The notes under the pieces are model-generated. The model had not been told where the DNA came from and did no database searches. It was given only the letters and a program-made list of their open reading frames with translations. A stretch of DNA of 44,503 nt from Xanthobacteraceae bacterium. Lineage in GTDB: Bacteria > Pseudomonadota > Alphaproteobacteria > Rhizobiales > Xanthobacteraceae. Position numbers and translations under genes: made by a program. This document shows positions 1-44,503 of the stretch, piece after piece. The stretch spans positions 1 through 44,503 of the forward strand of contig JASHOR010000098.1 of assembly GCA_030041005.1 (NCBI GenBank), read 5' to 3'. The first letter of the stretch is position 1. Every line of letters starts with the position of its first letter.

Positions 1-640
1 GCAAAACAATCTCGTTCTCGCGATGCGTTTTCGCATCCGAGCTTTGCTAACGAACGGCACGAAACAGAACCTCCCAAACAAAGCAGGGAGGTGGAGCGCC
101 GAGAGACGCATCCATCCAATGGCCGCACCACATATCCAAGCGTCGCCGCTTGAACATGCGCAGGGCGCGGCAGCGGGCTATCGCAGACAAGCCTGCGCAG
201 TCTGCGCAACTTATCTGCTTGCGGCGCCCGCTCGCCTTCCGGCGCTCCACCGCGGCACTCGCCGCACCGGACGCATCCAGTGTCGGCTCAGCTCCAGACC
301 CGCGCTTCCTGAGACCCGGCCTCACCGGGCGTTATCCGGATCAGCCTGTCACAGTCTACCGAGCACCTCGGGGACCGGTCGTAGTGCCGGTCGGTCGGGG
401 ACCCAAAGCCGCCCGGGAGCGGTGTGCGAGACCGCGCGCGGGCTTCCGCGCTCGCTCCGCTCTCAAGATCGCATCCGGAAAGCGCCCTTCGGACGAGCGA
501 GCGGCGCCGGCTTCTACTCGGCGCGCGGAAGTTGTCAAGCGTTGTCGCCGCATCAGAGCATCATGCTGATTCCGCGACGCTTTTACCGCTACCGCTGCCG
601 ACGGCGCGGCGTTCGGTGGAACGAATTCGCGCGAATCTAG
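1..640. other. Noncoding GC-rich stretch with no supportable gene
   Basis: Several overlapping frames stay open on both strands, but all are arginine/alanine/proline-rich, have no ribosome binding site or recognisable domain, and look like open frames caused by high GC content. Short hairpins are visible, for example GACCGG/CCGGTC at 373-392. I recall similar ghost frames (a PDPRFLxPGLTGRY-like string) in intergenic DNA of Bradyrhizobium relatives, so this may be a dispersed noncoding element or an unrecognised structured RNA. I assign no function. Confidence 0.5.
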
Positions 641-645
641 GAGAG

Positions 646-774
646 TCATCGCGAGCAATCCCGAAGGGGCGACGAAGCAATCCATAAATTCTCTGTGCTG
701 GAGCCGGATCGCTTCGCGGAGCCTGCCATCGGACTTCGCGACTTGGCGCGGGTCCGCAGGCTCGCAATGATGGA
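646..774. repeat. Dispersed palindromic intergenic repeat, single copy
   Basis: The stretch begins TCATCGCGAGCAATC and ends GGCTCGCAATGATGG, so its two ends are imperfect inverted copies of each other (TCAT-C/T-GCGAGC). Inside it carries GACGAAGCAATCC and, inverted, GGATCGCTTCGCGG. This is the layout of the abundant dispersed repeat that I recall from intergenic DNA of Bradyrhizobium-type genomes. Only one copy lies in this window, so the repeat assignment rests on recalled knowledge. Confidence 0.5.
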
Positions 775-899
775 TCAACTCGAGCGGAATTCGGTCTCGC
801 CTCCGGCTCTGTGCAGCTTCCGTTCATATCCAAAACCGCTCACAAAACTGAGCGGCGTGGCTCTCTATGCTCTTAACCCTTGACTGGGAACATAAGAGA

Positions 900-1763
900 C
901 TAGCCGGCGTTGGCGTGGTCGGGCCGCCAGCGGCTCATGCGCTTTTCCAGGAGCTGAACCAGGCCGGTCATCAAGAGCGAAAGGCCGGCGAAGATGATAA
1001 GCCCGGCAAACACCACGTCGACCCGGAAGCCGCTGGCGGCGCGCACCATGATGACGCCGAGCCCGTCCTGCGCGCCGAAGAATTCGGCCACCACGACGCC
1101 GAGAATGGCGCGCCCGATCGCCAGCCGCAAACCGACGATGATGAACGGCAGCGAATTCGGCAGCACGACGAGGCGCGCGATGTCCCACTCGTTGGCGCCG
1201 AACGAGCGCACGACGTTGATAAGGAGCTTGTCGGAATTGCGCACGCCTTCGTAGGTGTTGATCAGGAGCGGAAACAGTGCGCCGAGAAACACGATCGCGA
1301 CCTTCGACCACAGCCCGATTCCGAACCACAGCATCAGGAGCGGGAGGAAAACCAGCCGCGGCGTGGCGTTAAAGGCGGTGATGAACGGGTCGAACATCGC
1401 GTTGAGCACGGTCGAGCGCCCCAGCAGGATGCCGAGCGGCAACCCGGCGGCGATCGCAAGGCCCAATCCGATGGCGAACGCGGTCGCGCTGACCCCGAGC
1501 GGCGCCCAGACCGAGCCGGTCGCGAACATGCGCCACAGCGTGCCGGCAATATGACTCGGAACCGTGAAAAACAGCTTGGTACCCGCCTTCATCGGAACGA
1601 ACGAGGGCAGGAACTGCCAAACCAGCAAAAGCACGACGATGCTGCCGAGACCAAATGCCCAGGGCTCCATGCGCCGCCACAGGCTGCGCGCCGGCGCATC
1701 GCTCTCCTCGGCGCGATCGCGCGCAGCGACGACGGGGGTTTGCAGCGTTTGCGTTTCGGCCAT
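900..1763 (-). CDS. ABC importer permease, nitrate/sulfonate/taurine type
   Basis: 287-residue inner-membrane permease of the SsuC/TauC/NrtB family, with about six hydrophobic helices and the BPD_transp_1 core. The cytoplasmic coupling loop reads EGVRNSDKLLINVVRSFGA, the family's usual EAA-type motif that contacts the ATPase. It is the last gene of a tight minus-strand cluster (ATPase, permease, permease); the start ATG lies 3 nt beyond the stop of the preceding permease. The two permeases differ in sequence, so they probably form a heterodimer. No binding-protein gene lies in this cluster. A sulfonate substrate is inferred from the nearby MsmA-type oxygenase and not from the permease itself. 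Confidence 0.88.
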   Translation of the reverse strand: MAETQTLQTPVVAARDRAEESDAPARSLWRRMEPWAFGLGSIVVLLLVWQFLPSFVPMKAGTKLFFTVPSHIAGTLWRMFATGSVWAPLGVSATAFAIGLGLAIAAGLPLGILLGRSTVLNAMFDPFITAFNATPRLVFLPLLMLWFGIGLWSKVAIVFLGALFPLLINTYEGVRNSDKLLINVVRSFGANEWDIARLVVLPNSLPFIIVGLRLAIGRAILGVVVAEFFGAQDGLGVIMVRAASGFRVDVVFAGLIIFAGLSLLMTGLVQLLEKRMSRWRPDHANAG

Positions 1764-1766
1764 GCT

Positions 1767-2558
1767 CTAACGCCCCACACGCCAAGGAAATGCGGCGCGC
1801 TCCGCCCAGCGAATGCCCTCGGTCAGAATCACGGCGATGACCATCACGGTGAGAATGCAGCCGAACATGCGGTCCATCGCAAAAATGTCGCCGAAACGGG
1901 AAATGGCAAAGCCGATGCCTTCGGAAGCGGCGAAAAATTCCCCGACCAGCACGGCGATCAACGCCCGGCCGACCGCAACGCGAGACGCCGCCACGATGTA
2001 GGGCAGCACGCTCGGAAAGATCACTTTGCGGTAGAGAGCCCACTCGCCGCCGCCGAGCGAGCGCACCACGTTGATGAGAAGGCGATCGACCGCGTGCACG
2101 CCGGCATAGGCGTTGAAAATGAAAGGGAAGACCGAAAGGGTAAAGACAATGATCGATTTGCCCCATACGCCGACGCCGAAAAAGATCACCAAAAGCGGCG
2201 CCAGGGCCACCAGCGGGCTGGCGTAGAAAATCGTCATCAACGGATCGAGCGCGTATCCCACGCGCGGACGCCAGCCCATGAGAATGCCGAGCGGCACGCC
2301 GATGATGACGGCGGCGCCGAGGCCGAGGAAGAACGGCACCGAGGAAACGGCGAGATCGTGGAACAACTCCCCGCTTTCGATCAGATCGACATAGCCGGCG
2401 GCGATCAGGCTCGGCTTGGTGATGAACAACGGGTTGAACGGCACCCACAGAAAAACTGCCTGCCAGGCGGCAAAAAACAGCACCACCGCGAGCGCCCCGA
2501 GCAGGAAGTTGCGGTAGCGCGCAGCAAAAGATTGGCGAACCGTCGTTTCCTCGGCCAT
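1767..2558 (-). CDS. ABC importer permease, nitrate/sulfonate/taurine type
   Basis: 263-residue permease of the SsuC/TauC family with several transmembrane helices and the coupling-loop motif AGVHAVDRLLINVVRSLGG. It lies between the ATPase gene (stop 3 nt upstream of this start) and the second permease (which starts 3 nt after this stop), so the three genes are surely cotranscribed and probably translationally coupled. It would form the channel with the neighbouring permease in the inner membrane. The family moves small oxyanions or sulfonates such as taurine, alkanesulfonates or nitrate. The exact substrate cannot be read from the sequence. Confidence 0.88.
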   Translation of the reverse strand: MAEETTVRQSFAARYRNFLLGALAVVLFFAAWQAVFLWVPFNPLFITKPSLIAAGYVDLIESGELFHDLAVSSVPFFLGLGAAVIIGVPLGILMGWRPRVGYALDPLMTIFYASPLVALAPLLVIFFGVGVWGKSIIVFTLSVFPFIFNAYAGVHAVDRLLINVVRSLGGGEWALYRKVIFPSVLPYIVAASRVAVGRALIAVLVGEFFAASEGIGFAISRFGDIFAMDRMFGCILTVMVIAVILTEGIRWAERAAFPWRVGR

Positions 2559-2561
2559 CGG

Positions 2562-3332
2562 CTAAGCCGCAATCTCGTCCTTGAGGGTGTTCCAGATTTC
2601 AAGCTTGAGGTCGTTGAATTCCGGCGTCACCCTCATCTCGTATTCGCGCGGGCGCGGCAGCTTGATGGCGAAGATGCGCTTCGCCCGGCCCGGTCGCTTG
2701 CTCATGACCATGACGCGGTCGGAGAGATAGATGGCCTCGTCGATCTGATGGGTGACGAACAACACCGTCTTCTTCGCCTCGCGCCAGATGCGCAGGAGTT
2801 CGACCTGCATCAGATCGCGGGTCTGCGCGTCGAGCGCGGCAAACGGTTCATCCATCAGCAGGACCTCCGGATCGGTCGCCAGCGCCCGCGCCAGCCCGAC
2901 GCGCTGTTTCATGCCGCCGGACAGTTCATGCGGATAATGCGCCTCGAAACCGGTCAGTCCGACCAGGGAGACGAGGCGCGCGGCGGCCGCGCGGCGCTTT
3001 TCCTTGGGCACTTTCTTCAGCTCGAGGCCAAGCTCGATATTGTGCTGCACCGTGCGCCACGGCAACAGGCCGAATTCCTGAAACACCATGGCGCGGTCGC
3101 TGCCCGGCCCGCTGATGCGCCTGCCGTGCATGAGCACTTCGCCGGAATCCGGATGGATGAGACCGAGCAGAATGCTGAGGAAGGTGCTTTTGCCGCAGCC
3201 GGACGGCCCGACAATCGACAGGAATTCCCCCTCCTCGACCTCGATATCGAAGCCGCCGAGCGCGCGCACCGGCGCGCGATTGGGCGGGCGAAAGGTCAGG
3301 CCGACGTTGCGACCCTGGATGTAACCGGTCAT
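2562..3332 (-). CDS. ABC importer ATP-binding protein, SsuB/TauB type
   Basis: 256-residue ATPase with all canonical motifs: Walker A GPSGCGKST (residues 42-50), Q-loop VFQEFGLLPW, signature LSGGMKQR, Walker B VLLMDEPFAALD and the switch histidine in FVTHQIDEA. This pattern is typical of the nitrate/sulfonate/taurine importer family. It is the first gene of a three-gene cluster with two permeases downstream. The binding protein expected for such an importer is missing here; the only one of this family in the window is at 24679-25860. No strong ribosome binding site precedes the ATG. A 170-nt gap with a strong hairpin separates it from the MFS gene upstream. Confidence 0.9.
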   Translation of the reverse strand: MTGYIQGRNVGLTFRPPNRAPVRALGGFDIEVEEGEFLSIVGPSGCGKSTFLSILLGLIHPDSGEVLMHGRRISGPGSDRAMVFQEFGLLPWRTVQHNIELGLELKKVPKEKRRAAAARLVSLVGLTGFEAHYPHELSGGMKQRVGLARALATDPEVLLMDEPFAALDAQTRDLMQVELLRIWREAKKTVLFVTHQIDEAIYLSDRVMVMSKRPGRAKRIFAIKLPRPREYEMRVTPEFNDLKLEIWNTLKDEIAA

Positions 3333-3465
3333 GCCGTTCGCCCGGCAAAGCGGCGGGATCGATCACGCATGGCGCGCATGATCGCCCAGTCTGCGCGCGC
3401 CCGCAACCCGGACCGGCGCTCGGCCAGCGCCCACCGCCGGCTACCGCGGCGGTCCGCCGCAGCAA

Positions 3466-3490
3466 GCGGCGCTCCGTTGCGGAGCGCCGC
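3466..3490 (-). terminator. Perfect 11-bp hairpin after the MFS gene
   Basis: GCGGCGCTCCG (3466-3476) and CGGAGCGCCGC (3480-3490) are perfect complements around a TTG loop. The hairpin starts 14 nt beyond the stop of the MFS gene on the minus strand. No T-run follows, so it may be a Rho-independent terminator of the GC-only type or a stabilising mRNA end. It probably separates MFS expression from the ABC cluster. Confidence 0.5.
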
Positions 3491-3503
3491 CGTCAGAGTC
3501 GTG

Positions 3504-4820
3504 TCAGAGCTGGACTTCCTCGAGTTCCCGATTGGCCGTTTCCGGACCGAGCAGGTAACCGATGATGGTGCTGATCCAGAGCACGGAAGTCGCGAGGAAC
3601 GGAATGGTCGGTCCGAACACCGCAATTCCCCAACCGACGAGGTAGGGCGCGAAGATCGAGGCCACCCGGCCGCCGCCGACCATGATGCCGAAGCCGGTTC
3701 CGCGCAGGCTGGTGCGGAAGAACTCGCTCATGTAGGTGTCGCTGTTGCCCCACAGCCAGCCCAGCATGCCGATCATGATCGAACCGAACACGAGGAAGAT
3801 CGTGAAGTTTCCGGTCAGCGACGCAACGATCGTACAACCGATCATGATCACAGCGCCGAGGATGCCGGACGGACGACGGCCGATGAGATCCGACAGCCCC
3901 GTGCCGACATAAGACAGGAAGAACTGCACGACGTAGAACATCATCGCGTAGAAGATGGCGTCGGTCGGGCTGGTGTGGAATTTCCGCACCATGAACGTGG
4001 TGAGAAACACCGTGATGCCCCAGTAGCCGCACGCATTCGGGATATACAGCAGCCAGCCGATGATGATCCGGCGCCACGCGCCGGGAATCGAGAAGATGTT
4101 CACGCGGGGATGAACGTAGCCTTCGTCCTTGATGTGCTGCTGGATTTCAGCCTGCGCCTGCTTGTAGCGTACCGATTCCTGAATGAGGCGGCGGAAGGCG
4201 AAGACCAGAATGGCCGGCACGATCGCAAATCCGAACGTCCACTGCCAGCCGAAGCGCGGCACGATGAAGAGCGCACAGATGGCGGCGAAGATGTATCCGG
4301 CGGAGTAAAGCGAGAACATGACACCGCCGGTGCCGAGCGCGCGGACCCGTTTTGGCCACATCTCGGCCGTGTAGGGTGCGCCCACCGCCAGTTCGCCGGC
4401 GCCGCCGATGCCGGTGAGGAAGCGCAGGCCGGTAAAGATATAGAGATTGGTGGATATGCCGCCGAGGGCGGTCGTCAATCCGTAGAGGATGATCGACCAT
4501 CCGAGCGCATCGCGGCGCCCGATCCTGTCGGCAAGATAGCCAAAGCCGACCGTCCCGATCGTATAGCCGACAAGAAAGATCGAGCCGATAAGGCCGATCG
4601 TCTTGACCGTGACGTTGAGGTCGTGGGCGAGCGTCGGACCGAGCATGCCGAAGATATTGACGGCATACGCATCGAACCCGTAGCCAAGGCCCGCCGCCAG
4701 CGCCACCAGAAAGGCATCGCGGAACGGAATGTTGAGCTGGGACGATTTCGGGTCGGCGGTGCCCGGTGGAATGATCGAAGGTCGACGTCCACCACCCTCG
4801 GCCATGACTCCTTGGCTCAT
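3504..4820 (-). CDS. MFS transporter, aromatic acid/metabolite:H+ symporter type
   Basis: 438-residue major facilitator with about 12 hydrophobic helices. The loop 2-3 motif reads GYLADRIGRRDALG and a related loop 8-9 motif reads GTGLSDLIGRRPSG, both diagnostic of MFS. The opening PFRDAFLVALAAGLGYGFDAYAVNIFG resembles the sialate/aromatic-acid:H+ symporter families (AAHS/SHS). A good ribosome binding site (AGGGAGGA) precedes the ATG at 4820. The gene runs divergently from the Rieske oxygenase operon across a 486-nt control region, which suggests that it imports the oxygenase substrate or exports a product. The substrate is unknown. Confidence 0.88.
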   Translation of the reverse strand: MSQGVMAEGGGRRPSIIPPGTADPKSSQLNIPFRDAFLVALAAGLGYGFDAYAVNIFGMLGPTLAHDLNVTVKTIGLIGSIFLVGYTIGTVGFGYLADRIGRRDALGWSIILYGLTTALGGISTNLYIFTGLRFLTGIGGAGELAVGAPYTAEMWPKRVRALGTGGVMFSLYSAGYIFAAICALFIVPRFGWQWTFGFAIVPAILVFAFRRLIQESVRYKQAQAEIQQHIKDEGYVHPRVNIFSIPGAWRRIIIGWLLYIPNACGYWGITVFLTTFMVRKFHTSPTDAIFYAMMFYVVQFFLSYVGTGLSDLIGRRPSGILGAVIMIGCTIVASLTGNFTIFLVFGSIMIGMLGWLWGNSDTYMSEFFRTSLRGTGFGIMVGGGRVASIFAPYLVGWGIAVFGPTIPFLATSVLWISTIIGYLLGPETANRELEEVQL

Positions 4821-5306
4821 TCAAATCCTCCCTTGTCGCGGCTAGACCCGCTTTTCACTTATGGCCCTCTGGCACTATCCTTCGCCCAATGAATCGAGGA
4901 CGCCGGAAGTACGGGTTACGGCCGTTCCCCCTGCGCGAGCGCCAGTGCGACGCTCACCGCGGCGGGCAGTATGCCATCTGGCCCGCCATAGCTGTAAAAT
5001 AAATCCTGCCCATCTCATGATAGGTGGCGTCTGATTACGCTCCGCGAGCAAACACGAAGTCGCTCAATCTGCAGCAGTGAGCGTTTGATCTATCGGCAGA
5101 TTAAGAGTCCCCACTTTATCCCGGCGCGCAAAGCTGTCTCGATCTGCCAGTGAGTGAGCGTTCAATCTATTGATAGATAAGAAACTTCAATGTACCCGGA
5201 CGTGGAAAGGTGGCTTGTCGTCCGGGCCCGCCTTATGTATGGGCTTACACCCAACAGCGAGGTTTTGCGGCATAATCGCCTTTCGAATTCCTCAGGAGGA
5301 ACGTTC
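4821..5306. promoter_or_regulatory. Divergent control region between MFS and oxygenase operon
   Basis: 486 nt without a credible gene. An upstream in-frame extension of the oxygenase frame exists from 5190, but it lacks a ribosome binding site. The right half carries an imperfect duplication with palindromes (annotated separately at 5064-5183). The oxygenase ribosome binding site CAGGAGGA ends a few nucleotides before the ATG at 5307. Promoters of both divergent units must lie here; I cannot pick convincing -35/-10 boxes by eye. Confidence 0.6.
5064..5183 (+). promoter_or_regulatory. Duplicated palindromic operator candidate upstream of oxygenase
   Basis: Two related blocks lie exactly 77 bp apart. 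Each carries GTGAGCGTT (5077-5085; 5154-5162) followed by an inverted repeat: ATCTATCGGCAGAT at 5088-5101 (arms ATCT/AGAT) and the perfect ATCTATTGATAGAT at 5165-5178. Each is preceded by a related string, TCAATCTGCAG at 5064 and TCGATCTGCCAG at 5139. Two phased copies of a dyad upstream of a catabolic operon suggest a regulator binding two sites, possibly the nearby LysR or Crp/Fnr protein. The regulator is not identified by the sequence. Confidence 0.5.
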
Positions 5307-6557
5307 ATGGCAGCAAAGAACCACCGGCAATGGCTGGCCGAGCCGAACCTGAAACGGTCGGAATGGGTCGACAGCCGAATTTATTCCGATCAGGAGATAT
5401 TCGAGGAAGAGCTCGCCAATATCTTCAAGAAGACCTGGATTCCGGTCTGTCATGAATCCGAACTGCCCAAAGCGTACGATTTTCGCACTGTCAGCATTGC
5501 GCGCGAGCCGGTGATCGTGGCCCGCGGTCCTGACAACGAGATCAGGGCGTTCCTCAACGTCTGCCCGCACCGCGGCATGATCATCGAGCGCCGTCCGTCC
5601 GGCAGCTTCCTGGAAGGTTCGCCCTCGGGCAACCCGAAGCGCATGACCTGCATGTTTCATGCCTGGCAATACGATATGCGCGGCAATTGCGTGTACATCA
5701 GCCGCGAGAAGGAAGGCTATCAAGAACGCCTTTGCAAGGAAGATGTCGGGCTGCGGCGGCTGCGCTGCGAAGTCAAATTCGGCGGCTTCGTCTGGGTCAA
5801 CCTCGACGACAGTCCCAAGGTCTCGCTGGAGGATTGGGCTGGACCGGCGTTCGAGTGCCTGCGCAAGTCGCTGGAGGCCGAACCGCTCGAAGTCTTCCAC
5901 TATCACAAGGCGATCGTGAACGCGAACTACAAGCTGTGGCACGACACCAACTGCGAATTCTATCACGACTTCATGCACTACCATAACCGCGTGACCGGCT
6001 TTAACGACGCCTATTTTGCGCGCAAGAACGAAGCGTTCGATCACGGCCACGTCGTCGTCGGCACGTTCGAAGTCAATTACGACAAATATGAAGGCTTCGA
6101 ATCCCGCGCGGCGCTGTCGTTCCCGCATTTGCCGCCGAATCAGTGGTACATGATCGATCTGTTTCCGGGCATGAACTTCAACCTGCGCGGATCGGCATTT
6201 CGGTGCGATATCGTGACCCCGCTGGCTCCGGACAAGGTGATGATCGAATACCGCGGGCTCGGCCTCAAACGCGATACGGCGGAGGAACGCCGCACGCGCA
6301 TCAACCACCACAACTCGATCTGGGGGCCCTTCGGCCGCAACCTGCACGAGGACCTGATCGGCGTTCAGGGTCAGGGCACGACGATGGCGCCGGGCGCCGA
6401 GCCGCGCCGCATTCTTCAGGGCCGCCACGAAGACCAGACGATCCACGACGAAAACGGCATGCGGCACTACTACAAGGAATGGGGCCGCTGGATGAATCGG
6501 ACGCCGAGCGAGCCCGAAAGTCCGTTCGTGGAACAGGTATCGGTTGCCGCGGAGTAG
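5307..6557 (+). CDS. msmA: Rieske oxygenase large subunit, MsmA-like (methanesulfonate monooxygenase)
   Basis: 416-residue oxygenase alpha subunit. The N-terminal Rieske [2Fe-2S] site is C86-P-H88 ... C115-M-F-H118 with 26 residues between the two halves. Most ring-hydroxylating oxygenases have 15-17; C-x-H-x26-C-x-x-H is the signature I recall for MsmA of methanesulfonate monooxygenase, which splits methanesulfonate with O2 and NADH into formaldehyde and sulfite. The mononuclear iron site reads N215-C-E217-F-Y-H220-D-F-M-H224-Y-H226, so the usual bridging Asp of D-x-x-H is Glu. The C-terminal E348-D349 is a likely third ligand. The ATG at 5307 follows CAGGAGGA. Order alpha, beta, ferredoxin, reductase matches msmABCD. 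Substrate is inferred from motif and context; another small sulfonate is possible. Confidence 0.85.
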   Translation: MAAKNHRQWLAEPNLKRSEWVDSRIYSDQEIFEEELANIFKKTWIPVCHESELPKAYDFRTVSIAREPVIVARGPDNEIRAFLNVCPHRGMIIERRPSGSFLEGSPSGNPKRMTCMFHAWQYDMRGNCVYISREKEGYQERLCKEDVGLRRLRCEVKFGGFVWVNLDDSPKVSLEDWAGPAFECLRKSLEAEPLEVFHYHKAIVNANYKLWHDTNCEFYHDFMHYHNRVTGFNDAYFARKNEAFDHGHVVVGTFEVNYDKYEGFESRAALSFPHLPPNQWYMIDLFPGMNFNLRGSAFRCDIVTPLAPDKVMIEYRGLGLKRDTAEERRTRINHHNSIWGPFGRNLHEDLIGVQGQGTTMAPGAEPRRILQGRHEDQTIHDENGMRHYYKEWGRWMNRTPSEPESPFVEQVSVAAE

Positions 6558-6661
6558 CCGTAGTCCGACGTAAGGCGGCGGGCCCATCTTGCGGCCCGCC
6601 GGGACAGACACGACGCCGGTCGCCTCGCGGCGGGCCGTAGCATTTCCAACGGGGATTGAAA

Positions 6662-7144
6662 GTGGACGCGTCAGCGCTGGTTCGTGACACCATCTATCGA
6701 TCGACCATCCTGCTCGATCAGCAGCGATGGGAGGAGTGGCTCGCTCATTGCGACGACCGGTTCGAGTATGCGATCCGCGCCTTCAGCCCGGAGATCAACA
6801 AGGACGTCACCTACCTCGCCCTCGACCGCGATGGCCTTGCCTCGTTGTTGAAGCTATTGCCGAAGCACAATACCGATCATTCGCCGCTGAGCCGGCATAC
6901 GTCCGTCTATACGGTTGATGTCGACGAGGCGGCAAAATCGGCAAAAGCGGTGAGTTCGGTCATCGTCTATCAAACCCTCTTGGACGGCATCAACTCGCAC
7001 GTCGACGCCGGGGAAAGCCGCTTGTTTATCGTCGGCAAATATCTCGATACGCTCAAGATCGAGGACGACAAGGCCAAGTTTCTCAGCCGCGAGGTGCGCA
7101 TCGAAAACCGCCGGCTCGACAAGGGATCGCACTGGCCGATCTGA
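6662..7144 (+). CDS. msmB: Oxygenase small (beta) subunit, MsmB-like
   Basis: 160-residue protein of the ring-hydroxylating beta-subunit (NTF2-like) fold. It has the typical opening VRDTIYRSTILLDQQRWEEWLAHCDDRFEYAI and a C-terminal region ending in REVRIENRRLD. These subunits have no cofactor and form the trimeric base of the alpha3beta3 oxygenase. It lies about 100 nt after the large subunit gene. I chose the GTG at 6662 because GGGGA lies 6 nt upstream; a TTG at 6656 is the alternative and would add two residues. The name follows the msmABCD-like gene order; the protein is weakly conserved, so the family is clear but the symbol is less so. Confidence 0.8.
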   Translation: MDASALVRDTIYRSTILLDQQRWEEWLAHCDDRFEYAIRAFSPEINKDVTYLALDRDGLASLLKLLPKHNTDHSPLSRHTSVYTVDVDEAAKSAKAVSSVIVYQTLLDGINSHVDAGESRLFIVGKYLDTLKIEDDKAKFLSREVRIENRRLDKGSHWPI

Positions 7145-7194
7145 CGCAACGCAGTGTCCGCGACCGAAATTTGGGCTGACGAGAAGACGTCTTG

Positions 7195-7560
7195 ATGGCT
7201 TGGAAACGCATATGCGAGGCGACCGAGGTCGCCGAAAACTCCGTCAAGAAGTTCGAAGTCGACGGCGTGCCGATCCTGGTGGTGAATTACGGCGCGGGCT
7301 TCCGGGCGATTCCGCCGATCTGCCCGCATATGGAGGAACCGCTGGAAGAATCCGGCGTCGTCGCCCGATGCGTCCTCACCTGTACGAAGCATTTGTGGGC
7401 GTGGAATCTGCAGACGCTGGAAATGCAGGGCGAAACCGAAAGACCGCTCAAGACCTACGACATCAAGCACGAGAACGGGGTGATCCTCGCCGATATCGAC
7501 GGTGAACTGACCTACGATTTCGACAGCGAGGACGACATGGACGACGATTTCTTCAAATAG
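7195..7560 (+). CDS. msmC: Rieske-type ferredoxin, MsmC-like
   Basis: 121-residue Rieske ferredoxin that would carry electrons from the reductase to the oxygenase. The cluster ligands are C43-P-H45 and C63-T-K-H66 with the ordinary 17-residue spacer, unlike the 26 in the large subunit. The C-terminus is unusually acidic (DFDSEDDMDDDFFK), which may form a docking surface. The ATG at 7195 is preferred over the TTG at 7192; a GAGAAGA stretch lies upstream. The gene sits 50 nt after the small subunit and 18 nt before the reductase, all in one operon. Confidence 0.85.
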   Translation: MAWKRICEATEVAENSVKKFEVDGVPILVVNYGAGFRAIPPICPHMEEPLEESGVVARCVLTCTKHLWAWNLQTLEMQGETERPLKTYDIKHENGVILADIDGELTYDFDSEDDMDDDFFK

Positions 7561-7578
7561 CGGCGCCGCGGGTTTGCC

Positions 7579-8613
7579 ATGCAGATAACGGTTCAGGCCA
7601 AAAGCGGCGAACTGACTTTCGATTGCGGACAGCACGAATCGATCCTCTATGCCGGGCTGCGGCAGGGCGTCCCTCTGCCGTTCGAGTGTGCCACCGGCAC
7701 CTGCGGCACCTGCCGCGCCCGGGTGATGGCCGGCGACATCGACGTGCAGTGGAAGCAGGCGCCCGGCGCCGCCCGGCTCAAGCCGGACAAGGGCGACATC
7801 CTGATGTGCCAGACGCGGGCCCGATCGGACTGCGTCGTGCGCGTGCCCTCCGAACTTGCGATCGCGGACGCAGCGCGGCCGGCCGCGCGCCGCGGCATTA
7901 TTCGCGCAATCCGCAGGCTGACGAAGGACGTCGCCCATTTCGACCTGCATTTGTCCGCGCCTATGAGTTTCCAAGCCGGGCAGTTCGTCGTCATCGAAGC
8001 TGCCGGCGTCGCCGGAGGCCGGGCCTATTCGATGGTCAATTTCGCGGCCGATTGCGAACGGCTCGAGCTCCTGATCAAGCGCAAGCCGGGCGGCCGCTTC
8101 GGCGATTGGCTGTTCGACGAACTGCAGGGGGAGCCGGCCGTGCAGGTGTTCGGCCCGCTTGGGCGCGCGGTGTTTCGCCCCGCAGAAGACAGGAACATCG
8201 CCTGCATCGCCGGCGGGTCGGGCATTGCCGGTATGATGGCGATCCTCGACCACGCCGTGCAGGCGGACCACTTCCGCAGCCACGCCGGCGCCCTCTATTT
8301 CGGCGTGCGAACGCTGGCGGACGCCTTTTATCTTGAACAGTTGTCGCGTTACGTGGCGGCTTCGCACGGCAATCTCGACGTCGTGATTGCCTTGTCCGAC
8401 GAAGCGGCCGCAACCCCGCTGCACGCCGCATTCCCTCTGCTCAAGCTTGCCAGCGGCATGGTTCACGCCGTCGCGGCGAGCGAAATGGCCGCCCGCGACC
8501 GTGACGTGCTCACCTACGTGGCGGGGCCGCCCGTCATGGTCGACAGTACCATCCGCTCGCTGATCGCCGGCGGCGCCGCCATCAAAGATATCCGTTATGA
8601 CAAGTTCGGCTGA
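7579..8613 (+). CDS. msmD: NADH:ferredoxin oxidoreductase of the oxygenase, MsmD-like
   Basis: 344-residue reductase. Residues 1-90 form a plant-type [2Fe-2S] domain with C37-x4-C42-x2-C45 and C77. This is followed by a FAD-binding barrel with the RAYS motif (GRAYSMVNF) and a C-terminal NAD-binding domain with GGSGIAGMMAIL. This ferredoxin-FAD-NAD layout is that of class IB/III oxygenase reductases such as BenC and MsmD. It takes electrons from NADH and passes them to the Rieske ferredoxin encoded just upstream. Its 3' end overlaps the next gene by 17 nt, which implies coupled translation. The family is certain and the symbol follows from operon order. Confidence 0.87.
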   Translation: MQITVQAKSGELTFDCGQHESILYAGLRQGVPLPFECATGTCGTCRARVMAGDIDVQWKQAPGAARLKPDKGDILMCQTRARSDCVVRVPSELAIADAARPAARRGIIRAIRRLTKDVAHFDLHLSAPMSFQAGQFVVIEAAGVAGGRAYSMVNFAADCERLELLIKRKPGGRFGDWLFDELQGEPAVQVFGPLGRAVFRPAEDRNIACIAGGSGIAGMMAILDHAVQADHFRSHAGALYFGVRTLADAFYLEQLSRYVAASHGNLDVVIALSDEAAATPLHAAFPLLKLASGMVHAVAASEMAARDRDVLTYVAGPPVMVDSTIRSLIAGGAAIKDIRYDKFG

Positions 8614-9385
8614 TACGAGCGCGAAATCCAACGTCGGCGCCACGCCATGGCGAACGGTCGGCACCTGCGGCGCGGCCGAATTGGCGAAGGCGAGATGGGA
8701 AACCATCAACCTCGTGCAGTGGCTGGCGCGCATCGCCAACAGCTACGGGAGCGACGACTCGCCGGAGCGGCGCACGGAGCTGGAATTCGACGCCGCGAAT
8801 GCCGCCTTTGTCACCAGGCCGTTCGCCCGGAACATATCGCTCGGACTGCGCCTGCCGGGCCTTGAGATGCAATTTCTCGAGGACGGCAAGCCGGCGCCGC
8901 ACATCTTCGACCCGCAGGAGCGTCCCGCGTCCCAAGTCGAGGCCTGGATATTGGTCGAGCTCTTGCATCGCGGCATCGATCGAGAAAAGTTCTCCAAGCG
9001 GCTGCCCTATGCGATGGCGGATTTGATGAGCGGCGACGAGCCGCAGCATTTGCCGCAATCGTGCCAGGATGGGCTCGAGGAGCTCGCTGCGTGGTTCCAG
9101 AATGCCGCCGCGGTGCTCGATGCCGCGGCGCACGCGGCAGGCGCCGATCAAGCACGCAGCGTGTGCCTGCCGCAGACGCTGGCTCTTGTCTGCGTGTCGG
9201 GTCCGCGCTCGAACCGGACCGATTTCGGGTTCTTGCCCGGCGCCGACGACAAACCCGAGCCGTTCTTTTACGCAGACGCTGCGGCGGCCGGCGGCAACCG
9301 CAGGATTCTGGAAGCGTCGAAGCTGCTCGCTGCGGCGGATCCCGCTGCCGCGGCGCTCGCCTTTCTCAGGTCCGCTGCCGGTTGA
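8597..9385 (+). CDS. Uncharacterised protein translationally coupled to the reductase
   Basis: 262-residue protein with no family I recognise. It is soluble, without signal peptide or membrane helix, rather alanine-rich, and has no obvious cofactor motif. A central helical stretch (SQVEAWILVELLHRGIDREKFSKRLPY) and an acidic N-terminal half are visible. The strings LPQTLALVCVSGPRSNRTDFGFLPG and KPEPFFYAD may form a structured core. The ATG at 8597 lies inside the end of the reductase gene (17-nt overlap), so it is part of the oxygenase operon. A role in assembly, substrate handling or C1 or sulfite disposal is inferred from position alone. It ends 15 nt before the convergent LysR gene. Confidence 0.8.
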   Translation: MTSSADTSAKSNVGATPWRTVGTCGAAELAKARWETINLVQWLARIANSYGSDDSPERRTELEFDAANAAFVTRPFARNISLGLRLPGLEMQFLEDGKPAPHIFDPQERPASQVEAWILVELLHRGIDREKFSKRLPYAMADLMSGDEPQHLPQSCQDGLEELAAWFQNAAAVLDAAAHAAGADQARSVCLPQTLALVCVSGPRSNRTDFGFLPGADDKPEPFFYADAAAAGGNRRILEASKLLAAADPAAAALAFLRSAAG

Positions 9386-9400
9386 CTCGTCGTGGCGTCT

Positions 9401-10378
9401 TCAGACGCGTTCCGCCCGCTTACGCTTGCCGGCCGGGCCATCGTAAGCCGCCGGAGAATCGACTTCCAATCGCTTGCTCAGCTCGCCCGATTCGCAGAGC
9501 TTGCGCATGATCGATACAAAGGCGCTGGTCATCGGCAACACGATTTCACCTTCCGCCCAGAACAATCCGACCGCCTGACTGATGATGGGATCGACGATCG
9601 GCAACGCGCGCGTTCCGCGATGCAGTCCCGGCAGGTGAACGAAATGCGACGGGATGATCGTACACAGCTCGGTAAACTGGACCTGGAACATCAGGTGCAG
9701 GATCGACTCCGATTCGACTTGTGCGACCGGCGAGCATCCGACGCTCTTGAACGCCTGATCGAGGAAGGACCGCTCGTGCATCGACGGGCGCAGCATCGCC
9801 AGCGGCTGCTCCGCCACCTCCTTCCAGGTAATCGTCTCGCGGTTCTGAAATTTCGGCACGTCGGGGACCAGCAGGCTCAGCCGTTCGGTAAAGATCGGCA
9901 GCGTGTTTTTGCGCCCGAGGTCCGCCTTGTTGAGATAGGTGATCGCGACATCCAGCGCGAAATTGTCCAAGCCAAGCTTCATCGCTTCGTTGCCGATGAA
10001 CTGTACGTCGGCGTGAATGCCCGGATACTTGTTGCGCATCGCCTCGATCAGCGAGGGAAGCACCGGCGACATGGAAGGCATCGCACCGATGCGCAGATGT
10101 CCGGTGAGGTTTTTCTGCATCATTGCGACTTCTTTGCGCATGGCGTCGCAATACGCCAATACCGCACGCGACCACACCGCCACGCGCTCGCCTTCCGCGG
10201 TCAGACCGTGGAAACGCTGGCCCCGTCCGCGCAGAAAGATCGGGACGCCGAGTTCAAGCTCGAGCTGCTTGATTGCGCTGGACAGACTGGGCTGCGTCAC
10301 ATTGCAGCGCTGCGCCGCACGGCCGAAATGGCGTTCCTCGGCGACGGCGACGAGATAGCGAAACTGCCTGATGAACAT
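9401..10378 (-). CDS. LysR-family transcriptional regulator
   Basis: 325-residue LysR-type regulator. The N-terminal winged helix-turn-helix reads FRYLVAVAEERHFGRAAQRC followed by NVTQPSLSSAIKQLELELGV, which fits the family consensus closely. An effector-binding domain follows from about residue 90. It is convergent to the oxygenase operon and divergent from the TauE-family permease, with 173 nt between the two starts that hold a near-perfect 19-bp palindrome (10441-10459). That arrangement suggests self-regulation and control of the tauE-gcvT-like unit, and possibly of the oxygenase operon. The inducer is unknown; the substrate or sulfite are candidates by context. Confidence 0.9.
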   Translation of the reverse strand: MFIRQFRYLVAVAEERHFGRAAQRCNVTQPSLSSAIKQLELELGVPIFLRGRGQRFHGLTAEGERVAVWSRAVLAYCDAMRKEVAMMQKNLTGHLRIGAMPSMSPVLPSLIEAMRNKYPGIHADVQFIGNEAMKLGLDNFALDVAITYLNKADLGRKNTLPIFTERLSLLVPDVPKFQNRETITWKEVAEQPLAMLRPSMHERSFLDQAFKSVGCSPVAQVESESILHLMFQVQFTELCTIIPSHFVHLPGLHRGTRALPIVDPIISQAVGLFWAEGEIVLPMTSAFVSIMRKLCESGELSKRLEVDSPAAYDGPAGKRKRAERV

Positions 10379-10440
10379 GTGACCCGCTCGCGTTATCGCT
10401 TCCCGACGCCGGCATCATATTATCCGATAAATAGACGCCG

Positions 10441-10459
10441 TCTAAGGAAATTCCTAAGA
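10441..10459. promoter_or_regulatory. 19-bp palindrome, LysR operator candidate
   Basis: TCTAAGGAAATTCCTAAGA is symmetrical around its central A with a single mismatched pair (eight of nine pairs match). It lies 62 nt upstream of the LysR start and 92 nt upstream of the permease start, between the two divergent genes, which is the usual place for a LysR box. A possible -10 box TATACT (10488-10493) faces the permease; a clear -35 is not visible. Confidence 0.5.
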
Positions 10460-10551
10460 TTGTTTATTGTGGCAATTGCTCACTCTTTATACTGCATCGC
10501 AGCAAACGCAATGGCGACGATAGCGCTCCAAGCAAGCAGCGTGGGGGTCCC

Positions 10552-11307
10552 GTGGGAATAGTGGTGCTGACGTGGATAGGGCTGTTCGGGCTGATCTCCG
10601 GCCTGATGATCGGCTGCATCGGGATCGGCGGCGTCATTCTGGTACCGGCGATGCTGTATCTCGCGGACGTTCCGGTCCGCGTCGGGATTCCCGCGGCGAT
10701 CGCCGCCTATATCCTGTCCGGAATCGTCGGCACTGCCGTTTATGCCCGCCACAAATCGATCCGCTGGAGCATGACCGGGTGGCTCTGTGTCGGCGCGGCG
10801 CCGGCGGCGTTTGCCGGCGCATGGATTGTCAGCGTTGTCGATCCGCGGATCCTCGAAGCCCTTATCGGTCTCCTCACGTTTCTCTCGGGACTGAACTCGC
10901 TGCGCAGGCGGGAAGCGATTGATGGTCATGCCGCCACTGTTTCCAACGGGGCGCTGCTGACGATCGGAACCGCAACGGGATTCCTGTCGTCCATCACCGG
11001 GACCGGCGGGCCGCTCGTGCTGGTGCCGATCTTGATGACCATGCGGCTGCCGGTGCTGACCGCGGTCGGGTTGAGCCAAGCGATTCAGTTACCGGTCGCG
11101 ATCGCCGCGACGGCGGGAAATGTCGTCTATGGTCGCGTCGATCCGATCCTGGCCGGCATTCTCGCCGCGGCTTTGACCATCGGCTCCGCCGGCGGCGCCA
11201 AACTCGCCCACGTCGTACCGCGTTCGTTATTGCGGCGGATCGTGTCGGTGGTGCTGGTGCTGATCGGCTCGGTGATTCTGGCCAATGTTGGCCGGCGGCT
11301 GCTGTAA
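10552..11307 (+). CDS. TauE/SafE (TSUP) family permease, putative sulfite exporter
   Basis: 251-residue integral membrane protein of the TauE/SafE (DUF81, TSUP) family. The two half-repeats are visible: LFGLISGLMIGCIGIGGVILVPAML near the N-terminus and ATGFLSSITGTGGPLVLVPILM in the second half, each with the conserved glycine-rich G-x-G-G. Members export sulfite or sulfoacetate in organisms that break down C-S bonds. In this island that role fits the removal of sulfite made by the MsmA-type oxygenase. The start is taken as GTG 10552; a GTG at 10561 is possible. The next gene begins 11 nt after the stop, so they form one unit. Some relatives carry other anions. Confidence 0.85.
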   Translation: MGIVVLTWIGLFGLISGLMIGCIGIGGVILVPAMLYLADVPVRVGIPAAIAAYILSGIVGTAVYARHKSIRWSMTGWLCVGAAPAAFAGAWIVSVVDPRILEALIGLLTFLSGLNSLRRREAIDGHAATVSNGALLTIGTATGFLSSITGTGGPLVLVPILMTMRLPVLTAVGLSQAIQLPVAIAATAGNVVYGRVDPILAGILAAALTIGSAGGAKLAHVVPRSLLRRIVSVVLVLIGSVILANVGRRLL

Positions 11308-11318
11308 TCATCGTTGCA

Positions 11319-12323
11319 ATGGCGCTCGAACACTACCCGCTGATCGACGATTACGGCGACCCTGCAGCGGAAGCGCGGGCTTGCCGAACGGATTGCGCCC
11401 TGTTTGATTTTTCCTTTCTCGAATGCGTGCGCGTAACCGGGGCCGGCGCCGGCGGCGTCGTCGCAACCTTCACCGGACGGCCGGCGGATGCGCTGGCCGA
11501 GGGCAGGATCCATTATGCCCTTCGCGTCGGCTCGCATGGACAGGCGCTTGCCGATCTGACCGTGTGGCGAACCGGAGTCCAATCGTTCGAAGTGATGAGC
11601 GGACGGCGTAACGACATTACCGATCTGTGCGCTTATGCCGCTTCCGACCTTGATGTCCGCGACCTGGCCGGGGAAAGGGCTGTCTTCGCCATACAAGGAC
11701 CCGGCTCGCTTGAGGCCCTGCGCCGCCTGGGCGATGTCGGGCCGATTGAGCGGGTCCCCTATTTCGGTTTTTGCCGCCACGCGATCGCCGGCATTCCCTG
11801 CACGATCGGGCGGCTCGGATACACCGGCGAAGCTGGTTTTGAAGTCATCGCGGCGCGCCGGGACGCCCATGATCTGTGGCAAGCACTGTCGGCGCAAGCG
11901 CGGCCCGCCGGGTTCATTGCCGCCGACATGCTCCGGATCGAGGCGGGCTTTGTCCTGTTTCAAAACGAGTTTTGCCTGCCGGTTTCGCCCGCGGAGGCCG
12001 GTCTCGGCAGATTATGCCGCTCGACCGCCCGGGCGGCGCCCCAACTCGCGCTCATCACGTTTCGGGCGGAGGCCCACGCGGTGCGCTGGCCGTGGACGCC
12101 GCCGCACGCGCTGAAGTTGCCAGTGTCGCCGGATGAAATCGCGGTGACATCGGCGTGCGACAGCATCATGGCGGGAAGCATCCTCGGACTTGGCTATGTC
12201 CGCGCCGACGCTGCCGTCGAAACGCGCCTGCATGATCCCGCAGGGACCTTCGTCAACATCGAGCGGACGGCGATGCCGTTCTACGATACGGCCAAGCAGC
12301 GACCGCGAGCGCCCTGGCGCTGA
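11319..12323 (+). CDS. GcvT-type tetrahydrofolate-binding protein, putative C1 transferase
   Basis: 334-residue protein of the aminomethyltransferase (GcvT/DmdA/YgfZ) family. Landmarks are FAIQGPGS, the LGYTGEAGFEV motif whose Glu faces folate, and ADMLRIEAGFVLFQNEF. The stretch GQALADLTVW matches the family's G-x-x-x-DD-L but has Ala for the first Asp. It is not the glycine-cleavage T protein by context: no gcvH or gcvP is near. It lies 11 nt after the TauE-like gene and is followed by PanB-like and FolD genes, so it probably moves a methyl, methylene or formaldehyde unit to or from tetrahydrofolate. The substrate is unknown; formaldehyde from methanesulfonate is an inference. Confidence 0.78.
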   Translation: MALEHYPLIDDYGDPAAEARACRTDCALFDFSFLECVRVTGAGAGGVVATFTGRPADALAEGRIHYALRVGSHGQALADLTVWRTGVQSFEVMSGRRNDITDLCAYAASDLDVRDLAGERAVFAIQGPGSLEALRRLGDVGPIERVPYFGFCRHAIAGIPCTIGRLGYTGEAGFEVIAARRDAHDLWQALSAQARPAGFIAADMLRIEAGFVLFQNEFCLPVSPAEAGLGRLCRSTARAAPQLALITFRAEAHAVRWPWTPPHALKLPVSPDEIAVTSACDSIMAGSILGLGYVRADAAVETRLHDPAGTFVNIERTAMPFYDTAKQRPRAPWR

Positions 12324-12484
12324 TCCGGCCGGCGCATGCAGCAAGGACGCCTTCATAGTCACAAGCAAACATACGATAGGTGGTGCATATTTGACTATTG
12401 TCGCGCCGCATGCGGTTTCATCCAACTAAGAATTCTCATACGCAGACATTCCCATACGCAGACAAGGAAGCGGAGGAACGGATA

Positions 12485-13393
12485 ATGGCAGACGCGCCGG
12501 CACGACGGAAAGTCACCATCAATACGCTGATGGCGAAGATGAAGAGGGGCGAACCGATCACGCAACTCGCCACTTACGATTATCGCACGGCGGTCGTGGC
12601 CGACCGGCTCGGCGTCGACATTCTCTGCGTCTCCGACACCGGCGGCATGATCCTGTTCGGCCACCCGAGCACCGTCACCGTGAGCTTCGACGAAGTGATG
12701 ATGATGGCCAAGGCGATCGACCGCGGCTCCAAATACGGGCTGCGCATGGTCGACATGCCCTATTGGAGCTTCCACGTCTCGCCCGAGCAAGCGGTCGAGA
12801 ACGCCGGGCGCTTCGTGCACGAGGCCAATGCCGAAGTGATGAAATGCGAAGGCAACAAATATCACGCCAAGAACATCGAAGCGATCGTGCGCGCCGGCAT
12901 CCCGGTGCAGGGGCATATCGGCATTACGCCGATGCGCATGCCACAGATCGGCGGCTTCACGGCCCAGGGCAAGACTGCCAAGCGCGCCAAGGAAATGGTC
13001 GAAGACGCGAAGGCGATGGTCGATGCCGGCTGCTTCTCGATTTTGTGCGAAGTGACCACATCCGAGGTTGCCGAGTATTTGGCGCAGACGCTGCCGGTGC
13101 CGGTGATGAGCCTCGGCGCCGGCAATTTGGCACACGGCGTGCACATCATCTCCTCCGACCTTTTCCATCTCTGGGAGGAACACGTTCCGCGCCATTCGCG
13201 AATCTACACCGACCTCATTCCGATCATGGAGGACGTGATCACGCGCTACATGAAGGACGTGGTGACCCGCTCCTATCCGGCCGAGAAGGAAACGGTCTTC
13301 ATGAGTCCGGAGGAGTGCAAGGCCTTTGCCACCGAACTGAAGTGGGAGAGCAAGCTCGAGGAGCTGCGATCCCCGCAGAAAAAGAGTGCTTGA
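12485..13393 (+). CDS. PanB-like ketopantoate hydroxymethyltransferase family protein (copy 1)
   Basis: 302-residue TIM-barrel enzyme of the 3-methyl-2-oxobutanoate hydroxymethyltransferase family, which adds the C1 unit of methylene-tetrahydrofolate to an oxo acid. The residues matching E. coli PanB are kept: metal ligands D51 (VSD) and D90 (MVDMP), K120 and E122 (MKCEGN), and the catalytic glutamate E189 (ILCEV). The protein is longer than PanB and diverges at the C-terminus, and no panC is near, so pantothenate synthesis is unlikely to be its main job. I recall that panB-like genes also occur in chloromethane-utilisation clusters beside folD and metF. The start ATG 12485 follows GGAGGA; a 12-bp direct repeat CATACGCAGACA lies just upstream (12437, 12453). 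Confidence 0.85.
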   Translation: MADAPARRKVTINTLMAKMKRGEPITQLATYDYRTAVVADRLGVDILCVSDTGGMILFGHPSTVTVSFDEVMMMAKAIDRGSKYGLRMVDMPYWSFHVSPEQAVENAGRFVHEANAEVMKCEGNKYHAKNIEAIVRAGIPVQGHIGITPMRMPQIGGFTAQGKTAKRAKEMVEDAKAMVDAGCFSILCEVTTSEVAEYLAQTLPVPVMSLGAGNLAHGVHIISSDLFHLWEEHVPRHSRIYTDLIPIMEDVITRYMKDVVTRSYPAEKETVFMSPEECKAFATELKWESKLEELRSPQKKSA

Positions 13394-13465
13394 ACGTTTG
13401 CCGCGGCACTGACGCGCTTGCTGCCGTAGCCGGCCGTCGCTGTTGCACGGAGGTAGCGACAACTT

Positions 13466-13481
13466 CGATAGCTTGCTATCG
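13466..13481. promoter_or_regulatory. Perfect 16-bp dyad upstream of folD
   Basis: CGATAGC-TT-GCTATCG is a perfect inverted repeat in the 160-nt gap between the PanB-like gene and folD, 73 nt before the folD start. It could be an operator or a small hairpin that attenuates or terminates. There is no T-run after it, so an operator is slightly preferred. Confidence 0.35.
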
Positions 13482-13553
13482 TAGTATTCGCTCCGGGCGC
13501 GGTGACGGATCGGCACGGCCGCCAGCCGGACCTGGAATCATATCGAGAATCAA

Positions 13554-14468
13554 ATGTCTGCTGTCCTGATCGATGGCGTAGCCGTTGCCAAATCAGTTCG
13601 CGCGGAATGCCGCGTCCGGATTTCCCGGCTGCTGCAGCGGACCGGCATAAGGCCGGGATTGGCGGTTTTGAAAGTCGGCGACGACCCCGCATCGGCCATC
13701 TATATACGGAACAAGACCAAGGCGTGCGACGAGGTCGGCATCCGGTCCGTTCCGCATTATTTCGATCGCGATTGCGATCCGCAGGCGGTGATCGATACGA
13801 TCCTGCGGCTTAATTGCGACCCGTCGATACACGGCATTCTGGTGCAGCTTCCGCTGCCCCCTCAGTTCAAGGTCGCGACGATCTTGCGCAACATCAGCCC
13901 CGACAAGGACGTCGACGGCTTCCATCTCTACAATGTGGGCGCGCTTGCCGTCGGCGAGGCGATATTTCCGCCTTGCACGCCCTATGGAGTGCTCCGGCTG
14001 CTTGAGCACGAGGCCATTCCCCTGGAAGGACAGAATGTCGTCGTCGTCGGCGCCAGCAATATCGTCGGCAAGCCGATGGCGCTGATGCTGATGCAGCGGG
14101 ATGCGACGGTCTGCATATGCCACGTCAAGACGCGCGATTTGGCTCAGTTCACCATTCTCGCCGACATCCTCGTCGTGGCGGCCGGACATCCGAATTTGAT
14201 CCTGCCGCAAATGGTCAAGACCGGCGTGGTCGTGATTGACGTGGGGATCACCCGGCTTCCCGATGGCCGGCTGGCCGGCGATGTCGACTTTGAGGGCGTG
14301 CGCCAGAAGGCCTCGTACATCACTCCGGTTCCGGGCGGCGTCGGCCCGATGACGGTGACCATGCTGCTCGTAAACACGATCGCCTCGGCGGAACGCGCCG
14401 CGGCGAATCTGCACGTGAGCATGTTTCCCGGGCAGATTGCCGGTTCATCGGCAGTGAAAACCGCCTGA
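13554..14468 (+). CDS. folD: Methylenetetrahydrofolate dehydrogenase/cyclohydrolase FolD
   Basis: 304-residue bifunctional enzyme that oxidises 5,10-methylene-THF to methenyl-THF with NADP and hydrolyses it to 10-formyl-THF. All hallmarks are present: the active-site Tyr-x3-Lys in SAIYIRNKTKAC, VQLPLP, DKDVDGFH, PPCTPYGV, the nucleotide-binding GASNIVGKPMALML, and the C-terminal PVPGGVGPMTVTMLL. Length is normal. Genomes of this group usually carry a housekeeping folD elsewhere, so this copy, beside PanB-like and GcvT-like genes and with a MetF-like gene in the same island, is probably dedicated to C1 catabolism. That is inference. It is the last plus-strand gene of the block. Confidence 0.93.
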   Translation: MSAVLIDGVAVAKSVRAECRVRISRLLQRTGIRPGLAVLKVGDDPASAIYIRNKTKACDEVGIRSVPHYFDRDCDPQAVIDTILRLNCDPSIHGILVQLPLPPQFKVATILRNISPDKDVDGFHLYNVGALAVGEAIFPPCTPYGVLRLLEHEAIPLEGQNVVVVGASNIVGKPMALMLMQRDATVCICHVKTRDLAQFTILADILVVAAGHPNLILPQMVKTGVVVIDVGITRLPDGRLAGDVDFEGVRQKASYITPVPGGVGPMTVTMLLVNTIASAERAAANLHVSMFPGQIAGSSAVKTA

Positions 14469-14592
14469 GCCATCTTTCGCCCGGCGCGGGGCGGCGCAAG
14501 TCACGTCTCGCCCATTCAACCAGGCGTCCGCTGCAATAGTGTGGCGGCGCGCTGCCGTGAGCTGGATAGTCCTTCCAGATAGCCGATCTCGA

Positions 14593-14682
14593 TCAGGGAA
14601 AGACCAGAAGCGCCACATCGATCTGGTCGGCGAGCCAGGCGGTTGCGACGACCGCGAACAACCGCTTCTGGTAGCTCGTCAT
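14593..14682 (-). pseudogene. Remnant of an MFS transporter N-terminus
   Basis: The minus strand reads MTSYQKRLFAVVATAWLADQ-IDVALLVFP and then stops. This resembles the first cytoplasmic stretch and first helix of MFS symporters of the aromatic-acid type (YQ-x-x-LF ... D-x-x-D). Nothing of the remaining 11 helices follows and no ribosome binding site is visible. It fits a truncated relic left by a deletion between folD and the cytochrome gene. At 30 residues the match could be chance. Confidence 0.4.
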
Positions 14683-14704
14683 CGGCAGAGCGGCGCCAAC
14701 CCGG

Positions 14705-15274
14705 TCAACGATAGAGCGCCAGTTCGGGCCGCGGGTCGGGGATGAAGCCGTTGCGGTTCGGCATCTTGACCCTGGGCAGCGTCCTTGCATTCATTGTTTC
14801 GGCCGGCTTGATGATGTGAGCCTGCGAAAGGACGTAGGCGACGACGCTGTAGACCTGATCGTCGGTGAGCGAGCCGGGAGACGAGAACGGCATCGCGCGC
14901 TTGACGTAGTCGAACAAGGTCGTGGAGTACGGCCAATAGCTTTCGACCGTCTTGACCGGATTCGCGCTGGCCAGCGTGCCGCGGCCGCCGATCAACTTGT
15001 CGCCGCCGATGCCCTTGGCCGGATTGCCTTGCAACTGCGACCCATGGCAGGCGGAGCAGTTTTCCGCATAGACCTTGGCGCCTTCGGCCGCGGTGCCGCT
15101 GCCCGGCGGCAGTCCGGAGCCGTCGGGCGCAATCGCGAAGTATTTGGCCAAATCGGCCGGCGCGGCGGCCGTCCCGAATCCGTAATGCGTTTGCACCTGG
15201 GCGTGCGCCGGCAGCGCGCACGCGGCGGCGAGGCACAGCGCCGCTGTGCCGGCGATCAGATCACGCGTGGACAT
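14705..15274 (-). CDS. Monoheme cytochrome c, electron acceptor of the sulfite dehydrogenase
   Basis: 189-residue periplasmic cytochrome c with a signal peptide (cleavage likely after PAHA-Q, about residue 25). There is one heme site, NCSACHG, with the distal Met probably in KRAMPFSSPGSLTDDQVYSVVAYVLS. It resembles the heme domain of SoxD and SorB but is far shorter than the diheme SoxD of Paracoccus. It overlaps the 3' end of the SoxC-like gene by 14 nt, so the two are cotranscribed and probably form a complex that passes electrons from sulfite to the respiratory chain. The pairing with SoxC is solid; the name SoxD would be loose. Confidence 0.85.
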   Translation of the reverse strand: MSTRDLIAGTAALCLAAACALPAHAQVQTHYGFGTAAAPADLAKYFAIAPDGSGLPPGSGTAAEGAKVYAENCSACHGSQLQGNPAKGIGGDKLIGGRGTLASANPVKTVESYWPYSTTLFDYVKRAMPFSSPGSLTDDQVYSVVAYVLSQAHIIKPAETMNARTLPRVKMPNRNGFIPDPRPELALYR

Positions 15275-16670
15275 TGGTCACACTCCCGTCAACCGCTACG
15301 GCCCAGCTCTGGATGGCGTTGAGGTGATAGATCGAGCCGAACGGGCCGTTGTCGCCGCGGATTGCGATCAGTTGCTGCAGCGTCGGCTGAATGTATCCGG
15401 TTTCGTCCATGCAGCGGCTTTGCAGAACTGCCGGCTTGCCGTCCCACATCCATGGAAAACTGAAGCGCACGGTGCACATCGGCTCGGCGACGACCTCGAT
15501 CCGCGCCGGGTACCAGGTCTTGCCGGCGTCGACCGACACGTCGACCGACTGCACGCGGCCGCGCCCGCTCCAGGCAAGGCCGGTGATGTTGTAGAAGCCC
15601 GCTCCCGGCAGCTTCATGTTGCCGGACGGGAACGTGATCACCGATTTGGCATCCATGATGAAGGTGAACTGGCGCGCAATCCCGTTCCCCAAGAGATCGG
15701 TGTATTTCGATGTCTCTTCGCGCGTCATGTACGGCTTGTCGCTCACTTCGAGGCGCCGCAGCCATTTGATGTGCAGGTTCCCCTCGTAACCGGGCAACAT
15801 CAGCCGCAGCGGATAGCCCTGCTCGGGCCGAATCGCCTCGCCGTTCTGGCCGTAGGCGAGGAATGCGTCGGTCAGCATCTTGTCCATGGGAATGCTGCGC
15901 GTCATCACCGCCGCATCGGCGCCCTCGGCCAGCACCCAGGTCGCCCCATCCTTGAGGCCGACCTCGCGCGCGATCGTGGCAAACGGCACGCCGACCCACT
16001 CCGACGTGCTCAACAGGCCGTGCGTGCCCTGCACGGTCTTCAATGTCGGTTTCTTCCATTCGGTGAGACCGTTGCCGGCGCATTCGATGAAATGGCGGCG
16101 AGTGACCGAAGGAAAGCGCTTGATGTCGGCCATGGTGAATATCTTGGGCGTCTCGACCATGCCGTGAACGGCCAGCCGATGTCGGCCCGGGTCGATGGTC
16201 GGAATCCCGTTGTGATCGCGCTCGTAGTGGAGCCCGGACGCCGTTACGTTGCCGAGCATTTTCTGCAGCGGGGTGAAGCTCCAGGACGTATAGGCGTTGG
16301 CGGTCGGGAAGCGCTCGCGCACTTCGGTCTCGAACTGCGAGCGCGTGCCATAGCCGCCGTCGGCGCCGATCGGCCGGCCCTGCACTTTGGTCGGGTCGGG
16401 GGGAACATCGTAATGAACGGCCCCGGGCAGAGCCTGCTGGGCCGCCGCATCGCCGCTTGCCATCGCACCGGCGGCAATCCCCGCCGCCGACCCCGCAGCC
16501 AGCAGGAACGCGCGGCGATTGGTCGCGACGCGCGAGGGAAACATGCCGTCTTTGCAGTCGCAGTCCTGTCCTTCCAGGTCGCGCCGGGCGATGAGCTTCG
16601 CCTCCGCTTTGACCATCTCATCGGCCATGCGCTGGGACTTCTCATCATAGACGATGGGATCGCGTCGCAA
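15261..16670 (-). CDS. soxC: SoxC-like molybdopterin sulfite dehydrogenase
   Basis: 469-residue sulfite oxidase-family enzyme with a twin-arginine signal (NRRAFLLAAGSAAG, Arg 52-53), so it is exported folded to the periplasm. The molybdenum-ligating Cys is C197 in RRHFIECAGNG. The dimerisation domain follows, with GRGRVQSVDVSVDAGKTW. It resembles SoxC of the sulfur-oxidising complex more than plant-type sulfite oxidase, but soxXYZAB are absent. Here it most likely oxidises sulfite made from a sulfonate, with the overlapping cytochrome gene as partner. The start is uncertain: the TTG at 16670 has GGAGGGG only 3 nt upstream; ATG 16628 or 16544 would shorten the region before the signal. Confidence 0.85.
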   Translation of the reverse strand: MRRDPIVYDEKSQRMADEMVKAEAKLIARRDLEGQDCDCKDGMFPSRVATNRRAFLLAAGSAAGIAAGAMASGDAAAQQALPGAVHYDVPPDPTKVQGRPIGADGGYGTRSQFETEVRERFPTANAYTSWSFTPLQKMLGNVTASGLHYERDHNGIPTIDPGRHRLAVHGMVETPKIFTMADIKRFPSVTRRHFIECAGNGLTEWKKPTLKTVQGTHGLLSTSEWVGVPFATIAREVGLKDGATWVLAEGADAAVMTRSIPMDKMLTDAFLAYGQNGEAIRPEQGYPLRLMLPGYEGNLHIKWLRRLEVSDKPYMTREETSKYTDLLGNGIARQFTFIMDAKSVITFPSGNMKLPGAGFYNITGLAWSGRGRVQSVDVSVDAGKTWYPARIEVVAEPMCTVRFSFPWMWDGKPAVLQSRCMDETGYIQPTLQQLIAIRGDNGPFGSIYHLNAIQSWAVAVDGSVTNVHA

Positions 16671-17199
16671 ATTCCCCTCCCTAAAGTTGCGCGGATTGGT
16701 TCCGAACGCGTAGATTATTTTTTGTGCAGACTAGCCCACCATGAGAGGAAATTCACTCTTATGCGATCTATGAGACAATTGACGGGGCTAATGATTTTTG
16801 CGCATGTGACGGAAACCGGACGAGATTACAACCTCCGATACAACGATGATCGACAGTTTCGGCGCACCTGCCCGCATTCGCGACGCGAGACCTCGCACGA
16901 TCTGCCGAGAAAAGCGTTGAGCAAACGGACGACGCCGAGAGCGGAATATGATCCGGTTTCACTCCTATAAGTTGCATGATTACTAATTATTCTATCCAAA
17001 GTTGAGAGACGTGTTCGCTGTGATGGGCTGGTATGACGATCATAAGTTGTGGCATCATGCGTACGGGGCAATCATGCTCGCAGAGGTGGACGTAGTAGGG
17101 TCGGCTACTGCGATGGTTGGCAAAGCGATCAAGATTTCTGAGATCTTGCGCCGCGGGCAAATCGGGTAGCCGGGGGCTACGGAAGCGCGCGACCGCCCA
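16671..17199. other. 529-nt divergent intergenic region
   Basis: This region lies between the divergent SoxC-like and LysR genes and is richer in A+T than its surroundings near both ends. It holds a possible LysR relic (16761-16820) and must hold the promoters of both genes. No complete gene, tRNA or clear terminator is visible. Confidence 0.6.
16761..16820 (+). pseudogene. Possible relic of a LysR gene start
   Basis: The frame from ATG 16761 opens MRSMRQLTGLMIFAHVTETG, close to the first helix of many LysR regulators (L-x-x-L-x-x-F-x-x-V-x-E-TG, normally followed by SF). After that the frame turns into unrelated sequence. It may be a deleted LysR gene that once lay beside the SoxC-like gene. 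Twenty residues are too few to be sure. Confidence 0.3.
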
Positions 17200-18081
17200 A
17201 TGTCCAGTCAACACCATTACAATAACATTCCGACTGAACTTTTTCGTTCGTTCGCGGCGATAAATCGGCTTGGGAGCTTCTCCAAGGCTGCCGAGGAATT
17301 GGACCTCACGCAGCCGGGCATCAGTTCCCAGATCAAGCGACTCGAGCGTATCTTGGGCGGCGACCTCTTCGTAAAGAGAGCGCGGGGGCTCGGGTTGTCC
17401 GAATTAGGGTCGCGCATTGAGCCTTTTGCGCGCCGCGTCCTGGTGCTCAACGACCAAATCATGGCAATGGCCGGCAGGCTGCCGCGGCAGGAAACGGTCT
17501 ATATCGGAATCCAGAATTCGTTCGCGCTGAAGCTGCTGGCGGATGCAGAGCACGCCTGCCGCGCATCCACTACGAAGAACTATCGATTTGTTTGCGGCAA
17601 CACCCAATTTCTCACGGAGCAGTTGAGATCGGGCTACGTCGATCTGGTCTTCATGATGATCGAGACCGAGCCGCGAACCAACGTCATCGGCGAATGGAGC
17701 GAAAGGATCGTTTGGGTGTGCTCGCCGACGCTCCCGCTCAAGCACAACGAGCCTGTCCCGTTTGTGGCACGCCAGGGCGGCCGGTATGATCGCTTTGCCT
17801 ATAACGCGCTGGAGGAGCGGGACATACCCTACCGCATCGCTTTTACCGCCGCCGATCTGGCGACCTTGTTGGCCGCCGTCGAAGCGGGCATTGGCGTGAT
17901 GATTGCACCGGAGCGCGTGGTATCGAAGTCGTTGGCTGTCGCCCAGAACAGCATTCTTCCACCGCTTCCACATTTGAAGGTCGGAGTGTTTTGCAGGGAA
18001 GGATTCGATCTCGATCGTCATCGCTCCCTGGTCAATGCGTTCGTAAACTCCGTGCAACCGCCTGCGGCCGCGCGCGAGTAG
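17200..18081 (+). CDS. LysR-family transcriptional regulator
   Basis: 293-residue LysR-type regulator. The N-terminal helix-turn-helix includes FRSFAAINRLGSFSKAAEEL and DLTQPGISSQIKRLERILGG, followed by a periplasmic-binding-like effector domain. It diverges from the soxC-like/cytochrome pair and probably controls it, following the usual LysR habit of regulating the divergent neighbour. It shows little similarity to the other LysR protein at 9401 beyond the DNA-binding domain. The effector is unknown; sulfite or a sulfonate are contextual guesses. A composite 165-bp repeat begins 62 nt downstream of its stop. Confidence 0.88.
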   Translation: MSSQHHYNNIPTELFRSFAAINRLGSFSKAAEELDLTQPGISSQIKRLERILGGDLFVKRARGLGLSELGSRIEPFARRVLVLNDQIMAMAGRLPRQETVYIGIQNSFALKLLADAEHACRASTTKNYRFVCGNTQFLTEQLRSGYVDLVFMMIETEPRTNVIGEWSERIVWVCSPTLPLKHNEPVPFVARQGGRYDRFAYNALEERDIPYRIAFTAADLATLLAAVEAGIGVMIAPERVVSKSLAVAQNSILPPLPHLKVGVFCREGFDLDRHRSLVNAFVNSVQPPAAARE

Positions 18082-18142
18082 CGCGGCGCGCTCATGATCG
18101 GGCGGATCGCACCCACGGCGCAACGATGCACCGCGGCTTGAT

Positions 18143-18307
18143 CTAGTGTCCCGATTCCGAAGTTCGCATCATTATGCGGCACCCTCGTTTGCGAACTTTG
18201 GAATCGAAGGACACCAGCAACTTATTGATCTCGTATGGCTTTGGTTCAGAACTCCGCATGACGAGGTCGCGGCAGGAATGATGCGGACTTCTGAACCGCC
18301 ACACTAG
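18143..18307. repeat. 165-bp composite palindromic element, copy 1
   Basis: Two imperfect palindromes are joined by a 12-nt A+T-rich spacer. Half one (18143-18217) starts CTAGTGTCCCGATTCCGAAG and ends in its inverted copy GGACACCAG. Half two (18230-18307) starts CTCGTATGGC and ends CCGCCACACTAG. The reverse complement aligns with the copy at 40591-40755: same total length, same halves, and spacer ATCAATAAGTTG against AATCATTAAATTG. The terminal CACTAG contains the stop codon of the Crp/Fnr gene. This is a MITE-like or REP-like unit. Confidence 0.75.
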
Positions 18308-19158
18308 CGATCCCTCCATGACTGGCGTGCCAGCGTGGGGGCTATTCGGCCTCGCCCTGCCTTTGCGTTCTCAACCGCGGACCCTACCCGAATGTTCATG
18401 CGCATATACGGCTGCTGAGCTCCCTCCCCGAGCTCTCTGAGCTCGTCGGTCGCCAAAATGATGATGCATCTACCGACCATATCGATGAGCCCGCGGTCAC
18501 GAAAATCCTGCAGCGTCGCGGTGACGGTTTGCCGACAGGACCCGATCATATTGGCAAACTCCTGATGAGTAATGTGAGCCCTCAGCTCGATGCCGCCATT
18601 TTTCTTGTGACCGCAATTCTCGGCCAGCCGCAGAAGCTGCCGCGCCAATCGTCGATCGACCCTTTGCGACGCGAGCTCGCTCACGGTGTCGCATGCCAGC
18701 CGCAGGCGAGCACCCATCAGCTTGATGACGTTCAGGCTCAACTGCGGATAGGTTTTGATGAATTCCTCGAATTTCGGGCGCGTCATTGCGTAGACGCATG
18801 ACTGTTCGACGGATTGGGCAAAAATCATTTGATAGGGACTGCAGGTGATTCCGCCCATTCCGAATACTTCTCCCGGCACGCAGAACCAGTGGATGGTGGC
18901 TTCGCCGTACTCCGACAGGCTGTATATCTTCACCAGGCCCCGGCTCAGATAAAGAATCCTGCTGCCCGGATCGTTGGCAAACAGAATATGGCGCCCTTTG
19001 ACGTATTCGTGCTTTTCGGTGCTGGCGAAAAACGCTCGGCAGCAATCGTCTTCGATACCTTCGAATAGATTGACCCGTTTCCAATACCACGGCAAAGCCG
19101 GCTCCATGTTGCCGGCCGACTCAAGCGAACGCCGTTCATTCAGGCTGCGCGACTCCAT
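18304..19158 (-). CDS. Crp/Fnr-family transcriptional regulator
   Basis: 284-residue regulator with an N-terminal cyclic-nucleotide-binding-like beta barrel (about residues 30-150) and a C-terminal winged helix with ITHQEFANMIGSCRQTVTATLQ. The phosphate-binding loop reads PGEVFGMGGI, without the Glu and Arg-Ser of cAMP-binding CRP, so it probably senses something else. There is no FNR-type cysteine cluster. The recognition helix has Cys-Arg-Gln in place of the usual Ser-Arg-Glu, which suggests an altered DNA site. The ATG at 19158 follows GGGAGGAG. It overlaps the upstream MetF-like gene by 23 nt and closes an eight-gene operon. Its stop codon lies in the end of the 165-bp repeat, so the C-terminus may have been changed by the insertion. 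Confidence 0.85.
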   Translation of the reverse strand: MESRSLNERRSLESAGNMEPALPWYWKRVNLFEGIEDDCCRAFFASTEKHEYVKGRHILFANDPGSRILYLSRGLVKIYSLSEYGEATIHWFCVPGEVFGMGGITCSPYQMIFAQSVEQSCVYAMTRPKFEEFIKTYPQLSLNVIKLMGARLRLACDTVSELASQRVDRRLARQLLRLAENCGHKKNGGIELRAHITHQEFANMIGSCRQTVTATLQDFRDRGLIDMVGRCIIILATDELRELGEGAQQPYMRMNIRVGSAVENAKAGRGRIAPTLARQSWRDR

Positions 19159-20698
19159 AGTCCGCTCCTCCCGGCTTGCGTTCACCGCGCCGAAAATCCG
19201 ATTTATAGATTCTCGGAGCTTCCCGCCTCAAGTAAGGCGGCCAGGACGATGTGCCGCGCCAGGATTTCGGCACCGATGGTATGATCCAGGCCTCAAGCTC
19301 CGCCAGAATTCCCATTTCACGGGCGATCCGATATTTCACGCTGTGGATGCATTCGCGATCACCGAACTCGCATAGATTTTCACTGGTGCCGCCGCACGCG
19401 CCGTTGGCGAGGCCCTTCGGGCACGTTTCGGGACACACATACTGAGTGGCGGCCAGACGACACATGCCACACGTTTCGCAACCAAACAGCGGCGATTTTA
19501 TTCCCCGCTCCAATCGCTCCAATAAGCGGTCCAGCATCGCGCGGCGCTTGATCGGCTTGAGCAATAACCGCAAAACAAAGGCGCCGACCCCCCGATCGAA
19601 CATGGCGCGGTGCAACCGCTTCATCGCACGAAATTTCATACGCTGGGCAACCGGGAGGCGTCCACCGCGCGGACCAACGAAAAACCAGGGATTGTTGCCC
19701 GGCGCTGGCTCGGCACTGCTGCCATCGGGCAACCGCAGGCTGTCCTCCCAGGCTTTGTTCCACGTGGTCCAGTCGACACAGCGCTGCGAAAGCTCCTCGA
19801 CCTTCACCTGGAGCGACGAAAGCTTTTCCGCCGAATGCAGCCCGGTGATCTGCACACCGGCATAACCACACAACCGCAAGCCGAGTATCTGCAACGCAAG
19901 GCGATGTGTGACATTCGCGGCGCCTTTGTCCGCCATCAGTCGTTCTTCGGCTTCGAGCAAGGACATGATGGAATCAGTCACTGTAACGCCGGCGAGGTTA
20001 TGCTTGCGGATGTAACGCGCCCTCCCGACGGACAACGGCAAGACGTTTGCGACGAGCGGGATGCCATAGCGCCGTTCCTTCACCCAGAGCAAAGCCTCCT
20101 CATATTTGCGTATGTCGAACCCGATCTGACAGATGGCGTAATCCGCTCCGGCTGCGAGCTTCTTGCCCAGCTTGAGGTACTGGGCCATCATATCCTCTTC
20201 TCGGTATTTGAATGGGTTGACCGCCGTCGCGATCAAAAGGTCAGGACTGGCTTGCCTGGCAGCATGGATCGCAGCGACTGATTCGAGATAGCGCGAACGC
20301 CTTCCATCATTGGGAGTATCCTTGAGCCTGTCGCCTGTAACGAACAGAACATTTTCAAGGCCGTTTTCCCGAATCCGCACCAGGAAGGATCGCAAATCCT
20401 CGATGTCCCGCCCTTTGCCGGAAAAATGAACCAACGGCTGCTTTTTGCTGTGGTCCAAAAGGTGTGAGGCCGCCGCGACCGGCTCCGGATCCCGCTCGGA
20501 GATGACCCGATCGGTCACCGAAAATCCCGCGAGCATCGGATCGGCGCGCATGGCGTCGGCTATGCCGCCGAGCTTATGCAATTCGTCTCGTAGAATCTTG
20601 TCAACGGACGGAATGAACTCGACCATCCAAAAGAAATGCTGTTGTAACAGCGCTTCTCGGAGGACATTTGCGTCGCGGCACGTTCTTATTGACTCCAT
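19136..20698 (-). CDS. MetF-MetV-like methylenetetrahydrofolate reductase fusion
   Basis: 520-residue protein. The N-terminal 300 residues are a methylenetetrahydrofolate reductase barrel: FVTGDRLKD, the conserved TAVNPFKY, AGADYAICQIGFDI, and GIPLVANVLPLS. The C-terminal part is a cysteine-rich MTHFR_C (MetV-type) domain with Cys at about 407, 410, 413, 422, 426, 435, 443 and 450 (motifs CETCGMC and CPETC). Acetogens carry this domain as a separate subunit; here it is fused. The enzyme interconverts methylene-THF and methyl-THF; in catabolism it would oxidise methyl-THF. It lies between the importer ATPase and the Crp/Fnr gene in one operon, so transport and C1 metabolism are regulated together. 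The direction of the reaction is inferred. Confidence 0.85.
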   Translation of the reverse strand: MESIRTCRDANVLREALLQQHFFWMVEFIPSVDKILRDELHKLGGIADAMRADPMLAGFSVTDRVISERDPEPVAAASHLLDHSKKQPLVHFSGKGRDIEDLRSFLVRIRENGLENVLFVTGDRLKDTPNDGRRSRYLESVAAIHAARQASPDLLIATAVNPFKYREEDMMAQYLKLGKKLAAGADYAICQIGFDIRKYEEALLWVKERRYGIPLVANVLPLSVGRARYIRKHNLAGVTVTDSIMSLLEAEERLMADKGAANVTHRLALQILGLRLCGYAGVQITGLHSAEKLSSLQVKVEELSQRCVDWTTWNKAWEDSLRLPDGSSAEPAPGNNPWFFVGPRGGRLPVAQRMKFRAMKRLHRAMFDRGVGAFVLRLLLKPIKRRAMLDRLLERLERGIKSPLFGCETCGMCRLAATQYVCPETCPKGLANGACGGTSENLCEFGDRECIHSVKYRIAREMGILAELEAWIIPSVPKSWRGTSSWPPYLRREAPRIYKSDFRRGERKPGGADYGVAQPE

Positions 20699-20707
20699 AA
20701 TTGCACA

Positions 20708-21592
20708 TCAGGCTTTAGATGTTTTCGTCGTCGATATAATACGCGCGATATCCTTGGCCTTGGCTGTGCCGGTCTCAAATGCCTTGAGCGCCTCTTCATA
20801 AAGCAAGCTTAGCGCCCTCTCTTTCAACTCGCCGTAAAGATCGGACGTCAGCATTCGAAAATCTCGCGGGCGCGACAGCGGAACATCGATGACCGCTTTT
20901 ACCGAAGTCGGTTTGTAACCCAGAATGACGATGCGGTCGGCGAGGAACAGCGCTTCCTCTACCTCCGAAGTCACGAAGAGCGTGGTCATTTTCGTCTCTT
21001 CGAAAATATTCAAAAAATACTCCTGCATCAAACCACGGGTCATATGATCAAGGCCGCGAAACGGCTCGTCGAGCAACATCAATTTTGGCTTGTTTATAAG
21101 CGCGCGGACGACTTCGGTCCGGCGCTGCATGCCGCCGGACAATTCATCCGGGAAGCGCATTTCAAATCCCTGCAGACCGACCTTGGCGAGCAGCCGTCGC
21201 GCCTCTTCGTTGGCCTGCGCCGCCGGAACGCCCATTTGCAGCGGCCCAAAAGTGATATTGTCGAGAAGCGACATCCACGGAAACAGCGCGGTTTCCTGGA
21301 ATACCACGATGCGGTCGGGGCCGGGACCGGTGATCGGCGTGCCGTCAATGGTGATCGTCCCCAGACTGGGTTTATCGTAGCCGGCAATCAGCTTCACGAT
21401 GGTGGACTTCCCGCAGCCGGATGGACCGATGAGGACCGTCAGCTTTCCCGGATCGACGTCGAACGAACATTTACGCAGGACAATCTCTGGAAGATTGCCC
21501 CTGCTAAAAACCTTGCCGACTTCGTTAAGGCTCGTATGGCCGGATCCGGATGAACCGGTCACGGGCGCCCGGCTTATGCTGGTGACGTTCAC
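20708..21592 (-). CDS. ABC importer ATPase with degenerate switch histidine
   Basis: 294-residue ATPase of the nitrate/sulfonate/taurine type. Walker A GPSGCGKST is at 56-64, signature LSGGM at 151-155, and Walker B LLDEP at 173-177. The H-loop reads LFVTSEVEEA, with Ser209 where the catalytic switch histidine normally stands. It overlaps the start of its partner ATPase (21589-22887) by 4 nt. In a heterodimer this subunit gives a normal signature to its partner but would form a weak second ATP site. It belongs to the operon panB-like, binding protein, two permeases, two ATPases, metF-like, crp-like. The substrate is probably the same small sulfonate or C1 compound. Confidence 0.88.
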   Translation of the reverse strand: MNVTSISRAPVTGSSGSGHTSLNEVGKVFSRGNLPEIVLRKCSFDVDPGKLTVLIGPSGCGKSTIVKLIAGYDKPSLGTITIDGTPITGPGPDRIVVFQETALFPWMSLLDNITFGPLQMGVPAAQANEEARRLLAKVGLQGFEMRFPDELSGGMQRRTEVVRALINKPKLMLLDEPFRGLDHMTRGLMQEYFLNIFEETKMTTLFVTSEVEEALFLADRIVILGYKPTSVKAVIDVPLSRPRDFRMLTSDLYGELKERALSLLYEEALKAFETGTAKAKDIARIISTTKTSKA

Positions 21593-22887
21593 GCCAACTC
21601 CCTGTCGCCCGCAGCGAACGCCTTGATGGCTTCCTCGTGCACGGCCTCGATTGCCTCGTCTTTCAGCGTCAGAAATTCGGGAGCGGAAAATAACGCCGTG
21701 TTTCGCGGCCTCGGCAAATTCACAAAGATTGTCTGTTTGATCTGACCGGGACGGGCGGTCATGACCAGAACACGGTCTGCCAGGTAAATCGCTTCCTCAA
21801 GATCATGGGTGATGAACAGGATGGTTTTTAGCGACAGGTCGAACAGTTCCAACAACGCGTTCTGCGTAACGGTTCTGGTCAACGCATCCAGGCCGCGAAA
21901 CGGTTCATCCAGTAAAATAACGCGAGGATCGTTCAGCAGAGCGCGAATTATCTCCACGCGTCGGCACATCCCGGAAGACAGAGCGCCGGGATAAAGGCCC
22001 TCAATTCCGGAAAGCCCTACTTGTGCGAGCAGTTCGCGCGCCCTGGCGAGAGCCGCCTGCGGGCTCATCCGGTGCTGCGCGACCGGGCCCCGGATGAGAT
22101 TTTCCTTGATCGTCGCCCACGGAAACAGCGCGCCGTTCTGGAAAACAACGATGCGATCGGGCCCCGGCTTCGGCGTGCGGCCGGGACGATTGATCCAATT
22201 GCCATCGAGATAGACGATGCCGTCCGTCAGCGTGTCAAAACCGGCAATCGCATTGAGTAGAGTGGATTTTCCGCAACCGGAGGGGCCAACGATGGCGCAA
22301 AACTCGCCGGGACGAATCTCGACCGAGCAGTCATCGAGGGCGACGACGGCTCTTCCGAACGGATCGTAAACCTTCTGCGCGTTGCGGATGGATACCCAGC
22401 CGCAACGATTAGCCACGGCGAGTTCGTGCGCCGCAAAGGTTGAAGTCAGGTGCTGCAGTAATTGATATCCCTCCCGGCCGTATTGCCGGCAGAGCAACTG
22501 GAACTTGGTGCCGTCGATGGCAAGTACCTTTGTTGCACGCTCGCAACGGGCGGAAATGACCCGCTTCGGCATGCCCTGAACGAGGGCGGCATATCCGAAC
22601 AGTTGACCAGGGACCTGAACCTCCGTCGCGATCGAGAATTGCTCTTCTGCAGCCTGAACTTCGGGATGGCCCACTTTGCCATCGAGCAGGACGTAGAAGC
22701 GATCGGCGCGGTCGCCCTTGGCGTAAATGAAATCGCCCCGTTCAAAGGATCGTTCAAACGATATCTCGGCGCTTGCAGCAAGCAATTTCAGCGGCGCTTC
22801 CTTCAGGAAGCTGCATCTCCGCAGCGCCACAATCTTCTCTTCCACTGAAAATTGAGGCTCGAATCCCGAAATCATTCGATTGTTCAT
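21589..22887 (-). CDS. ABC importer ATPase fused to an N-terminal cNMP-binding-like domain
   Basis: 432 residues. Residues 20-150 are a cyclic-nucleotide-binding-like barrel (FERGDFIYAKGDRADRFYVL, PGQLFGYAALVQGMPKRVIS), followed from about 165 by a nitrate/sulfonate-type ATPase. Walker A is at 201-209, Walker B ILLDE at 324-328, and the switch His at 361. The ATPase signature is LSSGM (303-307) and not LSGGQ/M. The phosphate-binding cassette has Tyr where cAMP binders have Glu, so the ligand may not be cAMP. The fusion suggests that import is gated by an intracellular signal at the protein level. It lies 3 nt after the permease gene and overlaps the second ATPase by 4 nt. I know of no characterised importer with this layout, but I could not search. 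Confidence 0.88.
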   Translation of the reverse strand: MNNRMISGFEPQFSVEEKIVALRRCSFLKEAPLKLLAASAEISFERSFERGDFIYAKGDRADRFYVLLDGKVGHPEVQAAEEQFSIATEVQVPGQLFGYAALVQGMPKRVISARCERATKVLAIDGTKFQLLCRQYGREGYQLLQHLTSTFAAHELAVANRCGWVSIRNAQKVYDPFGRAVVALDDCSVEIRPGEFCAIVGPSGCGKSTLLNAIAGFDTLTDGIVYLDGNWINRPGRTPKPGPDRIVVFQNGALFPWATIKENLIRGPVAQHRMSPQAALARARELLAQVGLSGIEGLYPGALSSGMCRRVEIIRALLNDPRVILLDEPFRGLDALTRTVTQNALLELFDLSLKTILFITHDLEEAIYLADRVLVMTARPGQIKQTIFVNLPRPRNTALFSAPEFLTLKDEAIEAVHEEAIKAFAAGDRELA

Positions 22888-22890
22888 TGG

Positions 22891-23694
22891 CTAGACGGAC
22901 CTCCTCCAGGGCATCGCCAGCTTGGCGATGCAGACCATGAGGCCGCTCGAAATGATGCCTGCGATCCCAATGCTCAACATGCCGACGACTATGCCGACTA
23001 AGGACTGGTTCATGTATGCATTCCAGGTGAAATAACCCAGCCCGAGTTTTCCTGCGGCCATCTCGGCGGCGATCAGCACATTCCACGTAATTCCAACACC
23101 AAGCGTCATACCGGTGAACAGTGAAGGTAGCGCCCCGGGTACCAGGATCCGCCAGAACAAACGTGACGGTGAAGCGCCCAGGGATCGCGCCGCCTGGATG
23201 TATCTGGCGTCGATGTTCTCGATGCCCGACAGCACGTTGAGAAAAATCGGAAAGAACGCCCCCAAGAACGTCAGGAACACCATCGTCAGTTCCGTCGAGG
23301 GCCAGAACAGGATGGCGAGCGGCAACCAGGCGATCGGAGGAATCGGGCGTAAGATCTCCAAGATCGGAAACCAGGTGTATCTGATTTTTCTTCTTAGCCC
23401 GATGGCAATTCCCATCGGTACAGCCAGAACGACCGCGATGAAAAATCCCGCGTAAATCCTGAACAGGCTCGCCAGCCAGCTCTGCCAGTAACTTTCTCGA
23501 ACCGTCTGCTGCGCAATGCCCCGGATAACGGCGATCGGTCCTGGCAAGACGCTGATGATGCCCAGGCTGCGCAAAAGCTGCCACAACACAAAAAAAACGA
23601 CGATCCCGGTCGCACCCTGCCACAGAACCGGGTTCTTGAGATTCCAGATGGCTTTCGCCCGCCACGACGGAAGCGGCACCGTTTCCGCGCTCAC
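22891..23694 (-). CDS. ABC importer permease, nitrate/sulfonate type
   Basis: 267-residue SsuC/NrtB-type permease with about six helices and the coupling loop SGIENIDARYIQAARSLGAS. I start it at GTG 23694, which overlaps the stop of the preceding permease by 4 nt (GTGA) and has AGAGG 6 nt upstream. The longer frame from 23766 would run 76 nt into that gene without a ribosome binding site. It pairs with the permease at 23691-24623 to form the channel of the second importer. The substrate is inferred only from the island context. Confidence 0.87.
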   Translation of the reverse strand: MSAETVPLPSWRAKAIWNLKNPVLWQGATGIVVFFVLWQLLRSLGIISVLPGPIAVIRGIAQQTVRESYWQSWLASLFRIYAGFFIAVVLAVPMGIAIGLRRKIRYTWFPILEILRPIPPIAWLPLAILFWPSTELTMVFLTFLGAFFPIFLNVLSGIENIDARYIQAARSLGASPSRLFWRILVPGALPSLFTGMTLGVGITWNVLIAAEMAAGKLGLGYFTWNAYMNQSLVGIVVGMLSIGIAGIISSGLMVCIAKLAMPWRRSV

Positions 23695-24623
23695 GACGCA
23701 CCTCTGACTTGAATTTGCCAAGCCATCAGCAGATTGCCGATCTTCCGGATCAAGGCGCTCGAACAATATCCAAGAACGCCCAGAGTGATCATGCCTATGA
23801 AAATGTTCGGCAGGGCGACTTCCGTATATCCGTCAAAGATCAGAAATCCCAAACCGGAACGCCCAGCGATCAGTTCACCGCCCACCAACGCAAACCACGC
23901 CACCCCCATGGCGATCTGGAGTCCGGTAAAGATGAACGGCAATGCGCCGGGAATGACGACCCTGATCAGCACCTGCCAACGGCTGTAGCCGAGGCAGCTT
24001 GCCGCCCGGAAATACGATTGGTCAATCGACCGCACGCCGAGATAGGTATTGAGAACCGTAACAAAAAAGGCTGCGAGCAAAGTCACGAAGATAACCGGAA
24101 GCTCGTTGCCGTAGAGCAGAAGCACCGCCAACGGCACCCATGCCAGCGGCGGGATCGGGCGCAGCATCTCCACGATCGGGAACAACAGGTTCCGCGAAAG
24201 CGAACTCCAGCCGAGCAGAATGCCGAGTGGCGTGCCCAATACGACAGCGATCGTGAAGGCGGTACATACCCTCGCCGTGCTGATTGCGATATCTACGTAA
24301 TATTCAGCAGTGAACAGGGAGATACCAAATTCCGGATTCCAGCTCGTCCACTGCTGAAAAAGGTATATCGGATTGGGAATAAGATTGAACCGCGGCAGCG
24401 TCAAAATACCGGTGACGAGATACCAGACGGCAAAAAAAATAAACAGGCCAATAAGCCCGAAAAAAGTCCGCTGGTCCGTCAAATAGCCTTTCAGACGAAC
24501 CACGATGTTGCCGGGCTGCTTCGGCCAATCCGCAGACAGAGCGAGCTGCTGGTCATAGGGGTCGCGGGCGCCGACCTCCGCGACCTCGCCGGACGACACA
24601 TTCGTGGCTCTCAAAAGCGCCAT
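23691..24623 (-). CDS. ABC importer permease, nitrate/sulfonate type
   Basis: 310-residue permease of the SsuC/NrtB family. It has a soluble N-terminal extension of about 50 residues before the first helix (FFGLIGLFIFFAVWYLVTGI) and the coupling loop LGVRSIDQSYFRAASCLGYS. It follows the binding-protein gene after 55 nt and overlaps the next permease by 4 nt, so it belongs to the second, complete importer of the island. The helix PIVEMLRPIPPLAWVPLAVLL is closely mirrored in the partner permease, so the two probably arose by duplication. Confidence 0.87.
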   Translation of the reverse strand: MALLRATNVSSGEVAEVGARDPYDQQLALSADWPKQPGNIVVRLKGYLTDQRTFFGLIGLFIFFAVWYLVTGILTLPRFNLIPNPIYLFQQWTSWNPEFGISLFTAEYYVDIAISTARVCTAFTIAVVLGTPLGILLGWSSLSRNLLFPIVEMLRPIPPLAWVPLAVLLLYGNELPVIFVTLLAAFFVTVLNTYLGVRSIDQSYFRAASCLGYSRWQVLIRVVIPGALPFIFTGLQIAMGVAWFALVGGELIAGRSGLGFLIFDGYTEVALPNIFIGMITLGVLGYCSSALIRKIGNLLMAWQIQVRGAS

Positions 24624-24678
24624 ACCATAGCCGTTTGATGTTGTCCCGACCGGCGTCGTTTGCGGCGGTATCTGCAGC

Positions 24679-25860
24679 CTATTTTCGCGCGCTGACGAGG
24701 GCGTCGCCTTTAAACGGGTTCTGGCCCGCCTTTATCTCAAATAGTCCCTTTGTTTGATCAAGGCCAAGCTCTCGAAACGCTTGAGTGATGAGATCGGTCT
24801 GAATACCGTCCATGGGCATCTTCTTTTCCCGAACAGTCCTGATCTGGTAGAGGAACGAATATGACCGGTTCAGCAGATCCATGACCTTTGGAGTGAACAC
24901 CATTTCGCCTTGCATGACAACGTTGCTTGCCCCCGTTGCCGCAGGCCGCCCTGCGTAGATCGAGTCCCATAACGTTTCTCTGCTGTACCCGGGCAATTCG
25001 CTTTTGACGTAATTAACGGTCTCAATCGGATGATCGCGCAGGAAATACAGCGCCGCGATATCCGCCTTCAGCCACGCAACAGCAGCGTCATGGTGCGCAT
25101 CGACAAAATCCTTCCGCATCAACACTGTATTCGCATCGCTTTCATGGAATGCATTGGCGGAGATGGCGTATTTTGCGAAACCGTCCATGACCGCCTTGGC
25201 CGCATGCGGTTCATATAGCGAAGCGGCATCGACTTTGCGCGCCTCCAATGCGGTCACACACACTTCGGCCTGCATATATTCCCAAGTAACGTGTATGCCC
25301 AGCTTTTCGAAATCGTACCGTCCCAACCGGTCCGCACAGCTACCTTTGGGAACGGCAACAACCTTGCCGTTCAGCCACTTCGCCGCGTCCTGGATGTTTT
25401 TGAAGTCGGGCGCGTCGGAGCGAACGATAATCTCTCCGCACATCCGGCCTGGCGTCACCGTATTCACCGCGACCATCTGGATTGGCGCCAGCGCCCTCTT
25501 GGTAATCGAAACCAGCGACGGATTGTCGCCCAGATAGGCGATCTGCTGTTTATTGGCGATCAGATCGGTGATGACCGGCGGACCTTGCAGGTTCCTTACC
25601 CAGTGAACCTCGCTGCCTTTGGGGAGCCATTTTTCCCAGAGCCCCGTCTTCTTCATGATCACGGTGTCCCAGGCCCCGGTCCACGCCAGCCAATAATTGG
25701 TCGTGATGTCGACTGGCGGTCCCGGGATTTGCTTGGCCTGAGCGATAATCTTGTCGTAATCGGAGTTGTTGTAGTTCTGCGCCTGCACGCGCTGCACCGA
25801 ATGGAACGCGCACAGGGAAAAACCAAGGATGGCGGCAGAAACGAGCTTGCTGGGACGCAT
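24679..25860 (-). CDS. ABC importer substrate-binding protein, NrtA/SsuA/TauA type
   Basis: 393-residue periplasmic binding protein. The signal peptide ends near RVQA-Q (about residue 27). Family features include YWLAWTGAWDTVIMKKTGLW near the N-terminus and the hinge region WLNGKVVAVPKGSCADRLGRY. This is the only binding protein of the nitrate/sulfonate/taurine family in the window. It may serve its own two permeases and perhaps also the binding-protein-less importer at 900-3332. It is longer than SsuA or TauA (about 320), closer to NrtA-like proteins. The ligand is unknown; a methylated or sulfonated C1 compound fits the neighbours. Confidence 0.88.
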   Translation of the reverse strand: MRPSKLVSAAILGFSLCAFHSVQRVQAQNYNNSDYDKIIAQAKQIPGPPVDITTNYWLAWTGAWDTVIMKKTGLWEKWLPKGSEVHWVRNLQGPPVITDLIANKQQIAYLGDNPSLVSITKRALAPIQMVAVNTVTPGRMCGEIIVRSDAPDFKNIQDAAKWLNGKVVAVPKGSCADRLGRYDFEKLGIHVTWEYMQAEVCVTALEARKVDAASLYEPHAAKAVMDGFAKYAISANAFHESDANTVLMRKDFVDAHHDAAVAWLKADIAALYFLRDHPIETVNYVKSELPGYSRETLWDSIYAGRPAATGASNVVMQGEMVFTPKVMDLLNRSYSFLYQIRTVREKKMPMDGIQTDLITQAFRELGLDQTKGLFEIKAGQNPFKGDALVSARK

Positions 25861-25884
25861 ATTTGTTTCCCTCCGAAGTTGGCG

Positions 25885-26742
25885 TTAGCCGACGATCTCC
25901 TTGAAGCGTCGATACTCTTCCGGCAACATGTGGAACGTGTTTTCCGAACTCGGATAAGAACCGTCCAGCGTCCGCGCCTTGTAGGCGCTTAGTGCATTCT
26001 CGATGATGGGACGCACATCGGCAAATCCTCCCCGGTTCTTCGGGATTGGAAAGGCGCTGTAGCCGACGATATCGCCGCTAATGTGATAGACTCCATCATT
26101 ATGCGTCCCCCCACCGAGCGTGATGATCGGCACGGGAAGCGTGTCGGTGAGATACGCCGCAAGCTCGGTGGGAACCTGCTCCAGGATGAATGAAAATACA
26201 CCGGCATCGACGAACGCCTTGGCGGTATCGACGATGTCGAGGGCTTCGGCCGCCGTCCGGCCTTTTACGCCAAAACCGCTCTGCTCGACCCTGCGCGACG
26301 CCTGCATGCCGATGTGGCCCATCACCGGAATTCCCGCGCGGACTATTTCAGCGATGTATTCGGCTGTGTATCGGTTGCCCTCGCACTTGACCGCGTCCGC
26401 CCCGCCTTCGCTGATCAATCTGCCGGCGTTGCCGATGGCCCGCTCTTTGGACGTGTGATAGCTCAGATATGGCATATGCCCGACAATGAGGCCGTATCGG
26501 GTGACGCGGCTGACGGCTCGCGTCATAAAAAGCTGTTCTTCGAATTTCACGGTCGTCGGATCGGCGTGACCAAACAGCGCCATGGGGCCCGCGTTGCCGA
26601 CGATCAGAAGGTCAAATCCGACCCGATCGGCAATAGCCGCCATCGGCGAATCGTACACGCCAATCGAGGTAATGAGTTCCTTGCGCGCCTTCTTTTGCTG
26701 CAAAAATTTGAGGGTCACCTTCTTGCGAGGTGGCTCTGACAT
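25885..26742 (-). CDS. PanB-like protein with altered metal ligands (copy 2)
   Basis: 285-residue PanB-family barrel, first gene of the eight-gene minus-strand operon. Compared with E. coli PanB, the Lys-x-Glu pair (K119, E121 in VKCEGN) and the catalytic glutamate (E188 in FILEQVP) are kept. The two metal-binding aspartates are not: VGN gives N50 and GHMP gives H89. Copy 1 in this island (12485-13393) keeps both. The protein may bind a different metal, use a different acceptor or have a new reaction. A ribosome binding site GGGAG lies about 9 nt before the ATG. Pantothenate synthesis is unlikely. Confidence 0.83.
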   Translation of the reverse strand: MSEPPRKKVTLKFLQQKKARKELITSIGVYDSPMAAIADRVGFDLLIVGNAGPMALFGHADPTTVKFEEQLFMTRAVSRVTRYGLIVGHMPYLSYHTSKERAIGNAGRLISEGGADAVKCEGNRYTAEYIAEIVRAGIPVMGHIGMQASRRVEQSGFGVKGRTAAEALDIVDTAKAFVDAGVFSFILEQVPTELAAYLTDTLPVPIITLGGGTHNDGVYHISGDIVGYSAFPIPKNRGGFADVRPIIENALSAYKARTLDGSYPSSENTFHMLPEEYRRFKEIVG

Positions 26743-26959
26743 TGGACGTTTCTCCCGCCGTTTATCTCTGCGCGCTTATTCGGGCGCGCGAGCATGAGCA
26801 ATCGTCATTATTGCAGGCCTCGGAAGAAATCTGTCGCCTGGACGACAAACACAAAAAGGTCCGCTTACGTTTGACCGGCATACCCGCACGATACCCGCGC
26901 GATACAGTCTCCGGTTGCCGAAAGCCTGGCACCCAACCGAACAGGAAATCCCCCGCTCA
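26743..26959. other. Upstream region of the minus-strand operon
   Basis: This stretch must hold the promoter of the PanB-like/transport operon. An inverted repeat, GCGCGC-TTATTCGG-GCGCGC, lies at about 26768-26787, close upstream of the PanB-like start. No gene is supportable; open frames here are arginine-rich noise. Confidence 0.5.
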
Positions 26960-27246
26960 GTTCCACACCACCTCATCCAGTCCTATGAGGGGCTGCCGGT
27001 GCTCGAATACCCCTGGCGCGACCGCGACATCCCGGTCGCCGCCTGCGGCCGCATCTGCCTGCACAGAAAAAAGATCAATATCTCGATCGTGCTCGCCGGT
27101 CAGAAACTCGGCATCAAGGAAGTCGACGACGGCATTTGCTCGTCAGCTTCATGCACTATGATCTCGGTTATATCGACCTGGAGCAGAGGATGATCTTGCA
27201 GACCATCGACAATCCGTCCGGCTCGAGATTGTCACCCGTGTCTTAG
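26960..27246 (+). pseudogene. IS481-type transposase C-terminal remnant, frameshifted
   Basis: In one frame, up to about 27136, it reads YEGLPVLEYPWRDRDIPVAA, CGRICLHRKKINIS and VLAGQKLGIKEVDDGI. The neighbouring frame then continues LVSFMHYDLGYIDLEQRM to a TAG at 27244. Restoring a single lost base (ATTTGG CTC) would rejoin the two as DDGI-W-LVSF, the known end of IS481-family integrases/transposases. The catalytic DDE part is absent. The relic ends 46 nt from the 3' end of tRNA-Pro and marks the edge of the island. Confidence 0.7.
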
Positions 27247-27292
27247 GTCCGTTCCGTCACCCATGTCTGCGGGCCGGACACAAAGAACTGCA

Positions 27293-27369
27293 TGGTCGGA
27301 GTGGCAGGATTTGAACCTGCGACCCCCTCGTCCCGAACGAGGTGCTCTACCAGGCTGAGCCACACTCCG
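27293..27369 (-). tRNA. tRNA-Pro (CGG)
   Basis: On the minus strand the gene opens CGGAGTG and closes CACTCCG plus A and an encoded CCA (27293-27295). The D-loop is GGCTCAGCCTGGTAGAGC. The anticodon stem-loop is CCTCG-TTCGGGA-CGAGG, so the anticodon is CGG (proline, codon CCG). The T-arm contains GGTTCAAATCC. The total length is 77 nt. Its 3' end faces the catabolic island, the usual orientation for integration into a tRNA gene. Confidence 0.95.
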
Positions 27370-27404
27370 ACTGGTGCGGCGGCTTATACATTTGGCATTG
27401 CGGA

Positions 27405-27458
27405 CCTGCAAGCTGCCTTGCAGGCTTGCAACCTGCCGGAATTACCGACCTGCAAGCC
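27405..27458. repeat. Cluster of short CTTGCAAG-type inverted repeats
   Basis: CCTGCAAG-CTGC-CTTGCAGG (27405-27424) is a perfect 8-bp stem with a 4-nt loop. GGCTTGCA (27423-27430) also pairs perfectly with TGCAAGCC (27451-27458), and a further TTGCAAG follows at about 27484. The unit sits between tRNA-Pro and tsaC. It may be a transcription-control or recombination site, or a short decayed repeat. Confidence 0.45.
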
Positions 27459-27540
27459 AGCCTTGCTGCCTTACCTCATCGACTTGCAAGCCGCCGGTTT
27501 TGCCGCGTCGTCTGTGCTATTTAGGCATGATGGTGCCGCA

Positions 27541-28530
27541 ATGACAGCCCTGTTGGCGACCCGCGTGCTCAAGGCTGATGCCGCCGCAATCGGCGAGGCT
27601 GTGCGCTGCCTTGCGGCCGGCGGCCTCGTCGCGTTCCCGACCGAGACGGTTTATGGGCTCGGCGCCGACGCCACCAATGGGCAGGCCGTCGCCCTGCTCT
27701 ACGAGGCCAAGGGCAGGCCGGCATTCAATCCCCTCATCGCCCATGTGCTCGATCTGCGGGCCGCGCAGGCGCTGGCGCACTTTAACGCCGAAGCGACGCA
27801 GCTTGCGGAAACGTTCTGGCCGGGGCCGCTCACGCTCGTCCTTCCCAAGGCCGATAATTGCCCGGTGGCCGACTTGGCCACGGCCGGTCTCGACAGCATC
27901 GCGGTGCGCGTGCCCAGCCACGCGGCGGCGCGGCGGATTTTCGAAAAATTCGGCAAGCCCGTGGTAGCGCCTTCGGCAAACATGTCCGGCCACGTCTCGC
28001 CGACGAATGCGGCGCATGTGCTGGCCGATCTGCGCGGACGCATCGACCTCGTCGTCGATGGCGGCGAAACGTCCGTGGGCGTCGAGTCGACCATCGTCGC
28101 CTGTCTTGAGAAACCGGCGCTGCTGCGTCCCGGCGGCGTGACGCGCGAGGCGATCGAGCGCACGCTCGGACACCCGATTGCTTCTCCGCCGCACAGCGTT
28201 GCCTCCGGCCAAGACGCTCCGCTCGCGCCCGGCATGCTGGCGTCGCACTACGCGCCGCGCACCCCGCTGCGGCTTGACGCGAGCGAGGTTGATGCCGGCG
28301 AATGTCTGCTCGCCTTCGGGCCGAAACTTGCCCGCGGCTTCCAACATGCGGCCCGCGTGCTCAATCTTTCAGAACGCGGCGACCTCATCGAGGCGGCCGC
28401 AACTCTGTACTCTTACCTGCGCGCCCTCGACGGCGCCGGCGCGACGACGATCGCGGTGATGCCAGTCCCGCGCCAGGGTCTCGGTGAGGCGATCAACGAC
28501 CGGCTTTCGCGCGCGGCGGCGCCGCGATGA
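27541..28530 (+). CDS. tsaC: L-threonylcarbamoyladenylate synthase (Sua5/YwlC type)
   Basis: 329-residue enzyme that makes threonylcarbamoyl-AMP from threonine, bicarbonate and ATP, the first step of t6A37 tRNA modification. The YrdC domain (about 1-200) has GGLVAFPTETVYGLGADA, KGRPAFNPLIAHV, FWPGPLTLVLPK, APSANMSGHVSPT and VESTIV. A C-terminal Sua5 domain follows, joined by a linker with PGMLASHYAPRTPL. The long form with a Sua5 domain is usual in this group. The ATG at 27541 begins the conserved region; longer in-frame starts would run through the tRNA-Pro gene. Single core gene. Confidence 0.93.
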   Translation: MTALLATRVLKADAAAIGEAVRCLAAGGLVAFPTETVYGLGADATNGQAVALLYEAKGRPAFNPLIAHVLDLRAAQALAHFNAEATQLAETFWPGPLTLVLPKADNCPVADLATAGLDSIAVRVPSHAAARRIFEKFGKPVVAPSANMSGHVSPTNAAHVLADLRGRIDLVVDGGETSVGVESTIVACLEKPALLRPGGVTREAIERTLGHPIASPPHSVASGQDAPLAPGMLASHYAPRTPLRLDASEVDAGECLLAFGPKLARGFQHAARVLNLSERGDLIEAAATLYSYLRALDGAGATTIAVMPVPRQGLGEAINDRLSRAAAPR

Positions 28531-28599
28531 TCGCCACGCTTGTGCTAGAATTGGCTGGCCATCATCTATCCAACGACCAAAGCCTGACGGAAGTGCCGT

Positions 28600-30024
28600 A
28601 TGCTTGATAAGCCGGACAACACACTCGACCCTGCCCTGCTCGCGCGCTTCGCCGCGATCGTGGGGGAAAAATACGCCATCACCGATCGAGAGGCGCAGGC
28701 GCCCTATCTGGTCGAGCTGCGCGGCCTGTTCCAGGGCCACACGCCGGTGGTGCTGCGGCCTGCAAATGTCGAGGACGTATCGAAGATCCTCAAGCTTGCC
28801 AACGAAACGGGGACGCCGATCGTGCCGCAGGGCGGCAATACCGGCCTGGTCGGCGGTCAGATCCCGCTGCACAACGAAATCGTGCTCTCGCTCAACCGGC
28901 TCGACCGTATCCGCGAGATCGACCCGACCTCGAACACGCTGACCTGCGAGGCCGGCGTCACTCTGCAGCGCGCCCGCGAAGCGGCGGCCGCCGCCGACCG
29001 GCTTTATCCGCAGCTGCTTCCCTCGGAAGGCACCTGCACCATCGGCGGCAATCTCTCCACCAATGCCGGCGGCACCGCTGCGGTGGCTTACGGCATCGCC
29101 CGCTCGCATGTGCTCGGCGTCGAAGTGGTGCTCAGCGACGGCCGCGTGCTCAACGGCCTCAACAAGCTGAAGAAAGACAACACCGGCTACGATCTGAAAA
29201 ATCTGTTCATCGGCTCCGAAGGCACGCTCGGCATCATCACGGCCGCGGTGTTGCGGCTTATTCCGCGCCCGCGCGCGGTGGAGACCGCCTTGGCGGGCGT
29301 GCCGTCGCCGGAGGCTGCGCTCGAGCTCTTCGGCATTGCGACCGAGCGTACTGGCGGTGACGTCACCAGCTTCGAGATCATGAGCCGGGGCGGCATCGAC
29401 CTCGTGCTGCAGTACGGCGCCAACACCCGCGATCCGTTGGCCGAGCCGCATCCGTGGTACGTGCTGATCGAGCTCTCCTCGCAGCAGCGAGAGGGTACGC
29501 GCATTCTGCTGGAAGAAATGCTCGAGCAAGGCATGGAGCGCGGCCTCGTCCTCGATGCCGCGATCGCCGACAGCATCGAGCAGGGCAAGGCGTTGTGGCG
29601 CATCCGCGAATTGTTCAGCGAAGTGCAGCGTTTCGCCGGCGGCTCGATCAAGGAGGACATCTCCGTTCCGGTCGCCGCCGTGCCGGCCTTCATCAAGGAG
29701 GCAAACGAGGCCGTCACCGCGCTCATTCCCGGCTGCCGCCCGGTCCCCTTCGGCCATCTCGGTGACGGCAATATCCACTACAACGTCTCGCAGCCGATCG
29801 AAGCCGACAAGGCCGAATTTCTTTCGCGCTGGAGCGACGTCAACAAGGTCGTGTTCGCGGTGGTGAAGAAATACGGCGGCTCTGTTTCAGCCGAGCATGG
29901 TATCGGGCTGCTCAAACGCGATATTCTGCCATCGGTGAAAGACCCGGTCGCGCTCGATCTCATGCGCAGCCTCAAGCGCCTGCTCGATCCCAACGGCATC
30001 CTCAATCCGGGCAAGGTGCTGTAG
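28600..30024 (+). CDS. FAD-binding D-2-hydroxyacid (hydroxyglutarate-type) dehydrogenase
   Basis: 474-residue FAD-linked oxidase of the GlcD/D2HGDH/LDHD family. The FAD domain shows PQGGNTGLVGGQIP, LPSEGTCTIGGNLSTNAGG and FIGSEGTLGIIT. The C-terminal cap has the metal-binding FGHLGDGNIHYNV, then SVSAEHGIGLLKRD. The family oxidises D-2-hydroxy acids such as D-2-hydroxyglutarate or D-lactate and passes electrons to a flavoprotein or cytochrome. No glycolate oxidase subunits (glcE, glcF) lie near, which favours the stand-alone D-2-hydroxyglutarate type. It starts 69 nt after tsaC; the two may be cotranscribed. Confidence 0.88.
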   Translation: MLDKPDNTLDPALLARFAAIVGEKYAITDREAQAPYLVELRGLFQGHTPVVLRPANVEDVSKILKLANETGTPIVPQGGNTGLVGGQIPLHNEIVLSLNRLDRIREIDPTSNTLTCEAGVTLQRAREAAAAADRLYPQLLPSEGTCTIGGNLSTNAGGTAAVAYGIARSHVLGVEVVLSDGRVLNGLNKLKKDNTGYDLKNLFIGSEGTLGIITAAVLRLIPRPRAVETALAGVPSPEAALELFGIATERTGGDVTSFEIMSRGGIDLVLQYGANTRDPLAEPHPWYVLIELSSQQREGTRILLEEMLEQGMERGLVLDAAIADSIEQGKALWRIRELFSEVQRFAGGSIKEDISVPVAAVPAFIKEANEAVTALIPGCRPVPFGHLGDGNIHYNVSQPIEADKAEFLSRWSDVNKVVFAVVKKYGGSVSAEHGIGLLKRDILPSVKDPVALDLMRSLKRLLDPNGILNPGKVL

Positions 30025-30072
30025 CGGGGATCGGTTCGACTACTTGTTCGTTTATTTGGGCTTGCGCCTTAA

Positions 30073-30759
30073 TTAGATTGTCAGGGCGAAATTCTCCAGC
30101 AGTCCCCGCCGGCCCGCGGCCGTGATGGTCAGGGCCCGGCTGTCGCGCCGGCGCTCGATCCATTTCAGTTCAAAACAGCGGGTCGCCAGCGCCGCGCCGA
30201 CGGCGCCGCCGATATGCGGCCTTCGCTCAGTCCAATCGAGACAGGGACGGCAGAATACCCGTCGGTGCGCGCGCGCGCCGGCAAGATCGATGCCGAGCTT
30301 TGACAGAAATTCCGAGCCGTGCGGCGTCACCTCGCCTGCCTCGTCGCCCAATATGACGAATTCACGCTCGATCATACGCTCGGCAAGGCCAACGCCGAGC
30401 ACGCCGGCGATGTGATCGTAGCACGTGCGAGCGTGGCGCATTTGATCGTCCAGCTTGGATTTCGGCTGAAAGCGCGGCGGGCCAGCCAGCGCGACGTTCA
30501 TGATGCTTTCAAGCATCTGTCCGATATGCGGGCCGGCGAGCCGGTAGTAGCGATGGCGGCCTTGCTTCATCAACACTACGAGCCGCGCTTGTGAGAGCTT
30601 GCCGAGATGGCCGCTCGTGGTTTGCGGCGAAACGCCCGCCGCGAAGGCAAGCTCGGTTGCGGTAAGAGCGCGGCCGTCAAGCAGCGCGCACAGAATATTG
30701 GCGCGGGCGGGATCGCCGACCAAGGCGGCAACCTCTGCGATCTGCGGGGCGCTCGACAT
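30073..30759 (-). CDS. ArsR-family winged-helix transcriptional regulator
   Basis: 228-residue regulator with an N-terminal ArsR/SmtB winged helix (ALVGDPARANILCALLDGRA, then TELAFAAGVSPQTTSGHLGKL). A C-terminal domain of about 120 residues has several Cys/His, including CRPCLDW and HARTCYDHIAG. No ELCVCDL metal site is present in the helix-turn-helix. I start it at ATG 30759, since the extra upstream frame lacks a ribosome binding site and extends across the promoter of the divergent MFS gene. It probably represses that MFS gene. The ligand is unknown. Confidence 0.85.
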   Translation of the reverse strand: MSSAPQIAEVAALVGDPARANILCALLDGRALTATELAFAAGVSPQTTSGHLGKLSQARLVVLMKQGRHRYYRLAGPHIGQMLESIMNVALAGPPRFQPKSKLDDQMRHARTCYDHIAGVLGVGLAERMIEREFVILGDEAGEVTPHGSEFLSKLGIDLAGARAHRRVFCRPCLDWTERRPHIGGAVGAALATRCFELKWIERRRDSRALTITAAGRRGLLENFALTI

Positions 30760-30869
30760 GAAGCCAATATGCGCGGAGCGCCCCGCCTTTGCCAGCACCG
30801 ACACTTCGGCCGCGACCGAAACAACTCGGCTGGATATCGGCGACTGCCGCCCCGAATTTGAGGGGCACA

Positions 30870-32123
30870 ATGGAGCTCGTCATGGCCAGCATCCCGACCG
30901 CACCGGTTAGCAAAGAACAAGCGCGCGTGTTTTACGGCTGGTTCGTTGTCGCGGCAGCCTTCGCGGTCACGTGCGTGGGATTTGGCTGCGTTTACTCGTT
31001 CACCGCCTTTGTTGAGCCGCTGCAGCGCGACTTTGGCGCTGCGCGCGGCTCGGTGTCGGTGATCTTTTCGCTGGCGGGGTTCCTCTATTTCTGTCTCGGC
31101 GGCGTGAGCGGTCCGCTCGCCGACAGACTAGGATCGCGCCGGCTGGCCGTTATCGGCATGATCCTGATCGGCGTGGGACTGGCGCTCGCCAGTTTCGCGC
31201 CCAACATGATCACGGTCTATGCCGCCTACGGGCTTGGCGTCGGGCTCGGCGTCGGTTGTTCCTACGTTCCCGCCATGGGCGCGGTGCAGCGCTGGTTTAT
31301 CAGGCGACGCGGCTCTGCATCCGGCATCGCATCGAGCGGAATCGGCGTCGGCACGCTCGTCGTTCCACCGCTTGCGGAATTCTGCATCCGGACCATCGGC
31401 TGGCGCGACACCTATCTGGTGCTTGCAGGCCTCGCCGTCACCATCGGCGCGGGCATGGCGCTGCTTTTGGAAAACGATCCGAGCGTTCGCGGCCTAAATC
31501 CCGACGGCGCGATCATGGAACGGACTGCACAACCGATATCGTCGCACGGGACCTCGATCAAAGAAGCCATCAGATCGCGACGCTTCATCGGCCTCTATGC
31601 CGCCTGCCTCGCCTGCTCTTTGGCCGCCTTCGTACCCTTCGTTCACCTCGCGCCCTACGCCGTCGATCACGGTATCGCCCGATCGTCCGCCGTGCTCCTG
31701 GTCAGCGTGATCGGCATCGGCAGCACAGTCGGCCGTTTCTTTGTCGGCAGCCTGGCCGATCGGTTCGGACGCTCGCTGGCCTTGGCCGCAACCTATGCCG
31801 GCATGGCGCTTGCGCTGGTCATTTGGCTCACCTCGACGAGCTTCTGGCCGCTGGCGCTTTTCGCCCTGTTTTTCGGCATCGCCTACGGGAGCTGGGTTGC
31901 ACTGCTTCCCGCCGTCGTCATGGATTATTTCGGCGGCCGCAATGTCAGCGGCCTGATCGGCATTCTCTACACCAGCGCGGGAATTGGCACTCTGATCGGA
32001 CCGAGCGCCGCAGGCTTCGCCTTCGATTTCAGCCACAGCTATGTCTTGCCGATCACTGTGGGCATCTTGGCAAATGTAGCGGCGGCCGCGATCGCGGCAA
32101 TCACGTCGGCGTCGCGACGCTAG
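30870..32123 (+). CDS. MFS transporter, monocarboxylate/oxalate-formate antiporter-like
   Basis: 417-residue major facilitator with about 12 hydrophobic helices. The N-terminal part reads FYGWFVVAAAFAVTCVGFG, CVYSFTAFVEPLQRDFG and the loop motif GPLADRLGSRRLAVIG; the second-half loop reads VGSLADRFGRSLALA. This pattern fits the OFA/MCT-type carriers of small organic acids. ATG 30870 has AGGGG just upstream; ATG 30882, four codons on, has GGAG and is equally possible. It is divergent from the ArsR regulator across about 110 nt. Its last 4 nt overlap the end of the convergent HMCES gene. Confidence 0.87.
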   Translation: MELVMASIPTAPVSKEQARVFYGWFVVAAAFAVTCVGFGCVYSFTAFVEPLQRDFGAARGSVSVIFSLAGFLYFCLGGVSGPLADRLGSRRLAVIGMILIGVGLALASFAPNMITVYAAYGLGVGLGVGCSYVPAMGAVQRWFIRRRGSASGIASSGIGVGTLVVPPLAEFCIRTIGWRDTYLVLAGLAVTIGAGMALLLENDPSVRGLNPDGAIMERTAQPISSHGTSIKEAIRSRRFIGLYAACLACSLAAFVPFVHLAPYAVDHGIARSSAVLLVSVIGIGSTVGRFFVGSLADRFGRSLALAATYAGMALALVIWLTSTSFWPLALFALFFGIAYGSWVALLPAVVMDYFGGRNVSGLIGILYTSAGIGTLIGPSAAGFAFDFSHSYVLPITVGILANVAAAAIAAITSASRR

Positions 32124-32875
32124 AACAGCGAGGCTTGATCGCTGTCCTTATTTGCTGCTTTCCGCTTTGTCCGGCCTGCGGGCTGCGCCGGGGGTGCGAC
32201 TTCAACGTTCGCGGCGGCGGGCGCAAGCAGCGCTGCGGAATCGTTGGCCACGCGGTTCACCGCCGACGAGATTTCGTAGGCCGCAAACAAATCGTCGCGC
32301 GCGGGAGCGAGCAGCGCCGCGGCGGTTTGCGCATCGACTTTGGCGCAGTCGAGCCACAAATCGAATGCTTCCGGCGGCAAAATCACCGGCATGCGCTCGT
32401 GAACGGCAGAAAGTGTGCAATTGGCTGTCGTGGTCACGATAGCGGCCGTATCTATCTCCTCGCCATTGGGGCCGGTCCAGGTCTCCCACAAGCCGGCGAA
32501 GCCAAAAGGCTCACCGCTTTTTAAATGGACGAAATAAGGCTGCTTGCGTCCGCCAGCCTCCTTCCACTCGTAAAAGCCGTCCGCCGGAATGAGACAGCGC
32601 CGCCGGCGCATGGCGTTGCGAAAAGCTGGCTTCTCGATCACCGAATCGCTGCGCGCATTGATCAACAGCGAAAACGCCTTCGGATCCTTGACCCAGGCCG
32701 GGATAAGTCCCCAGCGCATCAGCACGAATTGGCGTTTGCCTTCATGCAGCCGCACCACCGGAACTGGCTGCGTGGGCGCCACGTTGTAGCGCGGCGGAAA
32801 ATTCGGCAGCTCCGGGTAGCCGAACAGGGCCCTGATCGCCGCCGGCGACGACGTGATGACATAGCGTCCGCACAT
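32120..32875 (-). CDS. HMCES/YedK-type abasic-site processing protein
   Basis: 251-residue SRAP-domain protein. The catalytic Cys2 follows the initiator Met (MCGRYVI) and becomes N-terminal on Met removal. Conserved strings are RYNVAPTQPVPVV, RWGLIPAW, NARSDSVIEKPAFRNAMRRR, CLIPADGFYEWK and the catalytic histidine in VHERMPVIL. The family crosslinks to abasic sites in single-stranded DNA and shields them during replication. The last ~30 residues (PAAANVEVAPPAQPAGRTKR...) are a proline- and lysine-rich tail beyond the domain. It is convergent with the MFS gene, with 4 nt overlap. Confidence 0.92.
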   Translation of the reverse strand: MCGRYVITSSPAAIRALFGYPELPNFPPRYNVAPTQPVPVVRLHEGKRQFVLMRWGLIPAWVKDPKAFSLLINARSDSVIEKPAFRNAMRRRRCLIPADGFYEWKEAGGRKQPYFVHLKSGEPFGFAGLWETWTGPNGEEIDTAAIVTTTANCTLSAVHERMPVILPPEAFDLWLDCAKVDAQTAAALLAPARDDLFAAYEISSAVNRVANDSAALLAPAAANVEVAPPAQPAGRTKRKAANKDSDQASLF

Positions 32876-32951
32876 GGTCTAATAACCGAGAAATGATCCT
32901 TCGCCGCAAAGTATCCAGGATCGTGGCATTGTCACCGTCTTTCTGGCCGAA

Positions 32952-33416
32952 ATGCACCGGGAATCGATGACCAGAGAGATGTCGCGGACTTATCCGATGC
33001 GGCCGTATCTGGCGGTGAGCGCCGCCATATTCCGTGAGGGTCGCATCCTGATTGTGCGTCGGGCGCGGCCGCCCGCGCACGGCCTCTACACGCTTCCTGG
33101 CGGCGGCGTTGAGCTTGGCGAGACCCTGGAGGAGGCCGTCATGCGCGAAGTGCGCGAGGAAACCGCCCTTGAGGTCAGGCCGGTGGCGCTTGCCGGCTAC
33201 CGGCAGGCCATCGCCCGCGACGCCAAGGGCACCGTCGAGCGGCACTTTGTTATCCTGCCCTTCGCCGCGCGCTGGATCTCAGGCGAAGTCTCGCTCAACG
33301 AGGAATTGGCCGAAGCGCATTGGCTCCTGCCCGACGATCTTGCTGGATTGACCACCACCGAAGGCTTGGCGCAGATCGTCGCCTCGGCCGTGGAGCGGCT
33401 GCATGCCGCCGGCTGA
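32952..33416 (+). CDS. Nudix hydrolase
   Basis: 154-residue Nudix-family hydrolase. The Nudix box is GGGVELGETLEEAVMREV followed by REETALEV and fits G-x5-E-x7-R-E-x2-E-E. The protein resembles MutT/ADP-ribose pyrophosphatase-type housecleaning enzymes; the substrate cannot be told. The start is uncertain: ATG 32952, 32967 and 32979 are in frame, and the conserved part begins at about MRPYLAVSA. It is followed closely by the TIGR02301-type gene. Confidence 0.9.
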   Translation: MHRESMTREMSRTYPMRPYLAVSAAIFREGRILIVRRARPPAHGLYTLPGGGVELGETLEEAVMREVREETALEVRPVALAGYRQAIARDAKGTVERHFVILPFAARWISGEVSLNEELAEAHWLLPDDLAGLTTTEGLAQIVASAVERLHAAG

Positions 33417-33438
33417 GCAACCAACGGACATCTCGATC

Positions 33439-33993
33439 ATGGCGCGCCATCCCGCCCGCCACACGAACAGCCGGGTTCGATTGTCCAAACCGGCGCCTGT
33501 GCTGCGCATCTTGCTCGCCGCTTCGCTCACGCTCGCTCTTGGCGTCGGGCCGGCGCCGGCGCAGTTCTTTCAATTTCCATTCGGGCAACGAGACCAGCCC
33601 CCACAATCGGCTCCGCCGCGGCCAAAACCGCATGCTCCGGCGAAAACCCCGGAAGTGCAGCCGCCACAAGAAGCGCCGCCGCCCGATGTCACCACCCCCT
33701 ATGACCCGGATTTGCAGCACCTCGCCGAAATTCTCGGCGCGCTGCATTTTCTGCGCGGCATTTGCGGATACAACGACGGGCAGAAATGGCGGGACGAGGC
33801 GCAGGCGCTGATCGACGCCGAGGCGCCTGCCGGCAAGCGGCACGACAACATGGTGGAAAGCTTCAACCGCGGCTATCTCGGCTTCCAACAGAGCTACCGG
33901 ACCTGTACCCCCACGGCCAAGGTCGTCATCCGCCGCTATCTGGAAGAAGGCGCCCAGATCGCCCGCGACATCACCGCCCGTTATGCGGATTGA
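33439..33993 (+). CDS. TIGR02301-type secreted protein
   Basis: 184-residue protein with a signal peptide (LRILLAASLTLALGVGPAPA-Q) and a proline-rich linker (about residues 55-95). A conserved helical C-terminal domain follows: DLQHLAEILGALHFLRGIC and ESFNRGYLGFQQSYRTCTPTA. I recognise this as the TIGR02301 family, nearly confined to Rhizobiales and of unknown function. It is useful as a taxonomic marker. A start at 33403 would overlap the Nudix gene by 14 nt; ATG 33439 gives a normal signal peptide. Confidence 0.82.
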   Translation: MARHPARHTNSRVRLSKPAPVLRILLAASLTLALGVGPAPAQFFQFPFGQRDQPPQSAPPRPKPHAPAKTPEVQPPQEAPPPDVTTPYDPDLQHLAEILGALHFLRGICGYNDGQKWRDEAQALIDAEAPAGKRHDNMVESFNRGYLGFQQSYRTCTPTAKVVIRRYLEEGAQIARDITARYAD

Positions 33994-34133
33994 TATCCCC
34001 GCTGATTGGCTATGCGTACCGACGCCGGCGATGTTAACCTTGCCTCAAGGTTCGACGAGGTGCCGAAAATTCCCGTGCTAACGTGAGCAATGGGCAGGGG
34101 ACGCCGCCGTCGGGGGCGGTCAGGAAGCGGGCG

Positions 34134-34400
34134 ATGAGGATGGCGACTAAGTTTTGGCCGGCGCGCGAGCCTGTGGCCGACCACGACCAAAAGCGCCTGG
34201 CGCTTGGTTATCTTCAGGATGCCTGGACGGAAGCCCGTTGCGACGGCATCGAGGGTGACTGCCTAGCGCAAACCGCGCTTTTCCTGGCGCTGGCAGAGCT
34301 GATCTCGACCTATGGCGAGGAGCCTGCCGCCCGCTATGCTGAAAATCTGAGCGCGCGAATTCGCAACGGCGAGTTCTCGGTGGAACTGTCGCGGCAATAG
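34134..34400 (+). CDS. Small conserved-looking hypothetical protein
   Basis: 88-residue soluble, mostly helical protein (DHDQKRLALGYLQDAWTEA, LAQTALFLALAELISTYGEE). I do not know its function, although similar small proteins seem common in this group. ATG 34134 has AGGAAG upstream; a GTG at 34083 would add 17 residues. It stands alone between the TIGR02301-type gene and ygfZ. A shortened copy of the composite repeat begins 11 nt after its stop. Confidence 0.7.
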   Translation: MRMATKFWPAREPVADHDQKRLALGYLQDAWTEARCDGIEGDCLAQTALFLALAELISTYGEEPAARYAENLSARIRNGEFSVELSRQ

Positions 34401-34410
34401 ATCTGAGCCG

Positions 34411-34449
34411 CTCGTAGTCCGATTCCGAAGTTCGCATCCGCCACACTCG
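34411..34449. repeat. Internally deleted copy of the composite palindromic element
   Basis: CTCGTAGTCCGATTCCGAAG then TTCGCAT matches the left arm of the 165-bp element at 18143, and CCGCCACACTCG matches its right end at 18296-18307. About 125 bp between them are missing, so this is a deletion derivative that keeps both termini. Confidence 0.6.
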
Positions 34450-34544
34450 GCGAGCCTCGCCTTTTGCGCCCGCCCCGCGTCGGCGCCGCCCTTGAGTGCG
34501 GCCACCGGCTGCCATAGGTTCTAACGCGAACTTGGTAATCTGTA

Positions 34545-35468
34545 ATGAAGGCTGCACTTCTTCCCGACCGCGGCGTGATCAAGGTCGCCGGCGATGGCGC
34601 CCGCAATTTTCTGCACGGACTTGTCACTGCCGATATTCTTGAGCTCAAGTCCGGAGCGGCGCGATTCTGCGCGCTGTTGACGCCGCAGGGCAAAATTATC
34701 GCCGATTTCTTCGTGACCGAAGCGCCGGCCAATAATGACGGCGGGTTCTTTCTCGACGTCCCACGCGAGCGCACGGCGGCGCTGGTCGAAAAACTCAACC
34801 TCTACAAGCTGCGCGCCAAGGTGATCGTCGAAGATCTGTCGGATATCCTCGGGGTGCTCGCCGCGTGGAACGGCAATGAGGCTTCTCAGGCAGCCGTGCC
34901 ATCGGAAGACGCCCGAGAGAGGATCGGCCTGCCTTATCCCGATCCGCGCCTAGCGGCGCTCGGCATGCGCGTGATGCTGCCGCCGCATCTTGCCGCCGCG
35001 GCCGCTTCCGGGCTCGGGGCAACGCCGGTCGCGGCGAGCGAATACGAGGCGCACCGCATTGCGCTTGGCATCCCCAGCGGCGGTCCCGATTTCAGCTATG
35101 GCGACGCCTTCCCTCACGAAACCGACATGGACCAGCTCGGCGGTGTCGATTTCGCCAAGGGCTGCTATGTCGGCCAGGAAGTGGTGTCGCGGATGGAGCA
35201 TCGCGGCACCGCGCGCACCCGCGCGGTGCCGGTCGATTACGATGGCGCGGCGCCCGAAACCGGCGCCGCTGTGTCGGCCGGCGATCGACAGCTCGGGCGT
35301 GTCGGCTCGGCCGCCGCCGGCAGAGCCATTGCGCTCTTGCGCCTCGACCGCGTCGCGGATGCCCTCGCCAACGGCGAAGCGCTTACCTCCGGCAACACGC
35401 CCATCCGTCTGGTCAAGCCCGATTGGGCGCGATTTCGCTTCCCGGGCGAAAGCAAGGCCGCAGAATGA
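34545..35468 (+). CDS. ygfZ: Folate-binding protein YgfZ
   Basis: 307-residue tetrahydrofolate-binding protein of the GcvT-like YgfZ/Iba57 family, needed for repair or maturation of certain Fe-S enzymes. The diagnostic KGCYVGQEVVSRMEHRG motif, with the conserved Cys, is in the C-terminal part; the N-terminus has GDGARNFLHGLVTADI. Its stop overlaps the start of tag (ATGA). It is not close in sequence to the GcvT-like protein at 11319, although both share the folate-binding fold. Confidence 0.9.
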   Translation: MKAALLPDRGVIKVAGDGARNFLHGLVTADILELKSGAARFCALLTPQGKIIADFFVTEAPANNDGGFFLDVPRERTAALVEKLNLYKLRAKVIVEDLSDILGVLAAWNGNEASQAAVPSEDARERIGLPYPDPRLAALGMRVMLPPHLAAAAASGLGATPVAASEYEAHRIALGIPSGGPDFSYGDAFPHETDMDQLGGVDFAKGCYVGQEVVSRMEHRGTARTRAVPVDYDGAAPETGAAVSAGDRQLGRVGSAAAGRAIALLRLDRVADALANGEALTSGNTPIRLVKPDWARFRFPGESKAAE

Positions 35469-36061
35469 GCACCGCAGTTTTGGACGACGTCGTGCGTTGC
35501 CCCTGGCCCAAGGACGACGCGCTCTACATCGCCTATCACGATCAGGAATGGGGCGTGCCCGAATACGATGACCGGGCGCTGTTCGAAAAGCTCGTGCTCG
35601 ACGGCTTTCAGGCCGGCCTGTCGTGGATCACGATCCTGCGCAAACGCGAGAACTTCCGCCGCGCCTTCGACGGCTTCGTTCCGGAAAAGATCGCGCGCTA
35701 TCGTGCGAATAAAATCGAACGTTTGATGCAGGACGCGGGCATCGTGCGCAATCGCGCCAAGATCGAAGGCACCGTGCTTTCGGCCCGGGCATGGCTCGAG
35801 ATCATGGAGAAAGGCCCCGGCTTCTCCAAGCTGTTGTGGGATTTCGCCGGCGGCAAGCCGAAGGTCAATCACTACAAGACCACGCGGCAAGTCCCGGCCG
35901 AAACCGCGACCTCACGCGCGATCTCCAAGGAGCTGGCACAGCGCGGCTTCAAGTTCTGCGGCCCAACGATCGTCTATGCCTTCATGCAGGCCACCGGCAT
36001 GGTCAACGACCATCTGATCACGTGCCACCGGCACGACGAGTGCGCGAAGCTGGCGCGCTGA
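35465..36061 (+). CDS. tag: DNA-3-methyladenine glycosylase I
   Basis: 198-residue Tag-type glycosylase that removes 3-methyladenine from alkylated DNA. Conserved features are RCPWPKDDALYIAYHDQEWG (zinc-site Cys and His, and the catalytic region), LFEKLVLDGFQAGLSWITIL, FCGPTIVYAFMQATGMVNDH and the C-terminal zinc ligands in CHRHDEC. The start ATG at 35465 overlaps the ygfZ stop by 4 nt, so the two are translationally coupled. Confidence 0.94.
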   Translation: MSTAVLDDVVRCPWPKDDALYIAYHDQEWGVPEYDDRALFEKLVLDGFQAGLSWITILRKRENFRRAFDGFVPEKIARYRANKIERLMQDAGIVRNRAKIEGTVLSARAWLEIMEKGPGFSKLLWDFAGGKPKVNHYKTTRQVPAETATSRAISKELAQRGFKFCGPTIVYAFMQATGMVNDHLITCHRHDECAKLAR

Positions 36062-36122
36062 TTGTTTGAGCGTGGACGATGTGAGCGATTGACGCGCGCC
36101 CTTGTGGACGACGAGCGCAAAA

Positions 36123-37094
36123 TCACTCCGCCTTGATGCCGGCGAATTGTACCACCTTCGCCCACTTGTCCGTGTCGGCGGCAATGAGCGCGCCGAATTC
36201 GGCAGGCGTATCGGAAACCGCCGTGTTGCCCATGTGATCGAGCGCCGTCTTGAACTGCGGATCGGCGACGATGGCATTGATGGCGGCGTTTAATGTATTG
36301 ACGATCTCTGGCGGACAGGCCTTCGGCGCCACGACGCCATTCCAGACATAGGCCTCGTAACCGGACAGAAAGTCGCTGATCAGCGGCACGCCGGGAAGCG
36401 CCTCGGTGCGCGAACTTACCGCCAGCGGCCGCAGCTTGCCGCTGCGAATAAGCGCGATCGAGGCCGCAACATTATCGAACATGACCTGCACGCGCCCGGC
36501 CAGCAGGTCCGACAAGGCCGGCGGCGAGCCGCGATAGGGAACATGCAGCATCTTGATGCCGGCCATCATTTGAAACAGTTCGCCGGCGACGTGCGTGGCG
36601 CCTCCCGTCCCCGCCGATCCCATGTTGAGCGTGCCGGCATGCGCCTTGGCGTAGGCGATGAACTCGGGAACGGTCTTGGCGGGAAAAGAGGGACTGACCT
36701 CCATGACCAGGGGGCTGCGGCTCATCAGCGCCACCGGCGCAACGTCGCGGGCAAAGTTGAAATCGAGATCCTTGTAGATCGCGGCATTGATGGCGTTCGA
36801 GATGCCGGCGAGAAACAGCGTGTAGCCGTCGGCATCCGCATGCACCAGGGCGTCGGCGGCGACATTGCTCGCTGCCCCAGGACGATCCTCGACGATGAAG
36901 GGTTGACCAAGCCGGTCGGAAAGCTTTTGCGCAAGAATCCTGGCGAGAATGTCGCTCACGCCGCCGGCGCTGTAGCCGACGAGGATGCGGACCGGCCGCG
37001 TCGGATAATCGCGCGCCAGCGCCGCCCGCGGCAGGACCGGCATGGCAAGCGCACCCGTCGACAGGTGCAGAAAACGGCGGCGTGGAAGTTTCAT
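36123..37094 (-). CDS. Bug-family substrate-binding protein (tripartite tricarboxylate type)
   Basis: 323-residue periplasmic binding protein of the TctC/Bug family. It has a twin-arginine-like signal (PRRRFLHLSTGALAMPVLPRA), DYPTRPVRILVGYSAGGVSD, and GSAGTGGATHVAGELFQMM around the ligand site. Family members bind carboxylates such as citrate, glutamate, aromatic acids or nicotinate. The membrane partners TctA/TctB are absent nearby, as is common for the many orphan Bug proteins in this group. It is unrelated to the sulfonate-type importers of the island. Confidence 0.9.
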   Translation of the reverse strand: MKLPRRRFLHLSTGALAMPVLPRAALARDYPTRPVRILVGYSAGGVSDILARILAQKLSDRLGQPFIVEDRPGAASNVAADALVHADADGYTLFLAGISNAINAAIYKDLDFNFARDVAPVALMSRSPLVMEVSPSFPAKTVPEFIAYAKAHAGTLNMGSAGTGGATHVAGELFQMMAGIKMLHVPYRGSPPALSDLLAGRVQVMFDNVAASIALIRSGKLRPLAVSSRTEALPGVPLISDFLSGYEAYVWNGVVAPKACPPEIVNTLNAAINAIVADPQFKTALDHMGNTAVSDTPAEFGALIAADTDKWAKVVQFAGIKAE

Positions 37095-37179
37095 GATAAG
37101 GTCCGTGCAAGTAAGGCAAGTGTTCGCGCAGCGAGAAATCGCGTAATACCTTAATCAAATTCACGATGCGATAGCCAAC

Positions 37180-37794
37180 GTGCCGCCCGCCGCCGCCCAA
37201 AAATCGACCGAACGTGCCTGGCAGCGGATGTTATCGGGCCGGCGGCTTGATCTGCTCGACCCCTCGGCGCTCGATATTGAGATCGAGGACATCGCCCACG
37301 GCTTGGCACGGGTGGCGCGGTGGAACGGGCAGACCGCGGGTGCACATATCTTTTCCGTCGCCCAGCATTGTTGTCTGGTCGAAGCGCTGGCGCGCGAACG
37401 GATGCCGCGGCTCGACCGCGCGGGACGGCTTGCCGTTTTGCTGCATGACGCGCCCGAATACGTGATCGGCGACATGATCTCGCCGTTCAAGGCGGTGATC
37501 GGCGATGCCTATAAGGCGGTCGAGCGGCGCCTGCTCGCGGCGATCCACCGGCGCTTCGGGCTGCCGGCGCCATCGCCGCCCGAGCTGCATCAATTGATCA
37601 AGCTTGCCGACCATCAGGCGGCCTTTCTGGAAGCGACCCGGCTCGCCGGCTTTTCCGTCACGGAAGCGCGGCGCTTCTTCGGCCGGCCGCCACGCATCGC
37701 CCCCTCGACCGAGCGTGATTATCTCAAACCGTGGCCCGCCGAAACCGCGCAGGCGCGCTTTCTCGAACGCTTCAGCAAGCTCACAGGGGAATGA
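37180..37794 (+). CDS. HD-domain hydrolase, YfbR-like
   Basis: 204-residue HD-superfamily phosphohydrolase. Metal-binding residues are seen in VAQHCCLVEA and the HD pair in AVLLHDAPEYVIGD. The extended helical region resembles the YfbR-type 5'-nucleotidase/HD_3 group. The GTG at 37180 is taken as start; an ATG at 37228 would remove the first 16 residues. It stands alone, 68 nt before the DUF2339 gene. The actual nucleotide substrate is not known. Confidence 0.85.
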   Translation: MPPAAAQKSTERAWQRMLSGRRLDLLDPSALDIEIEDIAHGLARVARWNGQTAGAHIFSVAQHCCLVEALARERMPRLDRAGRLAVLLHDAPEYVIGDMISPFKAVIGDAYKAVERRLLAAIHRRFGLPAPSPPELHQLIKLADHQAAFLEATRLAGFSVTEARRFFGRPPRIAPSTERDYLKPWPAETAQARFLERFSKLTGE

Positions 37795-37861
37795 AAACCA
37801 CATTGCATCGCTGTTAGCTCCAGGCAGCAAAGTCCGGTAAGATGCGCAGCGACTTTTCCGC

Positions 37862-40594
37862 ATGGCATCGATGTTCGATTTGATCGTCATAATCGTGCTG
37901 GTGATGCTGGCCTTTCCGGTCATCGCCATAATTGCATTGGCGCAGGCGAGTACGCTGCGCGGGCTGTTGGTCCGTCTCGAGGCCAGAGTTGCAGCGCTGG
38001 AGCGCGTTCTGGAGCTTCGCGGCTCCACGACGCCAGAGCTGCGATCGGCAGCAGCGCCAGGGGCATCTCCGGAAATCACAACCACACCGGCGCCGCCGCA
38101 GGCGACACCACAACCGGAAACCGCTGCCGCTCCTCCTCCACCACCGCCGCTTCCACCACCGCCAGCTTCGCCTCCGCCGATCACGTCCGTTCCGCCCTCA
38201 CCGCCGCCTTCCACACCGGCGCCGCCAGAGCGGCCCGGCTTTGAGGAACGTTTCGGCACGCGCTGGGTGGTCTGGGTTGGCGGCGTGGCTCTCGCCCTCG
38301 GCGGTATTTTTCTGGTGCGCTATACGATCCAGGAAGGACTGATCGGTCCGGGCGTGCGGATCATTCTCGGCGCCTTGCTGGCGCTGATTTTGGTTGCCGT
38401 GGGCGAATGGACGCGCCGCTCTGAAAATCTGTCGGGACTATACGGCCTGTCATCGGCGCACATCCCAAGCATTCTGACGGCCGCCGGCACCACGGTGGCC
38501 TATGCCACAATTTATGCGGCCTACGGGCTCTACGGATTCCTGCCGCCAGGAGCCGCCTTCGTTCTGCTCGGCGTCGTGGCGCTGCTGACATTGGCAGCCG
38601 CCTTGCTGCACGGTCCGGCGCTCGCCGGCCTTGGCGTCATTGGCGCCTATTTGGCGCCGATGCTGGTGAGCAGCACCGAACCAGATTATTGGGCCCTTTA
38701 CATCTACATCGCGGTGGTCACCGCAGCATCTTTTGCGCTGGCGCGCGGACGGATGTGGCGCTGGCTCGCTGTCGCCGCGGTCGTCCTGGGCGCCGCATGG
38801 ACATTCCCAGGCATAGAACCCAACGGCGTCATGGCGCTCGGTGCGCATGTGTTCAATGCGCTGTCGGGCTTCGCGCTCGCGTCGGTTCTTTTGGTTTGCG
38901 GCCTGCTCTTTGGACCGCCGGCCAAGCCCGGAGAGATCGATCACGTATCGGCGTTTTCGCTCGCGGTTTATTTGTTCGTCGGCGCTTTGCTGGTGCTGTC
39001 AAGCGGGCACGACGCGGTTGCGCTGACCGCCTTCGTCATTCTCACCGTTGCGACCGTCGCCATCGCCTGGCGTGCGGAGGCCGCAAGCGCTGCGGTACCG
39101 GTCGCTGCGATCCTGGCGATGGTGGTGATGGCGCATTGGGCGGTGCGGATGGACGTGACGTTTCTGAAGCTCCCCGGGGGGCCCGGCGAGCCGCGGAGCT
39201 ACGATTTCGGTGCCCACCTCACTGTCGCCGCGGGTTGGGCGGCGCTGTTTGGAATCGTCGGATTTCTGGCGCAAGGCCGCTCGTCGCGTGCGTTGATCCC
39301 GATGTTGTGGAGCGCATCGAGCGTTTTTGCGCCGCTTGCCATGCTTGTGGCGCTCTACTACCGCATCGCCGGATTGGATCGATCGCTGCCGTTTGCCGGA
39401 CTGGCGCTGCTGCTCGCCGCGGTCTTCTCCATCGCGACCGAAACATTGCTTCAGCGCGACAAACGCCCCGGCGTCGCCGCGGCAAGTGCGCTTTACGCCA
39501 CTGGCGCGCTCGCCGCGCTGGCGCTGGCGCTGACCTTCGCGTTGGAAAAAGGCTGGCTCACCGTCGCCCTTGCGCTGATGGCGCCCGGTGCGGCCTGGGT
39601 TGCGCAAAAGCGGCCGCTGCCGTGGTTGCGCTGGCTCTCTGTCATCATGGCCGTGTTGGTGACGGCGCGCATTGCCTACGAGCCCCGCATCGTCGGCGAC
39701 GACCTCGGCACCGCACCAATCTTCAACTGGCTGCTCTACGGTTACGGCGTTCCGGCAGTTTCCTTCTGGGTGGCCGGCTGGCTGTTGCGGCGGCGCGGCG
39801 ACGATGTGCCGGCGCGCATGGCCGATGCCGGCGCGATTCTCTTCACGGTTCTCCTCGCGGTCGCCGAAATTCGCCATTACGTCACCGGCGGCGACATCTA
39901 TCGGCCATCGACCGGCTTCGTTGAAATTGCGCTCTACGTCAATGTCGGCCTGGCGATGACCATCGGGCTTGAGCGGGTGCGCGGCCGTACCGGCAGCATC
40001 GCGCATGACATCGGCGCACTCGTGCTGGCGGCGCTGACGCCTATCGCCATCGTGTTCGATCTTTGGTTCGTCGTCGATCCGAGCTTCATGAGCCAGCCGG
40101 TCGGCGGTGTGTTGGTCAATCTGGTATTGCTCGGCTACGGGCTTCCGGCCGTGCTTGCCATCGCGCTCGCATTGATCGCGCGCACGACGCGGCCCCTGCC
40201 CTACCGCGTGGCGGCGGCGATCAGCGCAATCGTGCTTGCGCTGTTTTATCTCACATTGGAAGTACGGCGGATGTTCCATGGCCCGATCCTTTACGGCGCG
40301 ACCAGTGACGCCGAGCAATACAGCTATTCGACCATATGGCTCATCTTCGGCATTGTGGTTCTAGCAGTCGGCTTTTTCCTGCGCTCGCAGCCGGCCCGGC
40401 TGTTGGCGCTCGGCGTGATCGCGCTGACCATCGGCAAGGTCTTCTTCATCGACACCGCAAGCATCAGCGGCATTTTCCGGGCGCTGTCGGTCATCGGCTT
40501 GGGTGTCGTGCTGCTCGGCATCGGCTGGCTCTATCAGCGTCTGCTCTATCCGCACACGCGAACCGCCGCGCTGGTGGCCGGCAGTCGCGACTAG
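37862..40594 (+). CDS. DUF2339 polytopic membrane protein
   Basis: 910-residue membrane protein. It has one N-terminal helix (residues 5-27), a short coiled stretch (LRGLLVRLEARVAALERVLE), and a proline-rich linker of about 60 residues rich in PPPP. Then comes the conserved entry FGTRWVVWVGGVALALGGIFLVRY and more than 20 hydrophobic helices. The layout is that of the DUF2339 family, whose function is unknown; a link to the cell envelope has been suggested for such proteins. Its stop codon (TAG 40592-40594) lies inside the first CTAG of a 165-bp composite repeat, so the true ancestral C-terminus may have been altered. Confidence 0.88.
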   Translation: MASMFDLIVIIVLVMLAFPVIAIIALAQASTLRGLLVRLEARVAALERVLELRGSTTPELRSAAAPGASPEITTTPAPPQATPQPETAAAPPPPPPLPPPPASPPPITSVPPSPPPSTPAPPERPGFEERFGTRWVVWVGGVALALGGIFLVRYTIQEGLIGPGVRIILGALLALILVAVGEWTRRSENLSGLYGLSSAHIPSILTAAGTTVAYATIYAAYGLYGFLPPGAAFVLLGVVALLTLAAALLHGPALAGLGVIGAYLAPMLVSSTEPDYWALYIYIAVVTAASFALARGRMWRWLAVAAVVLGAAWTFPGIEPNGVMALGAHVFNALSGFALASVLLVCGLLFGPPAKPGEIDHVSAFSLAVYLFVGALLVLSSGHDAVALTAFVILTVATVAIAWRAEAASAAVPVAAILAMVVMAHWAVRMDVTFLKLPGGPGEPRSYDFGAHLTVAAGWAALFGIVGFLAQGRSSRALIPMLWSASSVFAPLAMLVALYYRIAGLDRSLPFAGLALLLAAVFSIATETLLQRDKRPGVAAASALYATGALAALALALTFALEKGWLTVALALMAPGAAWVAQKRPLPWLRWLSVIMAVLVTARIAYEPRIVGDDLGTAPIFNWLLYGYGVPAVSFWVAGWLLRRRGDDVPARMADAGAILFTVLLAVAEIRHYVTGGDIYRPSTGFVEIALYVNVGLAMTIGLERVRGRTGSIAHDIGALVLAALTPIAIVFDLWFVVDPSFMSQPVGGVLVNLVLLGYGLPAVLAIALALIARTTRPLPYRVAAAISAIVLALFYLTLEVRRMFHGPILYGATSDAEQYSYSTIWLIFGIVVLAVGFFLRSQPARLLALGVIALTIGKVFFIDTASISGIFRALSVIGLGVVLLGIGWLYQRLLYPHTRTAALVAGSRD

Positions 40595-40755
40595 TGTGGT
40601 GGATTTGAAGTTCCTAAGATCCGGCGGAAAACTCGAGTAGGAACTTCAAATCCAAAAAACCACACTAGAATCATTAAATTGCTAGTGTCCCTTTGATTCC
40701 GAAGTTCTCATCAAAGCGTCGCCAGCACATGCGAACTTCGGAATCGGGACACTAG
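40591..40755. repeat. 165-bp composite palindromic element, copy 2
   Basis: The first half (40591-40668) runs CTAGTGTGGTGGATTTGAAG to its inverted end CTTCAAATCC...CCACACTAG. A 13-nt A+T-rich spacer follows, then the second half (40682-40755) from CTAGTGTCC...GATTCCGAAG to CTTCGGAATCGGGACACTAG. It is the same composite as 18143-18307 in the opposite orientation and of identical total length. Its first bases contain the stop codon of the DUF2339 gene. Confidence 0.78.
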
Positions 40756-40826
40756 AGCATGATCCGTCTTACGTCTGCCATCGCAGCCCCTTATATGAGT
40801 TGTGCACGGAGCATGATACTGATTCC

Positions 40827-41333
40827 ATGATCCACGTTTGCTCACTTTCACGTCTGCAAGAGACGGTCGACGACACTGGCGCTCGCCATGTCATATCGCT
40901 GATCGGCGATGAAGCACGCGTCGAACGGCCGCGCGGCGTCGCGCCGGAGAATCATCTGTGGCTGCGGCTGCACGACATCTGCGCGCCTCTCGATGGCTAC
41001 GTCCTGCCGGACGAGGCCCACGTCACCGGTCTGCTGCAATTCGTGCGCGGCTGGGACCGTCAGGCGCCGCTGGTCGTGCACTGCTTTGCCGGAATCAGCC
41101 GCTCGACTGCGAGCGCCTTCGCCAGCGTCTGTGCGCTCAGTCCGCATCGCGACGAAAGCAGCATAGCGCAGGCGCTGCGCCGCGCCTCGCCGACGGCCAC
41201 ACCGAATATCCGCATCGTGTCGCTCGCCGACCAGCTGCTCCGCCGCAACGGCCGCATGGTCGCTGCGATCGAAACGATTGGCCGCGGAGTTATGGCGGAG
41301 GAAGGAACGCCGTTCCGCCTCGAGCTTGAATGA
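40827..41333 (+). CDS. Tyrosine phosphatase superfamily protein
   Basis: 168-residue protein with the phosphatase P-loop HCFAGISRSTAS (H-C-x5-R-S/T) at about residues 87-98. An Asp-rich stretch upstream could hold the general acid. It resembles small dual-specificity or tyrosine phosphatases conserved in Rhizobiales. The start ATG 40827 is chosen because upstream frames run into the repeat region. The 56-bp tandem repeat begins 3 nt after its stop. The substrate is unknown. Confidence 0.85.
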   Translation: MIHVCSLSRLQETVDDTGARHVISLIGDEARVERPRGVAPENHLWLRLHDICAPLDGYVLPDEAHVTGLLQFVRGWDRQAPLVVHCFAGISRSTASAFASVCALSPHRDESSIAQALRRASPTATPNIRIVSLADQLLRRNGRMVAAIETIGRGVMAEEGTPFRLELE

Positions 41334-41336
41334 CAG

Positions 41337-41527
41337 AGCATGATCCCGAAAAGTGGATACCGGTTTTCGGACAAGATCATGCTCCAACAACAAGCATGAT
41401 CCCGAAAAGTGGATACCGGTTTTCGGATAAGATCATGCTCCAACAACAAGCATGATCCCGAAAAAGCCCGCCCCGGACTTGATCCGGGGCGGATGCCGGT
41501 CTTCGGAAAAGATCTGCTCCAACACTA
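41337..41527. repeat. Tandem 56-bp palindromic repeat, three copies, the third interrupted
   Basis: Copies start at 41337, 41393 and 41449, each AGCATGATCCCGAAAA. The first two continue GTGGATACCGGTTTTCGGA and end AAGATCATGCTCCAACAACA, so each unit is itself an inverted repeat (AGCATGATC/GATCATGCT). In copy three the GTGGATA segment is replaced by a second palindrome, GCCCGCCCCGGACTTGATCC then GGGGCGGA. A partial copy (GAGCATGATCCG) lies at about 40755. The unit resembles an abundant intergenic repeat of Bradyrhizobium-type genomes. Confidence 0.75.
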
Positions 41528-41536
41528 AGCCAGGCT

Positions 41537-42001
41537 TTATGGCTCCGGCCGCAGCGTCGCCGCCACGTCGGTGCTCGGTCGACGCGTTGGCTCGCGCCTG
41601 GTCAGCGCGGCGCGCGGATTGCGCTGGTGGAAATCGCAATAGGCGAAGCCCAGGCCTGAAATCGATCCGCGAAAACTGCGGTAATCGATCTTTTGCACGC
41701 GAAAGCAAGGCTGGATCGGCAGCCCAGGCAAGTGCGCGCATACCGAGGTGGACGTCACCCTGATGGTGCCGGGCGGCAACGTCGCAAAGCGCACCTCGCT
41801 GCTCCCCCCCGGCCGGATGGTCCCGATGATAGAGCCATCGCCGAAAATGCGGCCGATGCCGGTGGTGCCATCGAAGCAATTGTAGGAAAACAGCTTGCCG
41901 GCAATGAAAGCACGCGCCTGTTCCGGGGTCAGATCTTCGGCCAAGGCCGAGGTGACTCCCAATGCACACACAAAGGCGGCGACAGCTACGCGAAACAACA
42001 T
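41537..42001 (-). CDS. Secreted hypothetical protein
   Basis: 154-residue protein with a signal peptide (MLFRVAVAAFVCALGVTSALA-E). The mature part has several Cys (YNCFDG, SVCAHLPG, PCFRVQ, AYCDFH) that may form disulfides in the periplasm, and an Arg/Pro-rich C-terminal tail. I do not recognise a family with known function. ATG 42001 is preferred over TTG 42007 because AGGGGG lies 6 nt upstream. It stands alone on the minus strand, convergent with the phosphatase gene. Confidence 0.75.
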   Translation of the reverse strand: MLFRVAVAAFVCALGVTSALAEDLTPEQARAFIAGKLFSYNCFDGTTGIGRIFGDGSIIGTIRPGGSSEVRFATLPPGTIRVTSTSVCAHLPGLPIQPCFRVQKIDYRSFRGSISGLGFAYCDFHQRNPRAALTRREPTRRPSTDVAATLRPEP

Positions 42002-42110
42002 CGGCAACCCCCTACGTTCCCACCTGCGACATTAACGGAATTTCTTAACCGTCTCCTTACCATATTGCCCAGAATCGTGGCCGCATTTCGTAGCGGAATT
42101 ATGCCTGACT

Positions 42111-43097
42111 TTATCGAATTTTGACCACGATGCGGCCGCGCACCTGACCGTCGGCGATGCGTCTGCCGGCTTCGATGACATCGGCAAGCCCGATCTCACT
42201 GGTCATTGCCGCGATCTTACCCCGGTCGAGGCCCGCTTCGAGCCGGCCCCACGCCTCTTGCCGTAACGGCAATGGGCACATGACCGAATCGATGCCGACC
42301 AGCGACACTCCGCGCAAGATGAATGGGGCGACACTGGCCGGCAAGTCCATTCCGCCGGCGAGGCCGCAGGCGGCGACTGTTCCGCCATAGCGTGTCATGG
42401 AAAGCACATTGGCAAGCGTCGTCGAACCGACGGCGTCGATGCCGCCGGCCCAACGTTCCTTGGCGAGCGGGCGTGGCGGACCGCCGAGTTCCTTGCGCTC
42501 GATCACCTCGGACGCCCCAAGACCGGTCAGATAAGCCGCTTCCTCCGGCCGGCCAGTTGAGGCCGTCACCGCGTAGCCGAGCTTGGCGAGGAGCGCGACC
42601 GCCACCGAGCCCACTCCTCCGGCTGCGCCGGTGACGATCAGCGGACCGCGCGAAGGCGTAATGCCGGCGCGCTCCAGCGCCATCACCGCCAGCATGGCGG
42701 TGTAGCCGGCCGTGCCGATCGCCATCGCGTCCCGCGCGCTCAAGCTGGCGGGCAAACGGACCAGCCAATCGCCCTTGACCCGCGCCTTCTCCGCATACGC
42801 ACCAAGATGCGTCTCGCCCAGCCCCCAGCCGTTGAGGATCACCTTGTCGCCGGCCGTCCACGCGGGATGAGAGGATTCCTCCACGGTGCCGCAAAAATCG
42901 ACGCCGGCGATCATTGGAAAGCGGCGCACCACGGGTGCTTTCCCGGTGACAGCAAGGCCGTCCTTGTAGTTTACCGTCGACCATTCCACGGCTACGGTGA
43001 CATCACCGTCCATCAAGTTCTTTTCGTCAAAGTCAGTAAGCCGCACGGTCTGGCCGCTTTCGGCCTTATCGATGACGATTGCTTTGAAAGTCGCCAT
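42111..43097 (-). CDS. acuI: AcuI/YhdH-type acryloyl-CoA reductase family protein
   Basis: 328-residue medium-chain dehydrogenase/reductase of the YhdH/AcuI type, which reduces acryloyl-CoA to propionyl-CoA with NADPH. Family features are [45 protein letters not shown], the nucleotide-binding [20 protein letters not shown] and [16 protein letters not shown]. There are no zinc ligands, as expected. ATG 43097 starts the conserved [11 protein letters not shown]; the longer frame from 43109 adds four residues. Its physiological role outside DMSP or 3-hydroxypropionate metabolism is often detoxification. Confidence 0.88.
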
Positions 43098-43355
43098 GCG
43101 GGGCTCCAATCAGGCCGGCACTGCGGCGGTGGGGGGTGCAAAGTCGAGGAACCGCCAAGCTTGCGGCCGAGGCGGCGCAGCATAATGGCCACCGCTCGCC
43201 CAAATGAAAATGGCCAACCCCCCGCCATCCAACGCATGACTGGCCCGATCGCTGGCGCATGGGTTTGCGCAATGTTATCGGACAAGCTTCCTCGCCTCCG
43301 CCGTAACAAGTCCGGCGAGCGGACCATGACGAAAATGTGACAGTGGCTGCCTGCA

Positions 43356-44222
43356 ATGTCGCTCCTGCGCTCCGACGCCTTTCTCTCCCCGCTTGAGATC
43401 GAACAAGCCGTCACACGCGCGCTCGCCGAGGATTTGGGGCGGGCCGGCGATATCACCTCGATCGCGACTGTACCCGAAGACACAAACGGCCGCGCCGTGG
43501 TGGTGGCACGCAAGCCCGGAATGGTCTCCGGATTGCCGCTGGTGGAGGCTTCATTCCGCCGGCTGTCGCCGCAGATCGATATTGAGCCGTCGGCGCGTGA
43601 CGGCGACGCGATCGCCGCGGGCGCCAAGCTGATGACCATCGCGGGCGACGCCCGAGCGATCCTCGGCGCCGAGCGCACCGCGCTTAATTTCATCGGCCAT
43701 ATGTCAGGCATCGCCACTGCCACAGCCGAATTCGTCAAGCGCATCGCGCACACCAAGGCGCGCATCGTCTGCACGCGCAAGACTACGCCGGGACTGCGCG
43801 CTATCGAAAAATACGCGGTGCGCTGCGGCGGCGGCTTCAATCACCGCTTCGGTCTCGACGACGCGATGCTGATCAAGGACAACCACATCGCGGTCGCCGG
43901 CGGCATCGCCGCGGTGCTCAAACGCGCCAAAGAAGCGGCCGGACATTTGGTGAAGATCGAGATCGAAGTCGATTCGCTCGAGCAGCTTGAAGAGGTGCTC
44001 AAGGTCGGCCTTGCCGATGTCGTGCTGATCGACAATTTCGATCTTGATTCGATGCGCCGCGCTGTCGAGGTGGTCGCCGGCCGCCTCGTCATCGAAGCCT
44101 CGGGCGGCATCACGCTCGCGTCCGCTTCAGCGATCGCCGAGACCGGCGTCGACTATTTGTCCTCCGGCTCGCTCACTCACTCGGTGCAGAATCTCGACAT
44201 CGGCCTCGACATCGAGATGTGA
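43356..44222 (+). CDS. nadC: Nicotinate-nucleotide pyrophosphorylase (carboxylating)
   Basis: 288-residue quinolinate phosphoribosyltransferase of NAD synthesis, converting quinolinate and PRPP to nicotinate mononucleotide. Conserved strings are [49 protein letters not shown] with [19 protein letters not shown] (substrate and PRPP residues), and [31 protein letters not shown]. The length is normal. The ATG at 43356 has no strong ribosome binding site. nadA and nadB are not in the window. Confidence 0.95.
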
Positions 44223-44227
44223 AGGCG

Positions 44228-44266
44228 GTCATTCCGGGCTCGCGCCTTTGGCGCGCCCCGAATGAC
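44228..44266. terminator. Long palindrome between convergent genes
   Basis: GTCATTCCGGG (44228-44238) pairs with CCCGAATGAC plus one further base (44257-44266). An inner GCGC-rich stem closes the loop. It lies in the short gap between nadC and the convergent small gene, so it may terminate both. The same kind of GTCATTC...GAATGAC palindrome is a common dispersed repeat in related genomes. Confidence 0.5.
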
Positions 44267-44271
44267 TGCTA

Positions 44272-44496
44272 TCACAACTTCGCAGTGACGTTTTTGCTCG
44301 CAACCACCGGAGCAGGTGCAGGCGCGGCCTCCGCTTGCGGGCCCTTCGCGGCGGCGTCGGGCTTTGGCGCAGTGTCGGGTTTTGGCGCGGCGTCCGACGT
44401 CTTCGGCGGCGTGCCCCAGACCGGCTCGTAATCGCCTTTGCCCCAGGCGCGCGGCCGATAAAAGGTATGCGCACCGAGCTTGTATAATCGCGTCAT
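44272..44496 (-). CDS. Small hypothetical protein at window edge
   Basis: 74-residue frame with ATG at 44496. The first 30 residues (TRLYKLGAHTFYRPRAWGKG, DYEPVWGTPPK) look structured and conserved. The rest is a low-complexity tail of Ala, Pro and Lys (DAAPKPDTAPKPDAAAKGPQ). The function is unknown. It lies near the window edge, so its upstream context and true start cannot be judged. Confidence 0.6.
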   Translation of the reverse strand: MTRLYKLGAHTFYRPRAWGKGDYEPVWGTPPKTSDAAPKPDTAPKPDAAAKGPQAEAAPAPAPVVASKNVTAKL

Positions 44497-44503
44497 CTCA
44501 TGC

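Follow-up and report, generated by a model that had tools for sequence, protein, structure and literature searches.

The window, by which we mean the whole 44,503-nucleotide stretch of DNA analysed here, most probably carries an msm-type gene island for the breakdown of methanesulfonate (MSA), in which monooxygenase genes lie together with genes for sulfite export and oxidation and with a folate-linked C1 arm. While this type of cluster has already been described, its PanB-like protein, a relative of a vitamin-making enzyme, is little studied, and our comparison shows that this paralogue (hereafter PanB1) is conserved like the oxygenase subunit MsmA and sited with folate genes; it may channel the C1 unit into folate metabolism. 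New here are the conservation of PanB1, its intact aligned catalytic residues, its position in a clade of its own, its tracking of msmA across genomes of the host family, and its nearness to fhs or folD in other lineages. To our knowledge, few MSA-degrading isolates are on record; the present host is known from a draft genome. MSA itself is a sulfur compound common in nature. Its role in global sulfur cycling is described as important (PMC4433239).

The msmABCD genes

The putative oxygenase is encoded by four genes, whose homologues were counted across 80 related msm loci:

5307..6557, + strand: msmA, hydroxylase alpha subunit, 416 aa (PF00355, Rieske; PF00848, Ring_hydroxyl_A; CxH-x26-CxxH)
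6656..7144, + strand: msmB, hydroxylase beta subunit (PF00866, barely above cut-off; homologue on 77/80 msm loci)
7192..7560, + strand: msmC, Rieske ferredoxin (PF00355; homologue on 74/80 msm loci)
7579..8613, + strand: msmD, ferredoxin reductase (Fer2, FAD and NAD domains; homologue on 64/80 msm loci)

Domain matches thus place alpha subunit, beta subunit, Rieske ferredoxin and reductase in the msmABCD order that an earlier note on this DNA had claimed, and the C-x-H-x26-C-x-x-H spacing that it had read in the large subunit was borne out by the translation, in which 26 residues separate CPH from CMFH. The same spacer is present in 79 of 81 MsmA rows (the window plus the 80 msm loci), the two exceptions being a row with an ambiguous codon within the motif (L070) and one that is cut (L082); a 17-residue spacer occurs in each of five further PF00848 oxygenases that the host genome was found to encode. 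According to PMC4433239, every isolate shown to grow on MSA has the long spacer.

The window MsmA is 83% identical to that of Filomicrobium insigne and 90% identical to that of the nearest MAG, and shares 83-90% identity with MsmA from two loci that have an adjacent msmE-type importer (L016, L007). In a phylogeny of the kind that the earlier note had proposed (93 rows, excluding the cut L082 and representing the fusion L151 by its first 420 residues only), it clusters with 26-spacer MsmA rows, L016 and L007 included (support 100/99), and not inside an aromatic dioxygenase clade; the anchors of this tree are Filomicrobium and other msm loci, none of them an enzyme-proven MsmA, and its outside rows are the genome's own paralogues and plasmid matches rather than named benzoate, aniline or aromatic dioxygenases. 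Together, motif, gene order, tree and the 80 related loci support the earlier assignment of a methanesulfonate monooxygenase, as a prediction from sequence.

It is quite improbable, in our view, that the substrate of the oxygenase is some other small sulfonate, such as hydroxymethanesulfonate or a C2 sulfonate, with sulfite release and the C1 genes serving that compound instead. This reading gains from a 51% MsmA homologue with the 26-residue spacer on a Paraburkholderia plasmid, which lies beside C2-type genes (for an aldehyde dehydrogenase, an acetaldehyde dehydrogenase and a 4-hydroxy-2-oxovalerate aldolase), so that the spacer alone is no proof of MSA use; and no msmE orthologue adjoins msmA here. 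The identity and grouping of the window MsmA with those of the importer-bearing loci L016 and L007 argue for MSA as the substrate, however, and a folate C1 arm suits a C1 product.

Sulfite genes, regulators and importer

MSA monooxygenase converts MSA into sulfite and formaldehyde. By this known reaction, MsmABCD would release both products from MSA in this host. The genes that may deal with the sulfite, and others near them, are:

3504..4820, - strand: MFS-like transporter (named by eye)
8597..9385, + strand: orf5, msm-linked protein (17-base overlap with msmD; homologue on 13/80 msm loci)
9401..10378, - strand: LysR-type regulator (homologue on 41/80 msm loci)
10552..11307, + strand: TauE/SafE protein, putative sulfite exporter (PF01925; homologue on 34/80 msm loci)
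14705..15274, - strand: SoxD-like cytochrome c, SoxC partner (homologue on 11/80 msm loci)
15261..16670, - strand: SoxC-type molybdenum sulfite dehydrogenase (TIGR04555; homologue on 9/80 msm loci)
17200..18081, + strand: second LysR-type regulator (domain match)

The sulfite genes claimed to lie close by are all present, the SoxC protein scoring above the NCBIfam TIGR04555 cut-off (547.9 vs 420 bits). From family and gene order, TauE would export sulfite, and SoxC with the SoxD-like cytochrome c would oxidise periplasmic sulfite to sulfate. Both orf5 and the LysR gene that follows it were absent from the earlier description. The orf5 product has no match in Pfam or NCBIfam; its AlphaFold model has a mean pLDDT of 84.7, and a fold search against the PDB returned nothing at E<=0.001, the best rows being polo-box domains with TM ~0.15-0.2.

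No msmEFGH orthologues adjacent and divergent to msmABCD were found in the window. The genes upstream of msmA, read by eye, comprise the MFS-like gene, which is 82% identical to a gene beside the importer genes of the closest relative (L007/L133), and an ABC set that lacks a substrate-binding protein (SBP). A distal SBP in the window shares no more than 29-35% identity with ten MsmE proteins chosen from the 43 loci having one; those ten are 51-96% identical to one another. Since msmEFGH is missing beside msmA and the distal SBP falls outside the MsmE set, the identity of the MSA importer is uncertain.

A second gene row

The distal SBP belongs to a separate row of genes:

18304..26742, - strand: PanB2, SBP, two permeases, ATPase with cNMP domain, ATPase, MetF-like protein and Crp-like protein (domain matches)
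19136-20698, - strand: MetF-like protein within this row (PF02219 and PF12225)

One of the permeases (23691-24623) was named from its translation. The MetF-like protein matches the Pfam MTHFR family and scores far under the MetF cut-off TIGR00676 (44.5 vs 293.7 bits); PanB2 lies below the PanB cut-off TIGR00222 (188.9 vs 207.55 bits) and has Asn and His in place of the two aligned catalytic Asp residues.

The earlier note had assigned the MetF-like gene to the C1 arm. We do not find this supported: the gene sits in an apparent second operon of lower GC (0.55-0.58, vs 0.59-0.66 elsewhere), which also encodes a separate ABC transporter and another PanB-like protein, and is probably outside the island. 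That the MetF-like gene, PanB2 and the distal ABC transporter nonetheless belong to the MSA pathway, replacing msmEFGH, is in our judgement doubtful. The row starts 1.6 kb past SoxC on the same contig, its ABC genes share 36-58% identity with importer genes that adjoin msmA elsewhere, and no closer msmE was seen within the window. Yet MetF and PanB2 occur on none of the 80 msm loci, though these loci extend no further than 10 kb from msmA, and MetF is 13 kb from it here; a search of whole genomes for PanB2 gave no orthologue in any of the seven other msmA genomes of the family, all yielding PanB1-type matches or nothing; and PanB2 and MetF are neighbours in two genomes without msmA (G269, G293). 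With the lower GC and an SBP outside the MsmE set, these observations led us to reject MetF as a probable member of the island; the second row probably lies outside the island and is probably devoted to a different substrate.

PanB1 is a distinct paralogue that tracks msmA

Between the sulfite genes lies the gene on which our comparison centred:

12398..13393 (start probably 12491), + strand: PanB1, paralogue of ketopantoate hydroxymethyltransferase (PF02548)

PanB1 was found on 42 of the 80 msm loci and in 61 of 79 msm genomes. Its mean identity (75.4% over 42 loci) is close to that of MsmA (74.7%, 80 loci) and above that of MsmB (60.7%, 77 loci), so that PanB1 equals the marker MsmA in conservation. 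Distances in the two proteins are correlated (r 0.81, n=40), a value reached in 0 of 2000 permutations. Across 296 genomes of the host family, msmA occurs in 8, PanB1 in 8 and both in 7, the exceptions being G033 (PanB1 without msmA) and G255 (msmA without PanB1). A class-wide draw of 385 genomes gave PanB1 in three, the host's own among them; the other two carry MsmA-like genes ~3 kb from PanB1, and in both of them the MsmA-like gene nearest PanB1 is without the Rieske motif. The PanB1 copy in G330 carries an internal stop codon.

The aligned catalytic D, D, K, E, H and E residues (which we take to correspond to D45, D84, K112, E114, H136 and E181 of the E. coli enzyme) are intact in PanB1 and in 47/47 distinct rows of its group, redundant rows having been removed before tabulation. 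A phylogenetic analysis, in which two copies of window rows were dropped, placed PanB1 in its own clade, separate from the PanB of pantothenate synthesis; since the groups had been named by motif, it is the tree split alone that supports them, and the tree carries a warning of long branches meeting, with the placement of the long row L091 unsure.

In favour of PanB1 being an ordinary pantothenate enzyme that came to lie here by chance are its membership of the same Pfam family, with a high score there, and a score narrowly below the PanB equivalog cut-off TIGR00222 (203.2 vs 207.55 bits). We consider this reading highly improbable and rejected it as the housekeeping PanB, as the genome encodes a better-scoring PanB elsewhere (338.3 bits) and PanB1 has its own tree group and tracks msmA. 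The comparison shows PanB1 to be a separate paralogue of the pantothenate enzyme, linked to MSA and unaltered at the aligned catalytic positions.

Folate genes and a possible entry point for formaldehyde

PanB1 is flanked by two genes of folate-linked C1 metabolism:

11319..12323, + strand: GcvT-like folate-binding protein (PF01571; conserved Asp kept; homologue on 19/80 msm loci)
13554..14468, + strand: FolD, methylene-THF dehydrogenase/cyclohydrolase (PF02882/PF00763)

The GcvT-like protein scores under the cut-off for the glycine cleavage T-protein (TIGR00528; 97.5 vs 235.85 bits), and the Asp aligned with residue 96 of 1woo is present in 24/24 distinct rows of an alignment of 25, one row being the window's own copy. 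Across the msm loci, folD is found on 5 of 80 and fhs on three others, that is on 8/80, where ~0.7 would be expected if each of the two genes occurred once in a genome of 3.5 Mb. In L057 and L078, fhs is placed immediately between PanB1 and msmA; in L148-L150 the order is TauE-PanB1-fhs. The folate-linked C1 arm proposed earlier thus holds for the GcvT, PanB and FolD genes here, with a counterpart in the fhs or folD genes of those eight other loci.

In its own genome, the host has no match to Fae, and its best PurU match scores 102.4 bits against a cut-off of 285.95. PanB1 is nevertheless also present in 14 of 24 Fae-bearing msm genomes, including an apparent same-genus relative (L009), and eight Fae-less msm MAGs are without it; as the 10 Fae-bearing genomes that have no PanB1 fall in two neighbouring MsmA groups, the Fae/PanB1 contrast among msm genomes (Fisher p 0.017) cannot be separated from relatedness, and we treat it as weak evidence.

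Condensation of formaldehyde with THF in the absence of an enzyme is described as too slow for growth (PMC7073904), which leaves the entry of formaldehyde into the folate pool of Fae-less C1 users unsettled. The same source raises PanB as a possible promiscuous catalyst of this step and reports unchanged growth of an E. coli panB ltaE double deletion, which argues against catalysis by the ordinary E. coli PanB (PMC7073904). Two concrete candidates for this entry are PanB1 and the GcvT-like protein. We propose that one or both of them load the C1 unit onto tetrahydrofolate to give methylene-THF, which FolD would oxidise to formyl-THF. A bolder reading, to which we give a fairly low probability, is that the PanB1 clade, with or without its GcvT-like partner, is dedicated to this capture, taking up formaldehyde or else hydroxymethanesulfonate, which is the sulfite adduct of formaldehyde and likely the compound first formed when MSA is hydroxylated. 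If true, an enzyme of pantothenate synthesis would have given rise to a folate-based equivalent of the entry step that Fae performs with tetrahydromethanopterin.

It is also possible, if somewhat unlikely, that PanB1 performs no THF loading and uses methylene-THF to hydroxymethylate a 2-oxo acid as a means of C1 assimilation. This is the direction of the parent PanB reaction, and the aligned catalytic residues are kept; but the island showed no gene for processing the resulting compound, and fhs and folD adjoin PanB1 in several lineages, though both can run towards methylene-THF.

Comparison with known systems

No msm cluster combining these genes was known to the earlier note, but the published record corrects it: a 20.3 kb fragment of Filomicrobium sp. 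strain Y, as given in Table 1 of Henriques and De Marco 2015 (PMC4433239), has LysR-TauE-GcvT-PanB-SoxC-SoxD with msmEFGH and msmABCD, and so the whole combination except FolD. The two clusters differ in that strain Y has an adjacent and divergent msmEFGH, whereas no msmE orthologue is adjacent here, and in the FolD gene of our C1 gene row and orf5 after msmD, neither of which is listed there for strain Y. As described in the same paper, Methylosulfonomonas methylovora M2 likewise has a four-component monooxygenase with the 26-residue Rieske spacer; its msmABCD/msmEFGH arrangement, compared by description, includes an importer operon that is not in place here (PMC4433239).

In the open-licence PMC literature, a search for 3-methyl-2-oxobutanoate hydroxymethyltransferase (in this spelling) with methanesulfonate returned only PMC4433239, one for hydroxymethanesulfonate with methanesulfonate and formaldehyde returned atmospheric literature only, and nothing was found on PanB beside chloromethane genes.

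PanB1 resembles the PanB structures 1m3u, 1oy0 and 1o66 in family and aligned catalytic residues, and differs from PanB in its own tree group, its score under the equivalog cut-off and its linkage to msmA and folate genes. The GcvT-like protein resembles the GcvT-like part of trimethylamine N-oxide demethylase 9q5a (69.3 bits), which takes up formaldehyde; unlike that part, it is here a stand-alone protein, encoded within a sulfonate cluster.

Identity of the large subunit and its gene neighbourhood

The window is one entire contig (C143; 44,503 bases) of a 4.91 Mb genome in 188 contigs (completeness 95.1%, contamination 3.6%). All the genes named in the earlier note were found in the window. 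MsmA, whose gene starts at 5307, carries the motif CxH-x26-CxxH with the spacing claimed for it. The spacer is 26 in 79 of 81 rows (the window and 80 related loci), the two others having an ambiguous codon in the motif (L070) or being cut at that end (L082), and 17 in five further PF00848 oxygenases that this genome encodes. In the motif preceding the mononuclear-iron histidines, DTNxEfYHD, Glu is invariant in the window and the MsmA rows, and Asp stands in the five paralogues; we take this to be the bridging residue. A phylogeny of the kind called for in the earlier note placed MsmA apart from 17-spacer homologues. In this maximum-likelihood tree of 93 rows the window sits with 26-spacer rows, including Filomicrobium insigne, and the spacer splits 80 grouped rows by one change (support 100/99); the anchors are Filomicrobium and other msm loci rather than any enzyme-proven MsmA, the Filomicrobium rows being the closest tie, by way of PMC4433239 and PMC4424283, to proven methanesulfonate (MSA) degraders. 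The closest rows bearing a family name are Xanthobacteraceae MAGs, so the host probably belongs to that family.

Also on the 26-spacer side are two Rieske-less rows and an ungrouped Paraburkholderia row (26 spacer, 51%). The latter homologue, on Paraburkholderia graminis plasmid pPHS1_P (L157:8998-10215), lies near a TSUP transporter gene and genes for aldehyde dehydrogenase, acetaldehyde dehydrogenase and 4-hydroxy-2-oxovalerate aldolase; its substrate is perhaps another sulfonate. Homologues of 363-369 aa without the CxH-CxxH motif (L148:5561-6670 and L150:6571-7662, the latter without a Rieske domain match) and a corresponding one known from a tblastn match only (L149:6742-7824) adjoin TauE-PanB1-fhs genes. 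To judge from their sequences, those of L148 and L150 would be oxygenase alpha subunits without the electron entry centre; passages of PMC4433239 mention Rieske-less MsmA-like proteins. In L151:1480-3876, a 798-aa fusion of a 26-spacer MsmA-like part and a reductase part (Pyr_redox_2, Reductase_C) is encoded beside a gene for an MsmE-like substrate-binding protein (SBP).

Homologues of the neighbouring genes, defined by identity and coverage thresholds, were counted across the related loci.

Homologue counts per 80 msm loci (best 80 of 130 related stretches; at most 10 kb to either side of msmA, with contig ends cutting many loci short)
Monooxygenase genes: MsmB 77, MsmC 74, MsmD 64
C1 genes: PanB1 42, GcvT 19, FolD 5
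Other island genes: LysR 41, TauE 34, orf5 13, SoxD 11, SoxC 9
Second-row genes: MetF 0, PanB2 0

Two further features were noted:
900-3332, minus strand: ABC transporter genes, two permeases and one ATPase (named by eye), with no SBP gene seen up to the contig end
8597-9385: orf5, msm-linked (homologues on 13 of the best 80 of 130 stretches), without a match in Pfam and NCBIfam profile searches or, for its predicted model (pLDDT 84.7), in a PDB fold search at E<=0.001

A PanB paralogue linked to msmA

Mean identity of the homologues on the same best 80 of 130 loci is about as high for PanB1 (75.4%) as for MsmA (74.7%), and lower for MsmB (60.7%), MsmC (54.5%) and MsmD (47.5%). When whole genomes were searched for the 38 loci lacking it, the number of distinct msm genomes with PanB1 came to 61 of 79 (L032 and L054 being one genome); the copy in genome G330 has an internal stop. 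In the host family (296 genomes), msmA (E<=1e-100) and PanB1 (E<=1e-90) each occur in 8, with 7 common to both (Fisher p 2e-12, which ignores kinship). This set is not independent of the 80 loci, because six MAGs are apparently in both (G015, G193, G131, G035, G162 and G147 as L007, L008, L009, L012, L020 and L084). A class-wide draw of 385 genomes gave PanB1 in three: the host and two more, in each of which an MsmA-like gene lies about 3 kb from it. The search for msmA covered these three carriers of the 385. Separately, L130:6335-14352, from a genome without an msmA match, encodes FolD, a TauE protein and an ABC transporter along with two PanB-like proteins.

The host has five PanB-family genes, the top match elsewhere scoring 338.3 bits, PanB1 269.8 and PanB2 231.0. 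PanB1 falls slightly under the curated PanB cut-offs (203.2 vs 207.55 and 242.9 vs 272 bits). All 47 distinct PanB1 rows retain the aligned Mg and catalytic residues of PanB, carried by VSD(T/S)GGM, VDMPY and MKCEGN. In the tree these rows lie together on one side of a branch, separate from the host's canonical copy and three solved PanBs.

A putative route for the C1 unit

In the proposed route MSA oxidation would, on general chemical grounds, proceed through hydroxymethanesulfonate and yield formaldehyde and sulfite. Sulfite would leave via TauE and be oxidised by SoxC/SoxD, which by eye have a twin-arginine-like NRRAFLLAAG and a signal-like start, respectively. The C1 unit may be captured on THF by PanB1 and/or GcvT, and FolD would then oxidise it to formyl-THF; as for a final step to formate, the host's best PurU score is under the cut-off. 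Gene content, motifs, conservation and co-occurrence form the solid part of this proposal.

The need for a C1-capture catalyst is supported by PMC7073904, according to which cells relying on spontaneous condensation would take more than three weeks to double. The paper suggests that PanB may act promiscuously as such a catalyst; ordinary E. coli PanB is disfavoured, however, since deleting panB and ltaE together left the growth of the E. coli strain in that work unchanged.

The folate arm proposed in the earlier note gained strength. fhs (formate-THF ligase; L037, L057, L078) or folD (L007, L008, L009, L035, L086, the first three being close relatives) lies on 8 of 80 loci, against about 0.7 expected (two single-copy genes, 1.26 Mb, genomes taken as 3.5 Mb). 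The gene immediately flanked by PanB1 and msmA in L057 and L078 is fhs; class-mates G587 and G677 (L148-L150) show the order TauE-PanB1-fhs, followed in G677 by two folD-like genes. The GcvT-like protein has a folate-binding domain, and 24 of 24 distinct rows retain an Asp that lines up with residue 96 of the T. maritima protein 1woo, for which we presume a functional role.

Fae, the formaldehyde entry enzyme of the tetrahydromethanopterin route, gave no match in the host and occurs in 24 of 79 msm genomes. PanB1 is present in 47 of 55 Fae-less genomes (the other 8 are all listed as MAGs) versus 14 of 24 Fae-bearing ones (Fisher p 0.017), a weak contrast that may reflect one or two losses, because the ten Fae-bearing genomes without it (L010, L011, L013, L014, L015, L017, L021, L026, L027, L042) belong to just two MsmA groups, which neighbour each other. 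L009, apparently the same-genus genome G131, has both.

A second gene row

Here GC drops to 0.55-0.58:
18304-26742: PanB2, SBP, two permeases, two ATPases, a MetF-like protein (PF12225 domain at its C-terminus) and a Crp-like regulator
21589-22887: the ABC ATPase with an N-terminal cyclic-nucleotide-binding (cNMP) domain, near the regulator gene
25885-26742: PanB2, in which Asn and His replace two aligned metal-site Asp of PanB, as they do in all five further members of its group

We read this row as a separate module. Neither MetF nor PanB2 occurs on the 80 loci, although these reach only 10 kb from msmA versus the 13 kb seen in the window. More telling is the search for PanB2 over whole genomes: seven other msmA genomes of the family gave the PanB1 gene only (five) or nothing at E<=1e-70 (two). 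PanB2 and MetF adjoin each other in two family genomes without msmA. The row's SBP shares 29-35% identity with a selection of ten MsmE proteins (43 loci have one), versus 51-96% among these ten. The row may still take part in MSA uptake, since no msmE orthologue adjoins msmA. Elsewhere, in L127:11417-15209, folB lies upstream of a PanB2-type gene and a sulfatase gene comes after it.

Comparison with described clusters

The whole is well supported as an island for MSA catabolism, of a type already published, and the point of most interest is the PanB1 paralogue in its putative role. Passages of PMC5068391 and PMC8547437 hold no description of the island neighbours. The earlier note knew of no such combination; FolD aside, it has been in print since 2015, because Table 1 of PMC4433239 lists, for 20.3 kb of Filomicrobium strain Y, LysR, TauE, GcvT ('methylotrophic metabolism'), PanB ('C1-moiety transfer'), SoxC, SoxD, three ABC genes, msmHGFE and msmABCD, whereas FolD, absent from that table, is present in the window.
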